A stretch of 58,114 nucleotides of DNA from IMG/VR virus record IMGVR_UViG_3300048770_000009, positions 1-58,114 of that record; one strand, 5' to 3'. Below are positions 1 to 58,114 of this stretch, piece after piece (the stretch's first letter is position 1; the number at the start of each line of letters is the position of its first letter). The position numbers and the translations under genes are program-made. Below the pieces are notes generated by a model. That model saw only the letters and a list, made by a program, of their open reading frames with translations, was not told the DNA's origin and did no database searches. This DNA comes from a virus.

Positions 1-3000
1 TACTCTGCGGCCATCTTGCCGTTAGAGACAAATGCGATACGGTCCATCGGCAGACTACTTCCCCAAAGCAAAACTGAACCTCACCCTGCCATATTGCTGA
101 ATGCTAACTCTTATGCGATCATCCACAAAGGTATAGGCATAGGTGGGACACAGTGGGATGGTATAACACTGACCGGCGATCACATCACCGCTTTGGTGGA
201 TGGTCTTATTCGGAAAGCGGAAGAATCTAACAGCATCCAAGGACGTAGGAATCTGGCTGAGATTGCCAAGCGTATCGTTGAGGCGTCTCGTGAAGGTCAC
301 AGGATCATTCTTTACGCTGGAGAACCACGCCCTGACACGGTAATGGAGGAGCAATTTCACGGATGGCAAGTTTCCACCGGAGTTCATATAATCAAGGCAG
401 TTCAGGATGCAGTTCTAAATACGCCGGTGGGATCTGCATTCGCGGAGGCTTTAACCAAAGCCGGGAACAAGCCTACTCGTGCAGTTTTAGCTTCTGAGGT
501 AGCAGCCAAAGCCGTTACTGGTACGATGTTAGAAGATGGTTTTACCGAGAATCAGCGCGGGGAAGTTCTCAAAACCTACTTCGATGCAATAGCGCAGCAT
601 TCGCCAAATTCGCTCGATAACCTTCCCGCGATAAGCGATGAGGCGCGGCAAGCGATTCAATCAGCAAAGGAGCAATATGGAAAAGTCACGGACAACGATA
701 GTACCGGAGCACATGGTTTACATGAACCCGGAGGAAGACCCATTCAGAAGGGCGATGAAAGCGGCGGCAAGGAAACTGAATTGGGACAAGGACGACACGG
801 TGATCTTCTCGACGCCAGAGCAGGGACCGACCGTGGAGGGCGTCCGAAAGATGATGGAGATGACCAGGCAACTGGAAAAGAAACACTCACGCAACGCGCC
901 GAATCAAAGCAACCCACAGCCGGAGCCAGCGACCGCGCAGGCGTAGGCAAGCTCGGCGACCTGGGCACGAAGTTCTACTCCGGCTTTGGCGACCCCCAAC
1001 TCTTCAACCGCCTATTCCCCGACATCGGCGACCGCATGGCGGACTGGCTCTCCGACGCCCCAGGCCACGGTGACACCCAGCGCGCTATGATGCGCGAGAC
1101 GCGCGGCGAGATGGACCGTAAGGTCGCTATCGCCATTCACAAACTCAAGGACGCATCGAAGGAGTGGCGCACCCGTACCCGCGATGACTCCATGAAGTTC
1201 TGGAACGCCGTCGAGTCCGGAACGGTGGACACGCTGGCACCCAGAGACCAGGCTCTCGCCAATCTCTTCAAGGGCGCGTTCGACTCTGTGCGCGGCCAAC
1301 TCCAGGCGCTCAAGCCCGAAGTTCTTCAAGACTACATCGAGAATTACTTCCCGCATATCTGGGAGCGCCCGTCGCAGGTATCGGCCACCATCAAGGCGCT
1401 CATCACCGGCAAGAAGCCGTTCGCGGGAAAAGGATCATTCCTCAAGCAGCGCACCATCCCGACCATGCAGGACGGCATCGACCTTGGATTCAAGCCGGTC
1501 AGTTGGAATCCTGTCGATTCGTTCCTGACCAAGTACGCGGAGATGGCGCAGTTCTTGATGGGTCACCAAACATTGAAGATGATGCAGGACTCCGGCACGG
1601 CGAAGATGGTCCGCATTGGCAAGCAGCCGCCCGAGGGCTGGACCCAACTCGACGACCGCATCGGGACCGTCCAGAACTATGACGACGAGGGCCATCTCTA
1701 CATTCGCGGCCACTATTACGCGCCCGCCGAGGCCGCCCGCATCTTCAACAACTTTGTTTCTCGCGGCATGGCTGGCCGCTCCACCATCTACGACACGCTC
1801 AACTGGGCCAATCAGAACCTCAACGCTCTCCAGCTTGGCATCTCGGCCTTCCATGCTTCGACCACGAGCATCAATGCTGCGACCTCTGACGTTGCCCTGG
1901 GCATCCAGCAACTCGCCGAGGGTAAACCCCTGCGCGCGGGGTTATCGCTCGCCAAGGGCGCATCTGTCTTTCCGTCGCTGCTGCATACGATGGTCAATGG
2001 CTCCCGGCTCATGCGCGAATATCTGACCCCCGGAAGCTACGCAAAGATGGCCGAGGAAGCGAAAGCATTGGCATCAGCCGGCGGCCGTATTCGCCAGAAC
2101 ACCATCGAACTCAAACCGCTCGGCAAGGTTATCAACGCATGGCGCAATGGTGCGGTACTGGAAGGCCTCACGCCGATCCCCGCAGCCATCCTCCATGCTG
2201 CGGTCGCGCCCGTCATGGACTTCTATGTGCCACGGATGAAACTCGGAGCCTTCTACGGCATGGCCCACGACATTCTCGACAGCGCCCAAAAGCAGGGCTG
2301 GAGCGAAGGGCTCACGCGGTCGAGGATGCAGGAAGCATGGGACTCGATAGACAACCGTTTCGGGCAGGTGGTCTATGACAATCTCTTCTGGCACAAGGGT
2401 GTCCGCGATGCCCTCAACCTTGCCACCCGCTCCGTAGGCTGGAACTTCGGAAGCTACCGAGAACTGGGCGGCGCAGTGGCCGACGTAGGGCGCCAAGCTG
2501 GACGCGCCGCCTCGGGTCAGATTCCACGAGTCACGCCGCGGCTGGCCTTCGGTATCGCCCTTCCCTTGGTGAGCGCGCTATTCGGCGGCATCCTCAGCTA
2601 CCTATGGACTGGCAAGCGCCCGCAGACGTGGAAGGATTACTTTTACCCCGAAACAGCCAATGGCCAACGGCACTCCATTCCCGGTTACATGAAGGATGTT
2701 TTCTCGTTCGCGCACGACCCCATCAAGACAGCGCTCAACAAGATGGCTCCCATTTGGGAAGCGACCGCCGAGGCCATCAACAACCGCGACTTCTACGGAA
2801 CGGAGATCCGGCACAAAGACGACCCGCTCATGGCGCAACTTGGCCAGTTCTCCCGCTGGGCTGGAAGTCAGGCGGTCCCGTTCTCTGTCTCTGGCGCTGC
2901 GAAATTACTCCAGCAACGCGGGGCCGGGCCATCTCTGCAAGAGATGCTGCAAGAGGCAAAGAAGCACCCCGGCGACGTGGCGCTTGGCCAACTTGGATTC

Positions 3001-3474
3001 CAGCCCGCCCCGGCGTTTATCCAGAACAGCGAAGCCATCAACCAGGCTCGGCAGTATTCTATGGAGAACCGGCCACCGGGCACCAAAACGCAGGACCAGG
3101 CCGCGCACTATGCCGCCCTCGACGCGGTTGTCCGCATGTACCGAGAGGACGAGGTTGACCAAAAGCAGATCGACAAGTACGTGGACGAGGGCAAGCTCAC
3201 CGACAAGGATGTGGCCAAAGCTGAGCGAGAGTCCGACGAGGAGCCTATCGCGCGCGCCGTCAAGAACCTCACCATTGAGCAGATGCTAAATGTATGGGCC
3301 AAGGCAACCGCCGACGAACGTGAAGCCATGGAGCCTATTCTGGAGCGCCACGAGAAGGACATCGACAAAGTGGCTGACGACGAGCAGCGAGAGAAGCTCT
3401 ACGATGCTTTCGATAAAGCTATGGGGCAGACGGACACAGCCCCAGCCACGACATCCGGAAAGGGCGTCATCTGA
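1..3474 (+). CDS. Large virion (ejected/polyvalent-type) protein, 5' end outside the window
   Basis: The frame is open from base 1 to the stop at 3472-3474 with no convincing start, so the N terminus lies upstream. Over 1150 residues are visible. The C-terminal two thirds is helical, with a hydrophobic stretch near 2540-2610 and charged acidic helices at the end. Its size and its place beside the terminase genes fit the internal or 'polyvalent' proteins ejected with DNA by short-tailed phages; this is inference from context. An EEQFHGWQ motif (about 343-366) recalls the HExxH peptidase motif of such proteins but lacks the first His, so activity is doubtful. Bases 1 to about 676 are visibly more AT-rich than 950-3474, and the Gly/Asp-rich link at about 680-945 looks like off-frame translation (see the nested frame 677-946). 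The stop overlaps the terS start (TGATG). Confidence 0.7.
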   Translation, partial: YSAAILPLETNAIRSIGRLLPQSKTEPHPAILLNANSYAIIHKGIGIGGTQWDGITLTGDHITALVDGLIRKAEESNSIQGRRNLAEIAKRIVEASREGHRIILYAGEPRPDTVMEEQFHGWQVSTGVHIIKAVQDAVLNTPVGSAFAEALTKAGNKPTRAVLASEVAAKAVTGTMLEDGFTENQRGEVLKTYFDAIAQHSPNSLDNLPAISDEARQAIQSAKEQYGKVTDNDSTGAHGLHEPGGRPIQKGDESGGKETELGQGRHGDLLDARAGTDRGGRPKDDGDDQATGKETLTQRAESKQPTAGASDRAGVGKLGDLGTKFYSGFGDPQLFNRLFPDIGDRMADWLSDAPGHGDTQRAMMRETRGEMDRKVAIAIHKLKDASKEWRTRTRDDSMKFWNAVESGTVDTLAPRDQALANLFKGAFDSVRGQLQALKPEVLQDYIENYFPHIWERPSQVSATIKALITGKKPFAGKGSFLKQRTIPTMQDGIDLGFKPVSWNPVDSFLTKYAEMAQFLMGHQTLKMMQDSGTAKMVRIGKQPPEGWTQLDDRIGTVQNYDDEGHLYIRGHYYAPAEAARIFNNFVSRGMAGRSTIYDTLNWANQNLNALQLGISAFHASTTSINAATSDVALGIQQLAEGKPLRAGLSLAKGASVFPSLLHTMVNGSRLMREYLTPGSYAKMAEEAKALASAGGRIRQNTIELKPLGKVINAWRNGAVLEGLTPIPAAILHAAVAPVMDFYVPRMKLGAFYGMAHDILDSAQKQGWSEGLTRSRMQEAWDSIDNRFGQVVYDNLFWHKGVRDALNLATRSVGWNFGSYRELGGAVADVGRQAGRAASGQIPRVTPRLAFGIALPLVSALFGGILSYLWTGKRPQTWKDYFYPETANGQRHSIPGYMKDVFSFAHDPIKTALNKMAPIWEATAEAINNRDFYGTEIRHKDDPLMAQLGQFSRWAGSQAVPFSVSGAAKLLQQRGAGPSLQEMLQEAKKHPGDVALGQLGFQPAPAFIQNSEAINQARQYSMENRPPGTKTQDQAAHYAALDAVVRMYREDEVDQKQIDKYVDEGKLTDKDVAKAERESDEEPIARAVKNLTIEQMLNVWAKATADEREAMEPILERHEKDIDKVADDEQREKLYDAFDKAMGQTDTAPATTSGKGVI
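677..946 (+). CDS. Nested 89-residue frame inside the large virion gene
   Basis: This frame lies wholly inside the large virion gene, shifted by one base. It has a consensus ribosome site (AAAGGAG, 5 bases before ATG) and encodes a normal-looking charged, helical protein (Met-rich, ending PEPATAQA). Over the same bases the long frame gives a Gly/Asp/Arg-rich stretch typical of a non-coding frame, and third positions are more GC-rich in the nested frame. It is either a genuine overlapping gene or a sign that the long frame is really two genes with this one between them. Function unknown. Confidence 0.45.
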   Translation: MEKSRTTIVPEHMVYMNPEEDPFRRAMKAAARKLNWDKDDTVIFSTPEQGPTVEGVRKMMEMTRQLEKKHSRNAPNQSNPQPEPATAQA

Positions 3475-4088
3475 TGGAAACCCAGATCATCGCACCGCCG
3501 CTGTCGGCGGACGAATACAAATTCGTTGACGCCTACTGCGCCTGCCGGGACGTGTCCAAGGCCGCCGTCGAGGCTGGATTCCCGTCGAAGGCTGGCTCGG
3601 GCCTCTACCGCCGCAAGGCTGTCCACGACGAAATCACCCGGCGCATGGAAAACATCACGTCCGAAGTGAACCTCCAGATCGTCAAGAAGCGGCTTATCAA
3701 TGTCGAGATGCTGGACGCCAACCTCAAGCAGGTAATCACCATCCCCCGCAAGACGCTGATGGAAACGCCATCGCTGGCTACCCCCAAAGTCAACGCTATC
3801 GAGATGGGTTACAAGCGCATCGGGTTGCTGCTCGATGACAACTTTGTGCCGGACGCCAGCAGCGGGCCAAGCAAAGATGAGACCCCGCGCATCTACCGCC
3901 CGGCCGAGCAGACCATCATCACGCACCAGATCACCGAGACCCGGCAGGTGGTGACTAACCGCGCGCCGCAGTCCACCGTGCAGGAGCGCATCCGGCAGGG
4001 CTTCCAGCCGCCGACAGGCTACGCCCCCACGCCAACGCCCGAGCCGACAGCCTTTGAACCTGATGAAGACCCTTGGAAGGACTTCTAA
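3474..4088 (+). CDS. terS: Terminase small subunit
   Basis: A 204-residue protein. The N-terminal region (residues about 10-35) has the KFVDAYC...KAAVEAGF helix-turn-helix pattern of the Terminase_2 family, which recognises the packaging site and feeds DNA to the large subunit. A central helical part (about 50-110) suits oligomerisation; the tail is Pro/Thr-rich. The start ATG overlaps the stop of the preceding gene (TGATG) and the gene sits 3 bases before terL, the usual order. Confident in the family; the DNA site it binds is not visible. Confidence 0.88.
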   Translation: METQIIAPPLSADEYKFVDAYCACRDVSKAAVEAGFPSKAGSGLYRRKAVHDEITRRMENITSEVNLQIVKKRLINVEMLDANLKQVITIPRKTLMETPSLATPKVNAIEMGYKRIGLLLDDNFVPDASSGPSKDETPRIYRPAEQTIITHQITETRQVVTNRAPQSTVQERIRQGFQPPTGYAPTPTPEPTAFEPDEDPWKDF

Positions 4089-4091
4089 CCT

Positions 4092-5633
4092 ATGGGCCTG
4101 ATCATTCTTGAAGATCGCGGCCTCCTGCCGCTCCCTGCCAATGTTACGGAGGTCAGTGGGTGGGCTCCAAACAGTTCCCCGCAACTCACAGCCATCGAAA
4201 GCCGCGCGCAGTTTGTGCTGTATGGTGGAGCATCGGGCGGCGGCAAGTCGAACTGGCTGGTAGCGGACTCCGCCCAAGAGTACGATAACCCCCGGTTCCG
4301 CGGCATTCTGCTCCGCAAGTCCTACACCGAAATGACCAACCTCATGGACGAGATGGAGCGCATCTACTCGCCCTTGGGCGGCCGGAAGTCCGACGGCGGC
4401 AAGCTCTGGAAGTTCCCATCCGGCGCCATGATGCGCCTGGGGTACATGGCCAGCGACAAGGACGTTGAACTCTACACCGGAAAACCTATCTCCTGGCTGG
4501 GCATTGATGAGGCGCAGTTTCAGACGGAGGAGCGCGTCCGCTCCTTGCTGCCATGGGTGTCTACCCCGACAGAGTACGGTCTCAGAGATCGCGTGAGGCT
4601 CACCGCGAACCCCTCGACGCCCTGGCTGCGGCATGTGTTCCTGAATAGTGAATGCCCAGTCTGCCATCCTGAGCGGTGCGTGAAGCCTGCGGCGGTCTAC
4701 GCTGGCGCCACATGGAAGAAAGACTTGATGCCCGTCATGATGACGACGGCCTTCATTCCAGCGCTACTCAAAGACAATCCAGCCTACGATGAGCGCAAGC
4801 TCGCCATGCTGATGTCGCAGACAGCCGACATTCAAAAGAAGCTGATCGCCGGCTGCTGGTGCCATACAGAGGGAGCATTCTTCCCGTTCCTCAACGAGAG
4901 TTACATCCTGCCTTACTCTGAGTGCCGTGAAGAATGGTGGCATCTGCACCTGATTGTCATGGATTACGGCATATCTAGATCGGCGGCGGCGACGGGCCTT
5001 TACTTCCTGAATGAAGCCAATCGCATGTTCAAGATCGGCGAAGACATCGAACGGAAGATGTACTCCGAAGATTACGCCCACCATGTTCGGAAGAAGTTCC
5101 TGGAGCGGGAGCTTGGTGGACACCGTACCCGCATCATCACCGGCTACTGCGACCCCGCCATGGATGCCCACACCGGCACCGGCAGGAGCAACCGAGAAAT
5201 CATCCAAGAGGTCTTCGACCAGTGCGGGCTAACTCTCATGAGCGCGGCCAAGGATAGCATCGGCAATGCTCAGTCTCTCGCCGGAAGGCTCACGCGCGGG
5301 GAGTTTGTTTACACCGACCTTACCCCAAACAGCTTCGAGGCCGCCGTTAGCCGCAAGCATGACCCAGACCGCCCTGGGGCCATCCTCAAGATCAAGGGAG
5401 ATGAGTTAGATGATTGCATCGACTGCGACCTCTATACCAACACCTGGCTAACTGGCGACCGCAAGCCCGATGAGATCGTCACCGAGGAGAAGATACAGGC
5501 GCTCATCGCGGCTGGCGTGGATCAGCGGTCTATCATGGTAACCCGGCACCGGATGGAGCGGGAAAACGAGAAGAAGGGTGCGCCCATTACGATGGGTAGG
5601 CCGTCGCTGAATCGAGCACAGATACATCGTTGA
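4092..5633 (+). CDS. terL: Terminase large subunit (packaging ATPase/nuclease)
   Basis: 513 residues, normal length. The ATPase domain has a Walker A motif YGGASGGGKS (about 44-53) and a Walker B motif ending in DEAQ (about 135-143). The C-terminal RNase H-like nuclease shows acidic residues in the expected order: VMDYG (about 290), DPAMDAH (about 354) and DDCIDCD (about 438-444). It powers DNA packaging into the prohead and cuts the concatemer. Its stop is only 3 bases from the stop of the convergent leftward gene, with no terminator hairpin between the two operons. Confidence 0.95.
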   Translation: MGLIILEDRGLLPLPANVTEVSGWAPNSSPQLTAIESRAQFVLYGGASGGGKSNWLVADSAQEYDNPRFRGILLRKSYTEMTNLMDEMERIYSPLGGRKSDGGKLWKFPSGAMMRLGYMASDKDVELYTGKPISWLGIDEAQFQTEERVRSLLPWVSTPTEYGLRDRVRLTANPSTPWLRHVFLNSECPVCHPERCVKPAAVYAGATWKKDLMPVMMTTAFIPALLKDNPAYDERKLAMLMSQTADIQKKLIAGCWCHTEGAFFPFLNESYILPYSECREEWWHLHLIVMDYGISRSAAATGLYFLNEANRMFKIGEDIERKMYSEDYAHHVRKKFLERELGGHRTRIITGYCDPAMDAHTGTGRSNREIIQEVFDQCGLTLMSAAKDSIGNAQSLAGRLTRGEFVYTDLTPNSFEAAVSRKHDPDRPGAILKIKGDELDDCIDCDLYTNTWLTGDRKPDEIVTEEKIQALIAAGVDQRSIMVTRHRMERENEKKGAPITMGRPSLNRAQIHR

Positions 5634-5636
5634 AGT

Positions 5637-6170
5637 TCATGCTTTCTCTACCTCTAACCGCGGCCATCCGTGAGAGCGCAGAGTTACCCAGATCGGAACC
5701 AGACCTTGATCTTTGAACCTGCCAGGACGCCGGTACTCTCGGCCAAACTCTTCTTTCCATAGATCGAAGTTCTCGCGCATCGGGAATACGCCGCAGGGGA
5801 AAAGCTCCATACAGCGCAGCGCTAACTGGTCTTCGCTGCCTACGATGTCCCAGCGCAGTTTGTGGTCATCCCTCTGGCCAAGAATCCGCAGATACGCCCA
5901 CCACCCCATATAAGCAAAGCCGAACAGACCTGGCTGGTAGAAGGTCCAGAGATAGGCCGCCCGGCGCACTGGCGTTTCCACGGTCTCAACTTGGCGAAGA
6001 TGCTCGCGTTGCCTCTTGATGCGCTCGGCTTTGAGTTGGGCGTAGGTGACGAACTCCAGACGGCCGCCGTAGTTTGTGGCGTACTTAACGCCGCGCGGGA
6101 GGAAACTGCCAGTCTTTCTGACCCGCTCGATCATGTTCAATCCGTCGTCTACTACCGCGCTGGCTTTCAC
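5637..6170 (-). CDS. Hypothetical protein, last gene of the leftward operon
   Basis: 177 residues if started at GTG 6170, which has GGAG 8 bases upstream and overlaps (GTGA) the stop of the groEL-tail remnant. The alternative ATG at 6134 has a weak ribosome site. The protein is rich in aromatic and basic residues; the middle (YLWTFYQPGLFGFAYMGWW) is hydrophobic but not a clear membrane helix. I do not recognise the family. The coupling to a groEL 3' end suggests it once followed groEL directly. Confidence 0.7.
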   Translation of the reverse strand: MKASAVVDDGLNMIERVRKTGSFLPRGVKYATNYGGRLEFVTYAQLKAERIKRQREHLRQVETVETPVRRAAYLWTFYQPGLFGFAYMGWWAYLRILGQRDDHKLRWDIVGSEDQLALRCMELFPCGVFPMRENFDLWKEEFGREYRRPGRFKDQGLVPIWVTLRSHGWPRLEVEKA

Positions 6171-6274
6171 TTCTTCTGCTCCGGCCACGTGCAAACCATG
6201 GCCTCGGTGGTCAACAGTAGGGCTGCAACGTTGGCAGCATTCTGGAGAGCGCAGCGGCAGACCTTGCTGCTCAT
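6167..6274 (-). pseudogene. Diverged second copy of the groEL 3' end
   Basis: Read from ATG 6274, this 35-codon frame gives RCALQNAANVAALLLTTEAM and ends EQKK. It aligns over its whole length with the C terminus of the intact GroEL upstream (RCSLQNAASVSALLLTTQAM, ending DKK). The DNA differs at many positions, so it is not a recent duplication. It starts inside the stop of the HNH gene (ATGA) and its own stop overlaps the next gene's GTG. The simplest reading is the original groEL end, cut off when an HNH element carrying its own groEL tail inserted. It might still be translated as a short peptide by coupling. Confidence 0.75.
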
Positions 6275-6813
6275 ACTAACCTCGCGTATTCTCCGTGCAA
6301 TTCAAGCGCGGCGGGAACATAAAGTTCCTCATATGCGGCCTTTGCGGTAAGCCGATAGCCTAAGTTCTTCCGCTTGCCGTGGACCCGAATCCCGGCGGCG
6401 TACATCTGTAGTCGTTTATAGAAAGAAACACCTTTGTACCCACTTGTGTTGTTTTTGAACTTGCGGCGATTGCACGCACTCTGGTGTTGATCGACGATGC
6501 GCAAATTCTCGCGTCGGTTGTCTAGGGTGTCCGCTGGACGAATGTGATCCCCCTCGCGCGGATCTCCGTAGTGTAGGCCAAGAATTAACCTATGCATCCT
6601 TAATCTCGTTCTGCGACCGTTCGGAAGGACGATGTTACTGATCGCATAAACGATTCCCTTAGAATCCTTGCAGGCAGACCACGAGAACGTCATAAGCCAT
6701 TCGTAGTTATCTGCGTCAACGATAGCCACAAGGTTGTGTGTGAGTGGAATGTAGCGATAGGATGTATAAAGCGGCTGGACGACCGACATCCTCGGTTGGG
6801 GTTTACCTGCCAT
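6271..6813 (-). CDS. HNH homing endonuclease with AP2-like DNA-binding domain
   Basis: 180 residues from ATG 6813, preceded by GAGGTGAG 4 bases upstream. The HNH core spans about residues 85-130 (HRLILGL, GDHI, TLDNRRENLR, ACNRRK). It is followed by the SGYKGVS...YAAGIRV...GKRKNLGY pattern of an AP2-type domain, ending in the AAYEEL...LHGE tail typical of phage AP2-HNH endonucleases. These are selfish genes that cut a target allele and copy themselves into it. It sits exactly between the intact groEL stop and a displaced groEL tail, with an 8-bp hairpin just upstream. Composition is more AT-rich than most of groEL, in line with recent arrival. Confidence 0.85.
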   Translation of the reverse strand: MAGKPQPRMSVVQPLYTSYRYIPLTHNLVAIVDADNYEWLMTFSWSACKDSKGIVYAISNIVLPNGRRTRLRMHRLILGLHYGDPREGDHIRPADTLDNRRENLRIVDQHQSACNRRKFKNNTSGYKGVSFYKRLQMYAAGIRVHGKRKNLGYRLTAKAAYEELYVPAALELHGEYARLV

Positions 6814-6832
6814 GATCTCACCTCGAATGAGA

Positions 6833-6855
6833 TTGTGCGCACTGGCCGCGCACAA
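6833..6855 (-). promoter_or_regulatory. Perfect 8-bp hairpin between groEL and the HNH gene
   Basis: TTGTGCGC at 6833-6840 and GCGCACAA at 6848-6855 form a perfect 8-bp stem with a 7-base loop, between the groEL stop and the HNH ribosome site. No T-run follows on the minus strand, so it is not a classical terminator. It could weaken expression of the endonuclease or mark the element's edge. Confidence 0.5.
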
Positions 6856-6868
6856 CCCCATTCTATCA

Positions 6869-8548
6869 CTATTTCTTGTCTGGAAACGAGGCAACCATAG
6901 CCTGCGTTGTAAGTAACAGCGCACTGACTGAGGCCGCATTTTGTAAGCTACACCGAACGACACGCGCCGGGTCGATAACTCCAGTCTCCACCAAATTCTC
7001 AAATCTATCGGTGGCAGCGTTCCACCCAGCCTGGCTGTCCTCCAAAGGTTTAGAGGTATCGGATTGCCGACACCAGTAAGATATTGACCACCATCTGGCG
7101 CGTCTCCTATCCACTTTGCCGCGGTTCACGTTCACGATGAAGTCAGTCTCTTCCTGGCTCATTCCGGCATTGGCGGCGATCTGGCGCGTGGGAGATTCAA
7201 GCGCAGCAAGCACGATCTGAGCACCGAGCTTCTCGTCGCCTGCCAGCATATCGATCTGAGCCTGTAGCGCGTCAGTGCATAGGAGCAGCGCCTTACCGCC
7301 GCCAGGGACGATGCCTTCCATGACAGCCGAGCGCGTGGCGCAAACAGCGTCGTCCACTCTGTCCTTGCGCTCCCGCATCTCCCCTTCTGTGACAGCCCCC
7401 ACCTTGATAACTGCCACCCCGGACGCCAGCCGCGCCAGCCTCTGCTTGAGCCGCTCCCGGTCAAGGTCGTTCTCGGTCGAGTCAATCAGCGATCGCAGGA
7501 GCGTCATGCGGCTGTTCTTGCCCTCCTCGTCGCCATACCCCCCGGCAATCGTGGTGAAGCTCTGCCCCACCGTGACGCGCACGGCCCGCCCAAGGTCGTC
7601 CATGGTCACCGTAGACAGCGGCCTGCCGCAGTCCTCTGTGAAAGCGTAGGCGCCTGTCACGAGAGCCATGTCCTCCAGCATCGCCCGGCGCAGATCCCCG
7701 AAGGCTGGAGCCTTCACCGCAACCGACCGCAACACCCCAAGTTGGTTGTTGTGGATCAGCGAGATCACAAACGGTTGGTCGAAGTCTCCAGCGATGATGA
7801 GTACCGGCCTGCCGGACTGCCCCACTTGGGCCAGCACCGTGTCCAGTTCCGGCGTCATGGTGAACAGCTTGCGCTCGGTGAGCAGGATGTAGGGCTCATT
7901 GAGAACCGCTTCCAGGCGCTCGGGGTCGGTGATGAACGGGTACGCCAGCCAGCCGCGGTCGATCTGCATCCCCTCGACCACCTGCAGCGTGGTCTCCGCG
8001 TCCGTGGATTCCCCGATGGTGATAACGCCATCCCGGCCGACACGCTTCATGGCGTCGGCTATCAGCTCGCCGATGGAGCGGTCGCCGTTCGAGGAGATGG
8101 TGCCCACACGCACGATGGTTTCATCGTCCTGCACCGGCTGGGCAATGCTCTTGATGTGGTCTGTGACGACCGTCACAGCAGCGTCGATGCCACGCTTGAG
8201 GGCTACGGGGTTCGCTCCGGATGCAAGGCAGGCCAGCCCCTTCTGGTAGATCACTTGGGCCAGCAGCGTGGCCGTGGTGGTGCCGTCGCCCGCCTGGTCG
8301 CTTGTTTTGCTGGCGGCCTCGCGGATGAGGTTGGCGCCGGCGTTCTCGTAGGGGTCGGCCAGGTCGCGGACTTCCTTCGCCACAGTCACGCCGTCCTTGG
8401 TAACGACTGGCGGCCACATGGGATTGCGTTCAAGGATGACGTTGCGGCCCTTGGGCCCCAGTGTGCAGGTGACCGCATCGGCCAGCGTGTTGACGCCGCG
8501 CAGGATCGCCTGCCGGATTTCATCGCCCTTCATGATCTTTCTGCTCAA
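6869..8548 (-). CDS. groEL: Phage-encoded chaperonin GroEL (Hsp60)
   Basis: 559 residues from TTG 8548, supported by GGAGG 7 bases upstream and a TTGA overlap with the preceding gene. Equatorial, intermediate and apical domains are all present. Visible hallmarks are LGPKGRNV, the ATP motif GDGTTTAT (about 87-94), GGGKALL, and VDDA at the position of the catalytic Asp398. The usual Gly-Gly-Met tail is missing. An Arg/Trp-rich stretch of about 30 residues near 7040-7115 (RRRARWWSISYW) has no counterpart in ordinary GroEL, lies where composition shifts to AT-rich, and reads more naturally one base out of frame. It folds proteins inside a double ring capped by GroES; the likely clients are virion or replication proteins. 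Confidence 0.93.
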   Translation of the reverse strand: MSRKIMKGDEIRQAILRGVNTLADAVTCTLGPKGRNVILERNPMWPPVVTKDGVTVAKEVRDLADPYENAGANLIREAASKTSDQAGDGTTTATLLAQVIYQKGLACLASGANPVALKRGIDAAVTVVTDHIKSIAQPVQDDETIVRVGTISSNGDRSIGELIADAMKRVGRDGVITIGESTDAETTLQVVEGMQIDRGWLAYPFITDPERLEAVLNEPYILLTERKLFTMTPELDTVLAQVGQSGRPVLIIAGDFDQPFVISLIHNNQLGVLRSVAVKAPAFGDLRRAMLEDMALVTGAYAFTEDCGRPLSTVTMDDLGRAVRVTVGQSFTTIAGGYGDEEGKNSRMTLLRSLIDSTENDLDRERLKQRLARLASGVAVIKVGAVTEGEMRERKDRVDDAVCATRSAVMEGIVPGGGKALLLCTDALQAQIDMLAGDEKLGAQIVLAALESPTRQIAANAGMSQEETDFIVNVNRGKVDRRRARWWSISYWCRQSDTSKPLEDSQAGWNAATDRFENLVETGVIDPARVVRCSLQNAASVSALLLTTQAMVASFPDKK

Positions 8549-8736
8549 TTTATTACCTCCGGTGGTCCTTCGATTAAATCCCACTCCCAATGGCAGTTGA
8601 AAGCTGATCTTGATCCTTCGGGGTCGCACTTGTAGATTCTGGTCCAGATTGTTCCATCGTCACATAGGGCCAGAAACTCGCCCTCGTACTCCGCCGTGGC
8701 CGGCGTCACCATAAGTTGAATGACTTTCCGTTTCAA
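8545..8736 (-). CDS. Small conserved-type protein between groES and groEL
   Basis: 63 residues from TTG 8736, preceded by GGAGG (7 bases). Both ends overlap neighbours by TTGA, so ribosomes could pass from groES to this gene to groEL. The sequence has an EYEGEFLALCDDGTIW core resembling small single-domain phage proteins of unknown function and is rich in acidic and aromatic residues. No membrane segment. Being locked between the chaperonin genes suggests co-expression but not necessarily a chaperonin role. Confidence 0.75.
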   Translation of the reverse strand: MKRKVIQLMVTPATAEYEGEFLALCDDGTIWTRIYKCDPEGSRSAFNCHWEWDLIEGPPEVIN

Positions 8737-9074
8737 CCCTCTACCTCCACGAGCTTCCCGTCCAACTCTTCGAGCCGGAGCAATAAGTGTTTGACTCCCA
8801 TGTGCATCACGTCGCGGCCGGCGTAGCGGGGGAACTGCACGCGGTCGCCGACTGCAACTCCAGATCCAAGAGCGAGACATCTCTCACCATTAACGTCGAG
8901 ATATTCCTCGTATTTTGCCTTCGGATTCTTGGCTGCCCTTGGCCCCGCCGCCACCACAATCCCCTCGGTGGGCTTCTCTTGCTCGCTCTGGGGCTTTGCC
9001 AGGCCCGTGGTCTTCGCTGGTGTTGCGTCGGGCAGCACCAGAACGCGGTCGCCGAATGGCTCGAATTGTCTCAC
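8733..9074 (-). CDS. groES: Co-chaperonin GroES
   Basis: 113 residues from GTG 9074 with GGAG 8 bases upstream. The GroES fold is recognisable: FGDRVLVLPD at the start, a flexible mobile-loop region (about 18-32), EGIVVAAGP, and VGDRVQFPRYAG near the end. It is longer than the usual 95-100 residues because of an insertion (about 48-70). It caps GroEL, closing the folding chamber. A matched phage GroES and GroEL pair suggests the phage does not rely on the host system. Confidence 0.9.
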   Translation of the reverse strand: MRQFEPFGDRVLVLPDATPAKTTGLAKPQSEQEKPTEGIVVAAGPRAAKNPKAKYEEYLDVNGERCLALGSGVAVGDRVQFPRYAGRDVMHMGVKHLLLRLEELDGKLVEVEG

Positions 9075-9077
9075 GGT

Positions 9078-9281
9078 TCAATCTCCTATCGCGGCGCGAA
9101 GCCGGATGTTATCGTCAATTTTTAGCCCCTCAGTTTCGATCGGTAATAGCTTCTCGGCCTTGAATTGGCGTATCCACAGTAAAGCGGATTCGTGCGACGG
9201 GAACTCCCGGCTGTCTAATCGTTCCCAATGGGTCCATCCCGAAGAGTACATAAAGATTGAAAATTCGATAAACCACTTCAT
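9078..9281 (-). CDS. Hypothetical small protein
   Basis: 67 residues; ATG 9281 overlaps the upstream stop (ATGA). The N terminus is aromatic (KWFIEFSIFMY), then a charged helical part with HESALLWIRQFKAEK. It resembles small phage proteins that convert a field value per position, but I cannot name a family. It directly precedes groES in the operon. Confidence 0.65.
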   Translation of the reverse strand: MKWFIEFSIFMYSSGWTHWERLDSREFPSHESALLWIRQFKAEKLLPIETEGLKIDDNIRLRAAIGD

Positions 9282-9463
9282 CCCATGTTCTCCTTCATCC
9301 CCGATATGCGCAGAATCGTAAACGAGTTAGGCCCGTTGGTAATGGCTCCGCACCTGTCGCCCGTCATTCGCTCCAGCATTTTGGCGACTTCCAGAGCAAA
9401 GCGCCTGTCGTAGATGGGTGACTTCCGGAGGTCCGCTGATACAAAGTTTGGCAACCCCTTCAT
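9278..9463 (-). CDS. Hypothetical small protein
   Basis: 61 residues; ATG 9463 overlaps the upstream stop (ATGA) and its own stop overlaps the next ATG. Basic and helical (RRFALEVAKMLERMTGD), no signal or membrane segment, no recognised motif. The only support is operon position and clean coupling. Confidence 0.62.
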   Translation of the reverse strand: MKGLPNFVSADLRKSPIYDRRFALEVAKMLERMTGDRCGAITNGPNSFTILRISGMKENMG

Positions 9464-9648
9464 CTGGCACTCCTCAGTGCTTGCGCGACTTCCTCAATCG
9501 GAATCCTCTTCAAGACAGAGATACGCCCGCTACGGAGCCAAACTTCTGTACCAGCGCCGTCATCGGTGCGCTGAATTTGGTCGATTGCGTCCAGCGGAAT
9601 AACAGCTTCCAACTTGCCGTTTTCGAGTGAAACTTCAAACGTATTCAT
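9460..9648 (-). CDS. Hypothetical small protein downstream of dnaB
   Basis: 62 residues from ATG 9648, which overlaps the dnaB stop (ATGA) and has GGAGG 11 bases upstream; a GTG at 9666 contains that ribosome site and is unlikely. The sequence alternates strands and ends in an acidic helix (IPIEEVAQALRSAR). No known family. Confidence 0.65.
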   Translation of the reverse strand: MNTFEVSLENGKLEAVIPLDAIDQIQRTDDGAGTEVWLRSGRISVLKRIPIEEVAQALRSAR

Positions 9649-10970
9649 TTGCTTTTGTTCCTCCACAGGCAGTTATACCCAACGAACTCACACTCAACCG
9701 ACCCCGTCTCGCCGTCGCGTTGCTTCGCAATGAAAATCTCAGCTTTGTATTTCAGGGACTCGTCATCCCGATTGTAGTACCCAGGCCGGTGCAGGAACGC
9801 CACATTGTCGGCGTGCTGCTCGATCTTTCCGGACTCCGCGAGGTCCGCCAGCGTTGGCCTGGAGTCCTGATTCTTGATTGCGCCGCGCCCGACCTGGTGG
9901 TAAAGCACCAGCGGCACCTGGAGGTCCACGGCAATACCCTTGAGCGCAGACACCTTCTCCCCGATAACCTCGTCGCCGCGCATCCCCTTCTGGTAGATGC
10001 CCTCAGCGGATACACGGGATAGCTGGTCAACGAGGATCACATCCAACTCCCCCGACCGCTTCAACCGTGCAGCCTTGGCGCGAATGCTGGCCACGCTCAT
10101 GCTGCTGCGCTGGTCCCAGAAGATAGGAAGCTTGCGAAACTCCTGCTCGGCGTCTTGAATGTATTGCTTTTCAACCCAGTCCATCTGGCCGCGCTGGTAA
10201 CTCTTGAACGATACTCCACTCCGGCCGCACAGCATCCGTCCGATGAACGAGTGTTTGCTCTGCTCGTTGATGAATGCGGCCACGCACTTGCCGCCAACAG
10301 CCATCTTCCACGTGATGGTTCCGCAGTGCGCCGTTTTGCCCATTGAGGTCCGAGCGGCAATGATGGTCAGTTCCTCGGGATGCAGCCCGAATGTCATCTG
10401 ATCGTAGTCGTCGATGCCTGTGAATATGCCAGGCTTGCGCTCCTCGAAAACATCGTTCTTGCTCAACCATTGCCCGACGGATTCAAGGTCTGACCCCTGC
10501 ATCCCCGACGATTCAATGTCGGAGAGGTTCTGCATGGTGACGCTGAGCAGCTCAAGGGCCGACTCGCCCTGGTCGGCGGCGCGGGCAATGGCCATCGAAC
10601 AGATGCCCATCAGCCTGCGCAGCAGGCTCTTGTCCTTGACGATCCGGATGTACTCGCCGATCACCGGGCGGCGTGGTAGACCTTCAGTGAGGCTGGCGAG
10701 GTAGGCCACGCCGCCAATGGACTCAATCTCTTTGTGTTTGCTTAACTCGTGGGCCAGGGTCACGATGTCCACGGAACGCCGGGTCCGCATCAGGTCGGCC
10801 ATACGCAGGAAGATGCGGCGGTGGCTATCGAGCGAGAAATCGTCGCTCTGTATCTTCTCCGCGGCCTCCTCAAAGGCGGCGTTATCTAACAACACCGCCC
10901 CAAGGATGGTGACCTCGGCGTCTATGTTCGCCGGGAGTCCTGCGTCGAGTCTGAGGTCTGGAACGGTCAT
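9645..10970 (-). CDS. dnaB: DnaB-type replicative helicase
   Basis: 441 residues with the two-domain DnaB layout. The N-terminal helical domain (about 12-110) starts with NIDAEVTILGAVLLDN. The RecA-like C-terminal domain has Walker A ARTSMGKT (about 206-213), Walker B DVILVDQ (about 309-315), and the YHQVGRG...RPTLADLAESGKIEQHAD segment typical of DnaB. It unwinds DNA 5' to 3' at the phage fork. The TSMGKT variant replaces the commoner PSMGKT. No primase or helicase loader is obvious; the DUF1376-like protein at 21062-22027 could be the initiator or loader. Confidence 0.93.
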   Translation of the reverse strand: MTVPDLRLDAGLPANIDAEVTILGAVLLDNAAFEEAAEKIQSDDFSLDSHRRIFLRMADLMRTRRSVDIVTLAHELSKHKEIESIGGVAYLASLTEGLPRRPVIGEYIRIVKDKSLLRRLMGICSMAIARAADQGESALELLSVTMQNLSDIESSGMQGSDLESVGQWLSKNDVFEERKPGIFTGIDDYDQMTFGLHPEELTIIAARTSMGKTAHCGTITWKMAVGGKCVAAFINEQSKHSFIGRMLCGRSGVSFKSYQRGQMDWVEKQYIQDAEQEFRKLPIFWDQRSSMSVASIRAKAARLKRSGELDVILVDQLSRVSAEGIYQKGMRGDEVIGEKVSALKGIAVDLQVPLVLYHQVGRGAIKNQDSRPTLADLAESGKIEQHADNVAFLHRPGYYNRDDESLKYKAEIFIAKQRDGETGSVECEFVGYNCLWRNKSK

Positions 10971-10973
10971 TGC

Positions 10974-11651
10974 TTACCAGGATACTTCGGTTGCGGGCTT
11001 CGGCGCGGGCGTGTTCTTCTTGCCTTTGCCGCGCGTGTCCGTGGTCTTCTGCTTGTCCAGCGCTTCCTTGAGCGTAGCCGGGAACTGCTCGGGCACACCC
11101 AGGGACTCCCGCACGCCGTCCTCGAAGTCTGCCGGCAGTGCTGTTGCGTCGGCGCCTACCTCCTCGGTGACTGGCGCTGCGCTTTCCGCTGTCGGCTGCT
11201 CGGTCGGCCTGCCGGGCTTGAAGAACTCGTCGATATTCTCGGCTGACGCCTCTGCCGATGCCTCGGCCACAGCGGGCGGGATCACTTCAACCTTGTCATA
11301 GAAGGGCAATTCCTCCTGCCGCTCGCTGATCGTCATGGGCCGCGTCTTGACAACCTTGCCGCTGGGGTCGGTGTAAGTGACTTCCCCGACATTGGGAGCG
11401 TCGTAGGTCAACATGCAAAGCTGGTTCTCCATGTCGTAGCCGTCGTTGAGCTTGCGGGATAACTCCCCGATAGTTAGCTCGACGCGGGCCTTGCGCTCCT
11501 TGATGCCAGCCTTCATGCTGGTTTCCTCGTCGGAGATTTGCGAAATACGGTTGTGCGCTTGCGCGAGTGATGCGCCCATTTCGAGCCGCTCGTCCGCAGT
11601 GAAATCGCGGCGTAGATAAAGCGTTTCTTTCGTGAGGCGTGTTGTTGCCAT
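10974..11651 (-). CDS. Hypothetical operon protein, helical N terminus and disordered tail
   Basis: 225 residues from ATG 11651, with AAGGAG 4 bases upstream. The first 100 residues are helical and charged (DERLEMGASLAQAHNRISQISDEE) then form short strands. The rest (about 120-225) is Ala/Pro/Glu-rich and probably disordered, ending in KPATEVSW. Such small proteins near recombination genes are common in phages, but I cannot assign a function. Confidence 0.7.
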   Translation of the reverse strand: MATTRLTKETLYLRRDFTADERLEMGASLAQAHNRISQISDEETSMKAGIKERKARVELTIGELSRKLNDGYDMENQLCMLTYDAPNVGEVTYTDPSGKVVKTRPMTISERQEELPFYDKVEVIPPAVAEASAEASAENIDEFFKPGRPTEQPTAESAAPVTEEVGADATALPADFEDGVRESLGVPEQFPATLKEALDKQKTTDTRGKGKKNTPAPKPATEVSW

Positions 11652-11662
11652 GGTGCTCCTTT

Positions 11663-12190
11663 TCAAAATTCCGGTAACCCATCATCCGCCGGTTGATCCT
11701 TCTTTGGTGCCTTGCTCCCCTTAACCAGCATCATCGCCCGCCGCGCCCCGGCTGCCAGCTTGATACTTTGCTCCAGCCGCTTGAGCACGTCGATGCGCCC
11801 CAGCGGTATCTTGGTCTCAAGGAACGCCAACAGCGCCAGGTACTCGTCCGGCGAGAGGCTGCCCTTGCGGTCGTTGCAGTGCTTGCACGGGTACTCCAAG
11901 TTATCGAGTCCAGCCGATCCGCCCCGGCTGAGAGGGTAGGCGTGGTCTACGGCCATCTCCGCCAGCGTCGTCACCTGCTTGCAGTACCGGCAGACCACCG
12001 CGCCGTCCTGGTTGCCGTTCATGGCGTTGAGCACGTGCGCGCGGAACTCGTCTTTGGTGAACGGCAAGGGCGGCTGCTTCTTGTTGCGCTCGATGCGCGT
12101 CTTCATGGCGTCGTAGCGGGAGCCGGTCAGGCGCAGGAAGTCAGACTTCGCGCGGTTCTCGAATAATGCGCCGATGCCTGCGGGCTTCAT
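11663..12190 (-). CDS. HNH endonuclease
   Basis: 175 residues; ATG 12190 overlaps the cold-shock gene stop (ATGA). The central domain (about 65-115) carries the zinc-supported HNH pattern: CRYC, VDHAYPLSRGG, LDNLEYPCKHCN. The flanks are basic and helical. It may be a homing nuclease or a nicking partner of packaging or recombination. Its full coupling within the operon suggests it is well integrated. Confidence 0.85.
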   Translation of the reverse strand: MKPAGIGALFENRAKSDFLRLTGSRYDAMKTRIERNKKQPPLPFTKDEFRAHVLNAMNGNQDGAVVCRYCKQVTTLAEMAVDHAYPLSRGGSAGLDNLEYPCKHCNDRKGSLSPDEYLALLAFLETKIPLGRIDVLKRLEQSIKLAAGARRAMMLVKGSKAPKKDQPADDGLPEF

Positions 12191-12396
12191 GCTCCGATCA
12201 CTCGAACGTTCTCCGCCTGGGGGCCCTTCTTGCCTTTGACGATCTCGAACTCCACGGGCTGATCCTGCTTGAGTGTCTTGTAGCCGTCGGAGGCGATACC
12301 GCTGTAGTGCACAAAGATTTCGGGGCCACCGTCATCATTCGACAGAAATCCAAAACCCTTCGCGTTGCTAAACCAGACTACCTTTCCCTTTGCCAT
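12187..12396 (-). CDS. Cold-shock-domain RNA/ssDNA-binding protein
   Basis: 69 residues from ATG 12396, with GAGGATAGG upstream. It has both nucleic-acid-binding motifs of the CspA fold, KGFGFL (RNP1) and EIFVHYS (RNP2), and normal CspA length. It probably melts mRNA structure or acts as an antiterminator during infection. A bulged 13-bp hairpin lies 34-83 bases upstream, which could control its translation. Confidence 0.9.
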   Translation of the reverse strand: MAKGKVVWFSNAKGFGFLSNDDGGPEIFVHYSGIASDGYKTLKQDQPVEFEIVKGKKGPQAENVRVIGA

Positions 12397-12429
12397 GTTC
12401 CTATCCTCGTTCCTTCGTTGAATTGTTGA

Positions 12430-12479
12430 GGCGCGGGCTACCGTGCCGGCCGGGTAATCCTCCATGGTAGCCTCGCGCC
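12430..12479 (-). promoter_or_regulatory. Leader hairpin upstream of the cold-shock gene
   Basis: GGCGCGGGCTACC (12430-12442) pairs with GGTAGCCTCGCGCC (12466-12479), a 13-bp stem with one bulged base. The 23-base loop holds an ATG and the palindrome CCGGCCGG. It lies in the leader of the cold-shock gene. Cold-shock mRNAs are known to use leader structure for control; a similar role here is inference. Confidence 0.5.
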
Positions 12480-12502
12480 CTCCCGGCGGTGGCCGGAAGC
12501 TT

Positions 12503-12772
12503 TTAATACCCGGACCCGGACCCGTACCCGTACCCGGACCCGGACCCGTACCCGTACCCGGACCCGTCCCCGTACCCGTACCCGTCCCCGGACCCGTACC
12601 CGGACCCGTACCCGTACCCGGACCCGTCCCCGTACCCGTACCCGGACCCGGACCCGTACCCGTACCCGGACCCGGACCCGGACCCGGACCCGGACCCGGA
12701 CCCGTCCCCGGACCCGTCCCCGGACCCGTCCCCGTACCCGGACCCGTCCCCGGAAGGTCTTAAACTTTCCAT
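12503..12772 (-). CDS. Gly-[Ser/Tyr/Asp] dipeptide-repeat protein
   Basis: 89 residues: MESLRPS followed by 41 dipeptides, each Gly then Ser, Tyr or Asp, then stop. The ATG overlaps the end of the upstream gene by 13 bases in another frame. The composition is that of a low-complexity, intrinsically disordered Gly/Ser/Tyr protein of the type that can form condensates; this is analogy only. Support for real translation: the frame ends in TAA followed by a sequence like those after two other stops in this operon. Against: a hexamer repeat leaves every frame open. Confidence 0.5.
12506..12751 (-). repeat. Hexanucleotide tandem array (41 units)
   Basis: Units on the minus strand are GGG followed by TCC, TAC or GAC, 41 copies in 246 bp. 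The Gly codon is always GGG and the last base of every variable codon is C; only the first two bases vary, so every difference changes Ser, Tyr or Asp. The array lies between the DUF6948-like gene and the cold-shock gene. Confidence 0.95.
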
Positions 12773-13050
12773 TCAGGAACGGCTTTGATTGAGGTCTCCG
12801 CTTCGGGAGTTACATCAAGAATTTCAATTGCTTCGGTGAGGGTAACTGACGGGACAGCTACGGGGAATTTGCATTCTTTTGGTTTCGACGTTCCCGCCAC
12901 CGCAAGCTGTGACAGGGATGCTGCGCCAGACCAATACCACAGCCGCCGCGCATTGGTTAGCGTGACTTCTTTGCCGTCACGTGATTTGAGATTGCCCGCG
13001 AAGACTCCAGCGGAGTAAGTTCGCACGATAACGTACTTCAGTTTCGGCAT
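12760..13050 (-). CDS. DUF6948-like phage protein
   Basis: 96 residues from ATG 13050, with AAAGGA upstream. The middle ([18 protein letters not shown]) and the strand pattern before and after match a small family I know as DUF6948 from phages and prophages, function unknown. It may be preceded by an 11-codon leader frame and a 20-bp inverted repeat. Its stop codon lies inside the start of the Gly-repeat frame. Confidence 0.75.
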
Positions 13051-13065
13051 TGCTTTTCCTTTCTG

Positions 13066-13101
13066 TTATCTGATTGAATGTGCTGCCAAGGCCACTGGCA
13101 T
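13066..13101 (-). CDS. Possible 11-codon leader peptide
   Basis: ATG 13101 follows AAGGAG by 3 bases and reads MPVALAAHSIR, then TAA, about 15 bases before the next gene's start. Its codons lie on the 3' arm of the 20-bp inverted repeat at 13079-13165, so a ribosome translating it would open the stem. That arrangement fits a translational or attenuation leader; no experiment supports it. Confidence 0.35.
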   Translation of the reverse strand: MPVALAAHSIR

Positions 13102-13165
13102 CCTCTCCTTATGGCGAGAGGTCTACCCTTCCTTGCCTTGCGGCCCCAGTGGCCTTGGCAGCACA
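13079..13165 (-). promoter_or_regulatory. 20-bp perfect inverted repeat in the intergenic leader
   Basis: Bases 13079-13098 (TGTGCTGCCAAGGCCACTGG) are the exact reverse complement of 13146-13165, with 47 bases between. The loop holds a smaller hairpin (CCTCTC/GAGAGG) and a ribosome site with a mini-frame. No T-run follows, so it is not a simple terminator. It is the longest perfect stem I found in the window. Confidence 0.8.
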
Positions 13166-13181
13166 CCCTGCCGGTTAGTGT

Positions 13182-15086
13182 TTACGTCAGCCGCTCAACC
13201 TTCGTCGCTGGCACGTCGCCGGACTTGTCGAGCGAGAGCATGTAGAACACCCTGCCAGCTTTGGCCGGGATCTCGCGCCGGCTGTCGGACTGGAGCACGA
13301 TCACCTGGTCCAACCCGGCCCCGTCCAGCGCTTGGTACAACTTCCCGCGGTTGGCGTCGAGGAAGACATCCGCCTCGTCGACCACGACAAAGTTAAGCCC
13401 GCTCACCTTGGCCAGAGCCACCTGAAACGCGATCGAGAACGAATGCTTCTGCGACTTCGAGATGGTGCGGAGATTGTAGACCTTGTCCTTGCCGGCGAAC
13501 ATGAGGCTGAACGCAAAGGGGTCGAACTGGAGCTTGGCCTGGAACCCCCATTTGTCGAGAACCTTGTTCATGCTGCCCTCAAATCCCCCCATGTGCTCGT
13601 TGAGGAATTTAGCCTGTACACCCTTCGGCCCAAAGTACTCCACCAAGCGCTCCAGAAGGGCCTGCTTGGCGTCGAGCTTCTTTTTGGCCTCCATGGCCTT
13701 GGCGTATCCCTCGCGAGCACTGTCGGCCTGAATGGCTGCCGTGAGCGCGGCATTTCCCTTCTCGATGCGACCGTCGAGGTCGGCAATTTGCTTGTCGATC
13801 TCCGCCGTGTCGGGCTGGGTGTCCTCGTTGCCGGCCTCTGCCTGCTCTTTCTGGAGGTCGGCAATGTCCTTCTCGATGCCCGCAATGTGCTCGTCTACCA
13901 GAGCGAGGTTCCTCTCGGCCTGGGCGTGGTCGGCCAGAACGCGGGCGGCGCCGTCGTAGTCGCCGAGGGACTTGCGGGCGTCTTGGAGATCGCGCTCGGC
14001 CTTGAGCAACTCATCTTGCCGCTTGATGAACGGCGCAGTGATGTTCTCGAACTCCGCATCGGTCACAGGCTGGGTGCATGTCGGGCAAGTTCCGGCCTCG
14101 CCGACATCGTTCAACTTCGCCAGCGTCCGCCGGACTTCGGCCAGGGCGGCATTGTTGGCCTGAATGTCGGCCTCGATCTTCTTGCCCTTCTCGGCCGCGG
14201 CGGCCAGCTTCGTTGCTTCCTTGAACGCAGCTTTGGACAGTTCACCCTTGGCGACATCGGCGCGCTTGGACTGCTCGGCGGCCAGGCGCAGCTCCAAACC
14301 TTGAATCTTCCCGCCGATCTTGCCGCGGGCGTCGTGAGCGCGCTGCCATTGGCCGAGTGTCGTGTTCTTCTGAATAGCCAGCGCGATACGCTGGGTCTGC
14401 CGCTCTGCCAGCCGGGTACGGATGGCATGGGCGTCGATCTCCTGGACCGCCACCGCCTCCGGCTCCCGCCATTCCTTGATAAGCCGGTTGACCAATTTGC
14501 GCTCGTCGTAGGCCGCTTCGTAGGCCAGCGCGATCACGTCGAAAGCTTTGAGGCTCCAGTCCACGCGCAGCTCGCACTGATTGAAGGCGCCCTCGACCCA
14601 ATCATCCCACTTTGCCGTGGCGGGCAGGATGATGCCAGCCAGGAGCTTCTTCTGCCGTGCGTGGTCCATCTCGACAAAGTACCGGCCATTGATGAGGCAG
14701 TCGAGTATCTCCCGCTTCATGGCGAGCGACGCCAGGAACTCCGAGCCCGTCCACGCTGGATCGTCGGGGTCTTTGATGATGATCGTGCGGCCGGACTTCT
14801 CGGTTACCGAGCACCGCATCTTCGCGGTGCGCGTGCCGAGCAGGGTGGTGTCCTGAATCTCGGCGGTGATGGCGCACTTGTCCTGGTCGCGCCGGATTAG
14901 GTCGCGGGAACCGCTGCCGTTGTCTTGGGTGGATGCGCTGCGGCCAGTGAAAAGCATTTCAAGGGCTTGCTCGATGCTGGACTTACCAGCTCCGTTCTCG
15001 CCACGAATGGAAACTAGCTTTTCAAATTCAAGCAGGTTGTCCGCATGAGAAAGCCAGTTATACAAATGCAAACTTTTCACAAACAT
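13182..15086 (-). CDS. Rad50/SbcC-like ATPase
   Basis: 634 residues from ATG 15086 (AAAGG upstream). The SMC/Rad50 plan is clear: Walker A GENGAGKSS (about 29-37), a long coiled coil, a zinc-hook CPTC (334-337) at its midpoint, a second coiled coil, and Walker B VVVDEADVF (about 567-575). Such ATPases normally tether DNA ends and gate the SbcD/Mre11 nuclease. No SbcD-like gene is visible here, so it may use a host partner or act with the PD-(D/E)XK-like protein encoded just upstream, whose end it overlaps by 10 bases. Confidence 0.88.
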   Translation of the reverse strand: MFVKSLHLYNWLSHADNLLEFEKLVSIRGENGAGKSSIEQALEMLFTGRSASTQDNGSGSRDLIRRDQDKCAITAEIQDTTLLGTRTAKMRCSVTEKSGRTIIIKDPDDPAWTGSEFLASLAMKREILDCLINGRYFVEMDHARQKKLLAGIILPATAKWDDWVEGAFNQCELRVDWSLKAFDVIALAYEAAYDERKLVNRLIKEWREPEAVAVQEIDAHAIRTRLAERQTQRIALAIQKNTTLGQWQRAHDARGKIGGKIQGLELRLAAEQSKRADVAKGELSKAAFKEATKLAAAAEKGKKIEADIQANNAALAEVRRTLAKLNDVGEAGTCPTCTQPVTDAEFENITAPFIKRQDELLKAERDLQDARKSLGDYDGAARVLADHAQAERNLALVDEHIAGIEKDIADLQKEQAEAGNEDTQPDTAEIDKQIADLDGRIEKGNAALTAAIQADSAREGYAKAMEAKKKLDAKQALLERLVEYFGPKGVQAKFLNEHMGGFEGSMNKVLDKWGFQAKLQFDPFAFSLMFAGKDKVYNLRTISKSQKHSFSIAFQVALAKVSGLNFVVVDEADVFLDANRGKLYQALDGAGLDQVIVLQSDSRREIPAKAGRVFYMLSLDKSGDVPATKVERLT

Positions 15087-15733
15087 ACTGTCTCGCCTTT
15101 CTTGTCTGAGTAGAGTATCTCCCGATGCCAAACTGTTGCCACGACATCGTATTGAGGGTTGTTTGTTTTGCGAAGATTTATCTGAAGCGCGCCGCCCTTG
15201 CAGCTTTTGTGAGCTATCTTCACTTCCACTTTTCTGATCTCATCTCCGCGCGTAATTAAGAAGTCAAAACCGCAACCGAAGCACATCGGACGGAACACAT
15301 GCCATCCCCTCAACAGTAGATCGATGACAACCTGAAGTTCTCCGACCTCTCCCTTAACCACCTTTGAAGCCCCAAGAAAGCATCCAGGCATATTTTTCTC
15401 ATGGAAAGAATGATTGCATTTCACTGAGCAAAACATGTGATGGTGGGTGGTTGGAATAAACGTCTGCCCGCACTCTTTGCAATCGCGTGTAGGTGGTATT
15501 GGCTCAGGTTTACGTCTCAACGTTGCGTCAGCATTTGAGCAAGCACGAGAACAATGACGACCACGCCCTAGGCGAACTGTGGACCTGTAACGCAGCATTT
15601 CTTTTCCGCAATAAGAGCAATTGGTAACGACAGTCTTTTCGGACGGACGCGGCGGAAGACTCGATTTCGGAGGAAGTAGTTCTCGTTGCGGCAAAGCGGT
15701 GAGAGTGAGATAATCTTCTGCAAGGGGTGTCAT
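15077..15733 (-). CDS. Zinc-finger PD-(D/E)XK-like endonuclease
   Basis: 218 residues from ATG 15733, with GGAGG 6 bases upstream. The N-terminal half has several zinc motifs (CSYC, CSRAC, CKEC, CSVKC). The C-terminal half reads GEVGELQVVIDLLLRGW...GCGFDFLI...VEVKIAHK, the Glu...Asp...Glu-X-Lys order of a PD-(D/E)XK nuclease, close to those associated with group I introns and other mobile elements. It could be a homing nuclease or the nuclease partner of the SbcC-like ATPase. Its last codons overlap that gene. Confidence 0.75.
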   Translation of the reverse strand: MTPLAEDYLTLTALPQRELLPPKSSLPPRPSEKTVVTNCSYCGKEMLRYRSTVRLGRGRHCSRACSNADATLRRKPEPIPPTRDCKECGQTFIPTTHHHMFCSVKCNHSFHEKNMPGCFLGASKVVKGEVGELQVVIDLLLRGWHVFRPMCFGCGFDFLITRGDEIRKVEVKIAHKSCKGGALQINLRKTNNPQYDVVATVWHREILYSDKKGETVCL

Positions 15734-15787
15734 ATTCGCCCTCCTGTGGCGATGAGGCTTTGCCGGGGTTAGCGCCCCGACACCCCT

Positions 15788-15816
15788 ATTATATCTCACT
15801 TCGCACTTGAGTTTCA
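15788..15816 (-). promoter_or_regulatory. Candidate leftward promoter
   Basis: The minus strand carries a perfect -10 TATAAT (15788-15793), 17 bases from TGAAAC, a poor -35. It would drive the endonuclease, ATPase and downstream genes. A small hairpin (GGGGCGCTAACCCC) follows in the leader. Confidence 0.4.
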
Positions 15817-15842
15817 TGCCGTGCCTTTCCTTTCGATTGAAT

Positions 15843-15922
15843 CCCCGGCCTGCCCGTTTTGGTTGGCTGTAGGCGGCAACCAGTACGGACGCAACGTCTG
15901 TGGGCCTTGCGACCGGCCGGGG
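15843..15922 (-). promoter_or_regulatory. Intergenic inverted repeat after the octapeptide-repeat gene
   Basis: CCCCGGCC at 15843-15850 pairs with GGCCGGGG at 15915-15922. On the minus strand the structure begins just after the stop codon, in the context TAACAAGTTCCCCGGCC. The recT stop is followed by a closely similar sequence (TAACAAGTTCCGGCC). No T-run is present. Confidence 0.5.
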
Positions 15923-15928
15923 AACTTG

Positions 15929-16387
15929 TTATTCCAAAAACGATTCCTTGATAGATTCGAGCATCGATTCAGGAAGATCGTCAAGGATTCTCTTCGCCCA
16001 GAGCGAGTCGGGCATCTTCGCCCAGAACGAGTCGGGCATCTTCGCCCAGAGCGAGTAGGGCATCTTCGCCCAGAACGAGTCGGGCATCTTCGCCCAGAGC
16101 GAGTCGGGCATATTCGCCCAGAACGAGTAGGGCATCTTCGCCCAGAACGAGTAGGGCATCTTCGCCCAGAACGAGTCGGGCATCTTCGCCCAGAACGAGT
16201 CGGGCATATTCGCCCAGAACGAGTCGGGCATCTTCGCCCAGAGCGAGTCGGGCATCTTCGCCCAGAACAAGTCGGGCATCTTCGCCCAGAACGAGTCGGG
16301 CATCTTCGCCCAGAACGAGTCGGGCATATTGGAACCACTCGACAGCTTGGCTCTTATGTCAGAGATCAATTCATCTTTCCTGCTCAT
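15929..16387 (-). CDS. Octapeptide-repeat protein (14 x MPDSFWAK)
   Basis: 152 residues from ATG 16387, with AGGAAGG upstream. A 20-residue charged helix, 14 uninterrupted copies of MPDSFWAK, then a 20-residue acidic helix (LPESMLESIKESFLE). Copies vary only at Asp/Tyr, Ser/Leu, Phe/Leu and Lys/Asn. Each repeat has an aromatic pair and a Pro every eight residues, so a regular solenoid or an amphipathic surface binder is possible. I know no such family. It lies just downstream of recT, so a role in recombination or replication is possible but unproven. Confidence 0.7.
   Translation of the reverse strand: MSRKDELISDIRAKLSSGSNMPDSFWAKMPDSFWAKMPDLFWAKMPDSLWAKMPDSFWANMPDSFWAKMPDSFWAKMPYSFWAKMPYSFWANMPDSLWAKMPDSFWAKMPYSLWAKMPDSFWAKMPDSLWAKRILDDLPESMLESIKESFLE
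15992..16327 (-). repeat. 24-bp tandem array (14 units)
   Basis: Fourteen exact-length 24-bp units. Only four positions vary across all copies (unit positions 1, 12, 14 and 18, plus strand), and every change alters an amino acid; no silent change is present. Each unit contains GCCC and GGGC and can fold as a short hairpin. Direct repeats of this size inside a replication-module gene also resemble the iterons of an origin such as lambda's in gene O. Confidence 0.95.
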
Positions 16388-16556
16388 CTCGGTTTTCCTT
16401 CCTGATTTGCGGAACTTGTTTGGTGCGCGGTCCGGACTCGATCTTAGCGGTATCCTTGAACCGCATCAACTCCGCTCCGGCTGCGTATACATGAAGCGTG
16501 CGCACGCTCCGCGCACCTCCCGGCCAGCTTACCCCGAGGGGGATGGCCGGAACTTG
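16388..16556 (-). promoter_or_regulatory. Structured intergenic region below recT
   Basis: 169 bases without a gene. After the recT stop comes CAAGTTCCGGCCA, and CCGGCCA then pairs with TGGCCGG about 17 bases on, enclosing a CCCC/GGGG stem. Further on are the palindrome GCGTGCGCACGC and a second ACAAGTTCC. No clear promoter or T-run was found. Confidence 0.45.
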
Positions 16557-17387
16557 TTACCAGAGTTCTGGTGCCTGCTCTGGCTGAGTTTGTTGTGCTG
16601 GCTGCTGCTCTTCTTCGGGATCTGATACAAGCTCGCGGCTTCCCTTGGCGCGACTTTCCCTCTCCGCCTGCTGCTGCTCCTGCGCAGTTTGCGACTCTTG
16701 CCGGGCCTGCTGCTCGGGCTGCGCCTTCTCTTTCGCCGCATTCGCCCGCTTCGCCACCACGGCCTTGACGGCATCGGTCTTGGTCGCAGAGCTATCAATG
16801 ATCGCCCGCGTCTCGTGAGTTACGTACTCGGGACTGCCCTCAATCGTCTGCGCCTCGTCGCTGTCGATGATGCCACTGACCGAGAACGCCACGCGGGCAC
16901 ATTGCACGAACGCCCGGTTGCGCGTCATGCGGATGGGCATGGTGTTCCATGGAATCGTATCCCGCCGGCACTCATGGGTGTACTCGGTGACCACCACAGG
17001 CAGAGCGCAGTCCTTGCGATGAATCTTGCAGGTCACCGCCTGGATGACACCTTTGTCGTTGAAGTGCTCCTCGAACTCGATGCCGTTCAACTGCGACTGC
17101 CGGTTGACGATGGCCGCCCAGCCGTCCACGCCGACCACAATCAAGAGCTTTCCCTTGGAGCGGAAGGCGTATATTTCCTTGGTGAACGGGTTGAGGTTGT
17201 AGGCGTTGCAGACGATCAGCGCTGCCGCCGTCTCTTCTTGGCTCAATGGCGGCTCGTTGCCTGCCTGCTTGAAGACAGTGGCGGCCACGATAGCCAGCAC
17301 CTTCTGGGGTTCAACATCGTACATCGTCGCAAACTTTGCGATGACGCCCTGCCGCTGCGGAGTTACTGCCAACTGTGTGTCTGCCAC
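16557..17387 (-). CDS. bet: Single-strand annealing protein, Bet/RecT family
   Basis: 276 residues from GTG 17387, with AAGGCAAGG upstream; a GTG at 17444 has no ribosome site. The conserved core runs from about residue 45 (CNAYNLNPFTKEIYAF...VVGVDGWAAIVNRQ) as in lambda Bet. It pairs complementary single strands during phage recombination. The C-terminal 80 residues are Gln/Glu-rich and disordered, ending in APELW, the same five residues that end the DUF1376-like replication protein. It works with the YqaJ-type exonuclease encoded just upstream. Confidence 0.9.
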   Translation of the reverse strand: MADTQLAVTPQRQGVIAKFATMYDVEPQKVLAIVAATVFKQAGNEPPLSQEETAAALIVCNAYNLNPFTKEIYAFRSKGKLLIVVGVDGWAAIVNRQSQLNGIEFEEHFNDKGVIQAVTCKIHRKDCALPVVVTEYTHECRRDTIPWNTMPIRMTRNRAFVQCARVAFSVSGIIDSDEAQTIEGSPEYVTHETRAIIDSSATKTDAVKAVVAKRANAAKEKAQPEQQARQESQTAQEQQQAERESRAKGSRELVSDPEEEQQPAQQTQPEQAPELW

Positions 17388-17505
17388 TGGATCACCTTGC
17401 CTTTCGGGGTTGAGTTTTTGCCCTATTCTGCCAGTCCTCGGCACCAGCTTTGAAGGGACTTATCCGCGCAGGACCAACCGAGGGACTCTGCGACTGGAAT
17501 CAAAC

Positions 17506-18537
17506 TTACTTCTTCCACCACGCTCTGAGGTATGCCGAGTTTTGCTTCTCTTCCGTGTGCTTCTTGATGATATCGGCGGAAGAAATGGCATTCCCGGCGC
17601 GCGCGTCGTCGTAGAGAGCGGCTAACTCGATCATAGCCGCCTTCTCGTCCGTAACAGGCTTCTTCTCGGGCCTCACCCATCCACACGTCCCAAACGGAGT
17701 TACCACCTTCTGCGCATCCCCCACCAGCGCCCGCAGTTGGTTGTTCGCTAACTGCTTCTGTTCCCCCGCTTCCTTCTCACAGTCGTCTGCCGACTTCATC
17801 TCGGCGGTCCACTTAAGAATCTCGGGGTATCTGGGATCGTGCGGGCCGATGACCTTGCCGGTGTTGAGTGAAAACTTGCGGGCGAGATACTTGCCATAAC
17901 TCTCGCTCTCGTCGATAGCTGGCTCGACTTTGCGCAGCACATTGTCAAACCAGAACGACCGGCACGCCTCGATCATGTCCTTCTCAAGTTGGGGATCGCG
18001 CTCAATGCGGTACTGGGCCAAGGTGTTGCCGGAGAACAGCACGGCGAAGTTCCAGCCCCGTGCATTGCAGACGGCGGTATACCAAGCTGCTTGTATGAGA
18101 TAGTGGGCGGGCACGCCATCGCTGCCCTCCTCGCCCCACTCCTCACTCTTGCGGGAGCTGCACTTGACCTCAAGCCCACTGTGCGCTGAGGGAATCCAGC
18201 CGTCGGGCGCGCCCAGCATCCAAGGCTCCGCGCCCTCAATGAGCGTTGAATCGCGCCACGGCCGGGATTTGGGGAAGATAACTCCGAGGTCGGCGGGCGC
18301 CACCACTTGGGTGTTGAAACGCTCTTGGTAGCGGCCGCGCACGATGGGTTCAAGCGCGCTGCCCCAGTACAAGCACTCCTTGTCAAGCTCCGGCTGCTTC
18401 TCGGGGCTGACCTTGCCGGCGTAGATCTGAATAGGGCGCTTGTATGGGGAGAGGCCTAAAATAGCTGCCGCATCGGTTCCCCCTACGCCTCCCGCTCTTG
18501 ACGCAGCATAACTTTCCTTTTCATCATAAATCGCCAT
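17506..18537 (-). CDS. YqaJ-type (lambda-exonuclease-like) recombination nuclease
   Basis: 343 residues from ATG 18537, preceded by AAGGCAAGG. The nuclease core shows GGTDAAAILG (about 19-28), WGSALEP (58-64), and the catalytic GAPDGW...LEVKC set, with Asp112, Glu123 and Lys125. It would chew 5' ends to leave 3' tails for the Bet/RecT protein, forming a Red-like recombination pair. The C-terminal third is helical, with an extra domain of unknown role. Confidence 0.9.
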   Translation of the reverse strand: MAIYDEKESYAASRAGGVGGTDAAAILGLSPYKRPIQIYAGKVSPEKQPELDKECLYWGSALEPIVRGRYQERFNTQVVAPADLGVIFPKSRPWRDSTLIEGAEPWMLGAPDGWIPSAHSGLEVKCSSRKSEEWGEEGSDGVPAHYLIQAAWYTAVCNARGWNFAVLFSGNTLAQYRIERDPQLEKDMIEACRSFWFDNVLRKVEPAIDESESYGKYLARKFSLNTGKVIGPHDPRYPEILKWTAEMKSADDCEKEAGEQKQLANNQLRALVGDAQKVVTPFGTCGWVRPEKKPVTDEKAAMIELAALYDDARAGNAISSADIIKKHTEEKQNSAYLRAWWKK

Positions 18538-19168
18538 GTCCGTACCTTGCCTTTCTGGAGATCGCTCTCTCAAATGTTTCGCCGCGTCTGATGCGGCGGT
18601 AGATCAAAGCTCGATTCAACCCTAACATTTCGCACCACTCCGCCAGGCAGCGAGTTTTGCCGTCTTTGGTGAAGCGTAGATTGGTTCTCTGATTGCGAGC
18701 CTGCTCTTTGCTTGTTGCCCAGCGACAGTTGCGTGGCTCGTAATCGCCATTGACATCCTGCCGATCTAAGCTCATTCCACCAGGGCGCAATCCCATGTCG
18801 GAGAAGAAGTTCTCAAACTTACTCCAACGGTCGCAAACTTTGATTCCACGACCGCCATAGTTATGATAGTCCTCGTTGTTTGGATTGTTGCACCGATCCT
18901 TGATGCTGTACCATGCCCGATATTCCGGCGTGCCGGTCATCCGATGTGTGGCGCTCGCTGACAATTCACTGCGAATACATCCACATGAGCGCGTATTACC
19001 CGACCGCAGAGAATGTCCAAACGCTATGATTTCATTGCCACAGTCACAGCGACATAGCCATACCGCGCGCATGTCAGTGCTATTGGTCCCATGTTGGCGA
19101 GAGTCGCGCCGCTCCAACACCAGCAGTTTGGTGAATCTCTTGCCGGTCATCTCGATAACATGGCACAT
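18524..19168 (-). CDS. HNH-type homing endonuclease (Cys-rich, LDRxxxxGxYEPxNCRW)
   Basis: 214 residues from ATG 19168, after AAGGCAAG and with a TGATG overlap. The N-terminal zinc finger has CRCDCG and SCGC. The nuclease region has YRAWYSIKDRCNNPNN, GGRGIKVCDRW, and SLDRQDVNGDYEPRNCRWAT, a signature of a phage HNH group. The C terminus holds a helix-turn-helix-like DNA-binding part (LGLNRALIYRRIRRGE). It overlaps the exonuclease gene by 14 bases, so it probably entered between the regulator and the recombination genes. Confidence 0.83.
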   Translation of the reverse strand: MCHVIEMTGKRFTKLLVLERRDSRQHGTNSTDMRAVWLCRCDCGNEIIAFGHSLRSGNTRSCGCIRSELSASATHRMTGTPEYRAWYSIKDRCNNPNNEDYHNYGGRGIKVCDRWSKFENFFSDMGLRPGGMSLDRQDVNGDYEPRNCRWATSKEQARNQRTNLRFTKDGKTRCLAEWCEMLGLNRALIYRRIRRGETFERAISRKARYGHGDL

Positions 19169-19431
19169 CACTTGCCTTTCAGTGCCCAAATGCTTTCAAT
19201 GGGCAGTTCGATGAATGCTGCGATTTTGAGCGCACTATCCAGCCTGGGGGTGCATCCGTGCTCGATCTGGCAGAGCGTGGCATTACTGACTTTGATGACC
19301 TTCTCCACCTGCCGGATCGTGACGCCCTTGCTTTCCCTCATGCCCTGGATGTCCACTAGCAGCCGCGTCTTGGTGGGTCTCTGCGCGGTCACTGAGATGC
19401 GCTTGCCGGGTTTCATTTGCGAAAGTTTCAT
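19168..19431 (-). CDS. Cro/C1-type (XRE) helix-turn-helix regulator
   Basis: 87 residues from ATG 19431. The helix-turn-helix (about 26-75: VDIQGMRESKGVTIRQVEKV...ATLCQIEHG...LKIAAFIELPI) is typical of phage repressors. No ribosome site precedes either candidate start (19431 or 19443). The promoter -10 box ends at 19442, so the transcript would start only a few bases before ATG 19431, making the mRNA effectively leaderless as for lambda cI. A 7-bp inverted repeat spans the start codon and is a likely self-operator. It may repress the early operon or a lysogeny switch, but no integrase is visible. Confidence 0.8.
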   Translation of the reverse strand: MKLSQMKPGKRISVTAQRPTKTRLLVDIQGMRESKGVTIRQVEKVIKVSNATLCQIEHGCTPRLDSALKIAAFIELPIESIWALKGK

Positions 19432-19439
19432 ATCGCAAA
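19416..19439 (-). promoter_or_regulatory. Candidate repressor operator at the XRE gene start
   Basis: TTTGCGA (19416-19422) and TCGCAAA (19433-19439) form a perfect 7-bp inverted repeat with a 10-base spacer over the transcription start and start codon of the XRE gene. Dimeric Cro/C1 proteins bind such sites, so autoregulation is likely. Confidence 0.5.
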
Positions 19440-19441
19440 CC

Positions 19442-19470
19442 ATCCTAGAGAATCAAACTCGCTTTGTCAA
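19442..19470 (-). promoter_or_regulatory. Sigma70-type promoter inside the preceding gene
   Basis: On the minus strand a perfect -35 TTGACA (19465-19470) is 17 bases from TAGGAT (19442-19447). It is embedded in the 3' end of the upstream zinc-knuckle gene; that gene's TAG stop forms the first half of the -10 box. It would give the regulator its own transcript. Confidence 0.6.
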
Positions 19471-19687
19471 GCGAATTATTTTCGTCGCCCTCTTCCCGCT
19501 CCCGCCTGGCCGCCTTGCCGTTGCGGGCGTAGGTGTTGCCGACGTGCCACTTGTGGCAAAACCCACAGAGGTAGCTGTTCATCTCGACCCCGTATATGAT
19601 CTGCGAAGCCTTGGCCGCGGCGTCGGCCTTGCGCTCGGAGTTATGCCGTTGCTTGCCCCGGCAGGAGGAGGCCCAGCGATTACTCAT
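19445..19687 (-). CDS. Small zinc-knuckle protein
   Basis: 80 residues; ATG 19687 overlaps the upstream stop (ATGA). The centre has the YLCGFCHKWHVG pattern of small phage and bacterial zinc-binding proteins; the ends are basic and acidic. Function unknown. Its last codons contain the regulator's promoter. Confidence 0.72.
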   Translation of the reverse strand: MSNRWASSCRGKQRHNSERKADAAAKASQIIYGVEMNSYLCGFCHKWHVGNTYARNGKAARREREEGDENNSLDKASLIL

Positions 19688-19854
19688 GCGCCCGCCTTGT
19701 CTGCCGGGGGTGCTGCGGCGCTAGCAGCCGCCTTGACCTCGGCTGGCTTTGCGTATTCACACCTACGACAACGCCATATTGGAGGGAATCCGCCCTTGAA
19801 GAATTTGTGTTCCATTTCTTCGCCACATACTCCACACTTTTTCTTCTCGCTCAA
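19684..19854 (-). CDS. Small zinc-ribbon protein
   Basis: 56 residues from TTG 19854, with GGAGG 7 bases upstream and a TTGA overlap with the previous stop. CGVC near residue 7 and CRRC near residue 29 form a four-Cys zinc ribbon, followed by an Ala/Pro-rich tail. Its stop overlaps the next ATG. Function unknown; such ribbons often bind nucleic acid or partner proteins. Confidence 0.7.
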   Translation of the reverse strand: MSEKKKCGVCGEEMEHKFFKGGFPPIWRCRRCEYAKPAEVKAAASAAAPPADKAGA

Positions 19855-20396
19855 CGTCCTGCCTCCTTCGCAAGCTCGGCGAGACGGGCGATGCGTAGCC
19901 TAGCGTAATCCTGCGCGGCATCCAAGGAATCTTTGCCACTAAATGTCGCACAAACATCGCCATCTATAAGCACAGAGTTTTTAGAGACAGTCACCTGCTT
20001 TTGCGGCTTGGGCGCGATGCCAGCAGCAGCGATGCGTCTATCCAGCATGGCATTGAATCGGTCAGATAGCTTCATGTCGCGCCATCCTTCAATGCCCTCA
20101 GCCTCTCCTAAGCGCATGTGTCCGAGTAATTCCCGTACCTGCTCCAGTGTGAACGTCGGCTCCTGCGCGGCTGGCTGCTGGACCGTACCTGCCGCCGTCA
20201 CCATAGGTACATAGCGCAAAGGTGAAGGCTGCGCCATGCTGTATGTATCGGTTGGCTCTGGCTCCGCTGGTCGCTCCAGTGCGAGCACGGCCTCAGCAAC
20301 CTTAAAAGCAAACTCATCTACCTCTGTAACATGGTGATACTTGCGCCACTCACGGCACAAATACATAACCGCTTCTTTCTGCTTCTCACTCAGCAT
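19851..20396 (-). CDS. Hypothetical protein
   Basis: 181 residues. An N-terminal helical segment (MLSEKQKEAVMYLCREWRKYHHVTEVDEF), a Pro-rich linker, then helices with DRFNAMLDRRIAAAGI and a C-terminal strand-helix unit. No recognised motif. It overlaps both neighbours by a few bases, so it belongs to the replication-module operon. Confidence 0.65.
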   Translation of the reverse strand: MLSEKQKEAVMYLCREWRKYHHVTEVDEFAFKVAEAVLALERPAEPEPTDTYSMAQPSPLRYVPMVTAAGTVQQPAAQEPTFTLEQVRELLGHMRLGEAEGIEGWRDMKLSDRFNAMLDRRIAAAGIAPKPQKQVTVSKNSVLIDGDVCATFSGKDSLDAAQDYARLRIARLAELAKEAGR

Positions 20397-20605
20397 TTCC
20401 CCTCCTTCGCGCCCGTAGGCGGATGCTCGACCTCAACAAGCCCTTGGCACTCGCAGCACCAGGTCCAGTGATCCATCAGTTTCTCGTGAAATTTGACGAC
20501 GCTCTGCATGTGCCGCCCCGCTGCCATGCCGGTTAGCTCGCGGACAATCGCCGCCTCCGCATCGTGCCGCTCTCGCAGCCGCTTCCCTTCCGCGCACTCG
20601 CTCAC
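20390..20605 (-). CDS. Hypothetical small Cys-containing protein
   Basis: 71 residues. A charged N-terminal helix and a CCECQGLVEVEHPP segment that could bind zinc with nearby His. Overlaps both neighbours (ATGA at the upstream junction). Function unknown. Confidence 0.65.
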   Translation of the reverse strand: MSECAEGKRLRERHDAEAAIVRELTGMAAGRHMQSVVKFHEKLMDHWTWCCECQGLVEVEHPPTGAKEGKC

Positions 20606-21231
20606 AATGAACCTCCCAACTCCCGCCGGCGCGCCATCAGCCAGGCCGCTTTGAAGTCGCGCTCGATCTGGAACTTGACCTTGGCCGCCTCGTCGCCGGC
20701 TAGCGCGTTGCTTTTGATGGCGGGGTGGCGGCTGAGGATATGCAACCCCTCAGTGGTCGTCCCGGCGCCCAAAATAGCCAGCGATTGGAATAACCGGCTA
20801 GGGATGGCCGGCGCAGGCTCGGCCTCTTCAAGCAGCGGCCCCGGCTGCCAGTCGTCCATGTGGGCGCCAGGCTTGCGCCAGCGATCGCCGTACACCGCCG
20901 GCCGCTCCTTCCACTCCACGCCGTGCCGGGCCAGGTTACGTAGAAGCCAGCGGAGATCCGCGGCGAACTCGGCGTCGAAGATGCACTCAGTGATGTCGCC
21001 CAGCGTCGGCCAGCCCTTGCTGGTGAGCGAGACCCAGTTGAATGCCTCGGCGAGTTGGTCCTCACCAAAGTTCCGGAGCGCGCGGGCCCACAGCTCCTGT
21101 TGCTTTGGGTTGGGTTCTTTGTCGAGCATCTCCCGCAGGAGCGCTACCGCGTTCGAGAGTTTCGTTATCTCCGGCTCTCTGCCGCTGAATACGATCGAGA
21201 ACGGATTCCCCGTGCCCGTTGGATTTGCCAT
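20602..21231 (-). CDS. Hypothetical replication-module protein (helicase-loader-like position)
   Basis: 209 residues from ATG 21231, with a strong AGGAGG 8 bases upstream. Helical throughout: KLSNAVALLREMLDKEPNPKQ, LWARALRNFGEDQLAEAF and WPTLGDITECI resemble the N-terminal part of phage DnaC/loader-associated proteins that sense replication intermediates, but the match is loose and no ATPase motif is present. It shares 170 bases with the 3' end of the preceding gene in another frame, unusually long for this operon. Confidence 0.65.
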   Translation of the reverse strand: MANPTGTGNPFSIVFSGREPEITKLSNAVALLREMLDKEPNPKQQELWARALRNFGEDQLAEAFNWVSLTSKGWPTLGDITECIFDAEFAADLRWLLRNLARHGVEWKERPAVYGDRWRKPGAHMDDWQPGPLLEEAEPAPAIPSRLFQSLAILGAGTTTEGLHILSRHPAIKSNALAGDEAAKVKFQIERDFKAAWLMARRRELGGSL

Positions 21232-22027
21232 TTGACTTTCCTCCTGGTTTCCAGTTGAGCCGCTTTTCAAACTCTTCCTGAGACTGGAATATCTGATCGA
21301 TCCAGTCCACATACCCCTTAACCACGTGGTACTCGCTTGCGGCCAAGTTCTCTACCGCTTGGGAGAACTCTGTTTCCACGGCCGCCTCGTTGCCGTCGTT
21401 CGCCTTCAACCGCTCTCTGAACCTCATAGAGGCTTTCTTTCGCCGTTCGTCGGTCAACTGGTACTTTTTGGGGTTCTTCTGGAACTTCTCACAGTAAAAC
21501 CCAAAGACCAATTCAATGATCTCTTTCTCCCGTGAGCTTGTCTCACGGTGAGCCGAAGGCGACGAGTTCTTAGGTGTTGGTAAAGGTAAAGGTAACGGTG
21601 ATGGTAACGGGCATGAGCCAAGCATTGCTTGTTGATTGCTTGGAGCATTGCTTGGAGCATTGCTTGGAGCATTGCTTGGAGCATCCTTTTTCCATCGTGT
21701 TTCTGCCGCCGATTTAGCTTTCTCTTGTGCTTTCAATCGTTTACCTTGCCACTTCTCTAATTCTCGGTCTGCGCGGCCCTGGTGGTACTTCCCATCCTCT
21801 TGCAGCTCGAAGAACTCATCGAGCAATGCTTGAGCAATGCTCCAAGCATCCTGTTGCAGTTTGCAGATCGACGCGACCTGCTCGAGGTTGTTGGGAAGTG
21901 GCCCGCGACGCCAATAATGCATGAGCAGCAGGAGGTATGCCCCATGCTGCGTAGTTGTCAGATGTCCGGTGTCGGCGAGGTAATCTCCGATTGAGAGCGG
22001 CATCCAAATATCAACCTTGCTCGGCAA
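21062..22027 (-). CDS. DUF1376-type replication protein (probable initiator)
   Basis: 321 residues from TTG 22027 with GAGGGGA upstream. The first 70 residues (MPLSIGDYLADTGHLTTTQHGAYLLLLMHYW) match the DUF1376 domain found at the start of phage replication initiators. Then comes a PSNA repeat and a Pro/Ser linker, a second helical domain (EKEIIELVFGFYCEKF...FRERLKA), and a disordered basic tail ending APELW, as in the Bet-like protein. It probably recognises the origin or loads DnaB. The last 170 bases also encode the start of the next gene. Confidence 0.8.
   Translation of the reverse strand: MPSKVDIWMPLSIGDYLADTGHLTTTQHGAYLLLLMHYWRRGPLPNNLEQVASICKLQQDAWSIAQALLDEFFELQEDGKYHQGRADRELEKWQGKRLKAQEKAKSAAETRWKKDAPSNAPSNAPSNAPSNQQAMLGSCPLPSPLPLPLPTPKNSSPSAHRETSSREKEIIELVFGFYCEKFQKNPKKYQLTDERRKKASMRFRERLKANDGNEAAVETEFSQAVENLAASEYHVVKGYVDWIDQIFQSQEEFEKRLNWKPGGKSNGKSNGHGESVLDRIQRQRAGDNETLERGSAPAGDARQRTQPKATGAVGPRAPELW
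21635..21682 (-). repeat. 12-bp tandem repeat (4 exact copies)
   Basis: ATTGCTTGGAGC repeated four times without change, encoding Ala-Pro-Ser-Asn in the linker of the DUF1376-type protein. A fifth, imperfect copy lies just beyond. Confidence 0.95.
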
Positions 22028-22053
22028 TGCTTCCCCTCTCAGTGAGGCTGCCA

Positions 22054-22076
22054 GGGTGGGTCTGAGAAACCCACCC
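22054..22076 (-). promoter_or_regulatory. 8-bp hairpin upstream of the replication gene
   Basis: GGGTGGGT (22054-22061) and ACCCACCC (22069-22076) form a perfect stem with a 7-base loop, about 27 bases before the TTG start at 22027. There is no T-run. It lies between the candidate promoter at 22148-22175 and the gene. Confidence 0.5.
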
Positions 22077-22147
22077 CAGCACTTTTTCGGCTCAGGGAGC
22101 GACCCCAAGCACCTGAGTCCAAACCACTGGGCGCGGCGGACAATCCC

Positions 22148-22175
22148 ATAATACGCTCGCCGCCAGAAAACGCAA
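22148..22175 (-). promoter_or_regulatory. Candidate promoter for the replication genes
   Basis: Minus strand TTGCGT (22170-22175), 16 bases, then TATTAT (22148-22153), five of six matching the -10 consensus. It lies in a 157-base gap (22028-22184) and would start transcription of the replication genes. Confidence 0.45.
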
Positions 22176-22184
22176 CAGCAAAAA

Positions 22185-22331
22185 TCAGAACGGCCTGTGC
22201 TCCAAGTAGACGATCCACGCAGCCAGCGCCGCGGTAGCCAGCGCAATGGCGTAGAGAGCGGCGCGCAGCCAGGTCTGCCACTCTGGAGTGGGCAGGTGGC
22301 TGATGTTGCCCTCAACCGTGCGGCGGGTCAT
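22185..22331 (-). CDS. Small single-span membrane protein
   Basis: 48 residues from ATG 22331, overlapping the previous stop (ATGA). A polar N terminus is followed by a strong membrane helix (about 22-42, ALYAIALATAALAAWIVYL). One of several tiny membrane proteins in a row here. Function unknown; phage proteins of this kind often act on the host membrane or exclude other phages. Confidence 0.65.
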   Translation of the reverse strand: MTRRTVEGNISHLPTPEWQTWLRAALYAIALATAALAAWIVYLEHRPF

Positions 22332-22432
22332 GGCTGCACCATCGCCCGCCAGATCGCGCGGACTGCGTAAATGATCCAGCCGTCAAACACGAGCGAGACC
22401 GCCGCTATCTTCGCAAGCTGGTGCGGGGTCAT
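22328..22432 (-). CDS. Small membrane peptide
   Basis: 34 residues from ATG 22432, overlapping the Lar-like gene stop (ATGA). One hydrophobic helix (LAKIAAVSLVFDGWIIYAV) with basic ends. Coupled at both ends. Unknown function. Confidence 0.6.
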   Translation of the reverse strand: MTPHQLAKIAAVSLVFDGWIIYAVRAIWRAMVQP

Positions 22433-22752
22433 TTGCCGTCCGCCTGAGCGAGTGCGGCGCGTCCCGATGCAATCAAGCAGCAACCGTCCGATTGATTCAT
22501 GCATGTGCATGACCCAGCATCGACAAGTGCTTTCAGCGCCTCGTACATCTGCGTCTCAAGCGGGCGCGTGTTCCAAGCGGCGATGGCTAAGATTTCGGCA
22601 GTTTCTCTGTCGGTATCCCATCCGCACACCGGGCTTTTTACGCCGCATTTGCATGCCAGAAACGCTGGGCCATGCGTCATCGATTCAACAGACGGAGCCG
22701 AGAGTTCTTTGCACCACGGATTCGGGCACGGCTTCAACTTTGTCAATGGCAT
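22429..22752 (-). CDS. Lar-like restriction-alleviation-type protein
   Basis: 107 residues from ATG 22752 (GGGGTGA upstream, TGATG overlap). It starts LKPCPNPWC and later has WDTDRETAEILAIAAWNTR, the two signatures of the Lar family (zinc-binding start, AWNTR end), as in Rac prophage Lar, which reduces host type I restriction. Extra Cys-rich residues follow (SCTCMNQSDGCC). Family assignment is good; actual anti-restriction activity is inferred. Confidence 0.75.
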   Translation of the reverse strand: MPLTKLKPCPNPWCKELSAPSVESMTHGPAFLACKCGVKSPVCGWDTDRETAEILAIAAWNTRPLETQMYEALKALVDAGSCTCMNQSDGCCLIASGRAALAQADGK

Positions 22753-22856
22753 CACTTCACCCCGATCTGCGCCGCGGCCCACACGACGCCGGAGGCGAAC
22801 GCGACGAATCCGGCGGCTACGATAAGTCCCAACAGTGCTGCGCGAACGTAAGTCAT
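22752..22856 (-). CDS. Small membrane peptide
   Basis: 34 residues from ATG 22856 with AGGAG upstream; the stop overlaps the next ATG (TGATG). Almost entirely one membrane helix (AALLGLIVAAGFVAFASGVVW). Unknown function. Confidence 0.62.
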   Translation of the reverse strand: MTYVRAALLGLIVAAGFVAFASGVVWAAAQIGVK

Positions 22857-22870
22857 GGCTTATAGTTCTC

Positions 22871-23089
22871 CTAAATCTTGTACTTCTTTGAATCGGTTGG
22901 GTGTTTAGGCACCGGCGGGCGGATCTCGGTCGATCCGTATACGGCATCCATGAAGTGCTTGTGCCGCAGCGTTTCTTGCAGTTCCGCGTGCTCGCGAAGG
23001 GTGCGCTGGGCTGCGACCCACCCCAGATAGCCGGCGACCGCCAGTGTAAGGATGAGCAATACGACAAGGGCCCCTGTCAACTTATCCAC
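22871..23089 (-). CDS. Membrane-anchored small protein
   Basis: 72 residues. An N-terminal membrane helix (ALVVLLILTLAVAGYLGWV) followed by a charged helix (RTLREHAELQETLRHKH) and a Pro-rich tail. The layout resembles i-spanin-like or other signal-anchor phage proteins, but it lies far from any lysis genes. Its stop carries the next gene's ribosome site. Confidence 0.65.
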   Translation of the reverse strand: MDKLTGALVVLLILTLAVAGYLGWVAAQRTLREHAELQETLRHKHFMDAVYGSTEIRPPVPKHPTDSKKYKI

Positions 23090-23092
23090 GAC

Positions 23093-23518
23093 CTACCTCC
23101 GAACGAGCTTCAAAGGTTGAGTATTGCCGCCTTGGCGCCAGGCGCCGCGCAATGTGCCATCGGCGCCGACTTCCCCCGTCCAGAATGCCGGCAGCGTGGG
23201 AATGCGGAACGAAAGTGTGTAGCCTTCGAGGCTCTGCGCGGTGGCGAAATTGTCAACCTTGATGCCGGTCACGTCGTCTCCGTCAAGAGTGCCGGCCAGC
23301 TCGCCCTGGTTGGTGACACGCAGATGCAGCTTGATGTGCAAGGGGCCGAGGTTCCCCGCGTATTCCCCTGCCAGCGACAAGGGTACGACGCGAACCGTGC
23401 CGTGCTGGCTGGGCGCCAGAGCATATTGAATGGTCTGGAGAGCTGGCTTGACAGCCTGAGACCACGCGGGCGCGCTACAGGCCGCCAAGACAAGAGCCAA
23501 AGTGATTGTATGCTTCAT
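23093..23518 (-). CDS. Exported protein with an Acidobacteriota-type beta domain
   Basis: 141 residues with a clear Sec signal peptide: KH, then hydrophobic ITLALVLAACSAPAWS, then Gln. LAAC also fits a lipobox, so it may be a lipoprotein. The mature part has GTLDGDDVTGIKVDNF and, at the end, GTLRGAWRQGGNTQPLKLVRR. I know this pattern from a beta-rich domain in front of secreted alpha/beta hydrolases of Acidobacteriota, but no hydrolase follows. It looks like a host-derived exported 'moron' gene. It is transcribed with early genes, so a role in surface change or exclusion is possible. Confidence 0.75.
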   Translation of the reverse strand: MKHTITLALVLAACSAPAWSQAVKPALQTIQYALAPSQHGTVRVVPLSLAGEYAGNLGPLHIKLHLRVTNQGELAGTLDGDDVTGIKVDNFATAQSLEGYTLSFRIPTLPAFWTGEVGADGTLRGAWRQGGNTQPLKLVRR

Positions 23519-23519
23519 T

Positions 23520-23909
23520 TTACCCCCTCACATAAGCCAGCGCCTCATCATGAGGGATGGCGGTATATTCCCGGTCGCACGCTACAAACTTGAACGTCCG
23601 GCCCGAGATGCGGTTGATGTTGAGGTAGCGGCGGCTGTTGATGTGCTTGTACAGCATCAGGTCGCCATCGTTGCCCATGAGCATGAAGTCGCCAGCCTCG
23701 CGCGCGCCGACGAGGTTTACCAGCGGGGTGAAATTGGAGGCCTGCGGTTTCTCTGGTGTGAGCGGAGATAGCGCGCAGTCGAAGAAGTGGAAGCCCACGC
23801 CAGCGCACGCTGGGCAGGACGCAGCACCTTTGCGGCGCCCGAACAGCGCGTCCGCAATGCCGTCGGCCATCACAAAGCCAAGGGGTTTGGGTTGTATGTT
23901 TTGGGTCAT
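23520..23909 (-). CDS. Hypothetical protein with CPAC motif
   Basis: 129 residues from ATG 23909, overlapping the previous stop (TAATG). CPACAGVGFHFFDC (about 32-45) may bind zinc. The second half is strand-rich (DFMLMGNDGDLMLYKHINSRRYLNI). Unknown family. Confidence 0.68.
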   Translation of the reverse strand: MTQNIQPKPLGFVMADGIADALFGRRKGAASCPACAGVGFHFFDCALSPLTPEKPQASNFTPLVNLVGAREAGDFMLMGNDGDLMLYKHINSRRYLNINRISGRTFKFVACDREYTAIPHDEALAYVRG

Positions 23910-24418
23910 TAGCAGACCTCTTCTTGCAAATAGCGGGTGAATATCTCGATTTGCTTTGCCCACGCAGCGTCCCTCGCAGCGGCCCCCGCAGCGGCCCACG
24001 CAGCGGCCCACGCAGCGGCCCACGCAGCGGCCCACGCAGCGTCCCACGCAGCGTCCCCCGCAGCGGCCCTCGCAGCGGCCCACGCAGCGTCCAGTTCCTC
24101 TACTGAGATTCGGCCATGCGCGGAATCCCGCGCCGCCTTGATTGCTAACTCGGGCCGCTTGTCTTGTGAGTATTTCCGCCAGATCGGAAGAACCTCTTCC
24201 GCGAAGTCAGCAGCCATGAGCCGAGCCACCTTATCGCAGTTTTTGGAGGTCGCAGACAATGCCCATAGCGCATCATCTAAACCGTTGGTTCTAAGGATGG
24301 TGAGTAGGTTGATCGGCTCGGTATCCTTCACGCCCTTCAATGCCGCGCGAAGGAATTTGTACCGCTCCGTACATGCGCCAGCGGATCGCAAGCGCCGGAA
24401 TGTCGTAGTCAGTGTCAT
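23909..24418 (-). CDS. Putative-immunity-type protein with a WAAA repeat array
   Basis: 169 residues. The N-terminal 100 residues are helical, ending RKYSQDKRPELAIKAARDSAHGRISVEEL. Then come 11 four-residue units [Ala/Asp]-Ala-Ala-[Trp/Arg/Gly], and a short end. The lead-in and Ala-rich repeat match a group often labelled 'putative immunity protein' in bacterial genomes; that label is weakly founded. The array would form a long Ala helix with Trp on a face. ATGACACTG start, GAAAGG upstream. Confidence 0.65.
   Translation of the reverse strand: MTLTTTFRRLRSAGACTERYKFLRAALKGVKDTEPINLLTILRTNGLDDALWALSATSKNCDKVARLMAADFAEEVLPIWRKYSQDKRPELAIKAARDSAHGRISVEELDAAWAAARAAAGDAAWDAAWAAAWAAAWAAAWAAAGAAARDAAWAKQIEIFTRYLQEEVC
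23960..24091 (-). repeat. 12-bp tandem array (11 units)
   Basis: Eleven in-frame 12-bp units. Two positions vary: one gives TGG, GGG or AGG (Trp, Gly, Arg), the other GCC or GAC (Ala, Asp). All differences change the protein; no silent differences occur. Confidence 0.95.
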
Positions 24419-24422
24419 CGGT

Positions 24423-24572
24423 CTAGCCTTTCTTGGGTTGAGTTTGGTTCCTCATCGCCGCGCGCAGCGCGCTCGTCACGAACTGCTTCAACGTAACCTC
24501 CGCGTCTACAGCAGCCATTTTCAACTGCTTTAGCAGCGCAGGATCGAAGTCGTTAACACGTAAATCAGCCAT
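24423..24572 (-). CDS. Ribbon-helix-helix regulator, first gene of the leftward operon
   Basis: 49 residues from ATG 24572. MADLRVNDFDPALLKQLKMA, then EVTLKQFVTSALR, fits the strand-helix-helix of Arc/CopG-type repressors. No ribosome site is present, and the candidate -10 box ends 6 bases before the ATG, so the mRNA would be leaderless. It is similar in plan to the other RHH gene at 39265-39441. An inverted repeat within its promoter suggests self-repression. It likely controls the whole leftward operon. Confidence 0.75.
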   Translation of the reverse strand: MADLRVNDFDPALLKQLKMAAVDAEVTLKQFVTSALRAAMRNQTQPKKG

Positions 24573-24578
24573 GTCACA

Positions 24579-24607
24579 AAACTACACGTAACGTATGGAC
24601 GTGTCAA
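24579..24607 (-). promoter_or_regulatory. Leftward early promoter with internal operator
   Basis: Minus strand TTGACA (24602-24607), 17 bases, then TAGTTT (24579-24584). ACACGT (24584-24589) and ACGTGT (24599-24604) form an inverted repeat with a 9-base spacer between the two boxes, a natural operator for the RHH protein encoded immediately downstream. The -10 is weak (three of six). Confidence 0.55.
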
Positions 24608-24626
24608 GCGTGTACTAAAATAAACT

Positions 24627-24655
24627 TTGACACCACGAACAATCTGTTCTATCGT
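24627..24655 (+). promoter_or_regulatory. Rightward early promoter
   Basis: TTGACA (24627-24632), 17 bases, then TATCGT (24650-24655). It faces away from the leftward promoter, with the two -35 boxes about 20 bases apart, forming a divergent switch region. It would drive the genes from 24827 onward. Confidence 0.55.
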
Positions 24656-24826
24656 CTGAAATCGTGGGGGAACGAGGGGGAAGCACACAGCCACTCCCCG
24701 CCCGATCGTGAGCGCGAGGCGTCACCGCCTATCTGGCCCGATGCCCTCGACTGCTGCCTGCCATGCGGCTCAATAGCATGGACCGAAAAGGCCAGATTAA
24801 GCCGTAGGTATCTGAAAAGAGGCTAC
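24656..24826 (+). other. Gene-free leader of the rightward operon
   Basis: 171 bases with G-runs (GTGGGGGAACGAGGGGGAAG), a small AGGCG/CGCCT hairpin, and two mini-frames of 11 and 9 codons without good ribosome sites. The frame of the next gene is open through this stretch but has no usable start codon before 24827. No firm element recognised. Confidence 0.4.
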
Positions 24827-25201
24827 TTGGCTCATTTCGAGACGATTCAGACCGGAAACAGGGTCGAGACGCACATTCGGGGCCGAGTTTTCAGATACGC
24901 ACCCAAACAACCCAAGGGATTGCAGCGGCCGCCGGCGAGCAAAGAACTGCGGCGTGTGTGTGTGCTGGATGGTCACCATGGCGCCATGCTGGAGCGGTGG
25001 GGCGTTGACCAGCCTTGCCACGGTCCCAGGTGCACACATCGTCACCATACGCGGGCTGAGGTTGAGAAGCTGGTGCGCGACGGGATATTGAAGTACGTGG
25101 CCGGGAGCCAGCGCAACGTGGCGGTGTACGTGTATGGGCGGATATGGAAGGGTGTGCCGAGCGGTGGGCCACAAGGCGCTAAGGTGATGCAACTTGTATA
25201 G
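24827..25201 (+). CDS. Hypothetical early protein
   Basis: 124 residues from TTG 24827, with AGAGG upstream. A His/Cys cluster (CHGPRCTHRHHTRAEVEKLV) is followed by DGILKYV...VAVYVYGRIWKGVPSG, a winged-helix-like order (helix, then a short hairpin) seen in small phage proteins. A DNA-binding role is possible. First gene of the rightward operon. Start codon uncertain. Confidence 0.6.
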   Translation: MAHFETIQTGNRVETHIRGRVFRYAPKQPKGLQRPPASKELRRVCVLDGHHGAMLERWGVDQPCHGPRCTHRHHTRAEVEKLVRDGILKYVAGSQRNVAVYVYGRIWKGVPSGGPQGAKVMQLV

Positions 25202-25313
25202 TGCTCACTTTTGAGGCACTTGCAAAGAATCATGCCAAAGACACAAAAATTGGCAAAAACAAGCCTCTACGTTGACCTGAGAGCGATTGCAGAGGGTTCG
25301 ATGGACCACCAGC

Positions 25314-25814
25314 ATGGCAGATTTGAGGTACAAGGATTGGGACGACCCCAAGCGGGAATCGGTGCTGGAGAAGCGCAGTGCCTGGGTTCGGCGACGCCGG
25401 ATGAAGGCGTATCGGTCGGTGCCGGTCTGCCGCCGAGTGTGGTTCGTGACCTTGACTGCAACTGCGGCGGACTTGGACACCTTCTCGCCCCACGACCTCC
25501 CGGCAGGGTTGACGTTCACGCCGCAAGAGTTCTGGTGCCTAAGCCGGCGAGCTGCCAAGAGTTTGATTTTGTTGGACAAGGCAGCCGGGGGTTGCGGGAC
25601 AATGTACGCGGTGGAGTTTCGGCTGTGCCCAAACTGCGGCCGCATCTTGTTGGGCCCAGCGGCGCGCGAGTACCGAGAGAAGCAACTCAAGCCGACGTGG
25701 ATGTGGCACTACCCCGACGGGCCGGCGTGTAATCTTGAGTGCAAGCCCAATGGCCGCGGCGAAGAAAGGCAGCGGCTGACGTACCAAACCGAAAGGATCA
25801 GGTTGCGGCCATGA
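25314..25814 (+). CDS. Hypothetical zinc-binding protein
   Basis: 166 residues from ATG 25314; TTG 25287 is an alternative, and neither has a strong ribosome site. The N terminus is basic (KRSAWVRRRRMK). The middle has LTFTPQEFWCLSRRAAKSLILLDKA; the end has RLCPNCGRILLG, half of a zinc ribbon, and CNLECK. Unknown function. The gap before it (25202-25313) may hold a 24-codon frame from GTG 25201, which I cannot confirm. Confidence 0.6.
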   Translation: MADLRYKDWDDPKRESVLEKRSAWVRRRRMKAYRSVPVCRRVWFVTLTATAADLDTFSPHDLPAGLTFTPQEFWCLSRRAAKSLILLDKAAGGCGTMYAVEFRLCPNCGRILLGPAAREYREKQLKPTWMWHYPDGPACNLECKPNGRGEERQRLTYQTERIRLRP

Positions 25815-25978
25815 TTAGAGTATGGTTGTTGCTAAAACAAACGTGGTCACCAACTGAGGGGATCACTGGCGTCGAGTTGATTGGGTGGTACACGTCCAAG
25901 ACAGACGCAGACGGTGCGCGAGCAGATCTCCCATCCGACACGACGTTTGAAGGCTACATAGTTGCCAGGCTGAGGTAA
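25811..25978 (+). CDS. Hypothetical small protein
   Basis: 55 residues from ATG 25811 (ATGA overlap with the previous stop). Begins with strand MIRVWLLLKQ, then GVELIGWYTSKTDADGARADLP and TTFEGYIVARL, a compact alpha/beta pattern typical of small phage accessory proteins. Unknown. Confidence 0.6.
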   Translation: MIRVWLLLKQTWSPTEGITGVELIGWYTSKTDADGARADLPSDTTFEGYIVARLR

Positions 25979-25985
25979 CGCGGTC

Positions 25986-26168
25986 ATGATCTCAGTTGGC
26001 GACCACGTGTTGATTATCAGCCCGAATGGGCGCAAGGTGCGCTGCCGGGCTATGGTGATGGGGGTTGACGACGGCAATACACTCATCCTCAACCGCAAAC
26101 TGCCGTCAACCGTCAAGCCTGGCGACCTCATCCAGGTGGAGCCGAATACGGGTAAACTTGTCGCATGA
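25986..26168 (+). CDS. Small beta-barrel-like protein
   Basis: 60 residues with GAGGTAA upstream. VGDHVLIIS, RKVRCRAMVMGVDDGNTLIL and VKPGDLIQVEP read like a small SH3/KOW-type barrel. It may bind nucleic acid. The stop overlaps the next ATG. Confidence 0.6.
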   Translation: MISVGDHVLIISPNGRKVRCRAMVMGVDDGNTLILNRKLPSTVKPGDLIQVEPNTGKLVA

Positions 26169-26278
26169 TTACTCTAGCCCTGAATCTCGCCGCCCTGATC
26201 TTCGTCGTGATCGTTGCGCTCATCCTCAAGGCGCTCATCCCCGCCGCGCTCGTCTCCATATCCGACATTTTCATATAG
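26165..26278 (+). CDS. Small hydrophobic membrane peptide
   Basis: 37 residues from ATG 26165 (ATGA overlap). Nearly all hydrophobic (ITLALNLAALIFVVIVALIL), one membrane helix. Function unknown. Confidence 0.55.
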   Translation: MITLALNLAALIFVVIVALILKALIPAALVSISDIFI

Positions 26279-26295
26279 ATGAGGTTTGCGTAGAC

Positions 26296-26484
26296 ATGAA
26301 AGCAATGAATTCACTCTGGATAAAGCAATTAGTATGGCCCCCGTGGGCAGAGCGATGCAGGCGAGACATTGCGTGGGGAATATGTATTCGCGCTGTGCAT
26401 CATTTAGCCATGAAACAGTCATACGATCATAACGATTTGGAAGCAGCGAAGTTGATTAACAGAATTGCCAAGGAGTTATCTTGA
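26296..26484 (+). CDS. Hypothetical small protein
   Basis: 62 residues from ATG 26296, GAGG 11 bases upstream. Trp-rich start (LWIKQLVWPPWAERCRRDIAW), then a helix. The stop overlaps the next ATG (TGATG). Locally AT-richer than the flanks. Confidence 0.55.
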   Translation: MKAMNSLWIKQLVWPPWAERCRRDIAWGICIRAVHHLAMKQSYDHNDLEAAKLINRIAKELS

Positions 26485-26699
26485 TGAGCGAATATCCAGT
26501 AGGACACGCGACGCGCTATCCCACCATCGGAGGAATTCCTGTCTCCGTCCACATGGGCGGTAAATCTGCTTATAACCTCTTGACGGATCAAACTGTAACG
26601 ATTGGCGATGATCGTCCGGAAGTCCACGTGAACGCATTCGCCGTCGCCGAATTGGGCGATTTGATTGTTTGGAAAGACTACAAGGAGAACCATGAATAG
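26484..26699 (+). CDS. Hypothetical small protein
   Basis: 71 residues from ATG 26484. Strand-rich (GGIPVSVHMGGKSAYNLLTDQTVTIGDD) and ending in a charged tail. Overlaps the next gene by 8 bases. No known family. Confidence 0.6.
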   Translation: MSEYPVGHATRYPTIGGIPVSVHMGGKSAYNLLTDQTVTIGDDRPEVHVNAFAVAELGDLIVWKDYKENHE

Positions 26700-27039
26700 C
26701 AAGAACCAGGCCGAAAGCCTACAGGAGCGCGTCGGCGCCATCGCCAACGTGCCAGTCGCCACCGCAATCAACAACCTCCAAACTGAGTACATCGCCATCG
26801 GCAAGCGCCTGCGCGGCTACTCCATCCAGGTCCACGGCAGCATTCTCAACATGCTGCAAACTGAGTTCCAGCTCCGCCAGGACGAGACCAAGAACGCGAT
26901 CAGCGAGTTCCAGCACCAGGAAGCGGTGCGGCGCGAACACGAGGCGGCCGAGGCTCAGAAGAAACTGGAAGCCGAGCAGGATGCCATCGCTGAAGCCAAC
27001 CGGCCCAAGCTGGCTGTGGTGGGAGCACCAGTACAGTGA
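26692..27039 (+). CDS. Coiled-coil protein
   Basis: 115 residues from ATG 26692 with AAGGAG 4 bases upstream. Helical, with a long charged coiled coil (EFQHQEAVRREHEAAEAQKKLEAEQ). Unknown role. The stop overlaps the next GTG. Confidence 0.68.
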   Translation: MNSKNQAESLQERVGAIANVPVATAINNLQTEYIAIGKRLRGYSIQVHGSILNMLQTEFQLRQDETKNAISEFQHQEAVRREHEAAEAQKKLEAEQDAIAEANRPKLAVVGAPVQ

Positions 27040-27311
27040 CCAGTCCCGTCAGCCGTGCATACCTCATCGTCGAGATTGTGGGTCACCCGGAGATGGTCGA
27101 GCCTGAGATTCGCCGATTTCTCAAGCAGTGGCAATCGCAGAGTGCCCGCAGTATGGAGATCCCAGAAGCCACGCGCCACAGTTGCCTGGAGGTTCATATT
27201 GAGCTTTCCGACGGCGATTTAAGCGGGGATGTTGTGAGACTTCGCGCCGCACGCAAGCATACGACCTGCGAGATGTGCGAGTCGGACGAGCCTCTAGGGA
27301 GTGTCAGATGA
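27036..27311 (+). CDS. Hypothetical protein
   Basis: 91 residues from GTG 27036 (GTGA overlap). Starts with strand RAYLIVEIVG, a helix rich in Gln, and ends near CEMC. Its stop overlaps the ATG of the first exported-protein gene, so both are probably co-translated. Confidence 0.6.
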   Translation: MTSPVSRAYLIVEIVGHPEMVEPEIRRFLKQWQSQSARSMEIPEATRHSCLEVHIELSDGDLSGDVVRLRAARKHTTCEMCESDEPLGSVR

Positions 27312-28825
27312 CAGCGCCCATAGCGCTATCGAGAGCGCAAGGCGACCAACTTAAGACCGTGCCGCCCGGCTTCCGTCTGTTCTTCTCGGTGCTGGCTAAT
27401 GCTTACTACCTCATGCCGCTCAAGTTGCTCCCAATCATCCTCTGCATGTTGACTATCGTGGCGCATAGCCAAACCTGCATCACCAATGCCCAGGTAACGC
27501 TGACCGGCAACCTCCGCAGCGCCAACGGCATTCCCTCCTCAAACTCCATCCTCACGCTGACCCCGAGCCAGCAAGGCCTCATCGCAGGATGTGGAGTCAA
27601 CCTCGCCACGGTCAACACGTGCGCGACATCGACCGATGGTTCCGTCGTCGGCGTCCAGAACCCCCAAACAGCGACAATCAACACCACCAGCGGTGGGGGA
27701 TCCCTGGGTTCTGGCGTCTACTACACGGTTTACGAGTGGTATGACGCTGCCAGCCACGTGACTCTGGTCAGCCCTGAGACCGCAACCAGTCTCGGCACTA
27801 CAGGTACGCTTGTGGTCAACCCACCATCGAGCGGCGTTCCGGCATTGGCAGTTGGGATGGATGTATTCATCTCCACTTCGAGCGGGACTGAGACACTGCA
27901 AGGTCAAACAACTGGGACGGCCTCTTTCGTCCAGTCCACCGCATTGACCTCTGGATCCAGTCCCGCCTCGACCAACACCACGCTGTGCCAAGTGGTGGCG
28001 AACGATGCAGTTTGGCCGACCGGCACCGGCTACAACGTGTCGATGGTCACTGTGAACGGCAATCCAGTTCCCAACTACCCGATGCAATGGCAGTTGCTCG
28101 GACCGGGCAGCACTTACAACCTATCGAACGGCCTGCCTTACTACCACGGCGTGGTCTTCTACCCCGTTCCGATCCTGTCTCAGCCAGCCAACCACGGACA
28201 GCAGAGCATCTCCGGCCCGCTGAACTTTGGAGGATACTACGTGACCGGCGTGGGCAAGCTCGGCGTCGGCACCAACTTCCCTGGCTGGGGCGTGGATGCA
28301 GAGGGAAGCGGGCTCGGTGCGTTTATCAATGCCGCGGGAGGCTATCTTCTTAATGGTTCTGGTGGAGTATCTGGCCAGTATCCATGCTCGGACGGCACTG
28401 CGATAGACCACTTCTGCACACTAAACACGACTTCGTATCAGACGATTGCCTCCAACGGCACAGCGCAGACCCAGCGCCCAACGCTCAATTTCAGTCCAGC
28501 ATTCTCTGTGACTGATTCCAGCTCGCCAGCGCAAACGACCATTGGAATCAACAAAGTGCAGTTGTCGCTTCCGGCAACGACTGTGAACGCCAACACCTGC
28601 ACAGCTCCAGCGACCGCGACACTGACCGGGGTAACCTCGACCTCGACGTTCTCAACAGCGTTCGCGACTAACCCGGTTGCGGCGGTTGGCTGGGGTGCAA
28701 ATGGCGGCCTGGTCGTCGAATTGTGGCCGGACGCCTCTCCCAATATGCTCGATTGGTCGATCTGCAATCAGACTGCATCGAACATCACCCCAACGGCTAT
28801 CGCGTTGAATGTAGGGGTGAACTGA
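27308..28825 (+). CDS. Exported fibre-like protein 1
   Basis: 505 residues from ATG 27308 (ATGA overlap, AGGGAG upstream); an internal ATG at 27413 would give a shorter signal. The hydrophobic segment LPIILCMLTIVAHS followed by Gln is a signal peptide, here preceded by an unusually long N-terminal region. The mature part is Thr/Ser/Gly/Asn-rich beta structure with Cys spread in pairs. The GVGTNFPGWGVDAEGSG segment resembles phage tail-fibre and appendage repeats, and the end (GWGANGGLVVELWPDASPN) looks like a fibre-tip domain. First of seven consecutive exported proteins. Confidence 0.75.
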   Translation: MTAPIALSRAQGDQLKTVPPGFRLFFSVLANAYYLMPLKLLPIILCMLTIVAHSQTCITNAQVTLTGNLRSANGIPSSNSILTLTPSQQGLIAGCGVNLATVNTCATSTDGSVVGVQNPQTATINTTSGGGSLGSGVYYTVYEWYDAASHVTLVSPETATSLGTTGTLVVNPPSSGVPALAVGMDVFISTSSGTETLQGQTTGTASFVQSTALTSGSSPASTNTTLCQVVANDAVWPTGTGYNVSMVTVNGNPVPNYPMQWQLLGPGSTYNLSNGLPYYHGVVFYPVPILSQPANHGQQSISGPLNFGGYYVTGVGKLGVGTNFPGWGVDAEGSGLGAFINAAGGYLLNGSGGVSGQYPCSDGTAIDHFCTLNTTSYQTIASNGTAQTQRPTLNFSPAFSVTDSSSPAQTTIGINKVQLSLPATTVNANTCTAPATATLTGVTSTSTFSTAFATNPVAAVGWGANGGLVVELWPDASPNMLDWSICNQTASNITPTAIALNVGVN

Positions 28826-29313
28826 TGCGCTGGCCTCTACTACTCTTGCTCTGTTGCGCTTCGGTGTTGGCGCAGGTTCCAGGATCTCCGGGAAGGACGA
28901 CATCCGGCGGCAACAACACCCACACTTTCACATTCTCGCCGGGGCTGGGCACGATCACGTGTAGCGGATCAACCTGTTCCGATACTTCCGGTTCGGTCTC
29001 TCCATCGTCTCAAGTGGTCTCAGGTAATCTCCATTTCAATTCGACCCATGACGCCAATTTCAACTTAGGTGGAGCATTTGGATCTGGAACAGGTCAGATA
29101 CAGGTGAGTTGCAACGGTGGCAGCACTTGGATGACGATAGCTTCCGGCAGTGGTAGCGTCGGCGGCGGATTGACCTACGGCTATTCCACGCCGGTCTGCT
29201 CAGGCCCCACCAACCTCAATACCCTGCTCTTCCGGTCGTTTCTGGGCGGCGGCGGGGCTTCGAGTTTCAATATGTCGTTTGAGTCGCCGTCATCGGTCGC
29301 GATTAGCTGGTAG
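28825..29313 (+). CDS. Exported fibre-like protein 2
   Basis: 162 residues; ATG 28825 overlaps the previous stop (TGATG). Signal peptide RWPLLLLLCCASVLA, then Gln. The mature chain is Gly/Ser/Thr-rich with evenly spaced Cys (ITCSGSTCSD, VSCNGG, PVCSG), suggesting disulfides formed outside the cytoplasm. Beta-rich, no known enzyme motif. Confidence 0.72.
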   Translation: MRWPLLLLLCCASVLAQVPGSPGRTTSGGNNTHTFTFSPGLGTITCSGSTCSDTSGSVSPSSQVVSGNLHFNSTHDANFNLGGAFGSGTGQIQVSCNGGSTWMTIASGSGSVGGGLTYGYSTPVCSGPTNLNTLLFRSFLGGGGASSFNMSFESPSSVAISW

Positions 29314-29360
29314 GCGGCAAGAAACCTCAACCATCAACCCCTCAAAGGAGCACCATCGCC

Positions 29361-30278
29361 ATGCGCAAAGCATTGTTCTCCATCGTCGCGCTGATCCTTG
29401 CCGCCATCTGCGCGGCCCCAGTGTCAGCGCAAACCGCCGTTACCCCGTTCACCGCGCCCTGGTACTACGCCACCAGCTTCCAACTCTGGTCGATCAACCA
29501 GCAGAGCCCCAACACGTACATCTTCCAGGGCCGCAGCCTTTGCAACAGCCAAGGGCAGAACCTCAACTTCTTCGTGTTCAACACCAATGCGCCTGTGCTG
29601 ATTGCGGACTCGAACTCCAGCAACTCGGAGGTTGTGACGCCATCGGCCATCGTGAATACCGCCGGCAGTTGCGGTGCGACCGTGGCGCCAAGCCACAATC
29701 ACTACACCTTCCAGATGAAATCAGGCACTGCCGGACTCCAAGAGGGCATCAACGCTCTCGACGGGCAGGGCGCATGGCCTGCGCTTTTGCTCTTGGATAA
29801 GAACTGGTGGACGATCGCCAACCAGATCCCTGGGACCACGGCGGCTACCATTCTCGGCGCGGCCAAGGGTGATGCTTCAGTCATGGTCGAGGACATCACC
29901 ACTCTTGGACCGATCTATTACGTGTGGAATGGCTCGGCGTATGCCTCTGGAACATGGGTCAACACCGCCCCGACCGCGGCGACAGGCGCGGCCGCAGGCA
30001 CCGCGACCAGCGAAGTTGCGACAGGCACCGCTCTCTCTGGCACCTATTCATTCACCACCGGCACCGCGACCACTGGCACTGTATTCACCGAGACTTGGGC
30101 GAACAGCGGCCAGTTCCAAGCTGCACCAGGCTCTTGCACGGTCACGAGCACTGGAGCGACAGCACCGCCAACCCTGACCGTGACGAACTCCTACTCAAGC
30201 CACGGCATTATGACGGTCTCTGTGGCCTCGGCGCTGGCCAGCACCACAGCGTACAGCTTTAGCTGGAACTGCAAGTAA
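29361..30278 (+). CDS. Exported protein 3, GLQEA family
   Basis: 305 residues, with AAAGGAGCACCATCGCC before ATG. Signal peptide RKALFSIVALILAAICAAPVSA, then Gln. The mature N-terminal half (WSINQQSP...GRSLCNSQ...NSEVVTP...GSCGATV...HNHYTFQMKSGTAGLQEGIN) is shared with the next two exported proteins. The C-terminal half is a Thr/Ala-rich beta region with two Cys. A terminator follows. Confidence 0.75.
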   Translation: MRKALFSIVALILAAICAAPVSAQTAVTPFTAPWYYATSFQLWSINQQSPNTYIFQGRSLCNSQGQNLNFFVFNTNAPVLIADSNSSNSEVVTPSAIVNTAGSCGATVAPSHNHYTFQMKSGTAGLQEGINALDGQGAWPALLLLDKNWWTIANQIPGTTAATILGAAKGDASVMVEDITTLGPIYYVWNGSAYASGTWVNTAPTAATGAAAGTATSEVATGTALSGTYSFTTGTATTGTVFTETWANSGQFQAAPGSCTVTSTGATAPPTLTVTNSYSSHGIMTVSVASALASTTAYSFSWNCK

Positions 30279-30304
30279 GCTCAACCAAGCCATCGAATGC
30301 ACCG

Positions 30305-30337
30305 GGCGGCCAGAATATGCACTGGCCGCCTTCTTTT
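30305..30337 (+). terminator. Rho-independent terminator within the exported cassette
   Basis: GGCGGCCAG (30305-30313) and CTGGCCGCC (30322-30330) form a perfect 9-bp stem with an 8-base loop, followed by TTCTTTT. It lies between exported genes 3 and 4, so the later ones need read-through or a separate promoter, which I did not find. Confidence 0.85.
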
Positions 30338-30358
30338 ATGCAAAGGAGCAACATCGCC

Positions 30359-31162
30359 ATGAAAAGATTAGTATTGCTTGCAGCGTTTCTGGCTCTGCCA
30401 CTGGCGCTTGCTGCCCAAACCACCAGCGCAACAGCCAGCGTGACGAGCCCGGCCAACGGCCCAGCCAACCTCGCAGGATTGCTCTACGCTGCCAACTTCG
30501 CCCACTGGACCGCCTCACCGACCCCGCAGGGCACGCGCTGGGATAATCCCGGCCAGTGCTACGGCACGTCCGGCGGCCTGGTGTTCCCGCTCTACTCCAC
30601 CAGCGCGCCCATCACCATCGTGGATCTTGGCGTTCCGAGCAACACCGAGACGGTGACGCCGACCCTGGCTAGCTATCTTGGCTCCGGCTGCTCGGTTTCT
30701 TTGCCGGCTACCCATCCCCACTCCAACTACTACCTGCAATCTGGGACGCTCGGCCTCCAGGAAGCGCTGAACTTCGCCGGCTCGGCTCACTATGTCGTGG
30801 TCCTCACTCCAGACTGGCAGACCATGGGCGGCACAACCGGGATGATTACCAGCGCCACGGCCGGGACCAACACCACGATTCTGGATGCGCGCACATCGAC
30901 GCTGGTGCCGTACTCGGGATCAACCCCAGCATCAGGCAGCACCGGAACGGGAAAGCTTGTGCTTCAGACCAACCCAACTCTAATCGGTCCCACCAGCAAC
31001 ACCATTGTCCTCACCGCCGCGGCTCCCACAGTAGCGGCCTCACAGGTCGGTTTGGGCGGCACAACCGCTGCGGCCTCGAACTGCAACACCGTCGGCACAA
31101 GTCCTGCCGCCTGCCTGGTGGTAAACATTGCCGGCACCGTTCACTACATCCCCTACCAGTGA
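30359..31162 (+). CDS. Exported protein 4, GLQEA family
   Basis: 267 residues from ATG 30359, with AAAGGAGCAACATCGCC upstream, nearly the same leader as exported protein 3. Signal peptide KRLVLLAAFLALPLALAA, then Gln. Mature part: NLAGLLYAANFAHW, one Cys, NTETVTP, GSGC, HPHSNYYLQSGTLGLQEALN, then LTPDWQTMGGTTG and ILDARTSTLVPY. Closely similar in order to exported protein 5. Function unknown. Confidence 0.76.
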   Translation: MKRLVLLAAFLALPLALAAQTTSATASVTSPANGPANLAGLLYAANFAHWTASPTPQGTRWDNPGQCYGTSGGLVFPLYSTSAPITIVDLGVPSNTETVTPTLASYLGSGCSVSLPATHPHSNYYLQSGTLGLQEALNFAGSAHYVVVLTPDWQTMGGTTGMITSATAGTNTTILDARTSTLVPYSGSTPASGSTGTGKLVLQTNPTLIGPTSNTIVLTAAAPTVAASQVGLGGTTAAASNCNTVGTSPAACLVVNIAGTVHYIPYQ

Positions 31163-31166
31163 CCCC

Positions 31167-32387
31167 ATGAAAAAACTCATTCTTTGGCTTGCGATGATCG
31201 CGTTGGGCGCAGGGCAGTTGATCTCTGCGCAGTCTCCTGGGCAACCAACCAGGAACCCTGGCAACGATGCAGGCCTGCTTTACGCCTCCACTTTCGGCCT
31301 CTGGTCAATCCCTCAAGGTAATCAAGGCCAGTTCTCGTGGTCGGCGCCCTCTTTATGCACAACGAACGCCAACGGCATCCCGCTCAACCCAGTATTTGCC
31401 GTTGGAACCCCCATCTACATCAAAGATCAGGTTCCGGCCAACTCTGAAATCGTGGTTCCTACAGCGGTGACTGTCGGAGGCTTCGGCTGCTCGATCACCG
31501 TGAACCCAGTCAATCCACACAAAACATTCACACTCACATCGGCTACTGGTGGGCTCCAAGAAGCCATCAACTACGCCCACGGCCTTCCGTATGAGATTGT
31601 TCTAACGCCGGATTGGACACGGGTGGGCGGAACAACCGGCACTATTACGGCGGCGACCGGCATTACCAACATAAGCATCCTCGATGCGCGCACAGCTTGC
31701 CTGGTTCCCTATATCTGGAATGGCGCTGTTTACACCAATCAAGGGAACTTATGCAGTGGCGGCGGTGGGTTCACTATCAACTCCTTCACCGGCTGCGCTG
31801 GATCGCTTGAACTCGGGCAGACGGTCACGAATCCCACATGCGTGGCGACGTACACCGGGGTTCCGTCGAGCGCCAACATCACCAACACTGACTCGATTGA
31901 CTCGCCACTAGTCCTAAGTTCTCCATTCACAACCGGCACCATCGTTGGCAGCTTCCACCATTCCGCGATCGCAACGACGACTGTGACACTCACGGCGACT
32001 GGAGCTTCTACGCAGACCGCAACCCAGCAGTACACATGGCAGCCGCGCATCTTTGGCGGCGTAGGGACGGCCGGGGCGACCTCAACGGTGACCGCGAGCG
32101 ACACAACCGCCGTGCTGAGCACCAGCGACGCCCTGCCGAGCGCCGGCCTGGGCGCCGAGACGGTTGGACAGACCTTCGGGCCTTACACGCCGAGTGCGCA
32201 GAACGTCTACCTGCTGCTCTTGGGAGGCAGTCACACCTTCATCGACGCCGGCACCGGCTTCCCCTTTGCCTTCAATCCCCCCATTACAGTGACATTCGTC
32301 AATGAGTTTGGCGTGACGGTGACGATGTACCTGTACCAGAGCACCAACCCGCTCTACGGAACGTACACGCCAAAGGTGGCTAGCTAA
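31167..32387 (+). CDS. Exported protein 5, GLQEA family
   Basis: 406 residues from ATG 31167. Signal peptide KKLILWLAMIALGAGQLISA, then Gln. Shares with exported protein 4 the LLYAS.F.LW start, NSEIVVP, GFGCSI, PHKTFTLTSATGGLQEAIN, LTPDWTRVGGTTGTI and ILDARTACLVPY. An additional C-terminal beta domain (about 230-406) ends in YLYQSTNPLYGTY. Tandem paralogy within a phage, with one member enlarged. Confidence 0.76.
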   Translation: MKKLILWLAMIALGAGQLISAQSPGQPTRNPGNDAGLLYASTFGLWSIPQGNQGQFSWSAPSLCTTNANGIPLNPVFAVGTPIYIKDQVPANSEIVVPTAVTVGGFGCSITVNPVNPHKTFTLTSATGGLQEAINYAHGLPYEIVLTPDWTRVGGTTGTITAATGITNISILDARTACLVPYIWNGAVYTNQGNLCSGGGGFTINSFTGCAGSLELGQTVTNPTCVATYTGVPSSANITNTDSIDSPLVLSSPFTTGTIVGSFHHSAIATTTVTLTATGASTQTATQQYTWQPRIFGGVGTAGATSTVTASDTTAVLSTSDALPSAGLGAETVGQTFGPYTPSAQNVYLLLLGGSHTFIDAGTGFPFAFNPPITVTFVNEFGVTVTMYLYQSTNPLYGTYTPKVAS

Positions 32388-32388
32388 T

Positions 32389-35300
32389 ATGAAAAATCTG
32401 TCGAAACTGTTGATTCTCGCCATTTTGGCCCCTTGCGCCCTCGCGCAGGTTCCAGCACCGCAGATCCCATTGACCGGCAACATCGGCTCGGGCGGCGTCT
32501 TCCCGAATCGCAATCCGGGAGTTATTTCATTCACATCTGACGCAAATCACACGATGGTCTATCCCGAAATGAGCGCCGGTTTTATCAAAGTGATTAGCTC
32601 GGTCTCGCTCACCGCAACACGAAGTCTTGTGGCCCCCCAGGCAGCAGGCTTCCAATTCACCATCGAGAACGCTACCACCGGAAGCCAGTCTATTCAGGTT
32701 ATCGGCGTGACTGGAACCGGTGTGACGATTACAAATGGCACCACTGTCACGGTGGTCAGCGACGGGACGAACTTCGTGCAGTCAGGAGGAATCAGCGGTG
32801 TTATTTCGATACCCGGTGGTGGCACAGGTGCGACCACGGCCTATGGCGCGGCGACAAACCTCGGGGTTCCGCAATGGACAATCGGAGTGGGCGCTCCCTC
32901 GGCGACGTGCTCGGCAATCGCAAACAATGGTACTTTCTATACGAGCAGCACATCGGAAATCTTCCAGTGTTCAAATGTGACAGGCACGTATCAGTGGAGT
33001 CAGCTTGGACCCACGCTTAACTGCGCGGCGGCATCGGTCTACAGCAACATTTTGTGCTACGGCGGCATCGCCGACTTGCAGCCATCCTTTGGATACATGA
33101 GCTTTGGCTGGTCTAGCGGGGGATATGCTGTTAACGTCACAGGCTCACTTGACGGTTACTCTTGGAATTTCACGTCTGCCGACGTGGGCAAATACATCTC
33201 ATTTAACAAAAACTCAGGAGCTTGGACGGGGGGCTTGCCTTTCGTTGCGAACTCCATCACGACCGCTAACACCGCCAAAATTGTGTCAGTTATTGACGCC
33301 ACCCATTTTACAGTGGATCGGCAGTTCCAGACCACGGACTCAGCCTATGGCATCTGGGGCACGGATAACACCCCCGCTGCCCATGCTTGTTACACAGCAG
33401 TTGTCCAGGGCAACGGCGGAACTTGTGCTTGGCTGGCGGGCCACTATATGCTTGCCACCTATGACCATGACGCTAATGGAAATGTTGTCTACGCCTATGG
33501 TGGTCTTGCTCAAGACTCAGGCGATTATCAGACTAACGCAGGTGGCTCTGGAGCGACGGTCTCTTGTACCACTGTATCCGGACATCTTAACGCTTGCACC
33601 GTAACTGGCGGGGGTACAAACTACCCCGCCTCGAATACAGAAATTCTGGATTTTGGACAGAGTGCTTCTAGCTGGCTTGGATGCCCAACTATTTACGCTG
33701 GTCCGTGCGGTGGTGAGTTCGCTACAGTTACAACTGACTCCAGCGGGCACGTGCAGAACCCTGTCACAATCGTCTATGCCGGTTTTGGTCTAACCGGCAC
33801 AGTAGCTCCAAACGTAATTCCGACTGGCGGAGACGGGGAAGCTGCAACCTGCTCGTTGACTGGCGGCACCTGCGGAACCCCGACCATCACCAATGCTGGC
33901 GGCGGACACCCAACTTCCCAAACTAATTTCCTTGCGATTCACGCTTTCAATGCTGGCGGCTCAACTTGCTCCACTGTCGGCGGCTATGCTGGAACCAACT
34001 TCGTCGGCGTGGGTACAGCCTCATCGAACTCCTCTGGCGGCATTTCCTCTGCCGTGTGGACGACCGCTCCGACAGGATGCGGCTCTGTTGCCCCAACTAT
34101 TGTCTTTGGCCCCTTCGCTTGCTGGGATTCCGGCACGTCCAAGTTTGATGCTCAGTGTACCAACCTATCCCCACTTATCCCCCCGGCTATCCCGATTCAG
34201 GTAGCTCTGGTATCAGGAGCATCTACGTTCGCCCCGACCGGGTCAGCGCTACAGGGTGCCTCCGTCTTTAGCACGTGGGATGGGGTGACTGTTGATACCC
34301 CTACTCCAGGCGTGTTGCAAACTCAATCAGCAATGTTCGGAGGACCGTATAGCCGAGAGGACGTGGGTAATCTGGAAATAGACTCTGGATTTATCGGGCT
34401 GTGGGTAACCAACAACGCCAACAAGGGAAACCAGCACGACATGGTTTTTGCAACAGGTATCGGTATCTTGAGCGCGTCCACCGATCTTGGACTGAAAGTT
34501 AGCAATCTGGAGTTTGACTCAGGCGCTCCCTACGTTAATGGTGGAACATGGAGCCACCGCTCAGACTTCCCGGCTGGCGCGGGTGGGATCAACGATTTTG
34601 AAGGTTTTGACAACATGGTAGTCGAGCCTTCGGCATATAACTCGGTGTACGCCAACCTGGACACCTGGTTTGACAAGGCTGTGTGGCACTCCGACTTTAC
34701 CGGAGACGCCGTGGATATGCCTGAGACTTGCGCTACCCCAATGGGCATTGCACAGCGTCAGACAGGACCGAGCTTTAGCACGCCGCAGGGCGCGAACGCC
34801 ATGTGCTACAAAGGCATCACGGGTTTTGGGTATCTTAATCTCGCCCGCGATAACCGCAACGCTGGAGGATCACCCCTCACCAACCTTAACGGCAAGTATT
34901 TGTACCGTCCGATCTTTTACGGGTCTCTCGGGCCGTCGCCTGTATTCAACTTCGATTGCGAAGGATGCACCACGCTCGTTTCGGACCCATACCGTGTAGA
35001 GTCTGTGCAGGAAGGCGCGATGGAGTTCTCGGGTGGCACTTGGGCGAACATCAACAAGGTGTATTGGAGCGGAAGCCCAATCTTGCAGCCCTTGTGGAAT
35101 TTCCAAGGGCTATCTACCTATGGCACTGCCGGTTCTCCAATCGGGACGGCATGGAGCGAAATCGGCGCGTCTGCCCCAGTGAACGCTCAGCCTGTGCAGA
35201 ACCTGAACATTCAGGCTCAGATTCAAAACCAATTTGGTGAAGCGATCACCTTCAACCCGGCAACTGGAATTCCCGGTGAGATTGACTTCCTGAACCAGAG

Positions 35301-37935
35301 CAACACAATTACACCTGAGTTGGGCGGTGTTATCAAGCCGAACGGGTATAACAACGATGGCTATGGACTCTACGACGGCTTTGGCAACAAGATTGTAGAC
35401 ATCCATCACAGCCAAATCAGCTTGCCTCAACAGGCGGCTGGCTCTGGGCTGCATCAGTGCTTACACACGGATGACAATGGAATTGTAACGGGCACAGGCT
35501 CCGACTGCGGCTCTGGCGGCGGCGGGGGCGTACCCAGCGTCAACGGCGTCACCACTGCAGTAACGATAGCAGCCGGGGCAGGCATAGCGGTCAGCACTGT
35601 TGGAAGCACAGTCAGCATTGCAAGCACTGGCGGCGGGGGTGGGTATGTCAGCCCACTGGCAGGAAAAACGCTTGTGGATATGGGTGACTCACGGCAGATT
35701 GTAGCGGGTAGCTGTCAAGTGGGGGCATTGAGTGAAGATGCAATCTCAGGCTGCACCATTTCAAGCCATATCGCAACATGCACAGAGGCTAACACCAACA
35801 ATCAGGTCGTGAATAATGCGCTGCTGCTCTCTACTTTTGGCGGCTCTTATACAGCACTCAACGGTTTTGTGGCGACAGTTACAGGGATGCCAGGGACCAA
35901 TCAATTCACCTTTGACGCTACATCTACAGGAGTACCCGATGGCTCGACCGGGGCAGGATATGAGTCCTGCAAATATGCGCTTCCGCAACAGCAGCGCGAT
36001 GATCCATTGTATGCTGGTGTAACCATCGTGCAAAAATCAGCAGGTGGAGATAGCGCCGCGAATGAAGCTGCCACCTTTTCCACGAATCCCAACTTTCCAA
36101 GCGTCACGCCGGGTAGCACTATCCTTGTATCACAGCTTGGGTCGCAGGATTGTCTTAGCGGCACCGCACAGGCAACCACCGAAGCAAATCTTTTCTCGTA
36201 TATGCAACAGGTTCACGCCAAGGGTTATCTCTACACGGCGGAAACACTGCTACCAGTTCCAAGCAATGTTTATGCTTCTGCAGCTGCTAACTGCACACAG
36301 ACTATCAGCACGTGGTTGAGTCAACAGTCCAAGACATCGTTGAATTCCAACCCAGCGGTTTGCACTACAGCAGGAGTAGCAGGACAACCCGGTCAGACAG
36401 CGGGAAGCAACATTTGCGGATATTATTGGAACAGTTTTGCTGATCCAGCCGCATTGTTACCCTTTTATCCTAATAGGTATTTTTTCTGTGACTATCCAGA
36501 CAACCCCGCGACCAATTGCGAAAACCTGCATCTTACCGATCCCGGAGTATCGCGGTTAGAGGCTGCAATCTCCACTGCCACCATCTCAAACACCATCCAG
36601 CCGGGTTTAGGCGACATACAGCAGGTGGTTAGCTCGGATCAGGCAGCAATGCTGAATATGAGAGTCAGCACAGTTAACAACTCTGCGGGTTCCGGACCTG
36701 TGGCATCGTTTGGGATCACTCTGCCAAACTACAATTTTCCCAGCGAGTATACCCAAGGCGGTTATTCGGCTATGCAATTTTATGCGCCGTACGTGGATCA
36801 ACTAGTAACGGATATGCCCGGTGACTCGGCGCTGTGTTTTGACAAGAATTTATTGCTTACACCTTACCTAAACGGCGATAGCGGCGATGTATGCACGGTC
36901 CACGATCCCTCTAACATACAGACAGAAATCCTAGTCTCCGGTCCGACAGCAGCCACCGCGCTGATGCCAGATGCGAACCTGTCAGCGCACAATGTTTCAA
37001 TCAACGGTGCACTGAATCTTCTAACCAATCCTGTAGACTTGGCGCTGAACAATCAGAGCCAGACGTTTAACGGCACGCAGACTGTTGTAGCTCCCGATGC
37101 TAACAACGCCGCCGCCATTTTCAGCGCGAACACAACTGGCATTTTGCAGCCAGTATTTGTGCAGGGAAGTTCGGATGGTACAGGGACTCTCCCCAATCCG
37201 GTGACGGCTGGAAATGCCATCGTTGTAAATTGCGGAAATGCTGAGGGGGGATTACCGGGTATAACAGACAATTTAGGGAACACCTACACAACAGCAGCAA
37301 GTGTAATTATAAGTCCCGCCAGTTACCACGATGTATGGTCAGCAGTTGCTTGCAATGTCAACGGTGGTACAATTACAGTTTCCTCAACGGTATCTCCATA
37401 TCCAGGTTGTGGGACTAATGGTATGAGCGTAGCTGAGTACACCAACGTGGCTGCATCATCCTCTTGTGTGGATGGTAGTGGTGTTGCAATGTTGACGACA
37501 TACAATCCACTTGGTGTCGGAATCCAATGGACAGCTACGACGCCAACCTTGACCACGACTCAACCAAACGATAGGTTGATTGCAGCGTATGCGCGTGTAG
37601 ATAGTGGTATCCCCATATACTTAGGTAAATTTGCTACGCCAGATACCTCCTCGATTTACACGTCAATGTCATCAGCCCCGGCTTATGCAGCGGGTGTGCA
37701 AAAAGGCGTATCTGTCTCCTATCCATACGACGGATATGGTGGATTGATGCTGTTTGCGCTCAAAGGTAAAGCAATCTCCGGCGCAGCAGCACCAGCGGTA
37801 CGGTCACAGGGGGATATTACTCTTAGCGACTCAGCTATCAATGGTGTGATCTGGAAAGACACGGTAGATGGAAGTTGCAGACGGTTCCAGCTAAGCGGCG
37901 GCATTCTTGTCGGCACCGAAATACCTTGTCCATAA
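32389..37935 (+). CDS. Giant exported fibre-like protein with SGNH-hydrolase module
   Basis: 1848 residues from ATG 32389. Signal peptide KNLSKLLILAILAPCALA, then Gln. N-terminal part (about 25-160) resembles a tail-fibre attachment module (SLTATRSLVAPQAAGFQFTI). The middle is a long beta-rich region, probably a beta-helix (about 200-950). A fibre-type linker follows (VNGVTTAVTIAAGAGIAVST, about 1045). An SGNH/GDSL-type domain (about 1090-1395) has MGDSR, SAGGDSA and ENLHLTDPG, matching the Ser block, a Gly block and the Asp-His block. The C terminus has a jelly-roll-like domain with ITDNLGNTYT. It is probably an esterase acting on surface polysaccharide, carried on a fibre or exported. Confidence 0.78.
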   Translation: MKNLSKLLILAILAPCALAQVPAPQIPLTGNIGSGGVFPNRNPGVISFTSDANHTMVYPEMSAGFIKVISSVSLTATRSLVAPQAAGFQFTIENATTGSQSIQVIGVTGTGVTITNGTTVTVVSDGTNFVQSGGISGVISIPGGGTGATTAYGAATNLGVPQWTIGVGAPSATCSAIANNGTFYTSSTSEIFQCSNVTGTYQWSQLGPTLNCAAASVYSNILCYGGIADLQPSFGYMSFGWSSGGYAVNVTGSLDGYSWNFTSADVGKYISFNKNSGAWTGGLPFVANSITTANTAKIVSVIDATHFTVDRQFQTTDSAYGIWGTDNTPAAHACYTAVVQGNGGTCAWLAGHYMLATYDHDANGNVVYAYGGLAQDSGDYQTNAGGSGATVSCTTVSGHLNACTVTGGGTNYPASNTEILDFGQSASSWLGCPTIYAGPCGGEFATVTTDSSGHVQNPVTIVYAGFGLTGTVAPNVIPTGGDGEAATCSLTGGTCGTPTITNAGGGHPTSQTNFLAIHAFNAGGSTCSTVGGYAGTNFVGVGTASSNSSGGISSAVWTTAPTGCGSVAPTIVFGPFACWDSGTSKFDAQCTNLSPLIPPAIPIQVALVSGASTFAPTGSALQGASVFSTWDGVTVDTPTPGVLQTQSAMFGGPYSREDVGNLEIDSGFIGLWVTNNANKGNQHDMVFATGIGILSASTDLGLKVSNLEFDSGAPYVNGGTWSHRSDFPAGAGGINDFEGFDNMVVEPSAYNSVYANLDTWFDKAVWHSDFTGDAVDMPETCATPMGIAQRQTGPSFSTPQGANAMCYKGITGFGYLNLARDNRNAGGSPLTNLNGKYLYRPIFYGSLGPSPVFNFDCEGCTTLVSDPYRVESVQEGAMEFSGGTWANINKVYWSGSPILQPLWNFQGLSTYGTAGSPIGTAWSEIGASAPVNAQPVQNLNIQAQIQNQFGEAITFNPATGIPGEIDFLNQSNTITPELGGVIKPNGYNNDGYGLYDGFGNKIVDIHHSQISLPQQAAGSGLHQCLHTDDNGIVTGTGSDCGSGGGGGVPSVNGVTTAVTIAAGAGIAVSTVGSTVSIASTGGGGGYVSPLAGKTLVDMGDSRQIVAGSCQVGALSEDAISGCTISSHIATCTEANTNNQVVNNALLLSTFGGSYTALNGFVATVTGMPGTNQFTFDATSTGVPDGSTGAGYESCKYALPQQQRDDPLYAGVTIVQKSAGGDSAANEAATFSTNPNFPSVTPGSTILVSQLGSQDCLSGTAQATTEANLFSYMQQVHAKGYLYTAETLLPVPSNVYASAAANCTQTISTWLSQQSKTSLNSNPAVCTTAGVAGQPGQTAGSNICGYYWNSFADPAALLPFYPNRYFFCDYPDNPATNCENLHLTDPGVSRLEAAISTATISNTIQPGLGDIQQVVSSDQAAMLNMRVSTVNNSAGSGPVASFGITLPNYNFPSEYTQGGYSAMQFYAPYVDQLVTDMPGDSALCFDKNLLLTPYLNGDSGDVCTVHDPSNIQTEILVSGPTAATALMPDANLSAHNVSINGALNLLTNPVDLALNNQSQTFNGTQTVVAPDANNAAAIFSANTTGILQPVFVQGSSDGTGTLPNPVTAGNAIVVNCGNAEGGLPGITDNLGNTYTTAASVIISPASYHDVWSAVACNVNGGTITVSSTVSPYPGCGTNGMSVAEYTNVAASSSCVDGSGVAMLTTYNPLGVGIQWTATTPTLTTTQPNDRLIAAYARVDSGIPIYLGKFATPDTSSIYTSMSSAPAYAAGVQKGVSVSYPYDGYGGLMLFALKGKAISGAAAPAVRSQGDITLSDSAINGVIWKDTVDGSCRRFQLSGGILVGTEIPCP

Positions 37936-37947
37936 GGAGGACAAAAA

Positions 37948-38280
37948 ATGAAAAAAGTACTTTTACTCGCGGTTCTGTTTGTGGCTGTTCTCGGCAAGGC
38001 ATCTACCCCTGCCCAAACAGCACCTGTTGCACCGCCCCTTGCAGCTTGTGCCTTTAACCATCCCGAATCTAAGCCGACAATGTTTGTGCCTCGCATCCAG
38101 AAATCCTATGGGCTGCTCACTCTCAACAGTGCTGGTGATCCTATTCTCATTCACCCGGCTAACAACACAGTTGCAGTTCCAACTTCAGTCACAACAACCC
38201 CTTGCGTTACGGGTGAGAAAAGCCTGGTCTATCTGCTGACCGTATCAGTTGCACAGCAGTTGAACACGGGCACGAAGTAA
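37948..38280 (+). CDS. Exported small protein 7
   Basis: 110 residues with a strong AAGGAGG 7 bases upstream. Signal peptide KKVLLLAVLFVAVLGKASTPA, then Gln. Mature part has two Cys and a short beta-rich domain (SYGLLTLNSAGDPILIHP, EKSLVYLLTVSV). Could be a partner or cap of the giant protein encoded 12 bases upstream. Confidence 0.73.
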   Translation: MKKVLLLAVLFVAVLGKASTPAQTAPVAPPLAACAFNHPESKPTMFVPRIQKSYGLLTLNSAGDPILIHPANNTVAVPTSVTTTPCVTGEKSLVYLLTVSVAQQLNTGTK

Positions 38281-38290
38281 GATCATAACC

Positions 38291-38339
38291 GCGCCAAACC
38301 TGGCGCACCCGGCAAGGCTCCAGTAATCGGAAAGCCGGG
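38291..38339 (+). promoter_or_regulatory. Two adjacent hairpins after the exported cassette
   Basis: GCGCCA/TGGCGC (38291-38296 and 38301-38306, 4-base loop) is followed by CCCGGC/GCCGGG (38308-38313 and 38334-38339). They fill most of the 89-base gap. No T-run; a structured leader or a weak terminator. Confidence 0.45.
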
Positions 38340-38369
38340 GTTGTAGATTTTGGGGTTCGGGGGGATGGG

Positions 38370-38894
38370 ATGCCACTCAGCGAGGACGAGAGGGATCAAA
38401 TCGTGGAAATAGTAGACGCTAGATTGGACCACCGACAGCTCGATAGTCCGCTGCCTGTGATTCAGGCGACGGTGGAGAGGATAAGGAAAGAACTCTTCAA
38501 CGGCGATGATGGGAAAACTGGCTTCATTCCTGAGGGAAGAACCTTCTTTAGCGACTGGAAAACTCGGAATGATGTAGCAGATCGGCGCAAGAAGCGGGCC
38601 GCATGGGCCACCACTACCGCAATCGCGCTCTTAGGAATCTTTGGCGCTGGCCCCGTCGCCGATGGTTGGAAAGATGTGCAGGCGCTCATGGCGCTGGCTC
38701 GGAAAGCCCCTGACATCATCAAGCTCACGGACGATTGGAAGAATTACTACTCCAGACCAGACCCAGTGCCGTTTACGATCGCGCCGCAGGACTCGCAGCC
38801 GAAGAAGCCCTCGTTCTTTGCTCCCAAGGGACGCAAGAGTGAGTTCAACACGCTGCCACCGCTGCTTTCAAACGGCGGCGATCACAGTCAGTGA
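38370..38894 (+). CDS. Single-span membrane protein
   Basis: 174 residues. A cytoplasmic-type charged start, one membrane helix (AAWATTTAIALLGIFGAG, about 76-95), and a Pro/Lys-rich tail. The weak start region has GGGGG upstream. It may take part in lysis with the two-helix protein encoded at 39438. Confidence 0.62.
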   Translation: MPLSEDERDQIVEIVDARLDHRQLDSPLPVIQATVERIRKELFNGDDGKTGFIPEGRTFFSDWKTRNDVADRRKKRAAWATTTAIALLGIFGAGPVADGWKDVQALMALARKAPDIIKLTDDWKNYYSRPDPVPFTIAPQDSQPKKPSFFAPKGRKSEFNTLPPLLSNGGDHSQ

Positions 38895-38902
38895 GGTGTA
38901 GC

Positions 38903-39211
38903 ATGAAACCGAAGAAGCAAGGATTCCCGATCAACCCTAACCCAGGACCGCCGCCGATCATCTACTGCGTCCATTGCGGCACCGCGCTCGTCAACGACAA
39001 GTGCCCGAAGGGACACGAGCAGGCGCCCAAGGGCGACGATGGCCCGGAAATCATCCACGTAGGCCCAACCGACCTCGATTGGAGTCCTTTGCCCTACAAT
39101 GAAGTGCGCATGATTCAGAGCGGTCTGATAATCCCGAACCAGCAATGCAGCCGCCGCCTCTGCCGCATGATCCGCGTACTCATGGGCGAGGCGAACCCTG
39201 ATCTGATCTGA
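38903..39211 (+). CDS. Hypothetical zinc-ribbon protein
   Basis: 102 residues from ATG 38903 with GAGG 6 bases upstream; GTG 38891 overlaps the previous stop but contains the ribosome site. YCVHCG...DKCPKGH near the N terminus is a zinc ribbon. Later LPYNEVRMIQSGL and CSRRLCRMIRVLM. Function unknown. Confidence 0.65.
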   Translation: MKPKKQGFPINPNPGPPPIIYCVHCGTALVNDKCPKGHEQAPKGDDGPEIIHVGPTDLDWSPLPYNEVRMIQSGLIIPNQQCSRRLCRMIRVLMGEANPDLI

Positions 39212-39229
39212 AAATAATCGCGCAGGGGC

Positions 39230-39260
39230 TTGACAACCTGCGGGACAAGTGACACACTTG
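39230..39260 (+). promoter_or_regulatory. Promoter, repeated motif and operator of the second RHH gene
   Basis: A perfect TTGACA (39230-39235), 17 bases, then CACACT (39253-39258), 6 bases before the ATG. CAAGTG/CACTTG (39246-39251 and 39255-39260) is a 6-bp inverted repeat overlapping the -10. Bases 39233-39250 (ACAACCTGCGGGACAAGT) recur almost unchanged upstream of the scaffold gene and of the gene at 52752. Confidence 0.6.
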
Positions 39261-39264
39261 CGTC

Positions 39265-39441
39265 ATGAGTGTCAGACCGAACATTGCGCTACCCGATGAC
39301 CTGCACCGCAGGATGAAGATGCAGGCTATCGATCAAGGTGTAACCGTGCAGGCGTACATCGTGAACTCCATCTGGAAAATCGTGCTTCACGATGAGGCTT
39401 CGGTCCACCAGCGCAAGACCGCGAAGGAGCCGACGAAATGA
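39265..39441 (+). CDS. Ribbon-helix-helix regulator 2
   Basis: 58 residues from ATG 39265, no ribosome site. IALPDDLHRRMKMQAIDQGVTVQAYIVNSI fits the RHH fold, with a short basic tail. The plan matches the first RHH gene (same -10-to-ATG distance of 6 bases, TTGACA -35, operator in the promoter). Its stop overlaps the next ATG. It may time the membrane/lysis genes that follow. Confidence 0.72.
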   Translation: MSVRPNIALPDDLHRRMKMQAIDQGVTVQAYIVNSIWKIVLHDEASVHQRKTAKEPTK

Positions 39442-39761
39442 ACTGGAAGCCTTGGCTATACTCGCTGATCTCCGCTGGCATCGGCGGCGCATCAAGTGCC
39501 CTCGGTGGCGTGATCGTCGCGCCCTCGGTATTCAACTTCACGCCGACCGGCTGGGCGAACATCGGCAAGCTGGCGCTATTCGGTTTTGCGGTGCCAGTGC
39601 TGGCTTACCTTAAGCAATCGCCGCTGCCGCCCGAGTCGCAGGTGACGGTGGTGGAGACAAAGCAAACCGAGACGACCACAGTCACACCGCCGCCAGTAGC
39701 ATCCAAGTATGCGCCCGGTCTGCCGGTTGACGAGCAGGGCAGACTGAAACAGAACCCGTAA
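39438..39761 (+). CDS. Two-span membrane protein, holin-like
   Basis: 107 residues; ATG 39438 overlaps the previous stop. Two hydrophobic segments (WLYSLISAGIGGASSALGGVIVA and IGKLALFGFAVPVLAYL) and a hydrophilic Pro/Thr tail. Size and topology fit a class II-like holin. No lysozyme-like gene adjoins it; the L,D-transpeptidase-like gene lies 3.5 kb on. Holin activity is inferred. Confidence 0.6.
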   Translation: MNWKPWLYSLISAGIGGASSALGGVIVAPSVFNFTPTGWANIGKLALFGFAVPVLAYLKQSPLPPESQVTVVETKQTETTTVTPPPVASKYAPGLPVDEQGRLKQNP

Positions 39762-39785
39762 CGCAGCACAACCGAAAGGACACCG

Positions 39786-40040
39786 ATGGACCAGATGGAC
39801 CACGAGAAAACGAAGGCGCAACAGGAATCAACATGCAACCAGGCTGTTGCTGGCTGTGCGCGAGACAAGGTTGGGTATGCGCAAGCTGCTCAAGTTCCGT
39901 TGCGGTTACAGCTTGAGCGCGAGTTCAACTCGAACGCTTCCCGGCAGAGGGTGGTTGCTCAGGCGCTTGACATCATCACGCGGCACCCGGAGTTTGAAGA
40001 GTTCCTTCTGCTCCAACGGATCATCAACCACGGCTACTAA
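39786..40040 (+). CDS. Hypothetical small protein
   Basis: 84 residues with CGAAAGGACACCG before ATG. Charged N-terminal half, then helices (RQRVVAQALDIITRHPEFEEFLLLQRIINHGY). No signal or membrane segment. Unknown. Confidence 0.65.
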   Translation: MDQMDHEKTKAQQESTCNQAVAGCARDKVGYAQAAQVPLRLQLEREFNSNASRQRVVAQALDIITRHPEFEEFLLLQRIINHGY

Positions 40041-40057
40041 CCGAAAGGACACGCACC

Positions 40058-40597
40058 ATGTGCAAAAACGCAACGAAGTCCGCAGCCGCTTTGATGGCCG
40101 CAATCGAACCGACAATCAAGTCGCTGCTCGCCGCCACCGGCCAACTCAACACCCCGAACGGCATCGCGGCCATGAACGCCTATGATGCGGCTCTGCTCGC
40201 CGTTCAGAACTGGACTCCCAGCACCACCGCGCAGAACGTGCTCCAACTCATGAACGCCTTCACGGCGGTATTCGACACGCTTCCGCTTCCGCCGAATGTT
40301 GCGCTTTACGTGAACATCATCACGGCTGGCATCACTGCGGTCATCGCTATCCTGACGGCCAACTCGCCGGCCCCTGCTTCTCTCCTTACTCATGAAGAGA
40401 CTCAGGCCATGCACCAGGCGGCAGTTGCGGCAGACGCAGCGGCGGCAGACGCAGCGGCGGCAGACGCAGCGGCGAAGGTTGCGGTGCTCGTACCTGGCTT
40501 CAAGCGCAGCATCTTCCATTCGCCTGAGAGCCAGTACAACACGGCATGGAACAACGCTTGCGACACGAACCCGGTCGAGGGCATCGGCAAGGTGTAG
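40058..40597 (+). CDS. Hypothetical helical protein with an Ala/Asp repeat
   Basis: 179 residues, with CGAAAGGACACGCACC before ATG, nearly the same leader as the previous gene. Helical, with a hydrophobic stretch (VALYVNIITAGITAVIAIL, about 86-104), then three exact AADAA repeats (bases 40427-40471), then VPGFKRSIFHSPESQYNTAWN. Could be membrane-associated. Unknown family. Confidence 0.65.
   Translation: MCKNATKSAAALMAAIEPTIKSLLAATGQLNTPNGIAAMNAYDAALLAVQNWTPSTTAQNVLQLMNAFTAVFDTLPLPPNVALYVNIITAGITAVIAILTANSPAPASLLTHEETQAMHQAAVAADAAAADAAAADAAAKVAVLVPGFKRSIFHSPESQYNTAWNNACDTNPVEGIGKV
40427..40471 (+). repeat. 15-bp tandem repeat (3 exact copies)
   Basis: GCGGCAGACGCAGCG three times without change, in frame, encoding Ala-Ala-Asp-Ala-Ala. 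Confidence 0.95.
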
Positions 40598-40617
40598 CCA
40601 GCCAGAGACGGCACAGT

Positions 40618-40683
40618 TTGCGCGGGCCGAGGACTGGTAGTTTGCTTTCGAGCTTCTACCTTAGCGTGATCCGGCCCGCGCAA
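40618..40683 (+). ncRNA. Candidate structured RNA
   Basis: TTGCGCGGGCCG (40618-40629) pairs perfectly with CGGCCCGCGCAA (40672-40683). Inside are GGTAG/CTACC and a GCT-TTCG-AGC hairpin with a UUCG tetraloop. The three nested stems fill the gap between two genes. No T-run follows, so a plain terminator is unlikely; it may be a regulatory RNA, processing site or mRNA-stabilising element. No known family recognised. Confidence 0.5.
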
Positions 40684-40696
40684 TTCAGAGGCACCC

Positions 40697-40810
40697 ATGA
40701 CGCCCGACCAGATCGCCCAACTCGAATCCGCGCTCTGCTGGGTGGCGTTCGTAGCGGCTCTGGCGTTTACGGCGGTGACCGGAATGAACAAGGGATGGTG
40801 GGACGAATGA
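40697..40810 (+). CDS. Small membrane peptide
   Basis: 37 residues, with AGAGG 4 bases before ATG. One membrane helix (ALCWVAFVAALAFTAV). The stop overlaps the HAD-like gene start (ATGA). Confidence 0.6.
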   Translation: MTPDQIAQLESALCWVAFVAALAFTAVTGMNKGWWDE

Positions 40811-41397
40811 CAACTGAAGTAAGCATATCTCCAGGCAGAAAGCCGATTCTCAACCTCGACTTTGACGGCGTGTGCCATCTGTACACGTCGGGGTGGAAGG
40901 GCGCGGCTAACATTCCCGATGCGCCAACGGAAGGTATGTGGGAAGCCCTCCGCTCCTATCAAGCCATTTTTGAAGTCGATATATTCAGCTCTCGGAGCAA
41001 CCAAGAGGGCGGCATTGAAGCCATGAAAAATTGGTTCTACAGGAACCTGCCATCGGATGAATACCTTTCCGTAGTCGAGGCTCTTGTATTCCCAGTTGAC
41101 AAACCTCCTGCCTTTATCGGCATCGATGATCGAGTGGTAACCTTTCGGGGAGCATGGCCAGATGCCCAGGAGCTGCGGGCGTTCAAAACATGGACGCAAA
41201 ATCCGCTGGGAGCCACCAACAATCATCCTCGCGGCAAACTTAACGAGAGCGACGAAGGGGAGTTAAGGCTGGCTGTTTTCGAGAAAGACGGCACGGTGGT
41301 TATCGACTTCGGAAAGCCTACGGCTTGGATTGGTCTCGATGCAGAAACCGCCAGGAGTTTTGCCAACCTCATTGTCAAATATGCGAATAATTTATGA
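40807..41397 (+). CDS. HAD-like hydrolase
   Basis: 196 residues from ATG 40807. ILNLDFDGVCH (Asp18 and Asp20) is the HAD nucleophile motif; FEVDIFSSRSNQEGG fits motif II (Ser/Thr) and FIGIDDRV motif IV. Probably a phosphatase; the substrate is unknown (nucleotides or 5'/3' phosphate ends in phages). The last 60 residues form an extra strand-rich domain. Confidence 0.78.
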   Translation: MTTEVSISPGRKPILNLDFDGVCHLYTSGWKGAANIPDAPTEGMWEALRSYQAIFEVDIFSSRSNQEGGIEAMKNWFYRNLPSDEYLSVVEALVFPVDKPPAFIGIDDRVVTFRGAWPDAQELRAFKTWTQNPLGATNNHPRGKLNESDEGELRLAVFEKDGTVVIDFGKPTAWIGLDAETARSFANLIVKYANNL

Positions 41398-41456
41398 CAC
41401 CACCCATGCCTGAGCAACCCGGCCTGATCGCGCTCCAAACCGCAGAGGTAGACTGA
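41394..41456 (+). CDS. Possible 20-residue peptide
   Basis: MTPPMPEQPGLIALQTAEVD, started by an ATGA overlap and ended by a TGATG overlap. Either a tiny coupled gene or a link that passes ribosomes to the next gene. Confidence 0.35.
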   Translation: MTPPMPEQPGLIALQTAEVD

Positions 41457-41719
41457 TGGCCCCGTACATCCCATGGAAGGTGCGCAAGGCGGCAGAGGCA
41501 GCTAGAGCCGCGCAGCCACGCCAAGTATGGTGTACTCGATACCGCGAAGCACGCCAAGCGAAACGAGAAGATGCGGCATTCGAGAGCGGGATTGAGAAGC
41601 TCGGCGAATATCTGGCTGCATGGACATGGCTTGACGAGATCCCGCAGCCGCTATGGTTCCCGCGCTGTGTGAGCATCGAGTGCCGTCCGGACCAGCAGAT
41701 TTTCATGGGGATGCGATGA
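41456..41719 (+). CDS. Hypothetical protein
   Basis: 87 residues from ATG 41456, with GAGG upstream. Basic, Arg/Ala-rich helix first (RKAAEAARAAQPRQVWCTRYREARQAKRE), then WTWLDEIPQPLWFPRC. Overlaps the next gene by 4 bases. Unknown. Confidence 0.6.
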   Translation: MAPYIPWKVRKAAEAARAAQPRQVWCTRYREARQAKREDAAFESGIEKLGEYLAAWTWLDEIPQPLWFPRCVSIECRPDQQIFMGMR

Positions 41720-42297
41720 AGAGACTCGCCCTCATCGCGCTCCTTGCCGTTCCCTGCCACGCGCAGCAGCCGGGACTTGCCAAGCTCCAGCAGGCGGTTA
41801 CGGACCTAACGGCGGCGGTCCAGAGGCTCACGGCGGCGCAACCGTCACCAGGCGCAGGTCTGCTGCCCGGTCAGACAGGACTCTTTGCCGCGTTTCCCAA
41901 GGGCCAGTTCGGAATGCCTACGACCTTGCCAGCGGGCTTGGTGCCGGTCTGGACGACGAATGACCCCATCAACTGCCCACTGACGCCAGCCGTGGCCGAT
42001 TCCAACGCATCGCAGATGGTTGTGACCGTGCCAGCGAACCTGATCCCGAGCGCCGGCCAGGTCTGCATCCTGACCGTGACCTCGCCGGACGGGACCGGCG
42101 CAAGCAGCATTGTGATTCCATTCACGGTGCCGGGGCAGGGACCGTTCAACGCGAACATACTCAACTGGCAAGTAGCCCCGCAGGTGATTACGGGCTACTA
42201 TGTTTACCAGATCGCGCTGCCGACACCGCCCGCGCCTGGGCAGTCGGTTGCGCGGCTGGAGAAGAGGGGAAATGCTGAGCGAACCGTTAGGCCGTGA
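41716..42297 (+). CDS. Exported protein 8
   Basis: 193 residues from ATG 41716 (overlaps the previous stop). Signal peptide KRLALIALLAVPCHA, then Gln. The mature start is a heptad helix (LAKLQQAVTDLTAAVQRLTAA) suited to trimerisation, then a beta domain with two Cys (NCPLT, QVCILTV). Similar in style to the main exported cassette but separated from it by 3.4 kb. Confidence 0.72.
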   Translation: MKRLALIALLAVPCHAQQPGLAKLQQAVTDLTAAVQRLTAAQPSPGAGLLPGQTGLFAAFPKGQFGMPTTLPAGLVPVWTTNDPINCPLTPAVADSNASQMVVTVPANLIPSAGQVCILTVTSPDGTGASSIVIPFTVPGQGPFNANILNWQVAPQVITGYYVYQIALPTPPAPGQSVARLEKRGNAERTVRP

Positions 42298-42523
42298 CTG
42301 GAAGCATCCGTATCGACTCCCCGATCTTGCACGGGCTATTGCAGTGGCTAAGAGGGATGAGCAAAAGATATGGGCTAAACTGCTTGAACACGAAGCCTAT
42401 ACCTACGAGGTTTATCCCGGTGGAAGAAATGTTGCTTGGCAGGATGTGACCTTAGAAAGACGCAGCCGGAGGGCAGAGATTGAACCAGCGCGGCGCGGAC
42501 CTAAAGAAAAGAACTGGGAGTAG
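42272..42523 (+). CDS. Hypothetical small protein
   Basis: 83 residues from ATG 42272 with GAGGGGA just upstream; overlaps exported protein 8 by 26 bases. Charged, helical (LARAIAVAKRDEQKIWAKLLEHE), basic tail. Unknown. Confidence 0.6.
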   Translation: MLSEPLGRDWKHPYRLPDLARAIAVAKRDEQKIWAKLLEHEAYTYEVYPGGRNVAWQDVTLERRSRRAEIEPARRGPKEKNWE

Positions 42524-42526
42524 ACA

Positions 42527-42730
42527 ATGCAGATCATCGTTCAACCAGTGTTTCCACCGATCCCTACGACCGCCTTCGATTGGTGCGCTTACATCGACGG
42601 CATGGAAGAGCTTCCGCACCTTTACGGCCACGGCAGGACTAAGGAAGACGCCGTGAAGGAACTTCGCTTCAACCTCGAAGATCAAGGCGAGCATTTCCTT
42701 TTTGACTTCGACCAAGCGCAGGTAGCCTAA
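42527..42730 (+). CDS. Hypothetical small protein
   Basis: 67 residues. FDWCAYIDGMEELPHLYGHGRTKEDAVKEL looks like a HicB-like or other small alpha/beta fold (strand, GxGxT, helix), but no HicA partner is present. The stop overlaps the next ATG (TAATG). Confidence 0.6.
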   Translation: MQIIVQPVFPPIPTTAFDWCAYIDGMEELPHLYGHGRTKEDAVKELRFNLEDQGEHFLFDFDQAQVA

Positions 42731-42996
42731 TGTTCTACGGCACACGCATTCTCGCAGCGGTCCAGGTAGCAATGCTGGGCTATGTCATTTACCTTCAACG
42801 GAAACAGGAGAAAATCATCATGTCAGGACTCACCGATCTGCAAACGTCAGTCACCGCGCTCACCACTGCGGTCAACAACATCATCGCGCTCGTCAAGAAC
42901 GCCGATCCCGATGCAACCGTCGCCTCCATCGCTGCGCAGGTTCAGGCCGAAGTGGATGCGCTCAACGCTGCAATGGCCCCTCCCCCGGCGTCCTAG
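42730..42996 (+). CDS. Membrane-anchored coiled-coil protein
   Basis: 88 residues. N-terminal membrane helix (ILAAVQVAMLGYVIYL), then a heptad coiled coil (SGLTDLQTSVTALTTAVNNIIALV) and an Ala-rich end. An internal ATG at 42820 would give a soluble form. The layout resembles spanin or tail-chaperone-like small proteins; not assignable. Confidence 0.6.
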   Translation: MFYGTRILAAVQVAMLGYVIYLQRKQEKIIMSGLTDLQTSVTALTTAVNNIIALVKNADPDATVASIAAQVQAEVDALNAAMAPPPAS

Positions 42997-43111
42997 CCCG
43001 CGCACAAACCGGGGTCGCAAGGCCCCGGAAGTTCTGGATTCGCGCAACTGGCGCACGGAAGAGGGTGAAGCCATTGACAAACAATACTCAGAACCGACTC
43101 CGAATTTTGGC

Positions 43112-43240
43112 ATGGACAATCTTCCTATGGGAGGCATGTTTGTTTCCCCAATGGGCTTTAGCTGCCCAGAGGGTACACATCTCGCGGCACTCCCCGACAC
43201 GGATAAGAAAGTCTGCCAACCGAATCCAGGTTCTGATTGA
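43112..43240 (+). CDS. Small Cys-pair protein
   Basis: 42 residues from ATG 43112; the start is uncertain and the ribosome site weak. MGGMFVSPMGFSCPEGTHLA...KKVCQPN. Its stop overlaps the next TTG (TTGA), which supports translation. A competing frame (43065-43253) encodes a signal-like hydrophobic stretch ending ALAAQ and cannot be excluded. Confidence 0.45.
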   Translation: MDNLPMGGMFVSPMGFSCPEGTHLAALPDTDKKVCQPNPGSD

Positions 43241-43704
43241 CGCCGCTGTATAGGCACCGTATTACAGGGCGCAACCAACACGGTGCGGAAGTTCTGGAGC
43301 ACAATATGTGGTGGACCTTTGAAATCCCGACCGGCCGCTACTTCAACCCATCCGGTGCCTACGTCTCGACGGGCTATGCTGGGAACGGACCAGATAAAGA
43401 TAATGTAGACTCTGAGGCTATCGTTGGCCATGGCCCGCTGCCAGAAGCGACCTACGCGATGGGAAAATGGTTCGATGATCCCGAAAAAGGACCGATCGTT
43501 TGCCATCTCACTCCGTTGCCGGGAAGCGAGATGTACGACCGTGACGCTTTGAGTTTTATGATTCACGGCGATTCGCTTCGGCATCCTGGCTGGGCTTCCG
43601 ATGGCTGCTGTGTCGCCGACCATCCCACGCGGCTTGCAATGTCCACGTCGCCCTGCCAGTTCATCAGGACGGTAAAACAATTCACGCCTACCACCGGAGA
43701 ATAA
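43237..43704 (+). CDS. L,D-transpeptidase-like (DUF2778-type) protein, possible lysis enzyme
   Basis: 155 residues from TTG 43237. FMIHGDSLRHPGWASDGCCV contains the His110...Ser121-Asp-Gly-Cys124 pattern of L,D-transpeptidase-like enzymes, closest in style to DUF2778, a group that includes a peptidoglycan-targeting toxin. Cys124 would be the nucleophile. No lysozyme or amidase is visible in the window, so this is the best lysis-enzyme candidate; it has no signal peptide and would need a holin. A terminator follows. Confidence 0.65.
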   Translation: MTPLYRHRITGRNQHGAEVLEHNMWWTFEIPTGRYFNPSGAYVSTGYAGNGPDKDNVDSEAIVGHGPLPEATYAMGKWFDDPEKGPIVCHLTPLPGSEMYDRDALSFMIHGDSLRHPGWASDGCCVADHPTRLAMSTSPCQFIRTVKQFTPTTGE

Positions 43705-43737
43705 AAGGAGATCGCGGAACACGCCAGAGCATGAGAT

Positions 43738-43761
43738 GGGCGGCCTTCGGGTCGCCCTTTT
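43738..43761 (+). terminator. Rho-independent terminator with UUCG loop
   Basis: GGGCGGCC - TTCG - GGTCGCCC (43738-43757; one G-T pair), then TTTT. It closes the accessory/lysis operon before the structural genes. The same design recurs at 47892-47914. Confidence 0.88.
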
Positions 43762-43893
43762 CATTGGCGCGCGGTCTCAAAGAGGTTGCCTCGCCGGTTT
43801 CTGCCGCTTCCCGGCGATCACGCGGGCTCGAAGCAGAGCGGCGGTAGAGTCCGCGGCAACACAGAGTATCAGAGAAAAAGAATCGAGGCAACC

Positions 43894-44079
43894 ATGGATA
43901 TGAGCTACTCGAAAGGTAAGAATATGTTTAAGGCCAAGAAGATCCCGATTCCTGGCAATGAGCAATTCCACATGAAGCAGGAGGAGCCGCTGAACAACGG
44001 CGCCGCCGAGAAACCATCGAACATCAAGCCAAAGAGGGCCGGACAGCGTATCTTTGGCAAGAAGGCAGGCAGCAAATGA
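43894..44079 (+). CDS. Hypothetical small basic protein
   Basis: 61 residues from ATG 43894, with GAGG 5 bases upstream. Lys-rich throughout (YSKGKNMFKAKKIPIPG ... KPKRAGQRIFGKKAG). First gene of the structural operon; perhaps a DNA-associated virion or head protein. Overlaps the next gene (ATGA). The gap before it (43762-43893) has no obvious promoter. Confidence 0.62.
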   Translation: MDMSYSKGKNMFKAKKIPIPGNEQFHMKQEEPLNNGAAEKPSNIKPKRAGQRIFGKKAGSK

Positions 44080-44516
44080 GCAAACCAGGCTACAGCGGTA
44101 ACCAGTACATCCTCGACATCAACGCCGACTCCGGCGCGTTCGTCAACATTGTCGCTAAGTCCACTGTCCGCCGGCTCGTGGTCGAGGAGAGCAGCATCAC
44201 GGTGGCCGGTGGCGCCAACACGCTCCAGGGCATCCTCCAATACAAAGTGCCGAACGACAACACACTCAACGGCTTCGCAACCATCTTCCAGGCCGTCGGC
44301 GGCAACACCGAAGCGGCCGAGGGAACGGTGGTCGTCGCCAAGTTCGAGTTGGGCAACAAGGTTGGCCAGATCGGTGCATGGGGCGAGATTATCGGCCAGC
44401 TTGGGCAGCCGATCATCGGAAACAACCCTCCAGGGCTCACCAATGCCACCGTCATGGCGCAGGTACGGTCTGGAACCGGGACCGGGACCAGCGTCATGGT
44501 CACCGAGTACAACTGA
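44076..44516 (+). CDS. Probable virion structural protein
   Basis: 146 residues. Beta-rich (YILDINADSGAFVNI, VRRLVVEESSITVAGG) with Gly/Ala/Thr abundance, typical of small head or tail decoration proteins. Located just before the portal. Assignment by context only. Confidence 0.6.
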   Translation: MSKPGYSGNQYILDINADSGAFVNIVAKSTVRRLVVEESSITVAGGANTLQGILQYKVPNDNTLNGFATIFQAVGGNTEAAEGTVVVAKFELGNKVGQIGAWGEIIGQLGQPIIGNNPPGLTNATVMAQVRSGTGTGTSVMVTEYN

Positions 44517-44842
44517 TGAAACTCCCTTGGGTATCCCGCGAACGGTTCGACGAGGAGCGCGCCCGCGCCGTAAAGGCCGAAACTGCGCTTGAGGAACTCC
44601 GCCAGAAGTTCCTCGACTACATCCAGAACCAGCAGTTGGCCGCTCCGGTGATCGGCGAGAATACGGACCTGTCGAAGATTCAACCCATCGCGGGCAGGCC
44701 CACCATCGCCAACATCATCGACATTGCCAACCGGGACGCCTACAGGGCAGCTCAAGTCCCTGGCGCGAAGAGTGTCACCGAGCAACTTGCAGAGGCCCGT
44801 TCCAAAATGAACCGAGTCAAGGCGGCAGCGAATGGCAACTAA
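44516..44842 (+). CDS. Hypothetical protein before portal
   Basis: 108 residues from ATG 44516 (TGATG overlap). N-terminal coiled coil (RERFDEERARAVKAETALEELRQKFLDYIQ), then a mixed tail. Overlaps the portal gene by 11 bases. Probably a head-assembly accessory. Confidence 0.6.
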   Translation: MKLPWVSRERFDEERARAVKAETALEELRQKFLDYIQNQQLAAPVIGENTDLSKIQPIAGRPTIANIIDIANRDAYRAAQVPGAKSVTEQLAEARSKMNRVKAAANGN

Positions 44843-47429
44843 TCCTCCCGTACTCCAGATGAGCGCCATGCAGCCTGGGCAGCCCCAGCAGGGTGCGCAG
44901 CAGGACCAGCCTACGCCCAATGTCGAGCGCAGCCCGCAGAACCCCCTGCGCGGCGATGCTGACTCCCCTGGGCGGTTTGGCGGCCTCACGAAAGAGGAAG
45001 CTCTCAGGGTTTCAGGGGAGATCGTCCAGCCATTCAGAACGCAGTGGGCCACCGATCGCATCATGAAGATGCCGAACTGGCTCAAGTCCACCGAGTACGA
45101 CAAGGGTAAGCAGATTCTGGGCTGGGACCCAATCAGCCGGACCTACTTCGACGCCGTGGCGTGGTATCGCCAGAACAACCAGGAATCCGACTACAGCTAC
45201 CTCGAAAAGTACGTCAACAACATCACCCAAACCTGCCGGCGCAACTTCACTTCCGCCGTGGCGCGCGCTGTGCCGCCCGTTGTGATTCGCCCCGAGAACG
45301 CCGAGAACCTGGCCGACATGACGACTGCCAAGGCCGCGCAGGAGGCTATCTCGATCATCGAGGAAGCAAACGCCGTCAAGGGCTTGCTTGGGCTGGAGTC
45401 GCAATATCTCTTCCTGTATGGCGTCTACTTCAAGTGGACCCGGTTTGTGATCGATGGAGTCTGGGTCGGCTACAAGGATGAGCCGGTGTTTGGCGAGGTC
45501 CAGGCCAAAATCTCAGACGACCACTTCCACTGCCTGAATTGCGGGCAGAACTCCTCTGAAACCGACGTAGCGCAGTCCGGAGCTATGAAGTGCCCGAAGT
45601 GCCAGGCACCGCTCAATCCCCAAGACTTCCAACCCGGCGAGTCCACAACCGGCATCGGGCAGGTTGGCACCAAGAAGAAGCCCAACGGTTTGCCGAAGTG
45701 GTCGATCTATTCCCCGCTCCAGGTGGACACGGACCCCACCAAGGAGTACCTGGCCGACGTTCCGCTCCTGGCGCTTGAATGGGAAGTGGATGCATCGGAC
45801 ATTCGCGCCACGTTCCCCGACATGGCCGCCGAGATCACCGAGGGCGTCGAGAGCGCGACCAATGACAATGCCAGCTACGAGCGGCTGGTCCGGACGATGG
45901 TTTACTCGTCCTCATTCTCGGTCACCGCCGACATCTTCGCGGCGCGCGGCACTTACTCTCTGGTCTGGGTGCAGCCAAACTCCTACTACCGAATCTCGAA
46001 CGACGACGCCTTTGTACAGAAACTGCAGCAGTTGTTCCCCTACGGTCTGAAGTTGAGCATGTGGGGCCCGCTGGTTCTTAACTGCGAACCGGCCGTGCTG
46101 GTCAAAGAGTGGTCCTGCTGTAAACTCCACCGTGGGTATGGCCTGTATCCGCCCAGCGTGGCTGACAATGTTGTTCCCTTCAACGAGCGTTTCAATGCCA
46201 TCAACAATATCCTCGATGACTACATGGAGCGCTGCTCGACCGGCATCACGCTGGTTGATACCCGCCGCATCGACATTCGACAGATGAGCGGAAAGCCGCT
46301 GACCGGCGAGGTGCTCAATCCAACCCCGTCCATCGGCGAGGGTGTAACCCAGCCATTATCGAATGCTATCTATCATTTCCAGTTCCAGATGGACCCCGGC
46401 CTGATGAACTATCTCGACCGGCTCTGGAACTATTGCCAGATCATCTCCGGCATTCCCCCGCAGGTGTCCGGCACCGGTACTACTCCCGGCGTCGAGACGG
46501 GCAAAGGTCAGAAGCAGATGCTTGACCAGGCCATGGGACCGCTGGGCGACGTGTACGACTCCATCAAAGACGAGCACGCCTGGGCTGGGCAGAACGCTAT
46601 CGAGTGCCTGCAGGTCAACATGGCGTACACCGGTTCGCTCTGGAAGGTGATCGAAGAGAACGGTTCGGAGTTCCGGAACAACTACGTTCATCTCGATGAG
46701 ATGCAGGGGCGAGTGAGGGTGAAGGCCAACACAGACGAAGGCCTGCCCATGACGCCAGAGCAAAAGCGCCAATGGTGCGAGACCATCATGGAGATGGCCG
46801 AGAAACAGAACCCCGCGGCGATCGCATGGCTAGACGAGACTGCCAACCAGCAACTGCTTAACGATTACTGGGGCCTGCCTGGCTCTGTTGCGCCCGGCGC
46901 TGCGCAGAGGTCGAAGACCCTCCAAGACATTCGCCGACTGCTCCAGACGCCGCCTACGCCGAAGATTGACCCCAAGACCGGCCAGCAGATGCTGGACCCG
47001 GACGACGGCTCGCCGATGTTCCAACCCTCGATCGCGCCCAACAAGTGGGTTGAGGATTACGGCATCCTGCTGCCAACGATAGATCAATTTTGCGCAGAAA
47101 ACTGCGATGTGAAGACGCAGAATCCTCTTGGATGGCAGAATGTAATAGCTTTCAAGCGGCTGGCGCTTGATTATCAGAGCCAAGTTTCTGGGTATATGCA
47201 GAAACTAAAAATGCAAGCCGCCAAGGAAGGGCAGCCACCGCCGCCGCAGCCTAACCCCACAGTTCAACAGATGGAGGCCGCCGCGCTCCAGGATGCCATG
47301 ACGGGACTTAGTAACCTCACAAAGCAGAGTTCCATGCCGCCGCTGGGACCGAGCGCAAGCATCGCAGGGCAGGTTTCAGCCGGAAAGCAATTGGTTTCAG
47401 AAGTTGCAAAATTCCTTTCACCACAGTAG
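44832..47429 (+). CDS. Portal protein
   Basis: 865 residues, large for a portal. The wing/stem region (FNAINNILDDYMERCSTGITLVDT) and the IISGIPPQVSGTGTTPGVETGKGQKQMLDQA segment match the portal family of short-tailed phages. An unusual zinc ribbon (CLNCG...CPKCQ) lies at about 234-258. The C-terminal 200 residues are helical and Gln/Pro-rich, as in long portal barrels. It forms the dodecameric DNA gate and docks the terminase. Family confident; the zinc ribbon is odd. Confidence 0.87.
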   Translation: MATNPPVLQMSAMQPGQPQQGAQQDQPTPNVERSPQNPLRGDADSPGRFGGLTKEEALRVSGEIVQPFRTQWATDRIMKMPNWLKSTEYDKGKQILGWDPISRTYFDAVAWYRQNNQESDYSYLEKYVNNITQTCRRNFTSAVARAVPPVVIRPENAENLADMTTAKAAQEAISIIEEANAVKGLLGLESQYLFLYGVYFKWTRFVIDGVWVGYKDEPVFGEVQAKISDDHFHCLNCGQNSSETDVAQSGAMKCPKCQAPLNPQDFQPGESTTGIGQVGTKKKPNGLPKWSIYSPLQVDTDPTKEYLADVPLLALEWEVDASDIRATFPDMAAEITEGVESATNDNASYERLVRTMVYSSSFSVTADIFAARGTYSLVWVQPNSYYRISNDDAFVQKLQQLFPYGLKLSMWGPLVLNCEPAVLVKEWSCCKLHRGYGLYPPSVADNVVPFNERFNAINNILDDYMERCSTGITLVDTRRIDIRQMSGKPLTGEVLNPTPSIGEGVTQPLSNAIYHFQFQMDPGLMNYLDRLWNYCQIISGIPPQVSGTGTTPGVETGKGQKQMLDQAMGPLGDVYDSIKDEHAWAGQNAIECLQVNMAYTGSLWKVIEENGSEFRNNYVHLDEMQGRVRVKANTDEGLPMTPEQKRQWCETIMEMAEKQNPAAIAWLDETANQQLLNDYWGLPGSVAPGAAQRSKTLQDIRRLLQTPPTPKIDPKTGQQMLDPDDGSPMFQPSIAPNKWVEDYGILLPTIDQFCAENCDVKTQNPLGWQNVIAFKRLALDYQSQVSGYMQKLKMQAAKEGQPPPPQPNPTVQQMEAAALQDAMTGLSNLTKQSSMPPLGPSASIAGQVSAGKQLVSEVAKFLSPQ

Positions 47430-47438
47430 GGAGAATCC

Positions 47439-47867
47439 ATGCAAAAGCAGTTCAACGACTCTATAATCTACGTCCGGAACGGCAAGCCCCTTCCGGCCAT
47501 CGTGCTCGCGTCCCAGGCAACAGCCGAAGGCGAGCTTCTCACTCTGCTCTACGCAGATCCAGTAAACGGTCCTCAGTTGCTTGCGCAGGGCACCACGCGC
47601 GGCATTGCGCAGGTCCAGAAGGCAGTTGCGCCGTTCGTCGAGGGGAACATGTTCGGCTGGAAGCCATGGGGAGAGGTCGCCCCAACTGAACCTCCCACCG
47701 CCCCCGAGCAACTCGACGAGGCGCAAGGCCCGGTGGAACCCGGCGCGCCAGAGTCGCCACACGCGATTGAGCCGATCATGCCGACCGACCCCACTTCGTA
47801 TGAGAGCGTTGAAGCCGCCAAGGCCGCCGCGCTTGCCGCCGAGAACCCGGAATCAAAACCGGAATAA
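47439..47867 (+). CDS. Hypothetical head protein
   Basis: 142 residues. An N-terminal ordered half (FNDSIIYVRNGKPLPAIVLASQ) and a Pro/Glu/Ala-rich disordered half. Lies between portal and scaffold and ends before a terminator. Possibly a head-completion or scaffold-associated factor. Confidence 0.6.
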   Translation: MQKQFNDSIIYVRNGKPLPAIVLASQATAEGELLTLLYADPVNGPQLLAQGTTRGIAQVQKAVAPFVEGNMFGWKPWGEVAPTEPPTAPEQLDEAQGPVEPGAPESPHAIEPIMPTDPTSYESVEAAKAAALAAENPESKPE

Positions 47868-47891
47868 TCTGAGCCCAGTTTTACAATAGGG

Positions 47892-47914
47892 GTCGCCTTC
47901 GGGCGGCCCTTTCC
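47892..47914 (+). terminator. Rho-independent terminator with UUCG loop
   Basis: GGGTCGCC - TTCG - GGCGGCCC (47892-47911), then TTTCCTTT. It separates portal expression from scaffold and capsid, which therefore need their own start signal nearby. Confidence 0.8.
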
Positions 47915-47926
47915 TTTGCAGCCCAC

Positions 47927-47950
47927 AACCTGACGGGACAAGTTCCCGCA
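47927..47950 (+). promoter_or_regulatory. Repeated motif upstream of the scaffold gene
   Basis: ACAACCTGACGGGACAAGT (47927-47945), then TCCCG completing a CGGGA-CAAGT-TCCCG hairpin. It matches 39233-39250 except for one inserted A, and the copy at 52703-52725. It follows a terminator, so it may be part of a phage-specific promoter. Confidence 0.5.
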
Positions 47951-47972
47951 GTCTTTTGAAGGAGCACCACCC

Positions 47973-49721
47973 ATGGCATCGACCCCAGTAGTACCGATTT
48001 CTGCCGCGCCAGCAGCACCGGCCCCGGCTCCAGCGCCCGCCGCGGCTCCTCCAGCCGCACCAGCCGCAGTAGCGGCCCCGTCCACCCCAGCGCCTGCTGC
48101 GCCGTCCGCTGCGCCAACAGCCCCGGCTACACCAGCAGCGGGCGCCCCGCCTGCAACACCCAGCGGCCCCCAGCCGCCGGCGAAGCTCAACCCCGGCGAG
48201 TATGGCAACGCCGTTGATTCCTACCAAGCCGAGGTAACCTGGCGGCAAGAGCTTGAAGCGTTCAAGGCAGAGAACCCAGGAGTGGCCGTCGATGATGAAT
48301 CGCCATGGGTTGGCACTGAGACGAAACCAGCGGAAGGTGAGACGCCGGCTGCCGATGCTGCCGCAACACCGGCAGACGCTGAGACAAAGCCGGCTGAGAC
48401 TGAGACTCCCGCGGCCGACGCCGATGCAGAGACATTTTCTCTGGATGAAGGTCCGGCGTCACTCACACCACAGGCTCTAAACGATCTTCTCAAGGGCGAC
48501 GAAGCGCTCAAGGCTGCGATTGAAGGCAACCCCGCCGCCAAGGGTGCGCTGTTCAAGATGGCCCGCGAGCACGCGGAACTGTCGCAATTCAAGGGCATCT
48601 TCCCGAACAAGGACGCCGCTACCTTCGCGCGCGACACTGCCAACCGCACCGTTGGGCTCCGCTCACAGTTCCAGATGGCCGAGACCCCCGAGGGGATGTC
48701 CAAAGCCTTCGATAGCTTCATGCAGGAGTTTGCCGTCATCGGCGCCGACGGCAAGCAGGTGGTGGACGAGACCGGATCACCGGTTTACGGAGACGACCTC
48801 TATCTGTTCGGCGAGCACGTCGTCGACCGCTATGCGGACAGTTCGCTGGCCGAGGTAGACGCCCGCCTGGCCGCCAACCAGTACACAGACGAGGCCCAGC
48901 GCGAGCGCGACAACGACCTCAAACTGGCGCTGTCGATCATCAAGGACGACCTCCACCCGGCAGACGGCAACCCAGGCGCGAAGAAAGACCCCGACCTCTC
49001 CCACCTGCCCGACGATGTGCGCAAGGAAGTCCAGGGCAGGCTTGATGAGGCCAAGAGGATCGAGGCTGCCAATGCCGAGGCTAAGGCTGGTGGCAAGAAG
49101 CAATCCCGCGACCAGGTGCGCAAGGAAGGGACGCAACAATTCTTCAAGGACGCCAGCACGCGGACCTTCCAGCAGGTGGACAAGATCATCGACGGGCTGC
49201 GCAAGGCCGGAGCCATCATTCCCGACTGGCAACTCAACACCCCGCTACCGGGCACCCAGACGAGCGCCTTTAAGAACGCCGTCGGCATGGAGATCGAGAA
49301 CCATATCAAGGCCGACCCCTACGAGTCCAACAAGCAACTCCAGCTTGAGGTCCAGTACCTCGCCAATCCCACACCGGAGAACATGGCGGCCCGCGTCCAG
49401 GCGTTCGACTCCATGCTCCAATCAAGGGACGAAACAGGAAAAAGCCTCCTCAACCGCATCGTTACCAAGTTGGTCAGGAAGTACGGTTCCGAGGTCCAGA
49501 CGGCGGCGCAGAGCCAGCAAACAGGCAAGGCACCGACCGCCAGTACCGAGCCAAAAGCAGGCCCGGCGGTGCAACCAAAGCAGATGAATGCTGACGAAGC
49601 ATGGTCCACCGCAACGAATCAACTTGCCAAAGAGGTAAAAGACTGGCATTCTCTTAGTGATAGCGAACGCCTGAGTCAGGTATTTGCGCGGCAACGCGAG
49701 ATTCTGACGGCGAAACGCTGA
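47973..49721 (+). CDS. Scaffold protein
   Basis: 582 residues, with GAAGGAGC upstream. The first 65 residues are Ala/Pro-rich and disordered, then an acidic Thr/Glu-rich part, then long charged helices (DEAQRERDNDLKLALSIIKDD, EVQGRLDEAKRIEAANAEAKA). Position between portal and major capsid, acidic composition and helical content are the usual marks of a capsid scaffold. No protease domain is evident. Confidence 0.75.
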   Translation: MASTPVVPISAAPAAPAPAPAPAAAPPAAPAAVAAPSTPAPAAPSAAPTAPATPAAGAPPATPSGPQPPAKLNPGEYGNAVDSYQAEVTWRQELEAFKAENPGVAVDDESPWVGTETKPAEGETPAADAAATPADAETKPAETETPAADADAETFSLDEGPASLTPQALNDLLKGDEALKAAIEGNPAAKGALFKMAREHAELSQFKGIFPNKDAATFARDTANRTVGLRSQFQMAETPEGMSKAFDSFMQEFAVIGADGKQVVDETGSPVYGDDLYLFGEHVVDRYADSSLAEVDARLAANQYTDEAQRERDNDLKLALSIIKDDLHPADGNPGAKKDPDLSHLPDDVRKEVQGRLDEAKRIEAANAEAKAGGKKQSRDQVRKEGTQQFFKDASTRTFQQVDKIIDGLRKAGAIIPDWQLNTPLPGTQTSAFKNAVGMEIENHIKADPYESNKQLQLEVQYLANPTPENMAARVQAFDSMLQSRDETGKSLLNRIVTKLVRKYGSEVQTAAQSQQTGKAPTASTEPKAGPAVQPKQMNADEAWSTATNQLAKEVKDWHSLSDSERLSQVFARQREILTAKR

Positions 49722-49787
49722 CAAGAAAACCCAAAGAGGGGGCTTAGTAGCGAAATGCGAAAGGCCCCGAGAGTTTTAAGGAGCAGG

Positions 49788-50516
49788 ATGCATCTACCGT
49801 CATACCGAGGATATGTTTACTTGATCGGCTCCAGTCGCTTCGGCTGGTACAAGATCGGCATGTCCAAGAAAGTGGCGATCCGTGTCGAGGACATTGGAGT
49901 CCTGCTCCCCTTCAAAATCGAGGTTTTCGCTGTTTGGATGGTCACCAACCCCCAGGCGGTAGAAGCAGCGCTCCATGAGAGATTCTCTCGATACAGCATC
50001 AATGGAGAGTGGTTTAGTTTCGACAGGCAGCAGTTGAGGTCTGCGGTTTACACGCGAACCACATTCGGTATGGAGCGGATATTCCCCGGAGATGTTGACG
50101 TGCGATCGCTCTCTGGCTTTTCAAACATGCCGGAGGATATCGTTCAAGCCACATGGACCACAGAGCCTCAGATCGAATACAGATCAGAAATTGGGTTCAT
50201 GGATCTCGTCAAAGATTGGCTGGAAGTAAATGGGTTGGACTACACCCGCGAAAACAGGAAAGCGGCTAGGGATGCGGTAGTCTCGCTTTTCCGGGAGAAG
50301 CGGTCCAGCATAAAGGCCATCGTCAAGCCGAGTAGTAAGAAGTCTAAACCAGCGCCGGGTAATCCGGTAGACTTTCCGGCTTTGATGGAAGCATGGTTGG
50401 TTCAAGAAGGTTTGGAGCCGACCTCGCAGAACAAGAATTTGGCACGCAACGCAGTACAGCAGTCCTTGAAAGAAAGTCGAGAGCAAGCTGAAAACGGCAC
50501 TCAATTGGTGATGTGA
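49788..50516 (+). CDS. GIY-YIG-like endonuclease (T5orf172/MUG113 type) between scaffold and capsid
   Basis: 242 residues from ATG 49788, with AAGGAG 4 bases upstream. GYVYLIGSSRFGWYKIGMSKK, then AVEAALHERFSRYSINGEWFSF, is the T5orf172/MUG113 domain, a GIY-YIG relative. The rest has two similar helical repeats (LVKDWLEVNGLDYTRENRKAARDAV and LMEAWLVQEGLEPTSQNKNLARNAV). More AT-rich than the flanking structural genes, so it probably inserted between scaffold and capsid as a mobile gene. Confidence 0.8.
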   Translation: MHLPSYRGYVYLIGSSRFGWYKIGMSKKVAIRVEDIGVLLPFKIEVFAVWMVTNPQAVEAALHERFSRYSINGEWFSFDRQQLRSAVYTRTTFGMERIFPGDVDVRSLSGFSNMPEDIVQATWTTEPQIEYRSEIGFMDLVKDWLEVNGLDYTRENRKAARDAVVSLFREKRSSIKAIVKPSSKKSKPAPGNPVDFPALMEAWLVQEGLEPTSQNKNLARNAVQQSLKESREQAENGTQLVM

Positions 50517-50701
50517 TTAACCATCGACGTATTACCCGCCCGACGGGGTTAGGTCAAAGCACACCATTTTAGAGAGTCAGTTTTCGGTAACGTTCTCACA
50601 TCCAAAAGCCGCATCAGCGCATTGCTGGCGCGCGACAATCACTCCAAGAAACCTGAACCACCGCGAGCACGCCTCTGTGCGTCCGCGAAGGAGTGTATAC
50701 C
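50517..50701 (+). other. Gap between endonuclease and capsid genes
   Basis: 185 bases. The only clear element is the capsid ribosome site (AAGGAG, 8 bases before ATG). A short CCCG/CGGG hairpin lies near 50538. No promoter or motif copy seen. Confidence 0.4.
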
Positions 50702-52006
50702 ATGGCAGCTCCCAACTTCACCACAGCATCGGCTGATTCCGTCATCATGCTGCAAACCTATACGCCGCCCAAGGAAGTCATTGAGAATATGGAGTCCGAA
50801 CTGGACCGCCGGTTCTCGACCATGGGCCCGCAGACCATCACCAGCCTCCAAGAGTTCCGCGTCATGCTCCAGTACGAGTACGGTGGCAGCTTCGGCGCAG
50901 GTTCGACCGACGGCGGCAACTACCCCACCGGCACCGGCGGAGCGTACAACGAGGGCATCATGACCCCCGTCGAGATCCTTCTGGCCATCACCTGCACCGA
51001 CCTCCAGAAGCGCATCGGCTCCAGCGGCAAGACGGTAATCGCCGTCAACCCCGTGGACAAACTCGTTGCCGACGCTCACACCAAGATGCCCAAGAAGCGC
51101 AATCAGTCGCTCCAGGGCTTCAACACCGGCCAGATTGCCACCGTGTCGGCGACCTATGCCGGCGGCGGCGCCAATCCCATCGCTCTCGCCACAACCCCGT
51201 TCGGTTCCCGCCTGATTGACATTCAGGACACCGTACAGTTCATGTCTGGAGACGGCAACTTCACCCTGCGCGGTTCGGCTGTTGTGGTCGACGCTCCCAA
51301 GAACGGTATTGGCACCGGCAACCAGATCACCGTGGATAACGTTCCGGCGGGCGTGGTCGCTGGCGATTATGTCATGGTCAACAACGTGGCGTCCCTCTCT
51401 CCACTGTTCTTCAACGGAATCCAGTACATCGTCAGTCCCAACACGACCGGCGAGTATCTGGGCATGGACCGCAGCCTGTCTTATGTGCAGTCTCCGGCCT
51501 ACAACGCCAATTCCCTGCTCACTCTCGGCATCGTCGAGACCTTCCTCACCAGGATGCAGCAGGCTCTGGGCAACACCACGTACAACCGCGACCGCCCAAA
51601 GAACTTCTGGTACGGGCACAACGCGCAGCGGGCGTCGTGGAACCAGTTGGGCTTTGCTATCCAACAGGTGACCATGCCGACAGGCAAGGCCCCCAAGTTC
51701 GATGGCGTTCCCGACACGTTCACCATGGAGATGATTGCCGGCGTCGAGTGGCTTCTGGACACCGTGGCCGCAGTCGACAAGCTCTACTTCATGGACCGCG
51801 CCAGCATGATCCGGTGCCGCTTCAACGACGCTCCGCAGTTCGTTCCGGGGCAGATTGAGGGCATCTGGTTCCAGCGGCCGTCCGGCAGCAACACATCCAG
51901 CTTCAAAGATGCGTGGCTGTACGATGCGGTCAACTATGCTTCGAGGAACAACTGGACCTCGGGCGTGATCTACGGCTTGACCATCCAGTCCAGCTTCTCC
52001 AACTAA
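50702..52006 (+). CDS. Major capsid protein
   Basis: 434 residues from ATG 50702. ESELDRRFSTMGPQTITSLQEF at the start, then long beta-rich domains, GEYLGMDRSLSYVQSPAYNAN, and a C-terminal GVEWLLDTVAAVDKLYF segment resemble major capsid proteins of the HK97 fold in podovirus-like phages. Position after scaffold and strong ribosome site agree. It forms the icosahedral shell. Confidence 0.83.
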   Translation: MAAPNFTTASADSVIMLQTYTPPKEVIENMESELDRRFSTMGPQTITSLQEFRVMLQYEYGGSFGAGSTDGGNYPTGTGGAYNEGIMTPVEILLAITCTDLQKRIGSSGKTVIAVNPVDKLVADAHTKMPKKRNQSLQGFNTGQIATVSATYAGGGANPIALATTPFGSRLIDIQDTVQFMSGDGNFTLRGSAVVVDAPKNGIGTGNQITVDNVPAGVVAGDYVMVNNVASLSPLFFNGIQYIVSPNTTGEYLGMDRSLSYVQSPAYNANSLLTLGIVETFLTRMQQALGNTTYNRDRPKNFWYGHNAQRASWNQLGFAIQQVTMPTGKAPKFDGVPDTFTMEMIAGVEWLLDTVAAVDKLYFMDRASMIRCRFNDAPQFVPGQIEGIWFQRPSGSNTSSFKDAWLYDAVNYASRNNWTSGVIYGLTIQSSFSN

Positions 52007-52009
52007 CCC

Positions 52010-52705
52010 ATGAACAATCCATTGCAGGATACCCCAGCGGAAGTAACGGACAAGCTACTCCGCTGGGGCGGCAAGAACGAGCACGGCGACCCCAACTGGC
52101 GCATCATCCTGGCGGAGAATCATCTCGTCCAGCGCGCCGGCATGTGGACGGAGTTCGCCGACGAGACCGAACAGGTCCAGTTTGAGACCGTGGGGAAGGA
52201 TGTCCGGTACACCACCAGGCAGATTGCCCCCGACGCTATCAGGATCGGCATGTTCTGGGTTCCACTCTACCCCTGCCAAGGCTGGATTCTCGAACGCTGG
52301 TTTCCTGCATCGGCCTACGGCTCCCGGCAACAGTGGGAGTCTGCGCTGTCTCAGGACGGCGTAACCCCCATGATGGGACCATTCCCCGAGAAGGGCGGAT
52401 ACTTCATGCCGTCCGGCGGTGGACCCTGGCCGCAGATTCCATTGCTTGAGGACGTAAGAGCGTCAATCGCGGCATGGGAGAACGCTCCGCACCTTCATGG
52501 AACGATCGATGAGGCTGCGATAGCCCGCGCGATGCAGCGGGATATCGAGGAGGCGGACGCCAAAGAGGAGGCCCAGTACGAGGCTTTCTTGAAGGAAGTC
52601 ACCTACCAGCGATTGAGCCATCTCGAATCGATCAAAGGGAATCCGGCACTCAGCGGGTTCCGCAACCGTCTCGTCAACGCTCAAGGGTTGATGAGTCATA
52701 CCTAA
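52010..52705 (+). CDS. Virion-associated protein after the capsid
   Basis: 231 residues. Starts with DKLLRWGGKNEHGDPNWRIILAENHLVQRAGMW, then a Trp/Pro-rich middle, and ends with a long charged helix (RAMQRDIEEADAKEEAQYEAF). Possibly a capsid decoration or head-associated protein. Its stop lies in the repeated CGGGACAAGT motif region. Confidence 0.62.
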   Translation: MNNPLQDTPAEVTDKLLRWGGKNEHGDPNWRIILAENHLVQRAGMWTEFADETEQVQFETVGKDVRYTTRQIAPDAIRIGMFWVPLYPCQGWILERWFPASAYGSRQQWESALSQDGVTPMMGPFPEKGGYFMPSGGGPWPQIPLLEDVRASIAAWENAPHLHGTIDEAAIARAMQRDIEEADAKEEAQYEAFLKEVTYQRLSHLESIKGNPALSGFRNRLVNAQGLMSHT

Positions 52706-52725
52706 CCTCGCGGGACAAGTTCTCG
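52703..52725 (+). promoter_or_regulatory. Third copy of the repeated motif
   Basis: TAACCTCGCGGGACAAGTTCTCG. It again has CGGGA-CAAGT-TCTCG, a hairpin with one G-T pair. It lies 27 bases before the next gene and overlaps the previous stop codon. Confidence 0.5.
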
Positions 52726-52751
52726 GAGCGCAACAGAAGGAGCGTACCACC

Positions 52752-53696
52752 ATGGCAACCTCAGTAATCACCCCTCCCATCATCGGCGCCGACTCCGCTC
52801 TTGCCGGCGGCGGCAAACCAGACTTCGCGCATCTTGGCCAAGCAGCCCAGGAGCGTCTACGGCTACGTGAACGCAAGATCACCGAATTGGAACTGCGCGG
52901 CGAGATCAAGCCTGCGACCATCCTCAATCGTTCACCGTTCCCGCTCAAGGTCGAGACTGGCCTCTGGGATTACCAATGCCCGGCCCGGCCATTTGATAAG
53001 CCGTTCTCCTCGCTGACCGTCACCGGCACCAGAAGCCTTCCCATCTACCGCGGCAACCAAGAGATGTCCGACAAAAGCCTTCGCGCGCGCTACGACGTGA
53101 AGATCCTGCTTCCCGTCGAGCAACTGATGGAGTTCAAACACTGGTACGTGGGCGAGACCGACGAAGACCGGCTAGTGAAATCGGGCGGCGTGGTGGTCTT
53201 TGAGGGCACCATGGACGGTCTCAAGCCGGCCGACACGGTGCGCGTTCCTGAGTACGTCTTCCGCAAGGGAGAGCGGTACTTGCGGTTTGTCGATCGCACG
53301 CTCAAAGATATGCTGGCCGATGCCGATGAGCAGCTTTACAATCACTGTCACGCGGTTCTGATGGAAGCGAACCACGACGCCGACGACCCCCAGAAGCGCA
53401 AGAATATCCAGAAGTACCAGCACATCGTGGCAGACTTCATGCTTCACATGAAGCAAATCCAGAACGCCCCGTCCTGGCGCAATGTCCAGTTCAAGGCCGA
53501 GGATTGCTGCCCGCGCTGCAATGCCCAGTATGTCTCGAAGACTGGCATGTGCAAGTGCAGTTACGTGGTGGACCCGCTGCTGGCGTTTATGAGCGGTGAA
53601 ATCTCGGTTGACCATGTGAGGATGAACACGCTGACAGCCGAGCAGTGGAAGAAGGCCAAAGCCGAACAAGCACGGCGCGTAGAAGCGCAGAAGTAG
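52752..53696 (+). CDS. Virion-associated zinc-binding protein
   Basis: 314 residues with GAAGGAGC upstream. An N-terminal helix, a strand-rich middle (TVTGTRSLPIYRGN), and near the C terminus a CCPRCNAQYVSKTGMCKCS zinc site, then charged helix. No recognised family. Located among head-tail connectors, so possibly a head or neck protein. Confidence 0.6.
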   Translation: MATSVITPPIIGADSALAGGGKPDFAHLGQAAQERLRLRERKITELELRGEIKPATILNRSPFPLKVETGLWDYQCPARPFDKPFSSLTVTGTRSLPIYRGNQEMSDKSLRARYDVKILLPVEQLMEFKHWYVGETDEDRLVKSGGVVVFEGTMDGLKPADTVRVPEYVFRKGERYLRFVDRTLKDMLADADEQLYNHCHAVLMEANHDADDPQKRKNIQKYQHIVADFMLHMKQIQNAPSWRNVQFKAEDCCPRCNAQYVSKTGMCKCSYVVDPLLAFMSGEISVDHVRMNTLTAEQWKKAKAEQARRVEAQK

Positions 53697-53703
53697 GGTA
53701 GCA

Positions 53704-54414
53704 ATGCAAACTCGGGGCGATTGTTTCTCTCAGGTTGGCGGGCTCGTCGGGGTCACTTATCCCGATGACGATTGGCTTACAGAGGAGTATCTCGCCCCGA
53801 AATGCAACACAGCTTATGAGCAGTCGATCATGTACCTTGAGCTTTCCTGCTCGCCGTACATCGAAAAGGTTGTGCTGATTCCATCGGTGAATGTGGGAGC
53901 CGACGAAAGCAACCTAACTCCATACGCCGGAGCCGATAGGACTTATCCCCTCAAGAACCTTGTGGAACCCCGCTTTGTGGACTTCCGTGTATCTGGGACC
54001 AATGGACCGTGGAAGCCCGTCAAGGAATGCACGATCCTGCCCGACACGCCTCAACAAGTGCAGGCCGGGACGTTTGACTTCCGTGTGCGGGGAGACTTCC
54101 GGCCGGCGGACCTCACAACCGATGACAGCGTTATTGAGGTTCACCCTCTCGCGGCGCATGCCCTGGCTTACTCCATCGGCGCGCTGATCGGCGCGGAGCG
54201 GCCCAACGATGCGTGGACGACCAATTATGGCACGATCGCCAAGGCTGCATGGGATGTCATCTCGGCCAAGCTCACCCAACAGATGCAGCGGCAGAGTTTC
54301 AGGCTTGGCTCTCCAAACCGCGGCAACGGAAGCGGGCGCGGATGGAATTACAACCTCCAATCCAACGTGGGATGGGAGTGGCGCAGTTTCGGTCTGTATG
54401 TGAAATTGATCTAA
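53704..54414 (+). CDS. Head-tail connector-like protein
   Basis: 236 residues. DWLTEEYLAPKCNTAYEQSIMYLELSCSP is helical, then a strand-rich middle, and helices LAAHALAYSIGALIGAERPNDAW. The order (connector after capsid, before a large tail protein) and size fit an adaptor that joins the portal. Moderate confidence. Confidence 0.6.
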   Translation: MQTRGDCFSQVGGLVGVTYPDDDWLTEEYLAPKCNTAYEQSIMYLELSCSPYIEKVVLIPSVNVGADESNLTPYAGADRTYPLKNLVEPRFVDFRVSGTNGPWKPVKECTILPDTPQQVQAGTFDFRVRGDFRPADLTTDDSVIEVHPLAAHALAYSIGALIGAERPNDAWTTNYGTIAKAAWDVISAKLTQQMQRQSFRLGSPNRGNGSGRGWNYNLQSNVGWEWRSFGLYVKLI

Positions 54415-54438
54415 CCAATTCAACCAAGGAGAACCATC

Positions 54439-54789
54439 ATGGCAAATGCAGTTACCATCGCCTATCAAAAATCCGGCAATAACTTCAAAACAACGATCTT
54501 CAAGATCGCTCTGAGTGGCAATTATGCTGCACCCGAGGTCGTGACTCTGACTAACGCAGCATCTAACCCCGCTGCTCAGACGGCTACTGGTCCTTCTGGA
54601 GCTGCTCCACTTGGCGCCGTTCCTACCTTCGGTGGAGTTCCGGGTTATTCTGCAACTCTAACCCCCACGGCGACGGCGGGACAGTACAACCTCACGTTTG
54701 CCAATGGGGGATCTGCTCTTTCTGGTGCATATCCCGCTGGCACGCAAACCCTCGGCGCTGAAATTGACCACTGTTTGCAGGGATTCTAA
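54439..54789 (+). CDS. Small virion-type protein
   Basis: 116 residues, with AAGGAG 7 bases before ATG. Beta-rich, Ala/Thr/Gly-rich (TLTPTATAGQYNLTFANGG). Possibly a decoration or tail protein. No known family. Confidence 0.6.
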   Translation: MANAVTIAYQKSGNNFKTTIFKIALSGNYAAPEVVTLTNAASNPAAQTATGPSGAAPLGAVPTFGGVPGYSATLTPTATAGQYNLTFANGGSALSGAYPAGTQTLGAEIDHCLQGF

Positions 54790-54798
54790 GGCAGGTAA

Positions 54799-57700
54799 AT
54801 GGCCAATTACGGCGGAGCGACCAAGGTAGAGTTCAGTCGCTGGCTTGGCCTCGTAGATGAGGATGACCCCACCAATCTGCCCATGGGCTGTGCTGCCCTG
54901 TCGCAGAATTGCCGGTTCAATCTTACCGAGGTCGAGACCAGATACGGGATTCAGACTGCAATCCAAGGAAAGAACCAGAGTCCAATCACGGGCCTCTTGG
55001 GGTGCGCCTTCACCCCGGAGACCGCGACTCAGGTTTACTTTCAGGCCATATTGCTCTACGACTATGCCGGCGCCTTCCAGATCGAGAATCCATCCGGAAC
55101 AGGTCGTACCACGAGCATAACCGGGCCGCTGGTCACTCTCCCCGCCAACTCCCACATGATCGGCACCCAAGCCTATAACCGGGCTTGGATGGGATTCTCC
55201 AACCTCCTCACCCCCACAGCTTTCCCGGCAGCATACGACCTCTCGACCAAGCAACTCCTTCCTTACGGCATGAAGCCTGTGGGCTTCGGCTGGTACGCCG
55301 GCGCGCAGGTGCTGGTGGGGGAATGCTGCACCCCGTCGCAACTCCAGAGCGGGGTTACTGTGGCTGTCGGCAATGGCCATCTCTACATCTGCACCGTGGC
55401 CGGAACGACAGCGAACGTACAGCCAGTGTGGCCTCTCACTGAAGGCGGGACTGTTGTAGACGGCGGAGTGACGTGGAAAGAACAGACGCCGGTTATGGCG
55501 AACCGCATTGCTGCTCCGAATGCCCCGGCGCTGGCTCTGGCTGGCGGTGGAACGATCGCGGCCGGGCAGGATGTCTATGTCGCCATTACGCTCGTCAACG
55601 CCCAGGGAGAAAGCCTCCCAAGCCTCTCCAGCAAGATCACCACACTTGCCGGAGCTACAACCGTCAACGTCACGATTCCAGCTCTTGCGTCGATGGCCGG
55701 CTGGGTGCAGGGATTGCCGTCACAATACGTTCCCATCGCGGCAAATGTTTATGTCGCCATTGTCGCCACGGCAACGCCTGCGCCACAGCTATCCACCTAT
55801 CAAGCCGCGAATGCTGCACCTGTCGCTCTCGGCGGAACTTATGGCGTCGCCGCGGCTGGTTCCTTCCAAGCTCCCCCGACCACCAATACAGCCCGTATCA
55901 CGGGCGGCCAACTTCCCACTCCAGACATCGAGCCTGTCATCGCGCGCGCGGGCGGTGGCGGAGTATTTGCGGCCGGGTTGGATGTCTACATCCTCCAGAC
56001 CTATGTGAACGCCATCGGCGAGACGCTCCCAGGTCCGGCTAATTCCGTCATCGACACACAGTTGGATGATTCGATCGTCATCACTACGCAGTTTCCGCAG
56101 GGTTACGCCGTCACCGGCATCAACCTTTACGAATGCGATGTGCCAACCGGGACCACCTTCGATGGCAGCACCTTTCCGCCTCCCGGTAACTTCGCTCTCA
56201 TTGGCACATTCGGCACTGGCGCGACCGTCACGATTACAAATACCGTGGTCGGTCCTCCACCGCCAACCGTCAACACTACCGGGCCTGCTGGCAACATCGC
56301 GCAGGACACGGCCACGGGAGGCCCCAACGGCACCCAGGGCTATCGCTGGCTCTGCATCGCCTATGAGGATGACTTCGACACCATCTCTGGCTTTACGCAG
56401 GCTGCGACCTTCAGTTATATCGTGGATGAGAACGGCTGGGAGTTATCCCTCTTCAACCTTCCCACAGGGCCAAGTTACATCCAGAACGTGATTGCTGGCT
56501 TCTCCGTTGCCGATGGGTTGAGCGCTGGACCCTTCTTCTATATCCCGCAGTCAACCGTCTCGGACGCCATCCCCATGACGGCGACGGCCTTCCCGAATGG
56601 AACCTCGACAGCCACGGTCAACTTCACCGATGAGTTTCTGATTGGCTCCATCGACATCACTGACAGGCTGCGCGTCATTCAGCCTCAACAATGCGTTGAC
56701 ATCTACTACTCCCCGACCGTTGACCGCATCTTCCAGACTGGCGTGCCGGGCTTCTATTCCAGCCACTGGGTCTCGCTGGCGGCAGATCCTGAAAGCTACT
56801 ACGGCGACACCAGCATCATCACCGTGGGAACCGACGACGGCGAGCGCGCCTGGTGCGTGCGCGAGTTTCAAGGCGTTCTCTATTCCTTCCGTGAGCGGTC
56901 TGGTTTTGAAATCAATCCCTCGACGGCGGACCCAGCAACATGGGTAGTCACGAAACGCTGGACCAAGGTGGGACCGTGCGGGCCGCGCGCGGTCGATGTG
57001 TGCGGCCAGTTCATCATTTTCGTGCATTCGAGTGGTATCTATAAGTACGAAAGCTCCTACCCTGAATTGGTCTCAAAGGAACTGCCGCGCTGGTGGAACA
57101 CGATCAACTGGGCAGCCCAGCAAACCATCTGGTGCGCGATTGATGCCGAGGAGCATGAAGTCAAAATGGGCTTCCCTGTCGGTAACAGCACCGTGCCGAA
57201 TGTGGTTCTCACGCTCAACTATGAGGAGGGCTGGAACAACCCCCTGCTGTTCTCGCGCTACTCTGGCAAAGAAATAACCATCGAGCAGTGCCGCAAATAC
57301 TCAGTGGATAGCATTGCTGGATTTGTCGGCGGCAGGGTTTACCGGACTATCACGGGCGAGCCCACCCCAGACGAGGGTCCAGTGGACACCACCGAAGAAT
57401 ACGCGCGCCAGTACATCTCGCAGTTCCTGATTGCCTCCTCTGGACCTGATGGGACGGTGCAGGCCATCTCGCCGGGAATCTACAACGACAATGGAGCCGG
57501 GATCGATTGTCAGTACGAAAGCGTGGCCGCGCAGGAGATGATGACTCTTTGCAAGCTCCAAGGTCTCAACATGAACGCCCGCGGCAACGGCAGCCTCTTT
57601 GTATCGTTCATTGCTGGCGCGCGCAGGATCACGGACTGGGGAGCCGGTACGCCACAGCCAAGATGGTATGTCCCGCTTAAGCCGATCCAGCTTGAACTGA

Positions 57701-57864
57701 ATCCCACCAAGGGAATCAGCCGTAACACCCCCAGCAAGCTCAATGAGCGGTGGAGAGTGCGCTACACCAACGGAGCGATTGCGGATGCCTGGTTCTCGAT
57801 GAAGTACAGTTGCGTGTTTATCAGTCCCATGTTCCAGGGCCGACTGGCTGGGGAGAGTAGATAG
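54799..57864 (+). CDS. Large tail/neck structural protein
   Basis: 1021 residues. The start (VEFSRWLGLVDEDDPTNLPMGCAALSQNCRFNLTEVETRYG) and the later FREHSGFEIN-like REFQGVLYSFRERSGFEINPS, GPCGPRAVDVCGQFIIFVHSSGIY resemble large neck/tail hub proteins of short-tailed phages. The middle has two fibronectin-like beta units (about 235-330 and 380-500). Likely the main tail component. Confidence 0.7.
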   Translation: MANYGGATKVEFSRWLGLVDEDDPTNLPMGCAALSQNCRFNLTEVETRYGIQTAIQGKNQSPITGLLGCAFTPETATQVYFQAILLYDYAGAFQIENPSGTGRTTSITGPLVTLPANSHMIGTQAYNRAWMGFSNLLTPTAFPAAYDLSTKQLLPYGMKPVGFGWYAGAQVLVGECCTPSQLQSGVTVAVGNGHLYICTVAGTTANVQPVWPLTEGGTVVDGGVTWKEQTPVMANRIAAPNAPALALAGGGTIAAGQDVYVAITLVNAQGESLPSLSSKITTLAGATTVNVTIPALASMAGWVQGLPSQYVPIAANVYVAIVATATPAPQLSTYQAANAAPVALGGTYGVAAAGSFQAPPTTNTARITGGQLPTPDIEPVIARAGGGGVFAAGLDVYILQTYVNAIGETLPGPANSVIDTQLDDSIVITTQFPQGYAVTGINLYECDVPTGTTFDGSTFPPPGNFALIGTFGTGATVTITNTVVGPPPPTVNTTGPAGNIAQDTATGGPNGTQGYRWLCIAYEDDFDTISGFTQAATFSYIVDENGWELSLFNLPTGPSYIQNVIAGFSVADGLSAGPFFYIPQSTVSDAIPMTATAFPNGTSTATVNFTDEFLIGSIDITDRLRVIQPQQCVDIYYSPTVDRIFQTGVPGFYSSHWVSLAADPESYYGDTSIITVGTDDGERAWCVREFQGVLYSFRERSGFEINPSTADPATWVVTKRWTKVGPCGPRAVDVCGQFIIFVHSSGIYKYESSYPELVSKELPRWWNTINWAAQQTIWCAIDAEEHEVKMGFPVGNSTVPNVVLTLNYEEGWNNPLLFSRYSGKEITIEQCRKYSVDSIAGFVGGRVYRTITGEPTPDEGPVDTTEEYARQYISQFLIASSGPDGTVQAISPGIYNDNGAGIDCQYESVAAQEMMTLCKLQGLNMNARGNGSLFVSFIAGARRITDWGAGTPQPRWYVPLKPIQLELNPTKGISRNTPSKLNERWRVRYTNGAIADAWFSMKYSCVFISPMFQGRLAGESR

Positions 57865-58114
57865 ATGGCTCTAAGTAAAGCGCAGATAAATGCAATTCGG
57901 GACTTCGGGCTTCGTACCGTGCTGCTCGGCATCTATGCCCAACTTGAGGTTCATAACAATCAACTTGGCAGTAACTTCATCGAGCCGACTAACTCACCGC
58001 AGGAGCCATCGAGCGCGCCTCCCCCGCTTGCATCATTAATGGTTAGCGGAGCAAATGGGATATTCACTGTCGCAATCACCAATCCAACGCAGTCGATCAA
58101 CAAGACGCTCTATC
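57865..58114 (+). CDS. Partial virion protein, runs off the window
   Basis: The first 83 residues of a gene starting one base after the previous stop, with GGGAGAG upstream. A helical start (ALSKAQINAIRDFGLRTVLL) is followed by SGANGIFTVAITNPTQ, the start of a beta domain. Probably another tail protein. 3' end outside the window. Confidence 0.65.
   Translation, partial: MALSKAQINAIRDFGLRTVLLGIYAQLEVHNNQLGSNFIEPTNSPQEPSSAPPPLASLMVSGANGIFTVAITNPTQSINKTLY

Follow-up and report, generated by a model that had tools for sequence, protein, structure and literature searches.

Exported, fibre-like proteins with glutamine at position +1 in a clade of tailed soil phages: candidates for fibres built outside the cytoplasm

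The heads and tails of tailed phages assemble in the cytoplasm. The locus considered here raises the question of how a tailed phage might use proteins that resemble tail fibres and yet carry signal peptides for export, since an extra step uniting fibre and virion would then be needed. The window, by which we mean the whole stretch of DNA analysed (a virus record of 58 kb, 58,114 nucleotides), belongs to a tailed phage from soil and encodes the small and large terminase subunits, a DnaB-type helicase and GroEL; a large portal-like protein, a capsid-like protein and virion structural genes are among the window genes that are also kept in relatives. The answer that we consider reasonably, if not highly, probable is that receptor-binding fibres in a large clade of tailed soil phages are built outside the cytoplasm, with Sec export, a cut before glutamine, full disulfide pairing in the periplasm and docking only at lysis.

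Signal peptides and the residue at position +1

A rightward run that begins at 27.4 kb comprises seven adjacent genes for proteins with Sec signal peptides, arranged back to back and ending at 38280. All on the plus strand, these are w1 (family F1; 27413..28825, 470 aa, signal peptide 27413-27469, cleavage site AHS/Q, eight cysteines in the mature part), w2 (28825..29313, 162 aa, 28825-28872, VLA/Q, four cysteines), w3 (F3; 29361..30278, 305 aa, 29361-29429, VSA/Q, four cysteines, AGGAG upstream), w4 (F4; 30359..31162, 267 aa, 30359-30415, LAA/Q, four cysteines), w5 (F5; 31167..32387, 406 aa, 31167-31229, ISA/Q, six cysteines), the very large, fibre-like w6 (32389..37935, 1848 aa, 32389-32445, ALA/Q, 40 cysteines in the mature part) and the small w7 (37948..38280, 110 aa, 37948-38013, TPA/Q, two cysteines, with a GGAGG ribosome site). 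Two outliers have the same type of signal, namely, w8, which starts at 41716 on the plus strand (41716..42297, 193 aa, 41716-41763, CHA/Q, two cysteines), and w9, which starts at 23518 on the minus strand (23093..23518, 141 aa, 23459-23518, AWS/Q, no cysteine in the mature part). The first-pass annotation had described the run as starting at 27308; signal peptides are indeed found on all seven products, but the first start should be the ATG at 27413, because a start at 27308 would place about 35 non-signal residues ahead of the signal peptide. For the third to fifth genes, the best starts are 29361, 30359 and 31167. The minus-strand region has tandem arrays within or next to its ORFs, at 12507-12752 (6 bases), 15991-16327 (24 bases) and 23958-24089 (12 bases).

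Each of the nine N termini has a basic start, a hydrophobic core and a small-x-small/Q site, with small residues at −3 and −1 and no lipobox. Glutamine occupies position +1 in all nine, encoded by CAA in four cases and by CAG in five. Signal peptides were called with a von Heijne-type matrix that is blind to the residue at +1. All nine window proteins were called, so that the pattern initially noticed in the sequence, nine signal peptides out of nine with glutamine at +1, holds up; the blind cut falls exactly before the glutamine in four of them and one or two residues away in the other five. Among the other window genes, the weak calls that remain come chiefly from antisense ORFs or transmembrane segments.

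Across the clade, glutamine directly follows the blind cut in 26 of 60 cases, compared with a glutamine content of about 5% across the mature parts of these proteins (p about 2e-18); in 50 of the 60, a Q-site lies no more than a few residues from that cut. The blind count for Burkholderia, Sinorhizobium and E. coli taken together is 2/26 (Fisher p 0.001 versus the clade). Chance is thus excluded as the source of the +1 glutamine. Furthermore, the four shared families keep this residue in 26 of 26 homologues (starts judged by eye) while their signal peptides vary, and a Q-site is found in 48 of the 49 predicted signal peptides of homologues of the w3/w4/w5 module. The same applies to 80 of 90 strong signal-peptide calls in 46 held-out contigs, which were found via the w5 module and accordingly represent new genomes rather than unrelated families. 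Among these figures, only the blind counts are non-circular because the residue-by-position table was built on cuts placed with knowledge of the glutamine.

Cysteine parity of the mature proteins

An exported protein with all of its cysteines paired should have an even number of them in its mature part, and the counts given above for w1 to w8 are all even, with none in w9. In the first set of phages, the mature cysteine count is even in 58 of 61 exported proteins, whereas the other genes of these phages are divided between 201 even and 206 odd; in the held-out contigs, the corresponding values are 56/57 and 95 even to 128 odd. Proteins whose signal peptide itself has an odd cysteine count are even in their mature part in 19/21 cases in the first set and in 33/33 in the held-out contigs. 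Pooled, 104 of 108 proteins are even after the predicted cut, compared with 58 of 108 when counted from the initiator Met, and 72 of 75 when a single protein is taken per cluster. In one of the odd cases (L126), the cut is probably misplaced, the likely site being HG/QSC. Parity is not a general feature of the host, given that a sample of the host-group secretome is random in this respect (23 even, 27 odd).

Judging from these counts, removal of the signal peptides is very probable, as is pairing of every cysteine in the mature proteins, and parity provides strong evidence for selection on the mature proteins for complete disulfide pairing. Removal of the signal peptide combined with paired cysteines would indicate an oxidising periplasm as the place of maturation; the original guess of periplasmic disulfide formation is backed by this result. 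No phage-encoded disulfide enzyme was detected among the genes scanned.

Parity also bears on the view that the hydrophobic N termini are segments that stay uncleaved and serve in tail attachment or as membrane anchors. Such a role would be compatible with the imprecision of the blind cut and with the fact that cleavage is predicted from sequence, but cysteines are even only with the signal peptide removed, and the small-x-small/Q site is kept while the hydrophobic core varies, which makes uncleaved segments highly improbable.

Fibre-like architecture, conservation and precedents

A terminase search of IMG/VR recovered 29 close and about 20 distant relatives, and a run of the same kind is present on most of the contigs extending into the fibre region (for instance, G002, G007, G009, G014, G017 and L120-L136). 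The order F1, F3, F4, F5 is constant wherever all four families occur; homologues of w1 are found throughout the clade, and w6 matches a G011 module locally. Phage records yielded no DNA match to the fibre region and no protein match to w6 or w1, and plasmids yielded no match to w1. Elsewhere in the window, the GroEL gene (6869-8629, minus strand) shows 54-72% identity within the clade and about 37% in distant relatives, and 16-3474 probably encodes the C-terminal portion of a giant protein of virion type, the ORFs of the relatives reaching about 3000 codons or more.

The exported proteins look like tail-fibre-like receptor-binding proteins, as judged from N-terminal modules that are conserved, C-terminal binding domains that are exchanged, and sequence links to known fibres. 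An N-terminal module containing two invariant cysteines is common to w3, w4 and w5, whose C termini are unlike, and w1 combines a conserved beta domain of about 230 aa with a variable C terminus. Confident folds were predicted for the w5 module (residues ~30-190) and for the w1 domain, the latter being beta-rich. Among homologues, the C termini are exchanged between Ice_binding, Laminin_G_3, F5/8C-like (weak) and InlB-repeat domains, and in the w4 homologue of G007 (L061:4554-6026), the C terminus matches the PHROG tail fiber protein family phrog_11393 (1.7e-11); together with the layout of constant N and variable C termini, this match is in line with the earlier description of the proteins as tail-fibre-like. 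L139 encodes a fibre-like protein that has the w1 domain but no signal peptide, and its gene adjoins others judged from sequence to be of baseplate type. An exported fibre-like protein of another relative (L081:6752-9046) contains an ice-binding-like domain (PF11999, E 1.9e-33). Searches of the exported proteins of the window against Pfam and PHROGs gave no family match, and fold searches gave no confident match for the w5 module and weak viral matches only for w1, with no PDB hit below 0.001. An SGNH-like GDS motif considered in w6 was dropped, as neither Pfam nor PDB comparisons supported it.

The same domains are central to the main rival explanation, under which the exported proteins remain outside the virion as secreted adhesins or glycan-binding proteins with fibre-derived domains, coating the infected cell, excluding superinfection by blocking receptors, or gluing debris and cells together. 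Export before lysis is the most direct meaning of a signal peptide, and the Ice_binding, Laminin G, F5/8C-like and InlB-repeat domains would suit surface adhesion. There are also precedents for phage proteins that are exported from the cytoplasm: T4 Spackle (gp61.3) loses its signal peptide by cleavage, contains a disulfide and acts in the periplasm, although it is a small inhibitor of the gp5 lysozyme and is not fibre-like (PMC7650644), and Porphyromonas gingivalis phages (Nixviridae) encode five proteins with Q-rule signal peptides to which no function has been assigned (PMC10367356). Conversely, the presence of several large proteins per genome in a fixed gene order, with constant N and variable C termini and a match to a fibre family, is typical of receptor-binding proteins. 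Moreover, the window showed no fibre-like gene that lacks a signal peptide, and Pfam detected neither an outer-membrane anchor nor a C-terminal secretion domain in the exported proteins. Taken together, a surface-coating role is a serious possibility, to which we give distinctly less credence than to virion fibres.

The P. gingivalis phages resemble the present clade in that their proteins are fitted to a +1 glutamine rule of the host, and the initial statement that no phage system of this kind had been described was too strong in view of them (PMC10367356); the clade differs from these phages in its fibre-like run, its fully paired cysteines, its host group and its lineage. Filamentous phages provide another parallel. 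Their receptor-binding virion protein pIII is Sec-exported and disulfide-bonded before it joins the particle. Export and disulfide formation ahead of entry into the particle are what we propose here, but filamentous phages assemble at the inner membrane, whereas the phage of the window is tailed. Fibres, Sec export and the glutamine rule are individually known; in a literature search covering open-licence papers, their combination in tailed phages, with full cysteine pairing, was not found, and the report closest to it is that on the P. gingivalis phages.

A further parallel comes from Tunturi_1 (PP887698), a cultured podovirus isolate of Acidobacteriota (PMC11924767). Beside its tail gene, ORF12, 13, 14, 16 and 17 encode predicted signal peptides, with glutamine at +1 in four of the five and threonine in the other, and some members of the ORF12-17 run are annotated as tail spike or virion structural protein. 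The four large members contain 20, 10, 20 and 32 mature cysteines and the small ORF16 contains one, so that the count is even in four of five. Modules of ORF17 and ORF13 recur among the clade's exported proteins (E 5e-14 and 4e-6), whereas the terminase and portal of Tunturi_1 have no clear match to the window. Signal peptides are not mentioned in the main text of the Tunturi_1 paper (PMC11924767). Acidobacteriota phages do not seem to need exported fibres in general, because Tunturi_3 has no signal peptides on its annotated tail fibres, and the stretches scanned of Tunturi_4 and Tunturi_5 showed none either. In the stretches scanned of crAss001 (tailspikes), HTVC103P and phiM6, annotated virion genes likewise lack signal peptides.

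The host and a possible route to the virion

The best-known +1 glutamine rule is that of Bacteroidetes, in which signal peptidase I substrates have small residues at −3 and −1 and most secreted proteins have glutamine at +1 (Bochtler 2018, PMC5837995). The window proteins share these features, and the first-pass annotation had accordingly proposed a rule of this type imposed by the host. The imposition by a host still appears sound, but Acidobacteriota are a likelier source of it than Bacteroidetes. Here, the rule is seen in phage proteins and in secreted proteins encoded by plasmids of Terriglobia. Within candidate hosts, the count covers plasmid DNA of Terriglobia: it is high in Granulicella (blind +1 glutamine 34/76, Q-site 56/76) and weaker in Acidisarcina (blind 8/25). 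The Granulicella plasmids (L096-L101, L104-L119 and L162-L166) thus display an apparent Q-rule outside Bacteroidetes. The main text of Bochtler 2018 (PMC5837995) does not mention Acidobacteria, and the rule in Terriglobia may be so far unreported. The glutaminyl cyclase family PF05096 is absent from the phage and from three Terriglobia plasmids.

A Bacteroidota host, with the glutamine reflecting the plain Bacteroidetes rule, would have the advantage that the rule is best known in that group (PMC5837995). This assignment is nevertheless highly improbable. AGGAG-type ribosome sites precede about half of the phage genes checked, the GC content of the window is 58%, and the modules of the exported proteins are common to the clade and an Acidobacteriota phage. 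The Bacteroides phage crAss001 lacks such features in the 50 kb scanned, and the glutamine value is high in Granulicella. In tetranucleotide composition, the window correlates at 0.22 with a Bacteroides plasmid and at 0.68-0.69 with Terriglobia plasmids, with Proteobacteria scoring about the same as Terriglobia, so that composition fits both of the latter groups. No relative was found among genome contigs by a search with the large terminase subunit, and the phage GroEL proved uninformative, matching only MAGs of Chloroflexota at 36-39% and plasmids of Proteobacteria at around 50%. A host among Acidobacteriota appears likely given the glutamine enrichment in Terriglobia, the gene run of Tunturi_1, the AGGAG sites and the lack of signal peptides on Bacteroides phage tailspikes.

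Returning to the proteins as virion fibres, we propose, as the more probable course of events, that these phages export receptor-binding tail fibres, whose folding and oxidation take place in the periplasm and which join the virions at lysis. The fibre proteins would be synthesised with Sec signal peptides and cut before glutamine by signal peptidase I of the host, as are the host's own secreted proteins; the exposed glutamine might go on to form pyroglutamate by cyclisation. In the periplasm, the mature fibres would fold and form all of their disulfides, given that pairing would be prevented in the reducing cytoplasm. When lysis breaks the inner membrane and the wall, the finished fibres would meet heads and tails assembled in the cytoplasm and dock on the tail. 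Joining at lysis would be the simplest step by which exported fibres become useful to a tailed phage that is assembled in the cytoplasm.

The window contains candidates for the other partners in this scheme. The tail and neck genes at 53704..57864 (plus strand) have no signal peptide and are conserved in relatives; they include a candidate adaptor at 53704, for which position in the gene order suggests this role, a gene at 54439 and a virion structural protein at 54799 with PHROG head and virion structural matches. Their products are the part that the exported fibres would need to bind. The product of 43237..43704 (plus strand), a Tlde1-like protein of the LD-transpeptidase type (E 1.4e-6, just under the Pfam cut-off), is a candidate peptidoglycan-degrading lysis enzyme.

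If this proposal is correct, fibres maturing in the periplasm would follow an assembly line of their own, with a late step that is new, in contrast to the cytoplasmic assembly that is taught for tailed phages. Cysteine parity offers a test of real export that needs nothing but sequence and can be used on any virome. An apparent +1 glutamine rule is extended to plasmids of Terriglobia, which points to a possible host signature where a phage otherwise has none. Finally, Tunturi_1 is available in culture, which makes direct testing possible.
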